Positions 1 through 31,469 of a stretch of DNA of 31,469 nt are shown here, one piece after another. The position numbers and the translations under genes were made by a program. The notes below the pieces were generated by a model that saw nothing but the letters and a program-made list of their open reading frames with translations, was not told the origin of the DNA and did not search any database. Numbering within the stretch: the first letter of the stretch is position 1; each line of letters starts with the position of its first letter. The DNA lies in the IMG/VR virus record IMGVR_UViG_3300020463_000080, positions 1-31,469 of that record; one strand, given 5' to 3'. The stretch comes from a virus.

Positions 1-1280
1 ACATTAAGTGTTTTTGCGATACCAACACCACCATCAATAATCATACAACCAGTTGTTTTAGTTGTTGATTGTGTAGAATCATCTACATTTACAGGTATTT
101 TCATATCAATATCTGTTTGGGAAATATTGAATCTTGAACCAGCTCCAACTACGAAATCTATATTATCACCAGAAGTTGTTCCTGCTATATAAACATCATC
201 AGAAGTCCATCTTATCTTATCATCATTACCTAATTTTATACCACCATTGTGAGTTGTTTCATTAGTAAATGTTTTTGTTCCACTAAATGTTTGTGTTCCA
301 CTTAGGTGTGCAGTATCAGAATCTAAATTAGCTGATGGAAGAATACCAGTAACATCAGATGTTAAATCAACAGAAGTTAAGAATGCAGTTGAATTAAATG
401 CATTAGAACCAAATATTTCTGAAGATAATTTTCTCTTTTGTACCCCACCATCTAATACGATAAACTCATCAGAACCATTTGTCCAACTCTGTGTCATATC
501 AGGTAAATCTGATAAATCAAGCTCTACTTGGTCTGAATCTACTGTAAGACCAGGTCCAGCAACTATATTTATAGTTTGTGTATGTGCACCACTTGTAGTG
601 TTAACATCTCCAGATAATCCCTCTCCTGCAGTAATATTTACTTGGGTTATATCACCTATATTAGTAGTAAAAGCAGTTGAATTAAATGCGTTTGAACCAA
701 GTTCTCTTGTTACTAATTGGTTAGAACCATTTATCATCACCGAAGTTGCTTCAGTTGCAGAAGATAAACTAGTCAATGTAGCACCAGTTGCAGTAATAGT
801 ACTATTAAACGAAGCTGCACCTGCTTCAGACATATCCAAAGTAAGAGCATCTATGGTTGAACCACCATCTTGCCCTCTGAATATTATATCTTCATTATTT
901 GTTTCCGATTTAATAATAAAATCTGAAGAATCTCTTTTAAATCTACCAAATGCAGTACCACCATCTTTTAATATGATATCAGCACCATCTACATCTATAT
1001 TTAAATCACCACCTATATCTAAGGTTAAATCACCACTATCTGAAATTGTAGAACCATCAATAGTGATATCATCTACTACTAAACTTCCTACGATAGAAAC
1101 TGAACCTGTTGTTATGGAATCGGTAGTTATAATGTGTTCTATGGAATCAGAACCATCATTCTTTTTAAAGAATACTCTACCATCGTATGTATTAATCGCG
1201 AGTTCTCCTAAGGCTAAATTACCAGTACTTGGTACTTTCCCTTGAGTTGCCGACCTTTTTAATTTTATTGTTTGTGCCAT
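1..1280 (-). CDS. Tail fibre-like structural protein, N-terminal part (runs off left edge)
   Basis: Partial gene; about 426 residues are visible and the 3' end lies outside the window. My translation starts MAQTIKLKRSATQGKVPSTG and soon reaches GELAINTYDGRVFFKK, the N-terminal head of many phage fibre and tropism proteins. It continues as Ser/Thr/Gly/Asp-rich beta-repeat sequence. A block around DMTQSW...DEFIVLDGG...KRKLSSEIFGSNA is closely matched in the 643-aa fibre upstream, so the two are paralogues. The last visible residues, STTKTTGCMIIDGGVGIAKT, resemble the segment preceding the S74 chaperone in the 1687-aa protein, so an S74 domain may follow outside the window (inference). The ATG lies 11 bases after the preceding stop and has no clear Shine-Dalgarno sequence, so it may depend on coupling to that gene. 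Receptor-binding role is inferred from family and location. Confidence 0.8.
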   Translation of the reverse strand, partial: MAQTIKLKRSATQGKVPSTGNLALGELAINTYDGRVFFKKNDGSDSIEHIITTDSITTGSVSIVGSLVVDDITIDGSTISDSGDLTLDIGGDLNIDVDGADIILKDGGTAFGRFKRDSSDFIIKSETNNEDIIFRGQDGGSTIDALTLDMSEAGAASFNSTITATGATLTSLSSATEATSVMINGSNQLVTRELGSNAFNSTAFTTNIGDITQVNITAGEGLSGDVNTTSGAHTQTINIVAGPGLTVDSDQVELDLSDLPDMTQSWTNGSDEFIVLDGGVQKRKLSSEIFGSNAFNSTAFLTSVDLTSDVTGILPSANLDSDTAHLSGTQTFSGTKTFTNETTHNGGIKLGNDDKIRWTSDDVYIAGTTSGDNIDFVVGAGSRFNISQTDIDMKIPVNVDDSTQSTTKTTGCMIIDGGVGIAKTLN

Positions 1281-1291
1281 GTTCTAAAATT

Positions 1292-4200
1292 CTATTTAGA
1301 TTTTAGTTCATTTATTTCTTTTTTCAATTCTTTTATTGATTCAATAAGTAATGGAACTATTTTCTCATATTTTACTGCTTTGTAACCATCATCTCTTGTA
1401 TCTACGAGTTCTGGCATTATTTTTTCAATTTCTTGTGCAATAACACCATAATCCTTGCCTTTATAAATATTTTGTTTTTCTTCGTTCCAATCAAAAATGT
1501 TACCACTTATTTGAGAAACTTTATCTAAAGCTCCTTTGATTGGTTTAATATTATCTTTTAATCTTTCATCCGATGATGCATATGCAACTATATCTCCACC
1601 TGCGTTAATATTGTTAGCTACTCCTAAACCACCACCGATTTTAACTGCACCAGTTGTTTTGGAAGTTGAATTAGTTGTATTAGAAAATTCTATTGCAGTT
1701 GAGGTTGTTGCTCCTCTACCCGTTACTGTTGCTAAAGTATCCGATTCAGCAGTTAAGTAATCAGCTGCATCGGCAATATAAATTGGGGCCCCCATATTAC
1801 CATGAGAAGTACATTGGTAATAAAGAGTGTTAGGTGCGTTCATTGGAACATCAAATGTCAAAGTTGTATTGTTACCTGCATCTTGATTTGTTACACCATT
1901 ATTATATTGTGTACCTGCAGAACCATTTGTAGTTGATTGAATTCTAAATGGATGTCCACCTGATTTGTTTGTGAATCTATATTGTTGACCTCTTGTTAAG
2001 TATATAGCTGGGTCACTTGAACCAGTTAAATGACCTGGGCCAGTGAATGTATAGTGGTTAGAACCATCTGCACCTAATATCCATTCTGCAGTATGAATTG
2101 CAAGAGATGCAGTTTCTGAGAATGATGAAGATAAGAATGTTTGTTGACTTGAACCTGAGATTATACCACTTGGTAGAATTGCAGTTACATTACCACTTGT
2201 TACTGTACCTAATGTTGTTAAATTACTATCACCTGGATAAGTAGTTGCATCTGCTAAGTTAAATGCTGGAGTTGCATCTGATGAACCTAAGTCTACAGAT
2301 ACTCCACCGAATGAAACTGATTTATTAGTAATACTTGCACCATCCACTTGAGATGACCCACTAATTACTGTTTTAGCATCCAACCTTGTATCTACATTAG
2401 CATCAAAGTTTGTAATACTATTTGCGTTTACTTGAGATGAGCCACTAATTACAGTTTCTTCATCTAATTTTAGTTTTACTCTTGCATCTGTATAATATAA
2501 GTTACTTGAATGTTCTGAAACATCTGCAGTATTGAATCCTGTCTTATCTGCATTATCTAATACTACTTGTGAAGAACCACTAATTACTGTTTTTGCATCT
2601 AATCTCGTATCTACATTCGTATCAAAGTTTAGGATAGTGTTTGCGTTTACTTGAGATGAGCCAGAGATTACTGTCTTAGCATCTAATCTTGTATCAACAT
2701 TAGCATCGAAGTTTGTAACTGAATCTGCGTTAACTTGTGAAGAACCACTAATTACGCCAGTTGGAAGTTTTGAAACTAATGTTCCATCTGTTATTAATTC
2801 TGATTCAGAACCTAATTTTCCTGCTTTCCAATAATCATTACTTGCATCCCATAATAATGAACCACTTATGGTTGAACTACCTGTTGCATCTTTTGTTAAA
2901 ATACCACTTGTAGTTGCAGAACCACCATAATTAAGTTCTATGATATTATCACCAATAGTAATATTGTTTGTAGATGTATAGTTTGTTTCACCTCCAACAT
3001 TTAAATTACCTGGTATAGTAATTGTATCATCTGAATCACCAATCGTTGCTGTACCTAAGTTTGAATTAAGTGCAGTTTTAACATTTGTAGTAGTTGCATA
3101 TTTGTTAGTTGAACCTTCTGTTACATCATCAGTATTAAATCCTGTCTTATTTGCATCATTTAATACTACTTGAGATGAACCACTTATTACTGTTTTCGCA
3201 TCTAATCTCGTATCAACATTGGTATCGAAGTTTGTTACCGAATCAGCATTTACTTGTGATGAACCACTAATTACTGTTTTTGCATCTAATCTTGTATCTA
3301 CATTGGTGTCAAAATTCGTTATCGAATTAGCATCTACTTGGGATGAACCTGAAATTACACCATCGGCATCTAATTTTAATTTTACTTTTGCATCTGTATA
3401 ATATTGATTCGTTCCCTCTGAAAGATTCGTTGTACTAAATCCACCAAGTGATATTTGTGATGAACCACTAATTACAGTTTTTGCATTTAATCTATCATCT
3501 ACATTCGTATCAAAGTTTAGGATAGTGTTTGCGTTTACTTGTGATGAACCTGAAATTACAGTATCAGCATCTAATTTTGCTTTTACATTCGTATCAAAAT
3601 TTGTTATCGAATCAGCATTTACTTGTGATGAACCTGAAATTACTGTTTTTGCATCTAATCGCGTATCAACATTAGCATCAAAGTTTGTTATGTTATTAGC
3701 ATTTACTTGTGAAGAACCACTAATTACACCATCTGCATCTAATTTTAATTTTACTTTTGAATCTGAGTATTGGTTTATATTACTATAATTTGTTGTACTT
3801 GCAACATCAATTTGAGATGAACCACTAACTACACCATCACTTACAGTAAATGTTATATTTGCAGCACCACCTTGATTTAAAGTAAATGAACCTCCACCAT
3901 CTAATCCTGCACCTGCAGTAAGAGTAACATTCGAATTGTTAACACTACCACCTCCTAATGTAGTAACAGCAGTTGTAAAGTGTGTTGAGCCAGTATCTAT
4001 GTTAAGAGTAACATCACCAGAAACTCCACCACCACTTAAACCTAATCCAGCACCAACGGCAGTAATATCACCACCACCAGAAGCTACAATCGCATCATTT
4101 ACTGCTGCAGCGGTTGGTACAACAGTTGAATCTCCAAATATAGAACTTGTAACATTAAAGAATGCTGCAGTTCCAAGAGAACCAGTATGTGTTGCAAATT

Positions 4201-6355
4201 GGTCAAGTCTTGTATTTATCGAACCAGTTGAAACTGATAGTTGAGTTAATCTATCGTTTTGTGTGTTATTAATTGTATCGTTACTTGCAGTATACGAGTT
4301 TAATGATGTATTTGAGTTAGATGCAGTAAATGAATTTAATGAAGTATTTAAAACCTCATCATCTAAATATTGTTTATCAATAACAGTACCTTGCCAAACA
4401 CCTGTTCCTATTGTACTTACAGTTGTAATTGCTGATTGTAAGAAGTGTTCACCTGCAACATAGTTCTCTGTAGTATCGTGGTCTATTTGAGATGAACCAC
4501 TAATTACGCCAGTTCCACCAAATAATACTTCATCTGTAATACTTCCTCCTAATGATACTGAAGTTCCGCTGATGGTAAAAGATTTATTAGTAATTGCAGT
4601 ACCATCAACTTGAGATGAACCAGAGATTACAGTTTTAGCATCTAATCTTGTATCAACATTAGCATCAAAGTTTGTTACCGAATCAGCATTTACTTGAGAT
4701 GAACCAGATATTACTCCATCTGCATCTAATTTTAATTTTACTTTTGCGTTTGAAAATTGATTTATATTAGCATAGTTTGTAGTTGATGCTACATCTATTT
4801 GTGAAGAACCAGATACAAGTGTTGGTTTACCTGTAATATTTGCGTAAGCAACTGCATCTGCGGTTAATCCAGTCAATCCACTACCATCTCCTTTGAATAC
4901 TGATGCAGAAACATCTGTATTGAATCTAAAGTTTTGGTCTGCATGATTCCATACTATTGATTTATTAGCACCATCAACAGTTAATCCTGCTCCATTTGCT
5001 GCAGAAGAATCTGCTGCTCCACTTGCTACTAAAATATTTAAATCCGCAACATTAAGTGTATTGGTATCTAATGCGGTTTGAGTACCTTGTACTGTTAAAT
5101 TTCCTAATACTGTTACATTTGAACTGTCTAATGTTATTGCGGTATCAAAAGAACTTGTAAATGAGTTTAGTGAGGTGTTACCATTTGATGCTGTAAATGA
5201 ATTTAATTCGTTTAATATTCCAACCACTTGAGATGAACCACTAACTACTGTTTTTGCATCTAATCTTGTATCTACATTGGTATCAAAGTTAGTAACTGAA
5301 TCAGCATTTACTTGAGAAGAACCACTTATTACACCAGTTGGTAAAACTGCAGGGATTTGGCCTGAACCACTTATTACACCAACCCCACCGAATAATACTT
5401 CATCTGTTATAGTACCACCAAGTGAAACCGCAGTACCACTTATTGTGATTGAATTGTTACTAATTGCAGTACCATCAACTTGCGATGAACCACTAATTAC
5501 AGTTTTCGCATCCAACCTTGTATCAACATTGGCGTCAAAATTTGTTACTGAGTTAGCGTTTACTTGTGAAGAACCACTAACCACACCAGTTGGTAAAGAA
5601 CTAACTATTTGTGCAGAACCACTCAATACACCCTTAGTATCTATTCTAGCATCTACATTAGAATCGAAGTTTGTAACTGAATCTGCATTTACTTGAGAAG
5701 AACCACTTATTACCCCTAAAGTGTTAAGTGTTGTGGTACTGATGTAAGAACCAGTATTTGCTTCTATTTGTCCTAATCTACCATCAAAAGATGATGTTGT
5801 ACTTTCTATATTTGTGAATTTTATATTTGCAGATGCAGTATGAGTATTAATTAACCCTATTGCTACATCATTGGATGCGGTATATGAATTTAAAGGATTT
5901 AAATCTGAACCACTTATGAATCCGAATGCGGTAATTTGTGCAGAACCAGATAAGTTTGTTTGACTAGTTATTACTGTACTTGTTGCGAATATTGTTCCAA
6001 CATGAAGGTCTTTCCATTTTTTTGTAGATGAACCTAAATCGTATGCGTTTGTTGATTCTGGTATAAGAGATGAACTTAATGAACCTTGTACAACAATATT
6101 ATCACTTGCCTCGTCTCCTAAAAATAATTGTCCTCCGATTCTTATATCTCCACTTGCAGAGATACTTGATGCAGTGATATCTCCATCAATCCAAAGATTA
6201 CCATGATTTTTTTGTTCTAATTTTGTTAGAGTTATAATATCGCCAGAACCTGATAATCCAACTACTAATGATGCCGAATCATCATTGATGAATGGTTCTC
6301 CGTAAGAAAGTGATGAAGGAGATGAACCTCTCCTCAGTTGTATAATAGCCGCCAT
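1292..6355 (-). CDS. Giant repetitive tail fibre with cupredoxin-like and S74 chaperone domains
   Basis: 1687 residues. The N-terminus (MAAIIQLRRG, then YGEPFINDDSASLVVG) is a phage fibre head. Roughly residues 210-1410 are a repeat field built on SGSSQ (23 copies by my count), often as VISGSSQVNADSVTNFD followed by NVDTRLDAKT. Two embedded modules recur in marine phage fibres: VADLNILVASGAAD (about 430-485) and IGDNIIELN...SGSLLWD (about 1130-1182). Residues 1423-1530 resemble a cupredoxin fold, with His1468, Cys1515, His1518 and Met1521 in the pattern of a copper site. The C-terminus (about 1592-1687) is a Peptidase_S74 intramolecular chaperone: SDERLK gives Ser1595 and Lys1600, followed by DYGVIAQEIEKIMPELV and a C-terminal helix. 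In the S74 family this domain trimerises the fibre and cuts itself off, so the mature protein probably ends near Ser1594. It follows a terminator and has its own promoter-like motif. Adsorption is the likely role; the target is unknown. Confidence 0.9.
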   Translation of the reverse strand: MAAIIQLRRGSSPSSLSYGEPFINDDSASLVVGLSGSGDIITLTKLEQKNHGNLWIDGDITASSISASGDIRIGGQLFLGDEASDNIVVQGSLSSSLIPESTNAYDLGSSTKKWKDLHVGTIFATSTVITSQTNLSGSAQITAFGFISGSDLNPLNSYTASNDVAIGLINTHTASANIKFTNIESTTSSFDGRLGQIEANTGSYISTTTLNTLGVISGSSQVNADSVTNFDSNVDARIDTKGVLSGSAQIVSSLPTGVVSGSSQVNANSVTNFDANVDTRLDAKTVISGSSQVDGTAISNNSITISGTAVSLGGTITDEVLFGGVGVISGSGQIPAVLPTGVISGSSQVNADSVTNFDTNVDTRLDAKTVVSGSSQVVGILNELNSFTASNGNTSLNSFTSSFDTAITLDSSNVTVLGNLTVQGTQTALDTNTLNVADLNILVASGAADSSAANGAGLTVDGANKSIVWNHADQNFRFNTDVSASVFKGDGSGLTGLTADAVAYANITGKPTLVSGSSQIDVASTTNYANINQFSNAKVKLKLDADGVISGSSQVNADSVTNFDANVDTRLDAKTVISGSSQVDGTAITNKSFTISGTSVSLGGSITDEVLFGGTGVISGSSQIDHDTTENYVAGEHFLQSAITTVSTIGTGVWQGTVIDKQYLDDEVLNTSLNSFTASNSNTSLNSYTASNDTINNTQNDRLTQLSVSTGSINTRLDQFATHTGSLGTAAFFNVTSSIFGDSTVVPTAAAVNDAIVASGGGDITAVGAGLGLSGGGVSGDVTLNIDTGSTHFTTAVTTLGGGSVNNSNVTLTAGAGLDGGGSFTLNQGGAANITFTVSDGVVSGSSQIDVASTTNYSNINQYSDSKVKLKLDADGVISGSSQVNANNITNFDANVDTRLDAKTVISGSSQVNADSITNFDTNVKAKLDADTVISGSSQVNANTILNFDTNVDDRLNAKTVISGSSQISLGGFSTTNLSEGTNQYYTDAKVKLKLDADGVISGSSQVDANSITNFDTNVDTRLDAKTVISGSSQVNADSVTNFDTNVDTRLDAKTVISGSSQVVLNDANKTGFNTDDVTEGSTNKYATTTNVKTALNSNLGTATIGDSDDTITIPGNLNVGGETNYTSTNNITIGDNIIELNYGGSATTSGILTKDATGSSTISGSLLWDASNDYWKAGKLGSESELITDGTLVSKLPTGVISGSSQVNADSVTNFDANVDTRLDAKTVISGSSQVNANTILNFDTNVDTRLDAKTVISGSSQVVLDNADKTGFNTADVSEHSSNLYYTDARVKLKLDEETVISGSSQVNANSITNFDANVDTRLDAKTVISGSSQVDGASITNKSVSFGGVSVDLGSSDATPAFNLADATTYPGDSNLTTLGTVTSGNVTAILPSGIISGSSQQTFLSSSFSETASLAIHTAEWILGADGSNHYTFTGPGHLTGSSDPAIYLTRGQQYRFTNKSGGHPFRIQSTTNGSAGTQYNNGVTNQDAGNNTTLTFDVPMNAPNTLYYQCTSHGNMGAPIYIADAADYLTAESDTLATVTGRGATTSTAIEFSNTTNSTSKTTGAVKIGGGLGVANNINAGGDIVAYASSDERLKDNIKPIKGALDKVSQISGNIFDWNEEKQNIYKGKDYGVIAQEIEKIMPELVDTRDDGYKAVKYEKIVPLLIESIKELKKEINELKSK
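2140..5715 (-). repeat. SGSSQ repeat field within the 1687-aa fibre gene
   Basis: In-frame coding repeats. Units of about 27-35 residues begin V-[IV]-SGSSQV and continue NA[DN]SVTNFD[AT]NVDTRLDAKT or variants such as DGTAITNKSFTISG. At DNA level the copies differ mostly at synonymous positions (for example tcaagt or tcacaa within SSQ), so the array is not a recent exact expansion. One related unit also occurs in the 1464-aa fibre. Confidence 0.85.
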
Positions 6356-6375
6356 TTAATACATCCTAAATTTTA

Positions 6376-6384
6376 TATAAATAT
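6376..6384 (-). promoter_or_regulatory. ATATTTATA nonamer, promoter-like, upstream of the 1687-aa fibre gene
   Basis: Read in the direction of transcription the site is ATATTTATA, 20 bases before the start codon, with a weak AGGAT between. One of nine exact copies in this window's intergenic gaps. Promoter role is inferred. Confidence 0.5.
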
Positions 6385-6390
6385 TCTTGT

Positions 6391-6404
6391 CCCAAATATT
6401 TGGG
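6391..6404. promoter_or_regulatory. Perfect 14-bp palindrome between two promoter-like motifs
   Basis: CCCAAATATTTGGG is a perfect inverted repeat with no spacer, centred between the two ATATTTATA copies of this gap (6376-6384 and 6419-6427). Its placement suggests a protein-binding operator. It has no T-run suited to a terminator. Function is inferred from symmetry and position only. Confidence 0.4.
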
Positions 6405-6418
6405 TAATTCTTCACTTA

Positions 6419-6427
6419 TATAAATAT
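6419..6427 (-). promoter_or_regulatory. Second ATATTTATA nonamer in the same gap
   Basis: An additional copy 63 bases before the fibre start codon and just downstream of the terminator at 6444-6472. Two copies in one gap could give tandem promoters for the large fibre gene. Confidence 0.45.
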
Positions 6428-6443
6428 GAATTTATTTGATAAT

Positions 6444-6472
6444 AAAAAAAAATCCCCGCCAAAGCAGGGATT
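6444..6472 (-). terminator. Rho-independent terminator after the 643-aa fibre gene
   Basis: In the transcript: AAUCCCUGC, loop UUUG, GCGGGGAUU, then an uninterrupted U-run. The nine-base stem is fully paired, with one U-G wobble. It begins about 25 bases past the stop codon of the 643-aa gene and separates it from the 1687-aa gene. Confidence 0.92.
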
Positions 6473-6496
6473 CTTTCCTAAAATGTGTGCCTGATA

Positions 6497-8428
6497 TTAG
6501 AATTCTCCACCATCTAAAGTTACTGTTAGAGAAGATATATCGGTACTTGAAGTTAACTGTTTTGAACCATTAGTTACTACTAATGAAGAAGCAGTTAAAC
6601 CACTAATTATTAGATTTGAACTGATTGTTACTACAGAACCATTATCAGAAATAGCAGAATCTACTAATAAATCTGATGCATTGGCCTTCAATATAGTGTT
6701 AGTAGTTGGAGATGCGTTGTAAAAAGTTAAGATTTTTTCTGAACCTTTAACTCCACCAATCCATCTATCATCACCTGTATTCCATAGTAATGAACCAGAA
6801 TTTGAAGTACCTTCAGCATCTCTTACATAAATACCACCATCGTTACTACCAGCAGCATTCAATTCAATGATATTATCACCGATTGCAAGATTTGTAGTAT
6901 CAATATAAGTTGTAGTACCACTAACTGTTAAGTTACCAGGTATACTGATTGTAGTTGTGGATGCACCCATTGTAAGAGTGTTAGCACCAACTGTATCAAA
7001 AATTGTTTTATTACCTGCAGTTAAATCTAAATCTGTTAATCCAACAATTGCAGTGATTGTATCACCTAATGAAGTATCAGTAGAACCGATTGTGATTCCA
7101 TCATTTACAAGTTTTGCATTTGCAATTGAACCACCTAACATATCGTTAGTAATACCACCATCTTTAACACTAATTGTTCTAGCAGCAGAACCATTAAAGG
7201 TTGTACCACTATTTAATTGAATTGATGAATCATCAACTGTTAAAGCATTTGTAGTTGTACCAATAGTTGTAGATGTATATGCGTTTGAACCAAATATTTC
7301 AGAACCAAGTTTTCTTTTCTGAGCAGTTCCACCATCTAATATTACAAATTCATCCTCTGCAGGTACGAAGGTTTGAGTCATATCTGTTAATTCTGTTAAA
7401 TCAACATCTACTTGGTCTGCCTGTACATCGATAAGGTTACCAGCACCTACATTGATTGCACCTGCAGTATCTGCAGTTAAACCTGCACCCGCCAATGAAC
7501 CAGAATCTACATGAATTGTTACATCACCACTTGTTCCACCACCATTTAGTCCTTCACCAGCAACTACTGATGTAATATCACCAGTGTTAGCAGTTAACTG
7601 GTTTGAACTTACAGATATACCACTACCAGCGATTGCAGTTAAGAAATCACCAATTGCTTCTCTTTTAACACCACTATCAGTAGCATCAAAGAATACAAGT
7701 GAATCTGAACCTTGTACGATAGCCGTATCTGTTATTCCAGCTGCGGTTAAGTATGAACCAGTTGCAGCGTTTAGTTGGGTGTTTTGATGTGCAGCAGATA
7801 GACTAATACCATCTGAACTTAATGATAAGGTTGAACCATCTAAATTAATAGATAAAGTTGAACCTCCACCACCAGCAATACCATTACCTTGTGCTGCTAA
7901 TCTTAAATTTTCTGAACCATCAGCTTCTAAACCTGTACCAGCGAAATCAGATACATCAACTCCAAGAGTCATGTTTTCTGCACCAGCCTGGTTAAGTGTA
8001 AATGTACCATCACCTGCTGTAAACTGAACACCATCTCCAGCAGAGATAGTTACAGTACTGTTATTTGGTGAAGTTAATGAACCAGATAAAATTGTAGAAC
8101 CACCAAAGTCGATTTGACCATGTGCCAATTCTACATCTGTGTTACCACCTTTACCAAGAATTGTTAATTTCTTAGCATCGGTTTCGTAGTAAGGTATACC
8201 ATCAACCGAATGGTCGAATGAAGCACCAGTTAAATTGGGTGCGGTAGCCGAACCTGTTAATATTTTGTTCGAGGGAGTTAATGCGTTTCCTTCAACTCCA
8301 ACAAACAGTAAACCCTCTTGATGTACTGATAAGTCAGAACCCGAAGCGATGATTAACTCACCATTAATGGGGGTTATGTCTTTAATACTCTCGAGTTTAC
8401 CTCTTCTATGTTTAATAGTTTGAGCCAT
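6497..8428 (-). CDS. Tail fibre-like structural protein (643 aa)
   Basis: The N-terminus MAQTIKHRRGKLESI then GELIIASGSDL is the phage-fibre head also found in the partial gene at the left edge. The body is low-complexity beta-repeat sequence with Asp/Asn/Gly turns (for example GGGTSGDVTIHVDSGSLAG). The block DMTQTF...DEFVILDGG...KRKLGSEIFGSNA is shared with the left-edge paralogue. The module IGDNIIELN...GGIYVRD...SGSLLWN (about residues 517-556) is shared with the 1687-aa protein and many marine phage fibres. There is no S74 domain; it ends LTVTLDGGEF, nearly the same as the end of the 200-aa protein. A clear terminator follows. AAGGA lies about 12 bases before the ATG. Probably a subunit of an adhesin or baseplate-distal fibre; receptor unknown. 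Confidence 0.85.
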   Translation of the reverse strand: MAQTIKHRRGKLESIKDITPINGELIIASGSDLSVHQEGLLFVGVEGNALTPSNKILTGSATAPNLTGASFDHSVDGIPYYETDAKKLTILGKGGNTDVELAHGQIDFGGSTILSGSLTSPNNSTVTISAGDGVQFTAGDGTFTLNQAGAENMTLGVDVSDFAGTGLEADGSENLRLAAQGNGIAGGGGSTLSINLDGSTLSLSSDGISLSAAHQNTQLNAATGSYLTAAGITDTAIVQGSDSLVFFDATDSGVKREAIGDFLTAIAGSGISVSSNQLTANTGDITSVVAGEGLNGGGTSGDVTIHVDSGSLAGAGLTADTAGAINVGAGNLIDVQADQVDVDLTELTDMTQTFVPAEDEFVILDGGTAQKRKLGSEIFGSNAYTSTTIGTTTNALTVDDSSIQLNSGTTFNGSAARTISVKDGGITNDMLGGSIANAKLVNDGITIGSTDTSLGDTITAIVGLTDLDLTAGNKTIFDTVGANTLTMGASTTTISIPGNLTVSGTTTYIDTTNLAIGDNIIELNAAGSNDGGIYVRDAEGTSNSGSLLWNTGDDRWIGGVKGSEKILTFYNASPTTNTILKANASDLLVDSAISDNGSVVTISSNLIISGLTASSLVVTNGSKQLTSSTDISSLTVTLDGGEF

Positions 8429-8516
8429 AATTATTTATTTTCCTTTTTGTTTAAATACTATTGTAACCATTTTTAGAGTATATACCCCCATTAAATCCTA
8501 TTTAGGACTATTCTTT

Positions 8517-8525
8517 TATAAATAT
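8517..8525 (-). promoter_or_regulatory. ATATTTATA nonamer upstream of the 643-aa fibre gene
   Basis: An exact copy 88 bases before the start codon, just after the stop of the 200-aa gene. The longer leader sets it apart from the other copies. The leader contains TCCTAAATAGGA, a small inverted repeat of unknown meaning. Confidence 0.45.
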
Positions 8526-8534
8526 ATAAGACGG

Positions 8535-9137
8535 TTAAAATTCGCTACCATCTAAATTAGTTTTTTGGACACCTTCAGTAAAATGTGTACTACCAGTATC
8601 TAAATTAAATTTTCCTCCAACTGGTGCTGCTAAACCACTACCAGCTAATGAACCAGAATCTACACTTAGTGTTACATTACCAGTTAATGCACCTCCTAAT
8701 AAACCAGCACCATTTATAACAGCAGTGATATCACCAGAACCACCACCTCCACCTGCGAGTGAAGATAAATCTACAGACATAGATATTTGTGATGAGCCAC
8801 TACCAACACTTGGTTCTCCAAATAATGTTAAAACATTTGAACTATCATTAAAAGATGCTGATACAAATGAACCAGTAACAAACGAGAACTTACTAAATGT
8901 TACAGAATCAACAAAAGTGTTTGGTGGGTCTGCTGGAGTAACTGTTGCTTTGTAAAGAGAACCACTATCACTTACATATACAATTTGACCATCAGCAAAA
9001 TAATTAACTGAGGTTGAATTTAGTGCAGTTGATGTATATACCTTAAACGCACCTTTTATCCTATCTACATCAGCAAGTACTATGTTACTACTCTGTGCAG
9101 TGGATGATAATTGTAATTTTGAACTAAACGATGGCAT
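8535..9137 (-). CDS. Small fibre-associated structural protein (200 aa)
   Basis: Not recognised by name. The N-terminal half (MPSFSSKLQLSS, then FADGQIVYVSDSGSLYKATVTPADPP) looks like a compact beta-domain. The C-terminal half is the fibre repeat style: LAGGGGGSGDITAVINGAG, LTGNVTLSVDSGSLAGSGL, then LDTGSTHFTEGVQ, which closely matches text in the 1687- and 643-aa fibres. It ends NLDGSEF, the same tail form as the 643-aa protein (LDGGEF). It sits between two fibre genes with a promoter-like motif directly before it. It could be a short fibre tip, an attachment subunit or an adaptor; the sequence does not decide between these. Confidence 0.75.
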   Translation of the reverse strand: MPSFSSKLQLSSTAQSSNIVLADVDRIKGAFKVYTSTALNSTSVNYFADGQIVYVSDSGSLYKATVTPADPPNTFVDSVTFSKFSFVTGSFVSASFNDSSNVLTLFGEPSVGSGSSQISMSVDLSSLAGGGGGSGDITAVINGAGLLGGALTGNVTLSVDSGSLAGSGLAAPVGGKFNLDTGSTHFTEGVQKTNLDGSEF

Positions 9138-9155
9138 ATATTTTTTCTCTTTTTA

Positions 9156-9164
9156 TATAAATAT
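9156..9164 (-). promoter_or_regulatory. ATATTTATA nonamer upstream of the 200-aa gene
   Basis: An exact copy 18 bases before the start codon, touching the stop codon of the preceding 1464-aa gene. This gap is only 26 bases long, so the motif occupies much of it. Confidence 0.5.
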
Positions 9165-12100
9165 TAAGCTCCTCCAGAACCTGATGATGGATTTAAACCT
9201 AAGTTAACATTTGTTGAACTTGCTACTTGATTTGCTGCACCCACCATAAACCATTTTGTATAACCTACATGAGATGTACCTAATGTCATCTGATTTATTT
9301 CTGATGCTTCTAATGTGTTTGAACCATCTATTGTACTTCCATCAGTACCTACCTCTAAAACATATTCGCCAGTAGTTGAACCACCATATGAATCTGTTGT
9401 TGTTGTTGGAATTCCTCCCATATCTGAACCACTTGGGAATAAAATCACAAAGTGTTTCGATGAATTTCTACTGATTACACCACTACTTCCCATTGTTCTT
9501 ATTACTGAATGTAAGTTTGAACCACTTGCTTCTGCTAATTTCGTTGCAGTTTGTGTTCCACCATAATCATATGTAAATGATGCACTACCAATTCTATTAT
9601 CGTTTATGATTGCATCTACAAATCCAATATTTGAATATGGAGTTGCAACAGGTGGGGTTGACCCATCTTCTGATGAAATACCAACTGCGGTGTTATAAGT
9701 TGCGTTGTTAAATCCTACATCATAAACAAATACTCTACCATAATCTGCTGATTGTACTACTGTAAAACTTCTACCATTATATTCGGTTGATTTACTATAT
9801 GCGTCTGAAACTTTTACATTGTAACTATAACTTTTTGCTGTTAAGTTACTTGCTGCCTGAATACCTACTGATGATGAATTTGCATTAGCGTAAACTAATT
9901 TTAACGATGCTGCATCAGTTCCACTTAATGATGCTGAGAATGGAGTATCGGATTCTGTATCCGAAATACTCATACTAACCATTGTAGCATTTGTAGTTGC
10001 GTTATCTGTTTCAAAGTTAGCAGTTTGATTTGTAAATGTAGCAGTTGGTGCTGCATTTGCAAATACATTGACTGTTACTGAACCACTACCTATATTATTG
10101 TATTGGTCTGCAAATGTAATGTTCGATGAAATCGTATCAGTACTTTGAGTTGTACTACCACTCAAATTAAGTGCCAATGTCAAGTTACCACTATTATCTA
10201 TAGCAATTGCTTCATTTGTGGATGTAAATGTTGCAACTGCAGGTGAACCATATGATGGTGAATAACTTACTGTAAGTTGTGATGCGTTTCCTGCGTTGTA
10301 TCCACTTGCATCTCTGATTGTTGCTCCACTTACTGCAGATTCTATAATATAAGAAGTAGTATCTCCACCAAGTGTACCTGTATCTGCTTGTGCAACTGTA
10401 AATGTTTGTGAATTGTAATCTTGAGATTTACCATAATTGTCTGTTATCTTAACATTATAGTTATAAGTTTTTGCAGTTAGGTTACTCGCTGCGTGCAATC
10501 CAATCGATGATGAATTTGCGTTAGAATATACTAAAGATAAAGATGCTGCATCAGTACCTGTTAAGGATGCTGAGAATGGAGTATCATTTTCAGTATCACT
10601 AACACTCATACTTACCATCGTTGTATTAGTTGTTGCCAGGTTAGTATTTAACTTAGCAGTTTGATTTGTAAATGAAATACTTGGTGCTGCGTTTGCAACA
10701 ACCGAAACACTTAAACCATCAGTTGTTGTTGTACCAAAGGTATTTGTAAATGTTATAGTAGAACCGATTGTTTCTCCACTTTGGGTTGTTGAACCACTTA
10801 AATTAAGTGCCAGAGATAAATTACCACTTGAATTTATTACTATTGCTGGATTTGAAGAACTCCAAGTACCACTTTGATTTGCATCGTAATCTGCTTGAGT
10901 AGAACCATAATCAGTTGTTTTGATTGTTGAACCACTTAATTCAGATTCTTTAATATATGGGCCTGCAGACCAGTTATCTGTTACAGTTGCTGGTATATCA
11001 GCTGTGATAGGTATTGTTACTATCGCCTCATTTGAAGCAGTATTATATGAATCTCTTACTTGTATTCTATATTGGTATTCGTCTACTAAATCTGAATTTA
11101 TGAATACACCATTTCTTCTTGTTACAACTCCACTTGTACTACATTGGAATGGATTTTCATGTGGGTCTGTTAATTGTGATGTTCCACCATAAGAACCACT
11201 CGCTACATTACCATTATCTAATTCTAATTTATGAAGTGCAAAGTTGAAAAATTCAATAGTATCACTTTCACTATCAGTTGCTGATATTGTACCAACAGTT
11301 GCACCATTTGAACTATTTTCACTTATAGATGAAAGAGTTTGATTATTAATAGTTGGATGAACATTATCTACAACACTTATACTAACTGGTAATGTTACAA
11401 ATGATTCAGAATCTTGTCCTGCAACTTTGTGTTCATCAGATGCAGTTAAACTAAGTGTATATAAAGGATAGGTTTCATAATCTAATGAACCTGTATTTTG
11501 TGTTATATCAACATAAGTTGATGATTTTGTAATTGTAAAGTGAGATGTACCACCCGCGGGGGATATTGAAGATGAGTTGATTGTAATCGTATCACTTTCT
11601 GTATCGGTAAAGAAAATTCTTTTTATCAAAGTACTATTTGTACTATTTTCATTTACACTTGAAGTTACATTTGTGATTACATTACCAACTACCGAAGTTT
11701 CTCTAAACTTAGGTGCCTCGTTTGGAGTTACAATTATGTAAATATCTTTTTCTGTACTTGCAAGGAAAGTATCAGTTGCTTTTACTGTTACTAAATGTCC
11801 ATGTGCCCCACCCACTAATGCTGTATTGAATGATTCAGAGGTTGCAAGTTCTGTTAGTGTTATTTCACCACCAGTTGCTACTCTTACTTTATCTGCGGTG
11901 TAAGATGATGCAGTACTAAATGTTAGTGATTGTCCTTCTGCATCTGTACCAGCAAGAGTAACAACTGCCGAACCACTTGTTCTAAATTCTTCTATAGTTT
12001 GATTACCAGTTGTGATACTCGGAGCAGTGTTGGGGAAAAATACTGCGTTTAAGAAATCTTGAACCGAACCACTTGTGCCTGGATTAAATGATTGTGAAAA

Positions 12101-13558
12101 CATTTGTGGTAATTTTTCGTTAGAAACTACCTTGTTACCATTAAATGAAATAGATGCAGAAACAGATGAACCACTTATGAATCCAAAACTCGTTATTTGT
12201 GCTGAACCACTAATCACATCCGTTCCATCTAAAGTTGTAACTACCGAACCACTAACTACTCCTGTCCCATCTAAGGTTCTAACTACTGAACCAGATACAA
12301 CATCAGTACCATCAAGAGTTCGTACAACAGAACCGCTAACAACACCATCAGCATCTAATTTTGTTTTTACATTTGTATCAAAGTTTGTTATTGAATCTGC
12401 ATTAACTTGAGAAGAACCACTTATCACATTAGTTCCATCTAAAGTTCTAAGTACACTTCCACTTACTACGCCCGTTCCATCTAAAGTTCTAAGTACACTT
12501 CCACTTACTACGCCCGTTCCGTCAAGAGTTCTAAGTACACTTCCACTAACAACTACATCGGCATCTAATTTTGTTTTAATAGTAGTATCAATAGATGCAG
12601 TAAATTGATTTAGTTGAGCTATATCTGTATGAGATGAACTTATAAACCCAAAATCACTAATTTGTTTTGAACCACTAATAGTTCCTGCAGGGGTTGATGA
12701 ACTTTCTGATACGAATCCAAACGCAGTTATTTGTGCTGAACCACTAATCACATCTGTACCATCAAGTGTTCTTAGTACAGAACCCGATACCACATTAGTT
12801 CCATCTAAAGTTCTTAATACTGAACCACTTACTACGCCCGTTCCATCCAAAGTTCTTAATACTGAACCTGATACTACACCAGTTCCGTCTAATGTTCGTA
12901 CAACAGAACCACTTACTACTCCTGTCCCATCTAAGGTTGCTACTACTGAACCACTTACTACACCACTTCCACCAAGAACTTGTGATGAACCACTTACTAA
13001 TGTTGGTACATTTGTTAAATTTGAATAATTTAGAGAACCAGTTAATGAAGTTGCGAAGAAAGAACCAGTAACTTCTAAATTACTTGATACTCTATATTTA
13101 TCACCATCTGCAGTCCAAATAGATGAACCACCTCCACCACCTCCACCAAGAGATGATAAATCTACATTATTACCACCTGATATTGTTAATCTTTTATTTG
13201 CTGTATTGAATGATAGTGTTTGATTACCACCTGCCGAACCAATATCACTTGCAACAGAGGAAGAAAATGCAGTAAATCCAGTCGTTGATGATAGTGTAAC
13301 TTGTGAAGAACCACTAAATACACCAGTACCATCAAGATTTCTTAATACTGAACCACTAACTAAACCAGTTTCATCAAAATTTAAAGTATTTGCTTTACCA
13401 TAGAACTGTGATGCAGTTACTGCGGATGCACTTATACTTCCATTAGTAACAAATTGAGAACCAGTAAGTATTATATTACCACTTACAAATAATGTTCCGT
13501 CAATTACTGATGCGGTTACTACTCCTTGTATCTGTTTTGCTGAAATTAGTGTTGCCAT
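9164..13558 (-). CDS. Large adhesin-like fibre with 13-residue repeats and cadherin-like modules
   Basis: 1464 residues. Residues 1-180 form the N-terminal part (MATLISAKQIQGVVTASVID), including a polyglycine stretch at 138-144. About 198-452 carry runs of a 13-residue unit, GTGVVSGSVLRTLD, with SGSSQ/SGSAQ units between them. From about 505 to 860 the sequence is cadherin/Ig-like: NEAPKF, VNENSTNSTLIKRIFFTDTESD, SLDYETYPLYTLSLTASDEH, SISENSSNGATVGTISATDSE. Residues 867-1057 and 1068-1266 are a tandem duplication. The last 190 residues form a distinct domain (VFVYDVGFNNATYN ... SGSGGA) that I do not recognise. Cadherin-type modules often bind calcium and build long adhesive rods in surface proteins; adhesion to host or particles is inferred. 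The start overlaps the stop of the 127-aa gene (TAATG), so translation is coupled. No S74 domain. Confidence 0.88.
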   Translation of the reverse strand: MATLISAKQIQGVVTASVIDGTLFVSGNIILTGSQFVTNGSISASAVTASQFYGKANTLNFDETGLVSGSVLRNLDGTGVFSGSSQVTLSSTTGFTAFSSSVASDIGSAGGNQTLSFNTANKRLTISGGNNVDLSSLGGGGGGGSSIWTADGDKYRVSSNLEVTGSFFATSLTGSLNYSNLTNVPTLVSGSSQVLGGSGVVSGSVVATLDGTGVVSGSVVRTLDGTGVVSGSVLRTLDGTGVVSGSVLRTLDGTNVVSGSVLRTLDGTDVISGSAQITAFGFVSESSSTPAGTISGSKQISDFGFISSSHTDIAQLNQFTASIDTTIKTKLDADVVVSGSVLRTLDGTGVVSGSVLRTLDGTGVVSGSVLRTLDGTNVISGSSQVNADSITNFDTNVKTKLDADGVVSGSVVRTLDGTDVVSGSVVRTLDGTGVVSGSVVTTLDGTDVISGSAQITSFGFISGSSVSASISFNGNKVVSNEKLPQMFSQSFNPGTSGSVQDFLNAVFFPNTAPSITTGNQTIEEFRTSGSAVVTLAGTDAEGQSLTFSTASSYTADKVRVATGGEITLTELATSESFNTALVGGAHGHLVTVKATDTFLASTEKDIYIIVTPNEAPKFRETSVVGNVITNVTSSVNENSTNSTLIKRIFFTDTESDTITINSSSISPAGGTSHFTITKSSTYVDITQNTGSLDYETYPLYTLSLTASDEHKVAGQDSESFVTLPVSISVVDNVHPTINNQTLSSISENSSNGATVGTISATDSESDTIEFFNFALHKLELDNGNVASGSYGGTSQLTDPHENPFQCSTSGVVTRRNGVFINSDLVDEYQYRIQVRDSYNTASNEAIVTIPITADIPATVTDNWSAGPYIKESELSGSTIKTTDYGSTQADYDANQSGTWSSSNPAIVINSSGNLSLALNLSGSTTQSGETIGSTITFTNTFGTTTTDGLSVSVVANAAPSISFTNQTAKLNTNLATTNTTMVSMSVSDTENDTPFSASLTGTDAASLSLVYSNANSSSIGLHAASNLTAKTYNYNVKITDNYGKSQDYNSQTFTVAQADTGTLGGDTTSYIIESAVSGATIRDASGYNAGNASQLTVSYSPSYGSPAVATFTSTNEAIAIDNSGNLTLALNLSGSTTQSTDTISSNITFADQYNNIGSGSVTVNVFANAAPTATFTNQTANFETDNATTNATMVSMSISDTESDTPFSASLSGTDAASLKLVYANANSSSVGIQAASNLTAKSYSYNVKVSDAYSKSTEYNGRSFTVVQSADYGRVFVYDVGFNNATYNTAVGISSEDGSTPPVATPYSNIGFVDAIINDNRIGSASFTYDYGGTQTATKLAEASGSNLHSVIRTMGSSGVISRNSSKHFVILFPSGSDMGGIPTTTTDSYGGSTTGEYVLEVGTDGSTIDGSNTLEASEINQMTLGTSHVGYTKWFMVGAANQVASSTNVNLGLNPSSGSGGA
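9761..10960 (-). repeat. Tandem duplication of a ~200-residue Ig-like module
   Basis: Residues 867-1057 and 1068-1266 of the 1464-aa fibre align along their length. Shared landmarks are SGNL[ST]LALNLSGSTTQS, SDTE[NS]DTPFSASL[TS]G, TDAASL and AASNLTAK. The copies have diverged, so the duplication is old or tolerant of change. Confidence 0.85.
12203..12967 (-). repeat. 39-bp coding repeat array (13-residue units)
   Basis: Eleven copies of VSGSVxxTLDGT in three runs (5, 3 and 3), plus a lone related copy near residue 66 (VSGSVLRNLDG). The period is 13 codons. Units are close but not identical, with both synonymous and conservative changes, and are interrupted by SGSAQITAFGF and SGSSQ units. Confidence 0.85.
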
Positions 13559-13941
13559 TATCTACTTTCTATTTTACCTCTAACTTTAAAATCACTGGCA
13601 ACAATCTCGCCAGGTTCTGCTGTTATTGATTCTATAAATTCTATAACTATATTTGTTCCATTATCAGAAACATTGAATGTTGCTGGTTCTAAAACAGTTC
13701 CTTGTAAATAAATATCAATATAATCTTTATCTTTGTCAAGTTTTATCTCTTGGAATACAAATTTTTTATTACTTAGTATTAAGGTAAATAAATTTCCACT
13801 TAAAGATATAGAATCTGGTGTGTGGTCTGTTATGAAAAAATCATTAAAAACCTCGTTTATCAGAGATGCAGTTTTAGATACATTACTTGGAGTAACAACA
13901 ATATCTGGTTTCTTTCTACTTTTACTTACAATTTTAGTCAT
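13558..13941 (-). CDS. Small structural protein with gp15-type C-terminal beta-module (127 aa)
   Basis: Not recognised by name. The N-terminal half (MTKIVSKSRKKPDIVVTPSNV, then LINEVFNDFF) is basic and then hydrophobic. The C-terminal half, from about residue 72, has the pattern IDIYLQG...L...F.....GTNIVIEF...DFKVRGKIE. This matches the ends of the 109-aa protein and the gp15-like protein just upstream. In phage tail proteins similar hairpin-rich domains (a 'VxVNGxxL...DYxxxGxxIxF' pattern) act as attachment or connector modules, so a head-tail or tail-fibre adaptor is plausible. The start overlaps the previous gene by 8 bases and has GGGAG 13 bases upstream; the stop overlaps the fibre start. 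Confidence 0.75.
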   Translation of the reverse strand: MTKIVSKSRKKPDIVVTPSNVSKTASLINEVFNDFFITDHTPDSISLSGNLFTLILSNKKFVFQEIKLDKDKDYIDIYLQGTVLEPATFNVSDNGTNIVIEFIESITAEPGEIVASDFKVRGKIESR

Positions 13942-14263
13942 CTATTTGTATATCTCCCTTTATCAGTACTTTATCGTTAGAATTTAATGTATATGCAAAG
14001 TTGGCCTTTTTAAATTTAATTAAGATATCTGGCCCTTCTTGTTCAAAGATATAATCTTGTTCTAAAATGTACTGTCCATTTATAAATATATCAAATCTTG
14101 CGTGCTCGGGTCTAAATTCTCTAAATTTTAAATCTAAATCTTTTAGCCTGGCATTTTTTAACCTCCAAATGTGAAAAGTAGGATGTTTACTATCGTACTC
14201 AACCAATGTAGTAGTATCTGGCTCTTGTATTTGTCTTAGTAAATCTCTTAATTCTTTAATCAT
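13934..14263 (-). CDS. Small structural protein with gp15-type C-terminal beta-module (109 aa)
   Basis: Not recognised by name. Residues 1-55 are charged and helical in character (MIKELRDLLRQIQEP, then RLKNARLKDLDLKFREFRP). Residues 56-109 form the beta-module FDIFINGQYILEQDYIFEQ, PDILIKF, DKVLIKGDI, shared with the neighbours on both sides. The ATG overlaps the stop of the gp15-like gene (ATGA), and the 127-aa gene starts within its last codons, so the three are translated as one coupled set. Location between tail-completion and fibre genes suggests a connector or adaptor role (inference). Confidence 0.75.
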   Translation of the reverse strand: MIKELRDLLRQIQEPDTTTLVEYDSKHPTFHIWRLKNARLKDLDLKFREFRPEHARFDIFINGQYILEQDYIFEQEGPDILIKFKKANFAYTLNSNDKVLIKGDIQIDD

Positions 14264-15411
14264 AATTCTTTATACTTTCCAACTACTCCAAATTCATCAC
14301 TACCAGTAACAATGTAACCCAATTCTGTTGCCGATGTAACCAAATTATCTGGATATGTACCTCCTGCAGATAGTGAACCAGTATTAAAGTTAATTAATAA
14401 ATTACTTCCACTAATTTCAGTATTCCATTTAGCTGCTGGAATATCAACTCCATTGATGTATATAGAAAATCGTTTTTCTTTTGTAAAACTTGCACTTAGT
14501 GCAGGTGGAACTGCAGGAACTTCAACATTTTTAACTATAATTGTATCATCATCTATGTAAGAACCAGACCTTGAACCTCTTAATGCTAAATAATTTAGAA
14601 TATCTGAGTATTCACTCTGTAAAGATTGTTTACCCATGTTCATTCCACCTCCAGTCAAATCAGATTCAACTCCTATAACAACTTTTTTAGGTCCAAATGA
14701 TAAAATATTCGTATCTTTCTTGTTAAACTGTTCAGGTAGAAGGTATGCGTTAGCAACCATATTAAAAGTAGTTCTAACTATTCGTTCACTACCTTGACCA
14801 ACTTCACTTTGATTATCAAATGAATCAATTCTTACTCTAAATTTAAAGTTATCTTTATCTCCCCAATAATCATCAGTAGCATATTGGAATTGTTCTACGA
14901 TTTGGTTCATATGCTCTGTATATGATGTCCAAACCATTACTTCATATGTAATACTAACATAATCAGGTACAGTAATATTGTAATTCTTTGGACTTGGTTG
15001 TGCATCATTAAGTAAACTAAACTTATCGTACTTATTTCTTTGATTATACTTTTGATATGTTGGATATGATAAATATCTGTTTATAGAATTGGATGCACCA
15101 TCTCTTTCTATAGAGTTTCTTTTATACATTACAAGAGGTAACTGTAATCTTCCACGAACATCTCTTAAAACACCATCTTTTCTTGCAGATTTCCATCTTT
15201 CTGGATTACCATAAAGAACAGGTACTTTAATTTTCTTTTTATCTTCTTCAAGTTCAGGCAAAACAGTATCTCTCATGTATTCCATGATTGCTAAATCAAC
15301 ATCGTAAAGGGTAACCGAAAAATTATCACTTTTTGGAAGTGCTATTTCATCTGCTCTATTTTTTGGAACACTACCTTTGAATGGTTCTTGTGTATTTTTT
15401 GATTCTCTCAT
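14260..15411 (-). CDS. 15: gp15-like tail terminator / sheath-stabilising protein with C-terminal extension
   Basis: 383 residues; T4 gp15 has 272. Features shared with T4 gp15 from memory: an early helix leading to KKIKVPVLYGNPERWK (T4: VPITYASKEHF), RLQLPLVMYKRN (T4: a PRINLHL segment), YVSITYEVMVWTSYTEHMNQ followed by IVEQF (T4: a YELSIFTRYEDDMFQIVEQ segment), and a late AYLLPEQF (T4: a GWMYPP segment). In T4, gp15 caps the tail tube and sheath and joins the tail to the neck. The extra C-terminal part (about 245-383) ends in a beta-module, FSIYINGVDI...SNLLINF...DEFGVVGKY, that the next two small genes repeat. The order gp13-gp14-gp15 is as in T4 and supports the call. Start and stop overlap their neighbours by 1-4 bases. 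Confidence 0.72.
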   Translation of the reverse strand: MRESKNTQEPFKGSVPKNRADEIALPKSDNFSVTLYDVDLAIMEYMRDTVLPELEEDKKKIKVPVLYGNPERWKSARKDGVLRDVRGRLQLPLVMYKRNSIERDGASNSINRYLSYPTYQKYNQRNKYDKFSLLNDAQPSPKNYNITVPDYVSITYEVMVWTSYTEHMNQIVEQFQYATDDYWGDKDNFKFRVRIDSFDNQSEVGQGSERIVRTTFNMVANAYLLPEQFNKKDTNILSFGPKKVVIGVESDLTGGGMNMGKQSLQSEYSDILNYLALRGSRSGSYIDDDTIIVKNVEVPAVPPALSASFTKEKRFSIYINGVDIPAAKWNTEISGSNLLINFNTGSLSAGGTYPDNLVTSATELGYIVTGSDEFGVVGKYKEL

Positions 15412-15866
15412 TATACTGCTCTTTCTTCAATATTAATAGTTGACCTTCTTGTCATAAATGTTGAACATATGATAGAGAATTTTTGTCCAGTTCTACCAGC
15501 CAACATTTGGTCTTGTTTTACATTATCGATTTCAAAATAGGCATTATTATGAAATATAATATCACCGATTTCAGGAAATAATCCTTTTTCACTCAATGTA
15601 TGTCTATTAAACCTATATTCAGCTTGTTGTGCTCTATCAAATCCAAATCCTTCATAATTCATTTCAGATTCTTGTCTCTCAATTAACGCATTTACAGATA
15701 CTCCACTATGATATGTTTTACCTAATGATTCACCATAAAGGTTTGTTTTCGATTCATACACCGATAACTTAAACAGTTGTACAGTAGTTGTTACAATATC
15801 TTCAACCAACTCCTCTGCAAAATGTCTAAATAGAGTTATATCATTTGGGCCAGTGAACCTTGCCAT
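15411..15866 (-). CDS. 14: gp14-like neck protein
   Basis: 151 residues; T4 gp14 has 256. Similarity to T4 gp14 is clearest in the second half: NLYGESLGK (T4: LIFGEDL), MNYEGFGFDRAQQ, then LFPEIGDIIFHNNAYFEIDNV (T4 reads EGDLIYFPMDNSLFEINWV at this point), and QDQMLAGRTGQKFSI. In T4, gp13 and gp14 form the neck that closes the filled head before tail attachment. This copy looks reduced: the long C-terminal part of T4 gp14 is absent. The ATG follows the gp13-like stop by 2 bases, and its stop overlaps the gp15-like start (TAATGA). Identification rests on motif comparison and gene order. Confidence 0.72.
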   Translation of the reverse strand: MARFTGPNDITLFRHFAEELVEDIVTTTVQLFKLSVYESKTNLYGESLGKTYHSGVSVNALIERQESEMNYEGFGFDRAQQAEYRFNRHTLSEKGLFPEIGDIIFHNNAYFEIDNVKQDQMLAGRTGQKFSIICSTFMTRRSTINIEERAV

Positions 15867-15868
15867 AA

Positions 15869-17020
15869 TTATCCTATATAAATGTTAATTGGTACTTTAG
15901 TCATCAACTTTTGTTGATTTTCTGAATTTTCAGCTTCAGTTTCATATCTTACTTTATTTGAAACCTCTTCTAAATTAGTTCGTAACTGTTCAATCAACTG
16001 GTCTTTTTCTGTTTGTGCCTCTGCTCTAAGTGCAGCACCATCCAAACTTACCTCCGAGCCAGGAATTGGAACAGTTGAATACTTTTCTCTCACTGCACCT
16101 AACAGTTCTTTTGCAAGTGCAAGTGAATATTTTCTAACCCATTGTTTACCCACATCGTTTATTTGTGAATAAATCATAAAATCATATCCAATATTTGAAT
16201 AATCAGATACGACACCATCTTGAACTACTGTAGAGTTTGAATCATATTCATCTTTTACAATATATTCAAACCAAAGTTTGGATGCACCAGTTGGTATTGG
16301 GAAAACTTGTAATTTATTGTTAACTATATTAAAGGTGTGTGCTGATTTTCTAATTGTATCGTTAAATTCTATATGTTGGAATCTTTGTATATCTTCAAAT
16401 ATAGGCATTAACATAAATTGTGCAGCAGGGGAGAATGAACCAAATCCGAATTCATCTACTAAGTTAAGAGTTCCTTGGCCACTTACTGAATAAGGGTCAA
16501 AGAATCGTGTGATAGCAGGTGTTCCTTCATGAAATACTCTTGTAATATCTATTCTTTTACCACTTTCACTTACATCTGCCCATAAACTCTGTAAATCATA
16601 TGATTGACTATTAGCATTAGTTTCAATATATCCTTTTTTAACATCTGTTCTACCACCAACATTGGCGTAAGTACCATATGATTCAGATAATTTAATTGTA
16701 TTAGGTAATGGTGAACCTGCAACTTGTTTATGGGTTAAATCAGAACCAGTAGGTTTACCCATAGTTGAACCTAAGTTGTTTCGTATGTTAAATTGATTAA
16801 CTTGTGCACCATATTCTGATACTGCTTCTTCAAAACAGGCGTAAAAGTTTAAATCTACTAATTCAACATCAATGATAGGATATCCCAACCTTCGTGCACA
16901 CCAATTTGCTATCTTTGGGCCATCTGATTGAAACACAGAATCACCATCATAAATACCAAATGGGGTCGAACCTGAAATAGCTTGTGATACTGAACCAGTC
17001 CAATAAGTTAATGTACTCAT
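15869..17020 (-). CDS. 13: gp13-like neck / head-completion protein
   Basis: 383 residues. The N-terminal region has a typical head-tail connector signature: DGPKIANWCARRLGYPIIDV followed by ELVDLNFYACFEEAVSEYG. The middle contains DITRVFHEG, FFDPYSVSGQG and FMLMPIFEDIQRFQHIEFND. The C-terminus has KYSLALAKELLGAVREKYST and a Glu/Gln-rich helical tail. It immediately precedes gp14- and gp15-like genes, as gene 13 does in T4. AAGGAGAG lies just before the ATG, and a promoter-like motif lies 29 bases upstream, right after the capsid terminator, so this gene opens the neck/tail operon. It is longer than T4 gp13 (309). The assignment is good for 'connector', weaker for strict gp13 orthology. Confidence 0.65.
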   Translation of the reverse strand: MSTLTYWTGSVSQAISGSTPFGIYDGDSVFQSDGPKIANWCARRLGYPIIDVELVDLNFYACFEEAVSEYGAQVNQFNIRNNLGSTMGKPTGSDLTHKQVAGSPLPNTIKLSESYGTYANVGGRTDVKKGYIETNANSQSYDLQSLWADVSESGKRIDITRVFHEGTPAITRFFDPYSVSGQGTLNLVDEFGFGSFSPAAQFMLMPIFEDIQRFQHIEFNDTIRKSAHTFNIVNNKLQVFPIPTGASKLWFEYIVKDEYDSNSTVVQDGVVSDYSNIGYDFMIYSQINDVGKQWVRKYSLALAKELLGAVREKYSTVPIPGSEVSLDGAALRAEAQTEKDQLIEQLRTNLEEVSNKVRYETEAENSENQQKLMTKVPINIYIG

Positions 17021-17049
17021 ATATTCTCTCCTTTGTATAGTTTACCAAC

Positions 17050-17058
17050 TATAAATAT
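17050..17058 (-). promoter_or_regulatory. ATATTTATA nonamer opening the neck/tail operon
   Basis: In transcript sense: ATATTTATAGTTGGTAAAC, about 29 bases before the gp13-like ATG and directly downstream of the capsid terminator. The adjoining TATAGTTGGT also occurs upstream of the scaffold gene (19996-20005), and a related form precedes bS21. Confidence 0.55.
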
Positions 17059-17068
17059 AAGACAATAA

Positions 17069-17095
17069 AAAAGGGGATGAAAAACACCCCCTTTT
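17069..17095 (-). terminator. Rho-independent terminator after major capsid gene
   Basis: In the transcript: AAAAGGGGGUG, loop UUUUU, CAUCCCCUUUU, then UU and an AT-rich tail. The 11-base stem is fully paired, with one G-U wobble. It lies about 20 bases past the gp23 stop and isolates capsid transcripts from the neck operon. Confidence 0.93.
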
Positions 17096-17116
17096 AAATA
17101 AGTTTTATATCAGATA

Positions 17117-18724
17117 TTAGATAGTATCAATACCTTTAATATAAACTTTACCATAGAATTCTGGTCTTACCATTTTCTTAGCGTATCTAGTCATAACTCC
17201 TCTTCGTGGAGTGAAGTTAGCTGGGTCATACACTAATGGTGTCATGATAAGTGGAACATATGGAGCGTAAACAGCACCAGTTTCTAAGAAATTAGAACCT
17301 TTGAATCCTAACAAGATTTCGTTGTTAGTTTGGTAAGGGTTCTTATAAACTGTATATCTGTTTGCTAGTGAACCTACTTGAGATACACCTGCTGCGAACT
17401 GTCCAGCATCTTTATCAGCGTTTACAGAGAAAGCTGGTATAGATTCTAAGATAGTACATACGTCAGGTGATGCAACGATAAAGTTCGCTCCACCTCTCAA
17501 TGTTAATTGGTGAATCTTGTTAGAAACTTTGTTAAGTTTTGTACCAAGAGTCTGGAACCAAGTGTTCTTTTGGTAAGCTACTGCTGAATTAGCAGCAGTC
17601 CAACCTCCAACACCATCATATTCCTCACCTATAACTGCAGACCAGTATTCAGTTGTTAATGCGTTACTTCTTAACATATCTAAGATTTCTAAGTCAATCT
17701 CTAATGAGATGTACTCAGATAACATAGAAGTTAATTCAGCTTCAGCATCAATACTGTGGTAAGCATTAAGGTCTTGTGCCAATTCTGGCGTCCAAACTGC
17801 TTTCAGTTTTCTAGTCTTAGCAACGATAGCCTCAGATTTCAACTCAAGGTCGATTTCTGGAATATCAAGTGTTGCACCAGCAGAACCAGAAGCGTTTAAG
17901 ACTGGGTCTTTATCTTCAAAATCACCTCTGTTACCAGCACTTGTACCGTCAGCATAGTGAACTTCAAGTCCAGCTATATCTTCGATAGCACCAGATACAA
18001 AGAATACATAGTTACTACCGTCAACTTTGTTGAAAGCATTCAAGTTTTCAGATACTCCAGTACCTGATAGATAGAATCCTCTAATTGCATCATTGTCAGC
18101 GTTAGCACTAATGTTAGATTTTGCGATAACTACTTTCGCGATGTTACCAGCATCTACAGATGCAGTAAATCGTGAATCAAAGTTTAAATCAGAAAATACA
18201 GATGCAGTAGTAGCAGTTACATTACCACTTGCAACAGCTTGCTGCTTATCAGCAAGTGTATATCCGAATCTTCCATCTCCATATAGACCGTTTTTAGCAA
18301 CATTAGTTGAACCTAAGTCCGAACCATCACCACCAAATAGTGAAGAACCTGAATAGTTTGCTCCACCAAATTGTGAGTTGTTGTATTTAAAGTCTAAGTA
18401 GAAGATAAGTCCCGAAGGTAAGTTCATCGGTTGTACCGAAACGAATTCTTTAGATGAAATTTCACCGAAGATACGTCTTACCAAAGGAAGAGCAACACCA
18501 CTCCACTCTTCATTACCTGTAGAGGTAGAAGTAGCATTTGCTTCATCAAGCAATTGTTTTGCTTGGTTTTCTAAAAGAACAGCCATTTGATGCTGGTCTC
18601 TTTCTTTTAAGCCTTCAAGAAGTCCAGTTTTGTCCCATTTGCCTTTAAGTTGTCTTGTTTCAGCCAACATTACAGCTTGTGGGTTCTTTCCTTCCATCAA
18701 CTTAGATAAATCAAAATTTGCCAT
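17117..18724 (-). CDS. 23: Major capsid protein, gp23-like
   Basis: 535 residues, close to T4 gp23 (521). Recognisable segments: LPLVRRIFGEISSKEFVSVQ then PMNLPSGLIFYLDFKY near residues 80-115; RKLKAVWTPELAQDLNAYHS then IDAEAELTSMLSEYISLEID in the middle; and near the end GAVYAPYVPLIMTP, RGVMTRYAKKMVRPEFYGKV and YIKGI. The N-terminal ~61 residues look like the delta peptide that the T4 prohead protease removes: LLDE61 then Ala62 fits the (L/I)-x-E cleavage rule and lies near the T4 site (Glu65). Builds the hexamers of the prolate head. Preceded by AAGGAGAG at good spacing and 24 bases after the scaffold gene; followed by a strong terminator. No gp24 vertex paralogue is seen in this window. 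Confidence 0.95.
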   Translation of the reverse strand: MANFDLSKLMEGKNPQAVMLAETRQLKGKWDKTGLLEGLKERDQHQMAVLLENQAKQLLDEANATSTSTGNEEWSGVALPLVRRIFGEISSKEFVSVQPMNLPSGLIFYLDFKYNNSQFGGANYSGSSLFGGDGSDLGSTNVAKNGLYGDGRFGYTLADKQQAVASGNVTATTASVFSDLNFDSRFTASVDAGNIAKVVIAKSNISANADNDAIRGFYLSGTGVSENLNAFNKVDGSNYVFFVSGAIEDIAGLEVHYADGTSAGNRGDFEDKDPVLNASGSAGATLDIPEIDLELKSEAIVAKTRKLKAVWTPELAQDLNAYHSIDAEAELTSMLSEYISLEIDLEILDMLRSNALTTEYWSAVIGEEYDGVGGWTAANSAVAYQKNTWFQTLGTKLNKVSNKIHQLTLRGGANFIVASPDVCTILESIPAFSVNADKDAGQFAAGVSQVGSLANRYTVYKNPYQTNNEILLGFKGSNFLETGAVYAPYVPLIMTPLVYDPANFTPRRGVMTRYAKKMVRPEFYGKVYIKGIDTI

Positions 18725-18748
18725 TTTTATTTCTCTCCTTTAATGTTA

Positions 18749-19897
18749 TTAAATTAAATTTGCTAACTTTTTAAATCTGTTAGCGATTTCGTTAGTACTC
18801 TCTTCGATAATTTCTTTCTTTGGAGCAGTTGAAGCAGATGCCTTAGAAGCGATACCTTCTTGGATTTTTTGCTTTTTACTGTTTCCATTGAATTTCAATG
18901 ATTCTGCAAGTGTACTAAACACTAATTTTACCTCTCTTACAGAATTAGTTCTGTCAAGAGTTTCAACCACCTTAACTTTTTGTTCATTAGTTAAGTTGTA
19001 AGAACGGAATAACTTGTTAGCGAATAATAGTTTAGCATTTAAAAGATTTACCTCGTTGATTGTACCTTTAAGAGATTTTATAGTTTTATAAGCCTCTTTT
19101 AACTCTGTCTCTTTTTGAGCTAGAGTTTCGTCCATATCTTCGTGGTCACCTTCTTCTACTTCTTCTTCTTCACCGTATCCCATTTCTCTTAGAATTTCAT
19201 CTAAGTCGATATCTTCATCTACTTCTTCTTCTTCTTCCATGTCTTTCATTTCATCCTTTGGAGCTTCATCTTCACCTTCGTGAGAATCTTCTTCCATTTC
19301 AGAATGTTTTTCATCTTCATGAGAGTCGACAGCGTCTGCAGCGATATCTTCAACTTCACCTTCTTCTTCATCATCGAGTTCTTCTTCCATATCAGATTCT
19401 AACTCTTTAATGATAGCTTCAAGGTCAAGTTCTTCGTCTACCTCTTCATCGTGGTCACCTTCAGCAACTTCGTCAACTTCCTCTTCTTCTTCAGCAATTT
19501 CAGATACTTCTTCAGTTTCTTCTTTTACTTCTTCTTTAGATTCGTCTTCGTCTTCGCCTTCTTTTAAGTCATCCACTTTGTCAAGGTTACCATCTTCTGC
19601 TCCAACTTCTGCTGTTTCTTTTTCAGTTTCTGGGTCTAACTCAGTATGAGCATCATCGTACTCAGGTTCTTTGTTATCTCCTGCACCTATTTTAGAAGAA
19701 TCTACAGTTTCTTCTACTTCTTCAACTTCCTCTTTATCATCTTCTTCAGCAATTTCTGCTTGAAGTTTTTTAGATAAAATAGATTGTAGTTTAGGAGTAA
19801 AAGCTTCCTCTAATGCGATTTTAGCATTAGCGATTGCAGTTTCCTTTACAGCTTTAGCGTCAGCGATGGCTTCTTTTAACAATTTAGAATTTGCCAT
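18749..19897 (-). CDS. 22: Prohead core scaffold, gp22-like, extremely acidic
   Basis: 382 residues. The call rests on position (directly before gp23 and after the protease cluster), composition and ends. The N-terminus MANSKLLKEAIADAKAVKE is helical with LLKE9 followed by Ala, a candidate gp21 cleavage site. Residues ~55-255 are a Glu/Asp/Val low-complexity tract (runs such as EEEEVDE). The C-terminal third is helical (KLLFANKLFRSYNLTNEQKV, then TLDRTNSVREVKLVFSTLAE) and ends NEIANRFKKLANLI, like T4 gp22, which ends in a short basic/hydrophobic helix. In T4, gp22 forms the core on which the capsid is built and is then degraded by gp21. It is longer than T4 gp22 (269) because of the acidic tract. 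AAGGAAGG lies 8 bases before the ATG. Confidence 0.82.
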   Translation of the reverse strand: MANSKLLKEAIADAKAVKETAIANAKIALEEAFTPKLQSILSKKLQAEIAEEDDKEEVEEVEETVDSSKIGAGDNKEPEYDDAHTELDPETEKETAEVGAEDGNLDKVDDLKEGEDEDESKEEVKEETEEVSEIAEEEEEVDEVAEGDHDEEVDEELDLEAIIKELESDMEEELDDEEEGEVEDIAADAVDSHEDEKHSEMEEDSHEGEDEAPKDEMKDMEEEEEVDEDIDLDEILREMGYGEEEEVEEGDHEDMDETLAQKETELKEAYKTIKSLKGTINEVNLLNAKLLFANKLFRSYNLTNEQKVKVVETLDRTNSVREVKLVFSTLAESLKFNGNSKKQKIQEGIASKASASTAPKKEIIEESTNEIANRFKKLANLI

Positions 19898-19993
19898 AGT
19901 TTTAGCCTTCCTTTTTTAAATCTGAAAATATTGGGATTCTCAATAATGGTTAGGTCGGTTGTTTGGTCACTTCACATAAAGGTGAGTATTCAT

Positions 19994-20005
19994 TAACCAA
20001 CTATA
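19994..20005 (-). promoter_or_regulatory. TATAGTTGGT element shared with the gp13 promoter region
   Basis: The 10-base sequence ACCAACTATA (plus strand, 19996-20005) recurs exactly at 17043-17052 beside the neck-operon nonamer, and a near copy (AACAACTATA) lies at 20375-20384 before bS21. Here it stands without a nonamer. Likely a shared regulatory or promoter-downstream element; function unknown. Confidence 0.35.
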
Positions 20006-20008
20006 CAA

Positions 20009-20030
20009 AACACACATAGAGTCGTGTGTT
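20009..20030 (-). terminator. Possible hairpin (weak terminator or leader structure) between bS21 and gp22 genes
   Basis: In the transcript: AACACAC, loop GACUCUAU, GUGUGUU, then UUG. The 7-bp stem has an 8-base loop and the U-run after it is short, so termination would be partial at best. It could set the relative amounts of bS21 and scaffold transcripts, or form part of the 186-base leader of gp22. The rest of this gap (19898-20083) shows only the nonamer variant and the TATAGTTGGT element. Confidence 0.35.
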
Positions 20031-20036
20031 ACTGAG

Positions 20037-20045
20037 TATAAGTAT
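20037..20045 (-). promoter_or_regulatory. One-base variant of the nonamer (ATACTTATA) upstream of gp22
   Basis: The gp22 leader has no exact ATATTTATA, but ATACTTATA occurs about 40 bases after the bS21 stop. It is preceded at 22 bases by TAGCGGTTTTTAAT, which also precedes the exact nonamer at 31161 at almost the same distance. A divergent promoter is possible. Confidence 0.35.
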
Positions 20046-20083
20046 TATAATAGATTAAAAACCGCTAATTTTGGTGATAAAGA

Positions 20084-20356
20084 TTATCTGCTACTTCCTT
20101 TTTTTCTTTTTTTAGTGTGTAATCTCACACTCGTATCACCATCATCAATTTTTTCTAATATAACTTGTCTTTGATTTTGTCTGATTGCTTGTAACTTCTG
20201 TTTTCTTTTACGAGTAGTTGGTTTTACAAATTCTTGTCTTTTCCTAACTTCGAATAAATGACCAGACTCACTTACTCTTCTCTTAAATATTTTTAATGCT
20301 TTTTGTATGTCTCCTTTTCTTACTTGAACTGAGACTAGTTTTGGGTGTTTACTCAT
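20084..20356 (-). CDS. rpsU: Phage-encoded ribosomal protein bS21 homologue
   Basis: 90 residues; bacterial bS21 is usually about 55-75. The family signature is clear: VQVRKGDIQKALKIFKRRVS, ESGHLFEVRKRQEFVKPTTR, then KRKQKLQAIRQNQRQ. It matches the bS21 pattern of a short N-terminal strand, KALRRFKR, an EVRRREFYEKPT-like segment and a basic helix. After about residue 64 there is an extra basic tail (TKKRKKGSSR). bS21 sits on the 30S platform near the anti-Shine-Dalgarno end of 16S rRNA and aids initiation; several marine phages are known to carry it. Altering host ribosome choice of mRNAs is the obvious inference. It has its own promoter-like motif. Odd: AAGGAG lies only 1 base before the ATG, unusually close, and I see no better start. 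Confidence 0.9.
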   Translation of the reverse strand: MSKHPKLVSVQVRKGDIQKALKIFKRRVSESGHLFEVRKRQEFVKPTTRKRKQKLQAIRQNQRQVILEKIDDGDTSVRLHTKKRKKGSSR

Positions 20357-20379
20357 TCTCCTTTATTTAGTGTAACAAC

Positions 20380-20388
20380 TATAAATAT
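20380..20388 (-). promoter_or_regulatory. ATATTTATA nonamer upstream of bS21
   Basis: Transcript sense: ATATATTTATAGTTGTTACAC, 23 bases before the bS21 ATG. Close in sequence to the neck-operon promoter region (ATATTTATAGTTGGTAAAC), extending the similarity beyond the nonamer. Confidence 0.55.
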
Positions 20389-20391
20389 ATA

Positions 20392-20736
20392 CTACGAACC
20401 TTTTCCGGTCCCACTCTTTCTTCCACCAGTATGAGTAGATACATTGATTGGTTTTTTACCTTGGCCTCTTGATGTCTTACCACCACGATTCGCTTTGTTT
20501 TGTGCTGCCCTCTTTCTACGAGTTGCACTTTCTTTTTCTTTTTTACTCATTGTGGCTGCTTTTGCTGCGGGTACACATTTAGCATATCCTTTTTTCTTAC
20601 CACTTGTACCACATGGTGGATGTTTTCCACTCTTATCTTTTTTTCCGATATTGACCCACTTCTTCTTAAACCAGTTTCTCAAATCTTCGTTTCTGGTTTC
20701 TTCAAATATTTCATCTAAGATATCTTGCAGTTTCAT
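20392..20736 (-). CDS. Small basic protein with MKLxDILxE leader (114 aa)
   Basis: The leader MKLQDILDE is followed by a domain known from phage and giant-virus proteins of unknown function: LRNWFKKKWVNIGKKD, then GKHPPCGTSGKKKGYAKCVP and AAKAATMSKKEKESATRRKR. Two cysteines (PPCG and AKCVP) could bind metal. The C-terminal 40 residues are Lys/Arg/Gly-rich and end TGGRKSGTGKGS, likely disordered and nucleic-acid binding. With the LDE9 cleavage-like site, a DNA-binding internal head protein carried into the prohead by its leader is a reasonable inference. The ATG overlaps the stop of the preceding gene (ATGA). Confidence 0.8.
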   Translation of the reverse strand: MKLQDILDEIFEETRNEDLRNWFKKKWVNIGKKDKSGKHPPCGTSGKKKGYAKCVPAAKAATMSKKEKESATRRKRAAQNKANRGGKTSRGQGKKPINVSTHTGGRKSGTGKGS

Positions 20737-20963
20737 CTTTTTTCTAAATTATACTTCCTAATGGTTCTATCATCTAATAGTTTACCATTTACTGTCATCA
20801 ATCTTTTACCTTTGTAATACACATTCCAATTTCCTTTTGGTGATGCATCGACTTCAATATCTCTAAAATCTTTTATCTTATTATTTGATACTTGAATTGT
20901 ATCTAAAAACTCTGCTGCTTTAGGAGTTAGTGAAATCTCGTTAAGAATATCTATTAGTTTCAT
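20733..20963 (-). CDS. Small protein with MKLxDILxE leader (76 aa)
   Basis: Not recognised. It opens MKLIDILNEIS, the same leader as two neighbours, with LNE9 as a candidate protease site. The rest (LTPKAAEFLDTIQVSNNKIK, then FRDIEVDASPKGNWNVYYKG and KRLMTVNGKLLDDRTIRKYN) looks like a small mixed alpha/beta fold with a basic C-terminus. It overlaps the 429-aa gene upstream and the 114-aa gene downstream by 4 bases each (ATGA), so it is translationally coupled. Candidate internal head protein. Confidence 0.75.
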   Translation of the reverse strand: MKLIDILNEISLTPKAAEFLDTIQVSNNKIKDFRDIEVDASPKGNWNVYYKGKRLMTVNGKLLDDRTIRKYNLEKR

Positions 20964-22249
20964 TTTCCTAATTGAAATAATTTTTCTTCAATTGCTGCAT
21001 TAGTTCTGTAATCATAATGTTTTGGATTCTCTCCAAAATCTTTTAGAGATTTTTCCAACCACATTCTATATTTTCTTTTACCAAATTTTTTTTCCATTGT
21101 AGAAAGTACATCGTAAAATATCTTTTCAGATTTAACTTTTTTTACTAAATCTTTGACTTGTTTTTTATCTTCACTTATACCTTCAGCAAATTTCATTAAC
21201 CCTCTCACTCGTTTTACTAATGTACCTGCAGGAATCCCATAGGTATCACTCATTACACCTTGAGTAAACTTATTTGATAAGAAGTTAGATAATTCTTTTT
21301 TAGTTGCAATACCACTCTTAAATTGGTTTCTTGCAATAGAATCTAATTCTTTAGCATCTATCTTACCTTTAAAATATGCAGTAAGTGCATCTGCTTTGTA
21401 GTTGTATTTTGCTTCGTTTGCTGATTCTCTCGGGTCTTTTTTAGATAAAGTTTTTGATATACTCTTAAGATACTTAAGTTCTTGTTTAGCACCTTTATGT
21501 TTAGCATATCTTTCTAAACCAAATGATAACATTATACCAATTGATATATGTAATCTTCCTTTTTTAGCTTTTGGATATTTTCTACCATATGGTGAAGAGT
21601 TAAACCAATCTAACATAGCTTGTGCCATTTCCTTAGATACTTTGATTCCCTCTACTTCACGAGTCTGTCCTTTGATTACTCTTTTTAATCCACCTTCTGC
21701 AGAGATTTCGTTTATTGATTCATCAACACCTTTGATTTTCCTTTGGGTCATCATTACTTTGTACCCATCCTTTTTCATATCACCCATAAACTTTTGAGCC
21801 ATCTTTTTATCAGCGTAGGCTGCAAATGCAGGTTTGATAGGTTTAGGTCCTTTTCCATATGCTACAACAAATGCTTCGTTTACTGATTCGTTTACTTTTT
21901 GAAGATGTTTGTAAATCTTGTTTGCAAATGCAGGTGAAGTAAGTTTAGCAATAAAGATAATTGTTTTTCTTTTATCTAACTTGACACTCTTTCCACTTCC
22001 ACTACCTTTTACATCAGGTGGGTTACCATCCATTGAGTATCCATAATCTATAATATTGATAAGTTCGTTGTTACTATTAAAGGTAAGTTTGTATGCAGAT
22101 ATCCTTGAACTATACATAACTCTTATTGTTAGTTCAAAGTTTCCTTCTCTATCCTTCTTATCAGAACCAATAACCATTCCAAACTTTTCGCCTGTCTTTC
22201 GGTTTTGTCCTTTTATAGAAGCCTCTTTTAGTTTTTGCATTTTCTCCAT
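20960..22249 (-). CDS. Candidate internal-head polyprotein with ES(V/I/A)NE linkers (429 aa)
   Basis: Not recognised as a whole. The leader MEKMQKLKE9 is followed by four dissimilar basic modules joined by near-identical linkers: VNESVNE (119-125), VDESINE (175-181) and PRESANE (273-279), each followed by Ala or Ile. Module 1 (10-125) includes NRKTGEKFGMVIGSDKKDRE and a GSGSGKSV loop. Module 2 (126-181) is short: FVVAYGKGPKPIKP then a Lys/Met-rich helix. Module 3 (182-279) and module 4 (280-429) are Lys-rich and helical. The linkers resemble the (L/I)-x-E rule of T4 prohead protease, so a polyprotein cut inside the prohead is inferred. Start: M1 puts the Glu at position 9, as in gp22 and three neighbours, and has GGTGG upstream; M4 is an alternative. 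It overlaps the previous gene by 22 bases. Confidence 0.8.
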   Translation of the reverse strand: MEKMQKLKEASIKGQNRKTGEKFGMVIGSDKKDREGNFELTIRVMYSSRISAYKLTFNSNNELINIIDYGYSMDGNPPDVKGSGSGKSVKLDKRKTIIFIAKLTSPAFANKIYKHLQKVNESVNEAFVVAYGKGPKPIKPAFAAYADKKMAQKFMGDMKKDGYKVMMTQRKIKGVDESINEISAEGGLKRVIKGQTREVEGIKVSKEMAQAMLDWFNSSPYGRKYPKAKKGRLHISIGIMLSFGLERYAKHKGAKQELKYLKSISKTLSKKDPRESANEAKYNYKADALTAYFKGKIDAKELDSIARNQFKSGIATKKELSNFLSNKFTQGVMSDTYGIPAGTLVKRVRGLMKFAEGISEDKKQVKDLVKKVKSEKIFYDVLSTMEKKFGKRKYRMWLEKSLKDFGENPKHYDYRTNAAIEEKLFQLGK

Positions 22250-22989
22250 GTTCCACCCTTAGATTTATAATTTTTTGCAGCCCATCCATTAGCATATGCA
22301 GACGGGTAAACATCAAATTTTCTTTTAGCAGCTGCTTTGGATGCTGCCCACTTACCAGGGTCATTCGGACAACTTTTTTCAGTCATAATCATTCTTTCAA
22401 CTTTTCGTCCAAACTCATAGAGTACTTGTTCTTGTTCGTTTAGGTCAGACTCTTCTTTGATTGTAGTAGTGATTGAACCATCAGTATTTCTACTTGAAAC
22501 TTTTACTGATTCTTCATTTACTGATTTATCACCACATCCACCTGGAGTAGTTCCTCCACATCCACATCCACAATCACCTTTTGATTCTGCGATACCTAAT
22601 CTTTGTTTCATTTCATCTTCAGTAATCTCACCAATTTTATAGTACCTCGAAAGTATGTTGCCCATATCTTCGTATAATCCATTCATTCTTTGGTCTAAGC
22701 TCCTTGCCTCTTTTGCAACTTTATCAAATTGAGTACCTAACTTAGTTAACTCACCCATATTCCTTTTTACTGTGTGTCTATCAAACCAATCATCAGCTTC
22801 TCTTAGAGCAAGTTCTCTAGCAGCCTCTGTGATACCACCCAAAGTTTCAGCAACTTCAATGATATCAGATTTTCTATCCATAGATTCTTGATATTTGTTG
22901 TATGTAGAAACGATTTCTAAGAAGTGTTTCTTTACTTCGTTAGACAATCCTCTATCTTCTGATTCTTTAAGTATATCTGTTAGTTTCAT
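22228..22989 (-). CDS. MKLxDILxE-leader protein with Cys cluster and C-terminal KWAASKAAAKRKF domain (253 aa)
   Basis: The leader MKLTDILKE9 precedes a helical region (20-135) rich in Glu and Arg. Then comes a compact Cys/Gly cluster (Cys140, Cys142, Cys144, Cys152: GDCGCGCGG...GGCGD), two linker-like sites (SVNE159, DLNE185), and a final domain: CPNDPGKWAASKAAAKRK, FDVYPSAYANGWAAKNYKSK, GGTWRKC. That domain recurs at the ends of many phage proteins of unknown function; Cys207 and Cys251 bracket it and may pair or bind metal. It looks like another multi-module internal protein. AAGGAGAG at good spacing fixes the start. Function unknown; packaging into the prohead is inferred from leader and context. 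Confidence 0.8.
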   Translation of the reverse strand: MKLTDILKESEDRGLSNEVKKHFLEIVSTYNKYQESMDRKSDIIEVAETLGGITEAARELALREADDWFDRHTVKRNMGELTKLGTQFDKVAKEARSLDQRMNGLYEDMGNILSRYYKIGEITEDEMKQRLGIAESKGDCGCGCGGTTPGGCGDKSVNEESVKVSSRNTDGSITTTIKEESDLNEQEQVLYEFGRKVERMIMTEKSCPNDPGKWAASKAAAKRKFDVYPSAYANGWAAKNYKSKGGTWRKCKN

Positions 22990-22998
22990 ATTCTCTCC

Positions 22999-23223
22999 TT
23001 ATGATTTTCTTTTTAGCATCTTATGTACATCTTTGATTCTTTCAATAGCATTTTCTAAATGGTCCATTGCTTCAAGAACACCATCTTCTTCTAACATTTC
23101 AAGTGCTTCTGAAAAATCAATCTTAACTGTACTTGCAAGGGTTTTTAATTCTCTTTCTTCTTTTTTGAATTTTCCTTCTTTTAAAGGTTCTTCTTTTAAT
23201 GGTACTAAATCTACTAATTTCAT
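22999..23223 (-). CDS. Small acidic-helical protein with short leader (74 aa)
   Basis: Not recognised. It starts MKLVDLVPLKEEPLKEGKFK, a variant of the MKLxDIL leader with two LKE sites (Glu11 and Glu16). The remainder (ERELKTLASTVKIDFSEALE, then MLEEDGVLEAMDHLENAIER and a basic end) is predicted by eye to be a pair of amphipathic helices. AAGGAG at good spacing. It sits between the YVHFDGYPS protein and the 253-aa protein in the protease-linked cluster. Size and helical character are like T4 core proteins gp67/gp68, but I see no sequence evidence for either. Confidence 0.75.
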   Translation of the reverse strand: MKLVDLVPLKEEPLKEGKFKKEERELKTLASTVKIDFSEALEMLEEDGVLEAMDHLENAIERIKDVHKMLKRKS

Positions 23224-23232
23224 TTTGTCTCC

Positions 23233-23643
23233 TTAATATAATTTTTTTAATGCCTTTTCACCAGATGCTGCGAAATACCATTTTCTATCTCTCATATCAT
23301 ATAAATATACATATTCTGCACCACCCGCCATACCACTCTTTTTTATGTATTTTGCAATATCTTTAACATCACCCTTTATAGGACTTGGTTTCTCGTTATA
23401 GAACTCTACTGGTTTATCAGCAAAGATTCCTCTTGCTCCACCACTTTTAATTAGTTTAAGAACATCTTTTTCGTTCTTCATGTGTTTCTTAATACCTGGT
23501 TTCATATTAGATGGGTATCCATCAAAATGAACATAGCCTGATTGAATCTTTCCACTTCTATCGATAATACCAATTTGTGAACGAGTTCCTTCTTTCAGAC
23601 TACCTAATGCTTTTAAATTTACTATTCCGCCTAATCTTATCAT
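23233..23643 (-). CDS. YVHFDGYPS-family phage protein (136 aa)
   Basis: After a leader-like segment ending GSLKE18, the sequence reads SQIGIIDRSGKIQSGYVHFD, GYPSNMKPGIKKHMKNEKDV, LKLIKSGGARGIFADKPVEF. The HFDGYP core and following helix are typical of a phage protein family of unknown function found in many tailed phages. The C-terminal half (EYVYLYDMRDRKWYFAASG) is a beta-hairpin region also typical of that family. The ATG overlaps the protease stop (ATGA) without its own Shine-Dalgarno, so translation is coupled to gp21. The LKE18-Gly junction may be a gp21 site (inference). Confidence 0.75.
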   Translation of the reverse strand: MIRLGGIVNLKALGSLKEGTRSQIGIIDRSGKIQSGYVHFDGYPSNMKPGIKKHMKNEKDVLKLIKSGGARGIFADKPVEFYNEKPSPIKGDVKDIAKYIKKSGMAGGAEYVYLYDMRDRKWYFAASGEKALKKLY

Positions 23644-24224
23644 GATAATTCTGTTATTATTTCTCTTATTAAATCATGTGCCTTACAATAGTTACCACAC
23701 ACATCTGCAGATATAACTTTTTTAGATTCGTTTACTGGTGTCATAAATGCACCATGTGTTGATGGATTGGAAACAAAATCCCAACCAAGTAATTCAAAAT
23801 CTTCACCAACTCTAACCTTACCATTACCGATTGGTTCTACTGAACCCATACCTCTTGAGGAAATACCTAAAAGGATATTTGCCTTAAGTAATTCTTTTAA
23901 TATGTTACCAGATGGAGTTGGTAGTATTTCTACAGTACCTATTAAATCATCACCTTCCCAATGTATTTCTTTTACATTGTGAGAAACATTTTTTAAGTTT
24001 ATTACAGAAGAGTCCGGATGGTCTAACTCACCCAACGCTCTTCTTTCTTTAATGAGAGTTTCATACTTTTTAGCTTCTCTCATTAGAATTTCTTTTGGAT
24101 ATACTCTTTCGTTTTGGTTAGGAGCACCAGCTCTTTGAAGAATACCTTTTACCAATGTCCTACCATTAGCATCTTCGTTTACTTTTCCTTCAAATAATCT
24201 TGTTTCTATTAATAAATTTTTCAT
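23640..24224 (-). CDS. 21: Prohead protease, gp21-like
   Basis: 194 residues from the ATG at 24224. A longer reading from an upstream TTG adds four residues, but GGGGAG lies 4 bases before this ATG and the ATG overlaps the preceding stop (TAATG). Family signatures: RRALGELDHPDSS with His69; NVSHNVKEIHWEGDDLIGTV; EILPTPSGNILKELLKANIL followed by LGISSRGMG with Ser122/Ser123; and GWDFVSNPSTHGAFM with Asp149. These fit the T4 prohead serine protease fold, with His and Ser as catalytic residues. In T4, gp21 cuts scaffold, capsid and internal proteins after (L/I)-x-E and finally itself. Possible self-cleavage sites here are LIE7, LFE12 and VNE166, the last removing a Cys-containing tail. It is smaller than T4 gp21 precursor (212). 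Confidence 0.93.
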   Translation of the reverse strand: MKNLLIETRLFEGKVNEDANGRTLVKGILQRAGAPNQNERVYPKEILMREAKKYETLIKERRALGELDHPDSSVINLKNVSHNVKEIHWEGDDLIGTVEILPTPSGNILKELLKANILLGISSRGMGSVEPIGNGKVRVGEDFELLGWDFVSNPSTHGAFMTPVNESKKVISADVCGNYCKAHDLIREIITELS

Positions 24225-24412
24225 TATGCTCCCCAACTTTTTCTTTTCTTGAATAAATCAAAAAAGATTGCAGATACTTCTTGTCTGATGATTTTTCTGA
24301 TTTCATCTCTATCAGACTCATTGAGTTCCTCAGTAACTAAAAAATGGTTTACACCATATTTAAAATCTCTGATTTCCTCGTTGATGATATCATACAATTC
24401 ATTTTTAGTCAT
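24224..24412 (-). CDS. Small protein just upstream of the protease (62 aa)
   Basis: Not recognised. Start chosen at the ATG one base after the preceding stop (TAAGATG), with GGAGAG about 13 bases upstream; the longer open frame would overlap the previous gene by 71 bases. It reads MTKNELYDIINEEIRDFKYG, then VNHFLVTEELNESDRDEIRK and IIRQEVSAIFFDLFKKRKSW, so it is almost wholly helical. It has INE12 and LNE sites, like its neighbours. Its stop overlaps the protease ATG. Similar N-termini occur in small phage head-region proteins. A core or internal protein is a guess from context. Confidence 0.65.
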   Translation of the reverse strand: MTKNELYDIINEEIRDFKYGVNHFLVTEELNESDRDEIRKIIRQEVSAIFFDLFKKRKSWGA

Positions 24413-24413
24413 C

Positions 24414-24608
24414 TTAGCTCTTTTTCTCTCCTCTACCTTTCCAAGTTTTTTCAATCTTGTTAAAGAATGCCTTCTTTTCATCATCGGACATTTGAGGAAT
24501 AGATTTACCAGCTTTTTCTAATGCTTTTTTGAAAAATTTCTGATATTCAGATTCTTCTTTTAAAACATCTTTGATGATTTCTTTTAATCTACTTTTTGTT
24601 ATTTTCAT
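24414..24608 (-). CDS. Small MKITKSxLKEIIKxxL protein (64 aa)
   Basis: Opens MKITKSRLKEIIKDVLKEES, a leader seen on many small proteins of marine T4-like phages. LKE10 and LKE18 fit the protease rule, and position 10 equals the cut position in T4 internal proteins. The remainder, EYQKFFKKALEKAGKSIPQM then SDDEKKAFFNKIEKTWKGRG, is a small helical domain. AAGGAG lies 9 bases before the ATG, which overlaps the preceding stop (ATGA). Function unknown; candidate prohead core protein. Confidence 0.75.
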   Translation of the reverse strand: MKITKSRLKEIIKDVLKEESEYQKFFKKALEKAGKSIPQMSDDEKKAFFNKIEKTWKGRGEKKS

Positions 24609-25063
24609 TGGTCTAACTCCTTTATACTATTAGCTATGTTAATTAATCTTTCCTTTACATTATAAATATGACGATGAGTTCTCTTCCAATAGTTATTCTT
24701 GTCGAGTTCATTCATCGTTTTTATTTTATTATACCAGTTAAAAAACTTTTCAACTTCTGCTAATTGGTATTTTAGTTCTTTAAGACCAACTGCTAATTTT
24801 TGATTAGGAGAACGAGTTTCATCATTCTTTAATTCTAACCATCTATTAACTGGTCTTTTTATTTTAGCCTCATCAACTTTAGTGTACCCACTTGATTTGA
24901 CTATAGAATCTTTTTTCTTTTTATCTTTCTTCCTACCACCTGAAAAAGCAAAAGGAGTTTGATACACATCTACATTTGCTGTAGTTGTTACTTCATCCAA
25001 CTCTTCTTCTTCTATTTCTTGGATAAGTTCCTCAATAAAAGATTTTAATTTACTTTCTAACAT
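24605..25063 (-). CDS. Phage head-cluster protein with TTTANVDVYQTPFAFSG motif (152 aa)
   Basis: Residues 1-24 are an acidic helix (MLESKLKSFIEELIQEIEEE) ending ELDE, followed by VTTTANVDVYQTPFAFSGGR and a Lys-rich stretch. The second half contains NRWLELKNDETRSPNQKLAV then a long helical segment with FFNWYNKIK and NYWKRTHRHIYNVKERL. The TPFAFSG and NRWLELKNDE..TPNQK pattern is one I associate with conserved proteins beside the portal in environmental T4-like phages, with no assigned function. AAGGA precedes the ATG. It overlaps both neighbours, so it is part of one coupled set from the portal to the protease. The ELDE-Val junction may be a maturation site. Confidence 0.75.
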   Translation of the reverse strand: MLESKLKSFIEELIQEIEEEELDEVTTTANVDVYQTPFAFSGGRKKDKKKKDSIVKSSGYTKVDEAKIKRPVNRWLELKNDETRSPNQKLAVGLKELKYQLAEVEKFFNWYNKIKTMNELDKNNYWKRTHRHIYNVKERLINIANSIKELDQ

Positions 25064-25916
25064 TGACCATTTCCTTTACAAGTTCATAACCCATCATTAG
25101 TGCTGAAACTTGTGAATCAGAAACTTTTCTTCCAATCTTTTGTTTTTTAAGAATGTTTAAAGTTTCTTTTAACTTAATTTTAGTAACCTTGTCTTTTGTT
25201 TTAGTATATTCTTCGTATAAGGAAGAAACGAGTTTTTTCATTTCGCCTCTATAATAATCAACAAACTTACTTGTATTATTTACATTGTTGATATACTCTT
25301 TAAGTAAGTTTTTCTGAGAATTATTTAGGTTTGTATATTTTCTATTGAATTGCTCTACAAGAACCTTGTACGCAAGTAATCTTACATCTTTATCTTGTTT
25401 TTTGTAGGCTTGTAGTGCTCTATCTTCAATTATTTTCTTTTTATTCTTAACAGAATCATTGATAATATGTTCTACTAATGTAAATCTTGAATTAAGACCA
25501 TCCTTTACATCTGGATTATCAATACTTTTTGATTCAAACACTTTATATATAGATGCAAGTGTTTTATAATTTGTGATAGGTGAATTTAAAAATTCATCTA
25601 TGTTAAAATTTGATTGAATCTCTTTTATAAGATTATACTTTTCTTTAATAATTTTTTTGGAATCAATTTTGGAATGAGCCTCTAATATTGCATCTATGAA
25701 CTTTTCTGCTCTTGATTCAGAATTATACTTTTCTTTCAATAGCATATCATAAAGTTTTTTCTCTTTAGATAACTCAGTACCAGATTTAAAGAATTCTTTA
25801 ACTATCCCCTTTGCAACTTCTTTATCACCGTTGAGAATTTCAAGAGTAATTTGTCTAACAAGAAGTTCAAATAAGATACCTGTATTCTTAAATTTGCTAT
25901 GTTTAATTTTTTTCAT
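25050..25916 (-). CDS. Conserved helical protein downstream of portal (288 aa)
   Basis: Not named. It begins MKKIKHSKFKNTGILFELLV RQ-type sequence; the pattern KHSKxKNTGxLFELLVRQIT is conserved in proteins encoded beside the portal in environmental T4-like phages. The whole protein is Lys/Glu/Asn-rich and helical (for example SLYEEYTKTKDKVTKIKLKE), ending VSALMMGYELVKEMVNVRK. There is no membrane segment and no catalytic motif I can see. AAGGAAAG precedes the ATG and a promoter-like nonamer lies 37 bases upstream, so this gene probably opens the protease/internal-protein operon. A core or portal-associated assembly role is inferred from position. Confidence 0.75.
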   Translation of the reverse strand: MKKIKHSKFKNTGILFELLVRQITLEILNGDKEVAKGIVKEFFKSGTELSKEKKLYDMLLKEKYNSESRAEKFIDAILEAHSKIDSKKIIKEKYNLIKEIQSNFNIDEFLNSPITNYKTLASIYKVFESKSIDNPDVKDGLNSRFTLVEHIINDSVKNKKKIIEDRALQAYKKQDKDVRLLAYKVLVEQFNRKYTNLNNSQKNLLKEYINNVNNTSKFVDYYRGEMKKLVSSLYEEYTKTKDKVTKIKLKETLNILKKQKIGRKVSDSQVSALMMGYELVKEMVNVRK

Positions 25917-25953
25917 TCTTTCCTTACAATTTGATATGATACTAAAACTCTAA

Positions 25954-25962
25954 TATAAATAT
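25954..25962 (-). promoter_or_regulatory. ATATTTATA nonamer after the portal gene
   Basis: An exact copy 37 bases before the 288-aa gene. It would start the operon that runs unbroken through the prohead protease to the 114-aa basic protein. Confidence 0.5.
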
Positions 25963-25980
25963 ACAATTATTGATTAAAAA

Positions 25981-27726
25981 TTAAATTTTTGTATCATCAA
26001 GGAGATTATCCTCGCTTAACATATCATTTTCATGTAAATATTTACGCTTTGAGGAAACGCCGTTAACAATTTCTTTAGCTCGGTTTAATGAAACTTTGCC
26101 TTCTCTTGTTTCTCTCTTTCGAGCCTTAGTGCGTTCATCATCTCCAAGAGGGTCTCTACCGTAAGGATGTTTGTCTTTCTTATAAGTATTACCTTCCCTC
26201 GGTCTACCACCTTTATTTTTAATTTCTTTTTTAATTTTTTCTAATGATTCTTCGATATCCTCTGCATCTTCTTCTGCTGCAGGGTCACTACCTTCATCTT
26301 CTATTGACCTAAATCTAAATCTATCTTTTAAATCATTAATCATTGAAGATTTTTGTCTATCAGTTTCTTCATTTGACATTTTGAATATATTTTCATATAC
26401 CCATTCTTTGGATAACATATTCAAACCTTGAATATCTTGTGCCAATCTAATCTTTTCACTCCAAAGATTTACTTTTTCTTGTTCGTAAATTGTCGATGGA
26501 TTTACTAATGATAGTTCGAAGTTTGTCATTTCTGTATCTGATATACCTTGTGAGTATAAATGTACGATTGCAATCTTACTTAATTCAGATACAATAATTC
26601 TTTGTATTCTTTCAATAGTTCTTGCGAATCTAACATCTTCTGCTGCTAATGTTGCTTTACCATTGATTTGTTCTTCGTACCCTAAATATGCTTTTGGTAT
26701 TTTAAGTGCAGCAAACATTTTTGCTTTTAGATAATCAATATCATCAGTTGAAGAATATTCTAAACCACTTAGGTTATCAATAGAAGTTCCACTATCACCA
26801 CCCCTTACTGGTAAATAGAAATCTTCTGTAAGGTTTTGCATATTGTACTTTAAGTTGTACTCACCTGTATTTCTATCTAAGAAAGGAACTTTTTTCATTT
26901 TGTTGATAATTCTCTGCATGTAGTTATCAACTTCATTTGGTGGAATGTTACCAATATCAATTTTGAAAACTCTCTTTTCAGGTGCTCTCATAATTCTATG
27001 AATCAACATCGCATCTTCCATAAGAGATAATTGTTTCCACAATCTTCTAGCATTTTCAATCATTGATTTACCATATGGTAACCAGTTTGTATCTGCTAAT
27101 AATCTAAAGTGAGCGATTTCCCAATTCTCATAATCAACTTTACCATTGATATCATCTTCGATGTGGAACTTTACATAATTTGGATTTTCTGGGTCAGTTC
27201 TTTCTAATCTTTCTGTATTGTAAACTGAGTAAGGAGTTATGTTTACAATCCCTTTTCCTTCTGCCATTTCTAAACCTAAGAAGAAATCTCCATACTTACA
27301 CATATTTCTTACCCATGGCCAAAGATTAAATTCAATGTTCATGATATCATAAAATAAATTGTGTAAAATTTCTTGTACATCTTCGTTAGATGAACGAATA
27401 GTAAGTATATTACCGAATTCGTTTTTAAGTGTAGATTCATCTGCGAAGATATCTAATGCTGATGCGATAATTGGGTCATTATCCATTGCATCGTAATCTC
27501 TAAAGATTTCTCTTCGGACTTGTTGGTAGGCCATTGATTGTGCCCCACCAGCCATTTCATATTGTGCTTTTTGTAATTTGGTATATCTATCTCTTAGTGA
27601 AGAAAGATTTGTTCGTTGTCTATCATCAGTATCAACTACTTTTCGTTTACCTTTTTTATCGACACGAACAATCGCTTGTGTTGAGAACAAACGAGTTAAT
27701 CTACCAAAAAATGAAGTATCTGCCAT
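25981..27726 (-). CDS. 20: Portal vertex protein, gp20-like
   Basis: 581 residues; T4 gp20 has 524. Hallmarks: MDNDPIIASALDIFADEST near residue 80, YDIMNIEFNLWPWVRNMCKY, GDFFL, VKFHIEDD, the IAHFRLLADTNWLPYGKSMI and ENARRLWKQLSLMEDAMLIH stretch, the RIMRAPEKRVFKIDIGNIPP segment, KVPFLDRNTGEYN, and DIDYLKAKMFAALKIPKAYL followed by GYEEQINGKATLAAEDVRFA. These are the conserved blocks of T4-type portals. It forms the dodecameric ring at the unique vertex, the docking site for the terminase motor and later the neck. The C-terminal 100 residues are acidic then basic (EEDAEDIEESLEKIKKEIKN, then GGRPREGNTYKKDKHPYGRD) and longer than in T4. The Shine-Dalgarno is weak. Confidence 0.95.
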   Translation of the reverse strand: MADTSFFGRLTRLFSTQAIVRVDKKGKRKVVDTDDRQRTNLSSLRDRYTKLQKAQYEMAGGAQSMAYQQVRREIFRDYDAMDNDPIIASALDIFADESTLKNEFGNILTIRSSNEDVQEILHNLFYDIMNIEFNLWPWVRNMCKYGDFFLGLEMAEGKGIVNITPYSVYNTERLERTDPENPNYVKFHIEDDINGKVDYENWEIAHFRLLADTNWLPYGKSMIENARRLWKQLSLMEDAMLIHRIMRAPEKRVFKIDIGNIPPNEVDNYMQRIINKMKKVPFLDRNTGEYNLKYNMQNLTEDFYLPVRGGDSGTSIDNLSGLEYSSTDDIDYLKAKMFAALKIPKAYLGYEEQINGKATLAAEDVRFARTIERIQRIIVSELSKIAIVHLYSQGISDTEMTNFELSLVNPSTIYEQEKVNLWSEKIRLAQDIQGLNMLSKEWVYENIFKMSNEETDRQKSSMINDLKDRFRFRSIEDEGSDPAAEEDAEDIEESLEKIKKEIKNKGGRPREGNTYKKDKHPYGRDPLGDDERTKARKRETREGKVSLNRAKEIVNGVSSKRKYLHENDMLSEDNLLDDTKI

Positions 27727-27757
27727 TCTATTCTAATTTTAAATTATAACTTTTATT

Positions 27758-28162
27758 TTACCAAGCTCTACAACTCCAATACCTTGCCTTATGTCTTGGG
27801 CCTGGATTATCACAGTTGTGTCTTGCTCTGAATGACTTCCTTCTTGCAGGGTCACTCTTTTTTATTTTCATTGTTTTTTCACCACCCTTACCTTTATGTC
27901 CAAAGTTTACCTTTACAACATTTCCTTGTGGGTTTTTTACATATACTTTGAATTTTTTTACATCACCTCTTGTTGGTTTACCCAACTTAACTTTTCTACC
28001 TTGATACTCGGCTTCGTTAACTTCAGGTTTGTAATGTTTTAAAAATTCAACTATCTCTCTGTAATCTTGTTGGTTTTCACAATCATATTCTTGAATATCA
28101 TCAGCAGTCTCTCTGATAGTATTTACAAAATTTGAATAAAGTGCTTTTGTTATTTCTTCCAT
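27758..28162 (-). CDS. Small basic phage protein between terminase and portal (134 aa)
   Basis: Two parts. Residues 1-50 are acidic and helical and end PEVNEA, the same (V/I)NE-Ala form as the linkers of the 429-aa protein. The rest is a conserved phage domain of unknown function: EYQGRKVKLGKPTRGDVKKF, KVYVKNPQGNVVKVNFG, then DPARRKSFRARHNCDNPGPR and HKARYWSCRAW. The end is strongly basic, with two cysteines and two histidines that could hold a zinc ion, and suits DNA or RNA contact. TAGGAG and a promoter-like motif lie just upstream. If cut at VNE, the mature product would be the basic domain, a plausible DNA-associated head protein (inference). Confidence 0.78.
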   Translation of the reverse strand: MEEITKALYSNFVNTIRETADDIQEYDCENQQDYREIVEFLKHYKPEVNEAEYQGRKVKLGKPTRGDVKKFKVYVKNPQGNVVKVNFGHKGKGGEKTMKIKKSDPARRKSFRARHNCDNPGPRHKARYWSCRAW

Positions 28163-28179
28163 AATTAACTCCTATACTC

Positions 28180-28188
28180 TATAAATAT
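28180..28188 (-). promoter_or_regulatory. ATATTTATA nonamer after the terminase gene
   Basis: Transcript sense: ATATATTTATAGAGTATAGGAG, 17 bases before the ATG of the 134-aa gene, with the Shine-Dalgarno inside the spacer. Confidence 0.55.
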
Positions 28189-28202
28189 ATAATTTTTAAA
28201 GA

Positions 28203-29795
28203 TTACTTAATTAACCAAGTTAAATCCTCATTTGTATCTCCAACTTGTTGTTGCCATGGGTTTGATTCCATATGGTCTGGTAGAGAGTTTCCACCATAAA
28301 CTGCCCCATGAGTTTTCGTTGCAATACCTCCTAATGCTTTTTTAGTTAAATCAATTCCTTCTTGTCTTAACCTTAGTGCGGTATCTCTTACCCACAATCC
28401 AATTGCAATTGCCATTGTTAAATCATCATTATAACCTTTCATAGCCTCTGCACGATTACCATTCCATATAAAAGTAAACATTTCTTCAATTAATCTATGT
28501 GAACGAATTGTTACTGATTTATCTCTGAAGTAATCATCTAATTTAGATATGATAAGTGGTCGTGTTTTAGATGTTGTACTGAATCCAGCAACCATTCCTC
28601 TTTCTTCTGCACGATATCTATTTGTCATCTGATTTTCAGTATCTACATATTTTAAATCCTTACTCATATAGAATAAGTTTTGATATCCTCTATCAATCAC
28701 TTGTTGTATTGTTGCCCAACCAATGTTTGCATTTTCAATTACGAGTAACGCCTCATTATATTCAGTAGCAAGTGCAACTAAGAAGTTACCAAATGATTTG
28801 GTATCTAATTTACCTTTATATTCTGCAACTTGAGTTGCCTGTTCAATATCAATTACATGACACGCCGAGTAATCACCACCATCACCTCTCGCAACATCGG
28901 CAACTACCATATAACCTTTATTATAATTTGGATATTCCCACTTCCAAAGATTACTATCGAACCCTGTCTTTTCTAATGGTTCTTGACAAAACGATTCTTT
29001 ATAGAATTGTAAAAGTTGAGGGTCAATTACAGTATCACCAGAAGAAACGAAATCACAATCACATTCTTGTGCTGCTCCTTTTGGTCCTAATAATGTTTCT
29101 TGGTTTTGTCTCCAATCTTCGTTTCTTTCTGGATGTACACTCCAATGTAATTTGATTGGATTAAATCCATTTGTTTCTTCCTCAGACCCAACCCATGTTC
29201 TATGAAAGAAATTACCCACACCATTTGGTGTTGAAAGTATAATAGAATTACCACCAGTTGATAATGTTGATTGTGCTGATACCCATATCTCTTCAATGTT
29301 ATCAATAAAAGCTGCTTCATCAAATACTAATAAGGATAGTGCTTCAGAACGACCAGCATCACCACTCGATGATGTTGCTTTTATCTGAGAACCATTTGAA
29401 TATCGAAGGGATAGTTTATTATCTTCTATTGTATTTTGTTTTAGCCATGTTGGTAATAAATCATTCATTACCCTAACCTTTGTTACAAGGTTTTTAGCAA
29501 CCTCTTGTTTAGTTGCTATGATTAAAATATTGAAATCTTGATTAAATAACATTTTCCAAAGAGAAAATCCCGCAACTAAGGTTGATATACCAGTTTGACG
29601 AGATTTAAGAACAATGTTATATCTATGTCCATTGAATTCATTAAGAGTTCTTTCTTGAAATGGATACAAGTGAAAAGGAATTTTACCGCGGACGGGATGT
29701 TGTATCATACAATACTTTTTCATGAAGTGTATTGGGTCAGATGCACACTTCCGATACTCAAGTTTTATTATTTCCTTTAAACTCTGTTTGCTCAT
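28203..29795 (-). CDS. 17: Terminase large subunit, gp17-like
   Basis: 530 residues (T4 gp17 has 610). The N-terminal ATPase has an adenine-binding region PFHLYPFQERTL, Walker A LKSRQTGIST (Lys64), Walker B LLVFDEAAF (Asp159, Glu160) and coupling motif LSTPNG (188-192). The C-terminal RNase H-like nuclease has MVVADVARGDGGDYSA (Asp300), ALLVIENANIGW (Glu354) and GYNDDLTMAIAIG (Asp457/458). It cuts concatemeric DNA and pumps it through the portal. It starts one base after the stop of the membrane-protein gene. It lacks roughly the first 60-80 residues of T4 gp17, and no small terminase (gp16) is recognisable nearby. The last 50 residues (GGNSLPDHMESNPWQQQVGD) form a short polar tail. Confidence 0.96.
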   Translation of the reverse strand: MSKQSLKEIIKLEYRKCASDPIHFMKKYCMIQHPVRGKIPFHLYPFQERTLNEFNGHRYNIVLKSRQTGISTLVAGFSLWKMLFNQDFNILIIATKQEVAKNLVTKVRVMNDLLPTWLKQNTIEDNKLSLRYSNGSQIKATSSSGDAGRSEALSLLVFDEAAFIDNIEEIWVSAQSTLSTGGNSIILSTPNGVGNFFHRTWVGSEEETNGFNPIKLHWSVHPERNEDWRQNQETLLGPKGAAQECDCDFVSSGDTVIDPQLLQFYKESFCQEPLEKTGFDSNLWKWEYPNYNKGYMVVADVARGDGGDYSACHVIDIEQATQVAEYKGKLDTKSFGNFLVALATEYNEALLVIENANIGWATIQQVIDRGYQNLFYMSKDLKYVDTENQMTNRYRAEERGMVAGFSTTSKTRPLIISKLDDYFRDKSVTIRSHRLIEEMFTFIWNGNRAEAMKGYNDDLTMAIAIGLWVRDTALRLRQEGIDLTKKALGGIATKTHGAVYGGNSLPDHMESNPWQQQVGDTNEDLTWLIK

Positions 29796-29796
29796 T

Positions 29797-30486
29797 TTAC
29801 TCTTTGCCTAATTTCCAATACAAAGAACCACCAACGAAAGGTTTATATTGACCAAGTTGATTTGATACACCAACATTTAATCCATATATTTTCATTTTTT
29901 TGGTTTTAAATAGAATGTTACCACTTAAATTACCCAAACCATTTGTTTGGTTAACTCCAAATCCAAATCCATAATAGAATTCATTTTTTGGTAACTCTTT
30001 TACAACTGTTGTGTTATAAACTGTGGGTATTTTAAAAAACCAGTCAATCTCTCTTGATTGAATTGAGTTTTGTGTAATTACATCGGTAAGAATACCAAAT
30101 CCTAAATCTCCACTCGGTTTATTACCTAATGAATCTGTAACAGTTGCAGGAAAATCGTATTTTAAGTTAAGTGTATCCTTTACTGTTACTTGTGAGAAGT
30201 ACTCTTCAATGATTGCGAGTGAATCTACATCAACTGGTATCTCTACTTCTTTAATTACTTCTTTTGTTATATATTTTGGTACATACTTTGTTACTTTGAC
30301 CTCCTTTTCAACATAAACAGTATCAATTTCTTTTTTAATTAGTTCAAAATCTTCTCCGTCAATGTTTACAATCTCTTTGTCACCGTAATCAGTTCCACAT
30401 CCTCTTAAAAATAGGATAATTCCAATCAGGAGTAGAATTAAAATTTCTCTCCATCGTTTTAGCAGTGTGCTAAAGAATATGCTCAT
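29797..30486 (-). CDS. Membrane-anchored protein with beta-rich C-terminus (229 aa)
   Basis: Not recognised. The N-terminal basic segment LLKRWRE is followed by a hydrophobic helix (about residues 14-27, ILILLLIGIILFL) and RGCG. This could be a transmembrane anchor or an imperfect lipoprotein signal (LRGC has Arg at a position where small residues are usual). Next is a Val/Glu/Lys repeat region (VYVEKEVKVTKYVPKYITKE) and then a beta-rich end with alternating strands (FYYGFGFGVNQTNGLGNLSG, KPFVGGSLYWKLGKE), like part of an outer-membrane barrel. A role at the host envelope, such as lysis (spanin-like) or exclusion, is possible but unproven. AAGGAG precedes the ATG; it ends next to gp17 and overlaps the preceding gene by 17 bases. 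Confidence 0.7.
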   Translation of the reverse strand: MSIFFSTLLKRWREILILLLIGIILFLRGCGTDYGDKEIVNIDGEDFELIKKEIDTVYVEKEVKVTKYVPKYITKEVIKEVEIPVDVDSLAIIEEYFSQVTVKDTLNLKYDFPATVTDSLGNKPSGDLGFGILTDVITQNSIQSREIDWFFKIPTVYNTTVVKELPKNEFYYGFGFGVNQTNGLGNLSGNILFKTKKMKIYGLNVGVSNQLGQYKPFVGGSLYWKLGKE

Positions 30487-31132
30487 AGTTTTTCTCCTTA
30501 AATTTCTCTAATATAAGATTTCTTTTTTCTGAAATCTCATCAATCTCTTTTTGGCTTCTTTCAATAAACCCCTGCATCTCTTCTTTCATCTCCTCTACAG
30601 GTCTTGGTAATACATACGAGTTTACTACCTTTCCATCTTCGTTGATTTCATCATATTGCTGTTTCATATCAACCATAGATTGTTTAATCTCATCGAGTTG
30701 AAATAATCCAGCCTTGATTCTTTCAGTTAAAACTCGATAATCTGCGTAATCTTCTAATAATCCTAACTCCTTTAGGTCAACAGAAAGTTTTGACATACAA
30801 CCAATACAATATCCATACTCTTTAATTGATTTTTTGTTGTTAGTACTAAACTTGCCTACATGGTCACAATCTTTATTCTTACATTCTTCTAATTTTGCTA
30901 AATAATCTCGTATCTCTTGAAAAGTAGAGGAATTTTTACCTTCTTTTAAAGTATATCCTTCTTTTTTCTCATATCTGTAGTGTTCATCTTCCCAAACATC
31001 TCCTATTTTCCTATCTTCTTTCTTTGCCTCCCAACCAATAGATTGATTTGTCTCGTATTCGCCAGTTTTGACCATGTCAACTAACTTCCTACGAGTAGGG
31101 TGCATGAAGTTTTTTTTGAAATCTTTACCCAT
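30470..31132 (-). CDS. Cys-rich (zinc-binding-like) coiled-coil protein (220 aa)
   Basis: The N-terminus (MGKDFKKNFMHPTRRKLVDM, GEYETNQSIGW) and KIGDVWEDEHYRYEKKEGYT follow a pattern (RKxGDxWxDxxxxxWExKxGY) that I know from unnamed proteins of T4-like phages. Four cysteines, CKNKDC (CxxxxC) and CIGC (CxxC) about 30 residues later, suggest a zinc-binding site. The C-terminal 90 residues are a charged coiled coil. It sits two genes before gp17, where a small terminase could be expected, but nothing in the sequence shows a gp16 fold, so I leave it unnamed. No Shine-Dalgarno is visible; a promoter-like nonamer lies 28 bases upstream. Confidence 0.75.
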   Translation of the reverse strand: MGKDFKKNFMHPTRRKLVDMVKTGEYETNQSIGWEAKKEDRKIGDVWEDEHYRYEKKEGYTLKEGKNSSTFQEIRDYLAKLEECKNKDCDHVGKFSTNNKKSIKEYGYCIGCMSKLSVDLKELGLLEDYADYRVLTERIKAGLFQLDEIKQSMVDMKQQYDEINEDGKVVNSYVLPRPVEEMKEEMQGFIERSQKEIDEISEKRNLILEKFKEKNYEHIL

Positions 31133-31160
31133 TGTGATATATTAGGTTATTATTTTTATA

Positions 31161-31169
31161 TATAAATAT
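31161..31169 (-). promoter_or_regulatory. ATATTTATA nonamer opening the terminase operon
   Basis: An exact copy 28 bases before the 220-aa gene. It is preceded 21 bases earlier by TAGCGGTTTCTAAA, which resembles the sequence before the nonamer variant at 20037. Confidence 0.5.
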
Positions 31170-31193
31170 TGTGTAATTTAGAAACCGCTACTT

Positions 31194-31469
31194 TTAAAAG
31201 AATATACCAAGTATCTGATTTACTGAGGCGAATGTACCTGTTAATTTAAAGGTATTTCCTTTATATAGGAACACGATACCTTCATTTGGTACTATTTTCT
31301 TAGAACCACCAATAGAATTCAATCTTCCAAGTTCTAATTTAAGTTTATCTATCTTTTTTGAGTCACCTGATTTCTTAACATCTTTAACTGTCTTATCAAT
31401 TCGTTTCTTTATATCACGAACTGCCTTATCAGGATTAACTGTAAGTGCTGATGAAGTAAATTCTAATAC
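31194..31469 (-). CDS. C-terminal part of an unknown phage protein (runs off right edge)
   Basis: Only the last 91 residues are visible, in the frame that begins at the right edge and ends at TAA (31194-31196). My translation has SSALTVNPDKAVRDIKKRID, a Lys-rich helical stretch, then the ending EGIVFLYKGNTFKLTG and TFASVNQILGIFF. This EGIVFxYxGxxxKLTGxFAxVNQILG ending is one I have seen on unnamed T4-like phage proteins. The EGIVF...K pattern recalls motif IV/V of nucleotidyltransferases such as RNA ligases, but without the N-terminal part this cannot be claimed. The gene is separated from the terminase operon by a promoter-like gap. Confidence 0.75.
   Translation of the reverse strand, partial: VLEFTSSALTVNPDKAVRDIKKRIDKTVKDVKKSGDSKKIDKLKLELGRLNSIGGSKKIVPNEGIVFLYKGNTFKLTGTFASVNQILGIFF

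Follow-up and report, generated by a model that had tools for sequence, protein, structure and literature searches.

Introduction

Several phage tail proteins are loaded with iron. According to the available sections of PMC4901313 these include the phi11 receptor-binding protein, T4 gp37 and the P2 spike, and in phi11 the three-fold axis carries a single Fe(III), which His42 and His50 from each of the three chains coordinate. A Ferrojan Horse hypothesis for iron is described in the accessible part of PMC10892097. The domain that we describe here resembles the iron proteins (PMC4901313, same sections) in placing a metal site, in our case a predicted one, inside a fibre or spike, but it differs from phi11 in that each chain is predicted to have a site of its own, whose ligands include Cys and Met. 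A search of titles and abstract openings in the open-licence literature returned no paper describing a cupredoxin-type domain in a phage, which does not prove that there is none.

Type-1 copper sites hold their metal with high affinity and stabilise the protein fold around them, and they usually combine fixed ligands with a loop of varying length. We read the domain near the end of the tail fibre studied here as a cupredoxin with a complete predicted type-1 (blue) copper site made of His1468, Cys1515, His1518 and Met1521, and we give this reading, which draws on conservation and a structure model, a probability of roughly 0.68.

Results

The window, by which we mean the whole 31,469-base virus record that was analysed, has a G+C content of 33%. 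A protein scan found portal, terminase and major head protein matches in it; the terminase shares 56% identity with its counterpart in Microcystis phage Mel-JY01 and 55% with the one in Flavobacterium phage immuto, and the head protein has the same relatives. Searches of the 31,469 bases for Rfam families and tRNAs found none. Thirteen of 20 further proteins scanned (window 3-31132) had no PHROG match at 1e-3, so the phage group is poorly described.

The fibre is encoded on the minus strand at 1292..6355, an ORF of 1687 aa that matches the tail fiber protein family phrog_5668 (E 8.6e-30) and contains 1 Cys, 14 His and 4 Met. Across window 1292-6355 the protein is mostly made of short repeats of the type GVISGSSQVNADSVTNFDANVDTRLDAKT, and the region N-terminal to the cupredoxin domain is likewise mostly repeat-like. 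Toward the other end, residues 1595-1651 (1403..1573, minus strand) form a Peptidase_S74 intramolecular chaperone (Pfam PF13884, E 3.2e-17), with the motif SSDERLKDN at fibre residue 1594. In known fibres such chaperones are lost by self-cleavage, the cut falling at a Ser, and we take Ser1594 to resemble that residue. The cupredoxin domain, residues 1423-1530 (108 residues; 1766..2089, minus strand), is supported by the translation, an AlphaFold2 model and PDB fold matches. It ends about 60 residues upstream of the self-cleaving chaperone, so once the fibre has matured it would lie close to the distal end that faces the host, where it appears to be the main compact recognisable domain.

An earlier note made from the DNA letters had described residues 1423-1530 as cupredoxin-like, and the strings it cited, GGHPFRI, LYYQCTSHGNMGAPIYI, YLTRGQQYRFTN and TTLTFDVP, are all present in the translation. 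The first predicted ligand is His1468 (domain H46; 1952..1954), which lies within GGHPFRI. The others fall in the loop CTSHGNM, a Cys-x2-His-x2-Met arrangement: the predicted thiolate ligand Cys1515 (C93; 1811..1813), His1518 (H96; 1802..1804) and the predicted axial ligand Met1521 (M99; 1793..1795). All four codons are on the minus strand, the assignments come from sequence and conservation, and the 1687-aa fibre has no cysteine besides Cys1515. A profile search of the other window ORFs found no second copy of the domain.

By fold and profile, the modelled domain is a member of the cupredoxin superfamily, as the earlier note had proposed; the model is confident and the matches are dominated by copper proteins. 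The AlphaFold2 model (window 1754-2116, built on an 80-sequence alignment) has nine strands, a mean pLDDT of 92.4 and a pTM of 0.85. Among the matches listed by Foldseek against the PDB (50, E <= 0.001), all 50 were cupredoxin-superfamily copper proteins or SufI, the list running over nitrite reductases, multicopper oxidases, rusticyanin, plastocyanin, pseudoazurin, amicyanin and SufI. SufI is itself a copper-free relative. VIA-align gave Z >= 8 for 186 of 999 chains, the best being the first domain (residues 24-137) of the Hyphomicrobium nitrite reductase 2dv6 (Z 11.4, rmsd 2.4 A, 99 residues aligned). When the alignment profile was run against PDB sequences, 41 of 42 matches (E <= 10) were cupredoxins or multicopper proteins, with 8a14 as the exception; the best three, 6hbe (E 2.9e-4), 2vmj and 9cck, have the same Cys-x2-His-x2-Met loop, and their alignments pair its Cys, His and Met with those of the domain.

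Single sequences carried less of this signal. The Pfam family Copper-bind (PF00127) scored the window domain at 14.2 bits (E 0.062), below its curated cut-off of 21.2, and we therefore do not file the domain there; a single-sequence NCBIfam search left it unmatched, and single-sequence phmmer against the PDB returned only titin and other chance matches. Among the 80 alignment members, 10 match Copper-bind and 18 match PF25489 (At5g54830-like domain), the latter possibly a eukaryotic branch of the same family. The domain presumably already carries a cupredoxin label in InterPro-type resources. In BFVD the window model matched 'Beta-sandwich proteins' of Pithovirus LCPAC302/304 and Marseillevirus LCMAC201/202 (E 1.5e-7 to 3.4e-6).

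The earlier note had worried that the spacing to Met was shorter than in plastocyanin, a concern that falls away because an identical Cys-x2-His-x2-Met loop occurs on the same fold in two solved nitrite reductases, as CSIHPYM in 6hbe and CTPHPFM in 2vmj, and also in amicyanin. Identity to the best fold match, 2dv6, is only about 16%, and the window domain sits inside a phage fibre whereas amicyanin and the nitrite reductases are periplasmic. In small blue copper proteins, amicyanin included, Asn follows the first His ligand; the window domain has Pro47 in its place, and for this reason we rejected filing it as an amicyanin. Plastocyanin, pseudoazurin and rusticyanin, which are among the fold or profile matches, share the fold and the order His ... 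Cys, His, Met, but in plastocyanin four residues separate His from Met, against two here (2plt alignment). Multicopper oxidases such as CueO and the small laccases resemble the domain in fold and in having His-Pro at the first ligand. Their motif, HPFH or HPFHIH, brings in type-2/3 histidines, whereas in the HPFRIQ of the window domain R and Q replace them. Without these His pairs the domain would not be expected to form a trinuclear site or to act as an oxidase, and we rejected a multicopper oxidase filing. Equating the domain with viral nirK was also rejected, since PMC8115048, in the sections available, describes a complete NirK that has two copper motifs and is encoded beside norB.

The domain extends well beyond this record. 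It matches phrog_677 (E 6.7e-37, PHROG positions 307-410 of 412) and, by tblastn, 353 of 50,697 phage records, and in a similarity-retrieved set of 23 phage records, hand-picked from 120 of the 353, 24 of the 25 domains, from fibres or gp9-type proteins, retain the four ligands, the exception being RN05-S; the motif is thus more than a chance pattern. By name the 353 records comprise 270 Synechococcus, 54 Cyanophage, 21 Prochlorococcus and 8 others, nearly all of the carriers being cyanophages. The full fibre also aligns with phrog_677 over positions 44-411, across the fibre repeats (E 8.4e-19). In cyanomyoviruses the domain is the C-terminal end of gp9, annotated as the baseplate wedge tail fibre connector (gp10-like in Syn9). 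The gp9 connectors of PHROG 677 share the domain at positions 307-410 of 412 but are only about 410 aa long; the protein studied here is instead a long fibre made of repeats and ending in an S74 chaperone region. A model of the 406-aa gp9-type protein from the Syn9 record, built on a 22-row alignment, reached a poor pLDDT of 59.5 overall, with block means of 78-88 in the cupredoxin part. In the cyanopodoviruses P-GSP1 and P-SCSP2 the domain is close to the N-terminus of a hypothetical protein. The cryo-EM study of P-SCSP1u (PMC10575957) resolves fibre N-termini and not the distal parts, and in its available sections copper is mentioned once, as grid material.

Relatives also occur in bacterial genomes, with profile matches in 3 of 299, 13 of 200, 17 of 296 and 6 of 199 genomes of four sets, although some of the rows assigned to bacteria (e.g. 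L355, L344) could stem from phage contigs that were sorted into metagenome bins. The weakest of these matches that we examined were ordinary cupredoxins or oxidases. Among relatives with a profile E below 1e-8, all four residues are kept in 29 of 29 rows, in loops that read by eye as x2/x2, Cys-x4-His-x2-Met or Cys-x2-His-x3-Met. Several, again by eye, are short and consist of just the domain behind what looks like a signal peptide or lipobox.

Among relatives the predicted ligands are kept or lost as a set. From 458 domain hits we took 293 different stretches, each 70 aa or longer, and grouped them into 142 clusters at 80% identity, 130 of them readable at all four sites. Of these, 116 have His, Cys, His and Met (a count inflated by the many relatives retrieved with patterns that included HPF or CxxHxxM residues, the pattern-free sets being smaller), one has Gln in place of Met, and 13 lack both His and the Cys. 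None of the 130 has lost only one or two of His, Cys and His. Twelve further clusters were dropped for a gap; several of them lack His or Cys, and one, 'HN--', could be a partial loss. When sites were shuffled among rows, 20,000 trials gave at most 3 joint losses against the 13 observed, a statistic that ignores the relatedness of the rows. The claim that the four residues are conserved is therefore supported, in an all-or-none form among the 130 clusters, and free replacement of His, Cys or Met in homologues was not what we saw. Joint gain and loss of His, Cys and His is, as far as sequences can tell, the behaviour of one metal site.

The 13 degenerate clusters fall into about five independent lineages, FA[VTI]M (8), NSFM, YSAM, ESSA and SADH/NATL (2, both in the gene that follows gp9); the lineage of 8 was retrieved with a ligand-less query. 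That lineage is formed by relatives of RN05-S, with Phe, Ala, Val/Thr/Ile and Met at the ligand sites. The degenerate clusters nevertheless keep Pro47 (12 of 13), Tyr91 (11 of 13), Gly34 and Phe39 (11 of 12 each), and Pro27 in at least 11 of 12-13 rows; since other fold-signature residues stay, the fold does not seem to need the two His and the Cys. Natural lineages that drop the site also suggest that it is useful and not essential.

The first 150 loci, some of which had been selected with motif patterns, yielded 177 hits and 151 distinct rows. All four sites are readable in 142 of these rows, and 137 of the 142 are HCHM; Pro47, after the first His, is retained in 145 of 150 rows. Among 281 distinct stretches the loop is x2/x2 in 279 (4 of which print as x1/x3 owing to a double His) and x4/x2 in 2; the Cys-x4-His-x2-Met loop is found in L115 and L159, with the ligands retained. 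In L113 (an ORF from base 1 on the plus strand, residues 32-142) Gln replaces the axial Met (CHSHTGQ). An axial Gln is the ligand in copper stellacyanins.

Discussion

The joint behaviour of the ligands and the modelled fold make a metal site of type-1 make-up very probable, with four side chains that we predict to converge, and the metal would probably be copper. If so, the tails of hundreds of marine phages may carry copper. A different metal such as zinc or iron, or no metal in the virion at all with the residues kept for folding, seems unlikely to us. Zn(II) can occupy the site of a cupredoxin that is produced in bacteria, and apo-cupredoxins keep their fold, apoplastocyanin (2pcy) being among our fold matches. 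Iron, moreover, is the metal reported in phage tails (PMC4901313, available sections). If the residues served folding, one would not expect ligand-less copies to retain the rest of the fold signature, as they do, and the swap of Met for Gln in L113 gives the ligand of copper stellacyanins. Two His with a Cys-Met pair are typical of copper rather than of zinc or iron.

What a bound metal would do is a more tentative matter. The least demanding reading, and among functional ones the most likely, is that copper acts as a stabilising staple in an exposed host-contact domain, a role that we regard as possible. The phage would make the domain metal-free in the cytoplasm, and on or after lysis the domain would take up copper from the periplasm or from seawater. 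The metal would pin the ligand loop and stiffen the exposed domain, and the stiffened distal domain would then share in contact with the host surface.

Bolder readings give the metal an active part. One is that Cu(II), loaded in oxic seawater, is reduced at the host surface or in the periplasm and so alters the fibre and commits the phage to infection. A complete type-1 ligand set that is kept as a unit while loops vary, as in electron-transfer cupredoxins, would suit such a trigger, as would the presence of the domain in cyanophage fibres and gp9-type connectors. In T4, contact with the host is signalled through the fibres and gp9-type baseplate connectors. But no partner for the domain is known, and RN05-S-type lineages lack the ligands in their tail-fibre proteins, so a redox step would have to be dispensable there; we consider this reading rather improbable. 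Still more speculative is its broad form, in which redox-active blue-copper sites would sit at the host-contact end or baseplate connector of marine phage tails, those of many isolated cyanomyoviruses included, taking up seawater copper after lysis and having their oxidation state read at the host surface, so that adsorption or tail firing is gated. If that were true, virions would also be a pool of bound ocean copper.

It is also conceivable, though very doubtful, that the domain, once loaded, passes for a copper carrier and that a metal-uptake receptor of the host binds it, a copper version of the Ferrojan Horse. Iron in phage tails is known (PMC4901313, available sections), and the domain is distal in the window fibre. 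No such receptor is known, however, the domain also occupies the gp9 connector position in cyanophages and so is not confined to fibre tips, and a test of the iron version showed no effect of TonB or FeoB loss (PMC10892097, accessible part). We rejected, as highly improbable, a role for the lone Cys in inter-chain disulfides with incidental conservation of His and Met: one Cys per chain would suit a presumably trimeric protein, as fibres are expected to be, but Cys is lost jointly with both His in 13 of 13 clusters, never alone, and small non-fibre bacterial proteins keep the same residues.

If the predicted sites do hold copper, abundant marine phage tails bear a transition metal in a redox-capable site, where the cited tail cases hold iron. 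Phage adsorption would then be tied to the copper chemistry of seawater, and virions would join the ocean's copper ligands. The naturally ligand-less RN05-S-type lineage offers a ready-made control. Copper would also give a testable biochemical property to many 'hypothetical' fibres and to the C-terminal domain of cyanophage gp9. In cyanomyoviruses the gene after gp9 (L151, L161, L164-L167, L170-L172) carries a second, diverged copy of the domain, for example GHPMQFSTT ... YYYCKVHRYM, and at several loci a further domain stretch, degenerate or partial in appearance, follows this second copy.

Follow-up and report, generated by a model that had tools for sequence, protein, structure and literature searches.

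Results

A modular protein among the head genes of a T4-like phage

The window (the whole stretch of DNA analysed, 31,469 nucleotides) is a metagenomic viral record that covers the head region of a T4-like phage. The head genes identified in it are those of the large terminase, the portal, an S77 prohead protease and a gp23-like capsid protein. Among isolates, the best matches of the capsid protein or protease, at 39-54% identity, come from Microcystis phage Mel-JY01, Flavobacterium phage immuto and Rhodothermus phage RM378. A search with the protease in one genome each of 84,980 bacterial and archaeal species found no relative, and a host could therefore not be assigned. The Pfam match of the protease covers its catalytic domain (residues 41-197 of 198, 3.5e-26). 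We presume this enzyme, the activity of which is inferred, to process a protein of 429 residues that is encoded approximately 1.4 kb downstream; the linkage of that gene to the protease and head genes is plain. The protease itself carries VNE/D and PVNE/S at residues 21 and 170 (a slash marks a predicted cut). The features are collected in Table 1. Two short ORFs of the core cluster (24224-24484 and 24414-24608, both on the minus strand) overlap by 71 nt in different frames. A ribosomal protein S21-like gene of 90 residues (20084-20356, minus strand; phrog_21469, 2.3e-07) lies in the head cluster beside the scaffold gene, and Mel-JY01 has an S21 gene at a comparable place.

Table 1. Features of the window, by position, and multi-module proteins of two cultured phages. 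L numbers denote loci.
Feature	Position	Strand	Remarks
gp23-like major capsid protein	17117..18724	-	propeptide site QLLDE/A after residue 61; gauge of protease specificity
382-aa acidic scaffold-like protein	18749..19897	-	assigned by location between polyprotein and capsid genes and by composition; INE and STNE sites
114-aa protein (phrog_23735)	20392..20736	-	own CTS-like start; last module of L019, L021 and L025 polyproteins
76-aa basic protein	20733..20963	-	CTS-like start MKLIDILNE/I
429-aa putative polyprotein gene	20960..22249	-	48.7 kDa, pI 9.9
Module M4b, residues 361-429	20963..21169	-	recurrent C-terminal or near-C-terminal module
Module M4a, residues 280-360	21170..21412	-	ends GISE/DKK; N-terminal module in L018-L020 and L025 without adjoining M4b
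Linker 3, GAATCAGCAAACGAA	21413..21427	-	ESANE
Module M3, residues 182-279	21413..21706	-	other contexts in L003, L004, L041, L062
Linker 2, GAATCAATAAACGAA	21707..21721	-	ESINE
Module M2, residues 126-181	21707..21874	-	99% nt identity in L003, 95% in L010/L011; upstream neighbours unrelated
Linker 1, GAATCAGTAAACGAA	21875..21889	-	ESVNE; exact consensus DNA word
Module M1, residues 10-125	21875..22222	-	includes linker ESVNE; pI 9.8, 12.8 kDa
Residues 1-9, MEKMQKLKE/A	22223..22249	-	candidate capsid-targeting propeptide, x-K-E/A site; inferred from T4 CTS
253-aa neighbour	22228..22989	-	CTS-like start MKLTDILKE/S; SVNE/E at 159, DLNE/Q at 185
gp21-like prohead protease (Peptidase_S77)	23640..24236	-	PF03420 3.5e-26; phrog_207 8.8e-49
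64-aa protein	24414..24608	-	L041 homologue has M3 and another module appended
152-aa core-type protein	24605..25063	-	VDE/A site is the place of the two-module insertion in L041
134-aa protein (phrog_7595)	27758..28162	-	propeptide ending EVNE/A at 50; last module of L002, L004, L007 and L010 polyproteins
Multi-module proteins, L215 (MZ577098, Melnitz)	2915-4867, 5132-6520
Multi-module protein, L214 (OQ984149)	10811-11932

A preliminary description of the locus had proposed that three ESxNE linkers divide the 429-residue protein. This held, with VNESVNE/A ending at residue 125, VDESINE/I at 181 and PRESANE/A at 279, as did its report of related motifs in the 253- and 134-residue proteins and in the protease, all of which were found where it had placed them. 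Its count of four modules held only in part. There are at least five, since the last 150 residues comprise two units joined at residue 360, each of which occurs without the other in relatives (M4b without M4a in L009, L031, L043, L051, L062, L069, L070 and others). The first nine residues resemble, by analogy, a short targeting peptide; they make a weak N-terminal propeptide ending in an E site, and the assignment is no more than a possibility. The motif ES[VILAT]NE was found 163 times in 234,220 residues of the related loci, compared to 2.1 expected from composition. At the DNA level the linker word, with up to three mismatches, matched the window 14 times; 100 shuffled versions averaged 1.95 matches, and none exceeded 6. 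Counts so far above both expectations indicate that the linkers are not due to chance.

Agreement of the linker with the rule of the prohead protease

The prohead proteases of T4 (gp21), SPN3US and phiKZ all cut following a glutamate, in the contexts L/I-X-E, A-X-E and S-X-E, respectively (PMC9026906, PMC5694885, PMC10052503). As an independent gauge of specificity we used the capsid propeptide sites of the clade, which give a site sequence only, the cleavage being inferred. The 23 distinct sites read [LVI]-x-E/A, with Leu at P3 in 16, Val in 6 and Ile in one, and Ala at P1' in 22. The linker agrees both with the aliphatic-X-E rule of T4 gp21 and with this capsid site, an agreement seen in the sequence alone. 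The aliphatic P3 of the ES[VIL]NE linkers is set by our search pattern; P1' is Ala or Gly at 93 of 156. Val at P3 departs from the T4 preference for Leu or Ile, and is the residue found in the six capsid sites just mentioned. In approximately 40% of the linkers Asn or Asp precedes ESxNE, often after an aliphatic residue, which yields a further x-E site that overlaps the first, as in VNESVNE; phiKZ propeptides are known to have redundant sites (PMC9026906). With the 382-residue scaffold-like protein, relatives are likewise predicted to be cut at ESTNE. We consider that the linker in all likelihood resembles the site at which the head protease of the phage cuts, an inference made in the absence of cleavage or virion data for these phages.

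Modules are shuffled among relatives

Relatives were retrieved from IMG/VR by searches with the whole 429-residue protein (13 loci) and with the protease (80 loci); the search with the whole protein gave no match in isolate phages. BLASTP of each module against the ORFs of the relatives showed that module order and context vary, with alignments that stop at the linkers. Compared to the window, related contigs have modules in a new order, extra modules within the chain or at its end, or modules missing, and the boundaries fall at ES[VIL]NE. The order in L003 is M4a-...-M2-M3-...-M1-M4b-like, and L009 has M2 and M4b. L002 retains M1-M2, followed by different modules, despite 95-96% DNA identity to the window in portal and protease. 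M1 stands by itself or among different neighbours in L002, L003, L006, L007, L041, L062, L073 and others. The M1 of L002 (8001-8375) is itself an apparent chimera, its first half like that of L005 and the window and its second half like that of L047, and exchange is therefore not confined to linkers.

All multi-linker ORFs (101 non-redundant ORFs from 90 loci) were cut at the linker, which gave 372 segments; these fall into 60 families that recur and 125 singletons. Of the 60 families, 53 have neighbours of more than one kind, and 96 of the 101 architectures are distinct. Junctions were also located without reference to the motif. Aliphatic-x-E was present at 52% of the C-side and 72% of the N-side junctions, compared to backgrounds of 21% and 27%. 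A looser junction statistic was diluted by Glu/Lys-rich proteins and was dropped in favor of this stricter version. For module fragments, a global alignment (A1) gave wrong placements, and overlaps of two modules (A2) were used in its stead. Modularity, shuffling and the position of the junctions at linkers are shown. Families F6, F10 and F12 keep a constant position as last modules, and family F2 is preceded by 19 kinds of module; one possible arrangement is an anchor at the C-terminus preceded by variable cargo. The head regions of immuto and Mel-JY01 contain no ESVNE multi-module protein. The scaffold-like protein of immuto (L094, NC_055915, 10627-11868) has a near-identical internal duplication (GFEQWLDSVSAQMDKFGKNNPTIQAIEKAV...).

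The C-terminal KFDVYPSAYANGW module of the 253-residue neighbour is internal in L007. Together with the 114- and 134-residue proteins, which are modules elsewhere (Table 1), this means that a given unit may stand as a gene by itself or form part of a polyprotein. Thus, both outcomes by which the preliminary description proposed to check its reading, modules in a different order with the same linker and modules as separate genes, were found. In L041 two modules (184 residues) lie within a homologue of the 152-residue gene of the window. The N part of this homologue (35 of 69 residues identical) ends at ESVNE where the window protein has KVDE, and the C part (67 of 87 identical) starts with AK[IV]KRPVNRWLELK; the modules therefore sit exactly where the protein without the insertion is predicted to be cut. 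An N-terminal propeptide with an E site is present in the neighbours within the window (MKLxDIL[NDK]E). Some relatives open directly with a module, without an obvious N-terminal targeting peptide, and such polyproteins count against a clear targeting step, which is itself inferred from T4.

The linker is conserved as DNA

Conservation of the linker at the DNA level is a point that the preliminary description did not contain. In the loci fetched by protein homology, 134 of 163 ESVNE codings (82%) are the exact word GAATCAGTAAACGAA; its expected share is 5% from the codon usage of the polyproteins outside linkers and 7% from that of the capsid genes. High-expression codon bias as the cause of the invariant codons was rejected on this last figure. 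We selected 77 linkers whose flanking stretches of 12 residues are unrelated on both sides, 56 of which read ES[VIL]NE. Among these, Val is GTA in 48 of 48 (usage 47%), Ser is TCA in 48 of 56 (39%) and Asn is AAC in 45 of 56 (39%), and for linkers with unrelated flanks the information content falls to background at the linker edges. At homologous junctions, codons for the same residue differ at 0.13-0.17 within the linker, compared to 0.42-0.59 in the most diverged modules. A scan of IMG/VR by the DNA word alone returned at least 117 loci with 168 matches, 157 of these 168 in the ESVNE frame. As single 15-mer matches include chance hits (a methylase-like protein in L110, L170 and L187), we rely on the 33 loci with multiple matches, in which all 84 matches are in the ESVNE frame; 29 of these loci have head genes of this lineage.

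When polyprotein genes are aligned as nucleotides, 43% of the alignments terminate in an 18-nt window at a linker on the C side and 47% on the N side. The C-side window has a computed background of 4.2%, and the excess is approximately tenfold. Between the window and L003, M2 is 99% identical over 150 nt with an identical linker, and identity drops to 28% in the 60 nt upstream. Modules often show higher identity than core genes: M2 is 95% identical in L010 and L011, compared to 69% for the portal, and M4a is 93% identical in nucleotides in L045 and L073, compared to 80% for the protease. While the DNA conservation is shown, recombination as its cause is inferred; the alignment breaks and module identities are the pattern expected from recombination at the linker. 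General phage recombination over a short shared patch may be the simplest agent, and a dedicated enzyme is not excluded.

The modules are basic and of no recognized function

The modules of the 429-residue protein are basic (pI 9.6-10.1), with predicted products of 6-13 kDa, and the median pI is 9.5 across 370 modules. Small, basic mature products are what a T4-type internal protein calls for, with the reservation that the sizes are predicted and the release of products is inferred. The AlphaFold model of the whole protein is of low confidence (pLDDT 53.7). Its low-pLDDT stretches include 119-125, 171-181, 270-280 and 358-365, and minima of confidence and coil coincide with the linkers. Modeled alone, M1 is better predicted than inside the whole chain (pLDDT 78, pTM 0.71). 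These predictions support separate domains and tell little about function. Linkers buried in one continuous fold, which would have refuted the preliminary description, were not seen in this low-confidence model.

Whole-protein searches of PHROGs and Pfam were uninformative (a weak match to phrog_5979; Spectrin_3 below its cut-off, and no Pfam domain above cut-off), and fold searches of the PDB with the whole model and with M1 gave nothing at E<=0.001. Among nine other polyproteins searched against Pfam at E<=0.01, eight are without a domain, the exception being L066 with DUF3008 and an RNase_J_C match. A known function was found for no module. Some polyproteins start with a DUF3008 domain (L066:9700-12399, Pfam 2.7e-13; L168:9172-11319), which is also present in cyanophage proteins, one of them annotated as a virion protein.

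Discussion

We propose, as the likely explanation, that the 429-residue protein is a modular precursor of head-internal (core) proteins, cut by the protease and shuffled at a dual-purpose seam. The same arrangement would hold for a large group of uncultured T4-like phages. The protein would be made as one chain and, by analogy with T4, would enter the prohead core, where the gp21-like S77 protease would cut after the last Glu of every E-S-[VIL]-N-E linker. Five small basic proteins of approximately 6-13 kDa would be released; as in T4, these may be retained with the DNA, and their ejection into the host, where they would act as accessory factors, is probable. The preliminary description's view of a precursor cut within the prohead into several small basic proteins is supported, and the basic character held; cleavage remains undemonstrated, and packaging, ejection and the functions of the modules are inferred. 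The near-invariant 15-bp linker sequence would be the seam for recombination, which joins and inserts modules and swaps them between phages such that new combinations stay in frame and cleavable. A bolder reading, for which we see as much reason to doubt as to believe, is that of a cassette system, in which T4-like phages exchange an open-ended stock of small proteins packaged in the head, with one 15-bp sequence acting as recombination joint in the DNA and as prohead-protease release site in the protein.

The chain could instead be an expendable scaffold that is cut up and expelled to make room for DNA, its modules being filler rather than cargo. The T4 core proteins are indeed cut by gp21 into multiple fragments that mostly leave the head (PMC9026906), and a core-type gene has modules inserted in L041. 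However, the window has a separate acidic scaffold-like protein, the modules are basic and M1 is predicted to fold alone, and their fast turnover between close relatives suits accessory cargo better than structural filler; we regard this alternative as unlikely. Equally improbable, in our judgment, is an uncut multidomain protein that works intact, with ESxNE serving merely to tether domains flexibly or to dock the chain at the prohead core. Cleavage data are absent, and the targeting peptide and cut site overlap in T4 (PMC9026906), so that a repeated docking tag could not be told apart by sequence. Against it, the linker ends in the P3-P1 pattern of the protease with Ala or Gly at P1', modules of the polyproteins also occur as genes of their own with propeptides, and flexible tethers have no need of a fixed sequence.

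The linker DNA might primarily be the site of a dedicated recombinase or endonuclease, with the peptide as a by-product, as the sharp 15-bp conservation exceeding the protein code could suggest. This we consider very unlikely: conservative variants persist (Ile or Leu for Val; Ala in the window) and are always aliphatic-N-E, nearly all matches to the word keep the ESVNE frame, other aliphatic-x-E sites also serve as junctions, and no recombinase was identified beside the linker. There remains the possibility that chimeric metagenomic contigs gave false module orders, all relatives with the full ESVNE pattern being metagenomic. It is all but excluded by the recurrence of the same logic throughout the non-redundant ORF set, open, in frame and with breaks at the linker, and by the cultured phage Melnitz, which has related modules joined by LxE-type sites.

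The precursor of head-internal proteins that we favor resembles T4 IPI, IPII, IPIII and Alt, gp21-processed small basic proteins of the head interior with N-terminal propeptides terminating in E (PMC9026906, PMC3012670), a feature that is weak in the 429-residue protein and lacking in some relatives. Shared with the T4 internal proteins are the S77-family protease, the diversity between relatives and a conserved tag on a variable body. Each of those, however, has its own gene and one CTS, whereas here one ORF encodes several, has predicted sites in its interior and exchanges modules at a constant DNA word. As in the T4 core proteins gp22, gp67 and gp68, a prohead protease would cut one chain at several places; the T4 fragments are mostly discarded and show no module shuffling, while the pieces here resemble folded, basic, interchangeable domains. 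A parallel to the predicted sites here is offered by the cleaved ejection proteins of phiKZ and SPN3US, head proteins cut after x-X-E at redundant sites (PMC5694885, PMC10052503). In SPN3US, 13 of 14 mapped sites serve the removal of N-terminal propeptides and a multi-product precursor was not reported (PMC5694885, PMC10052503), unlike the precursor proposed here. Polyvalent proteins of phages and conjugative elements are also multidomain and shuffled, and have been suggested to pass into the host along with the DNA and to undergo processing; their authors draw the analogy to polyproteins (PMC5512222). These have known enzymatic domains and often an embedded metallopeptidase, in contrast to the small unknown basic modules, uniform linker and separate prohead protease seen here. 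The 429-residue protein does not show what defines them, several known domains of enzymatic or DNA-binding type, commonly accompanied by an embedded peptidase. Its architecture and sites fit a polyprotein of the RNA-virus type, the separate release of products being inferred from sequence. No description of cargo polyproteins processed by a head protease in phages was found in the open-access full texts searched, subscription papers and preprints being outside that scope. The closest known kind is the T4-type internal proteins, with a substantial chance, as yet only a possibility, that the DNA-seam cassette reading makes this a kind apart.

The linker would be a case of a site for protein processing that apparently also serves as a seam for recombination, and the system would offer a natural way to load a phage head with several proteins. 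Should the modules indeed be released and injected, the payloads of these phages consist of several effectors that can be interchanged, and payload genes in uncultured phages can be found with the linker word as a tag. T4 internal proteins include anti-restriction factors (PMC3012670), and the module repertoire is therefore a possible source of undescribed counter-defense or host-takeover proteins; the families and singletons counted above were drawn from a small sample. The cultured Kyanoviridae phages Melnitz (MZ577098) and C48C1 (OQ984149) make cleavage testable in culture. Their multi-module proteins, annotated as hypothetical, share several modules with the ESVNE polyproteins and have CTS-like starts (e.g., MKKFSEIIE/A) and LxE-type joints, without the uniform ESVNE linker. 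In Melnitz protein 18, a stretch behind MKKFSEIIE/A resembles, by eye, a nucleotidyltransferase.
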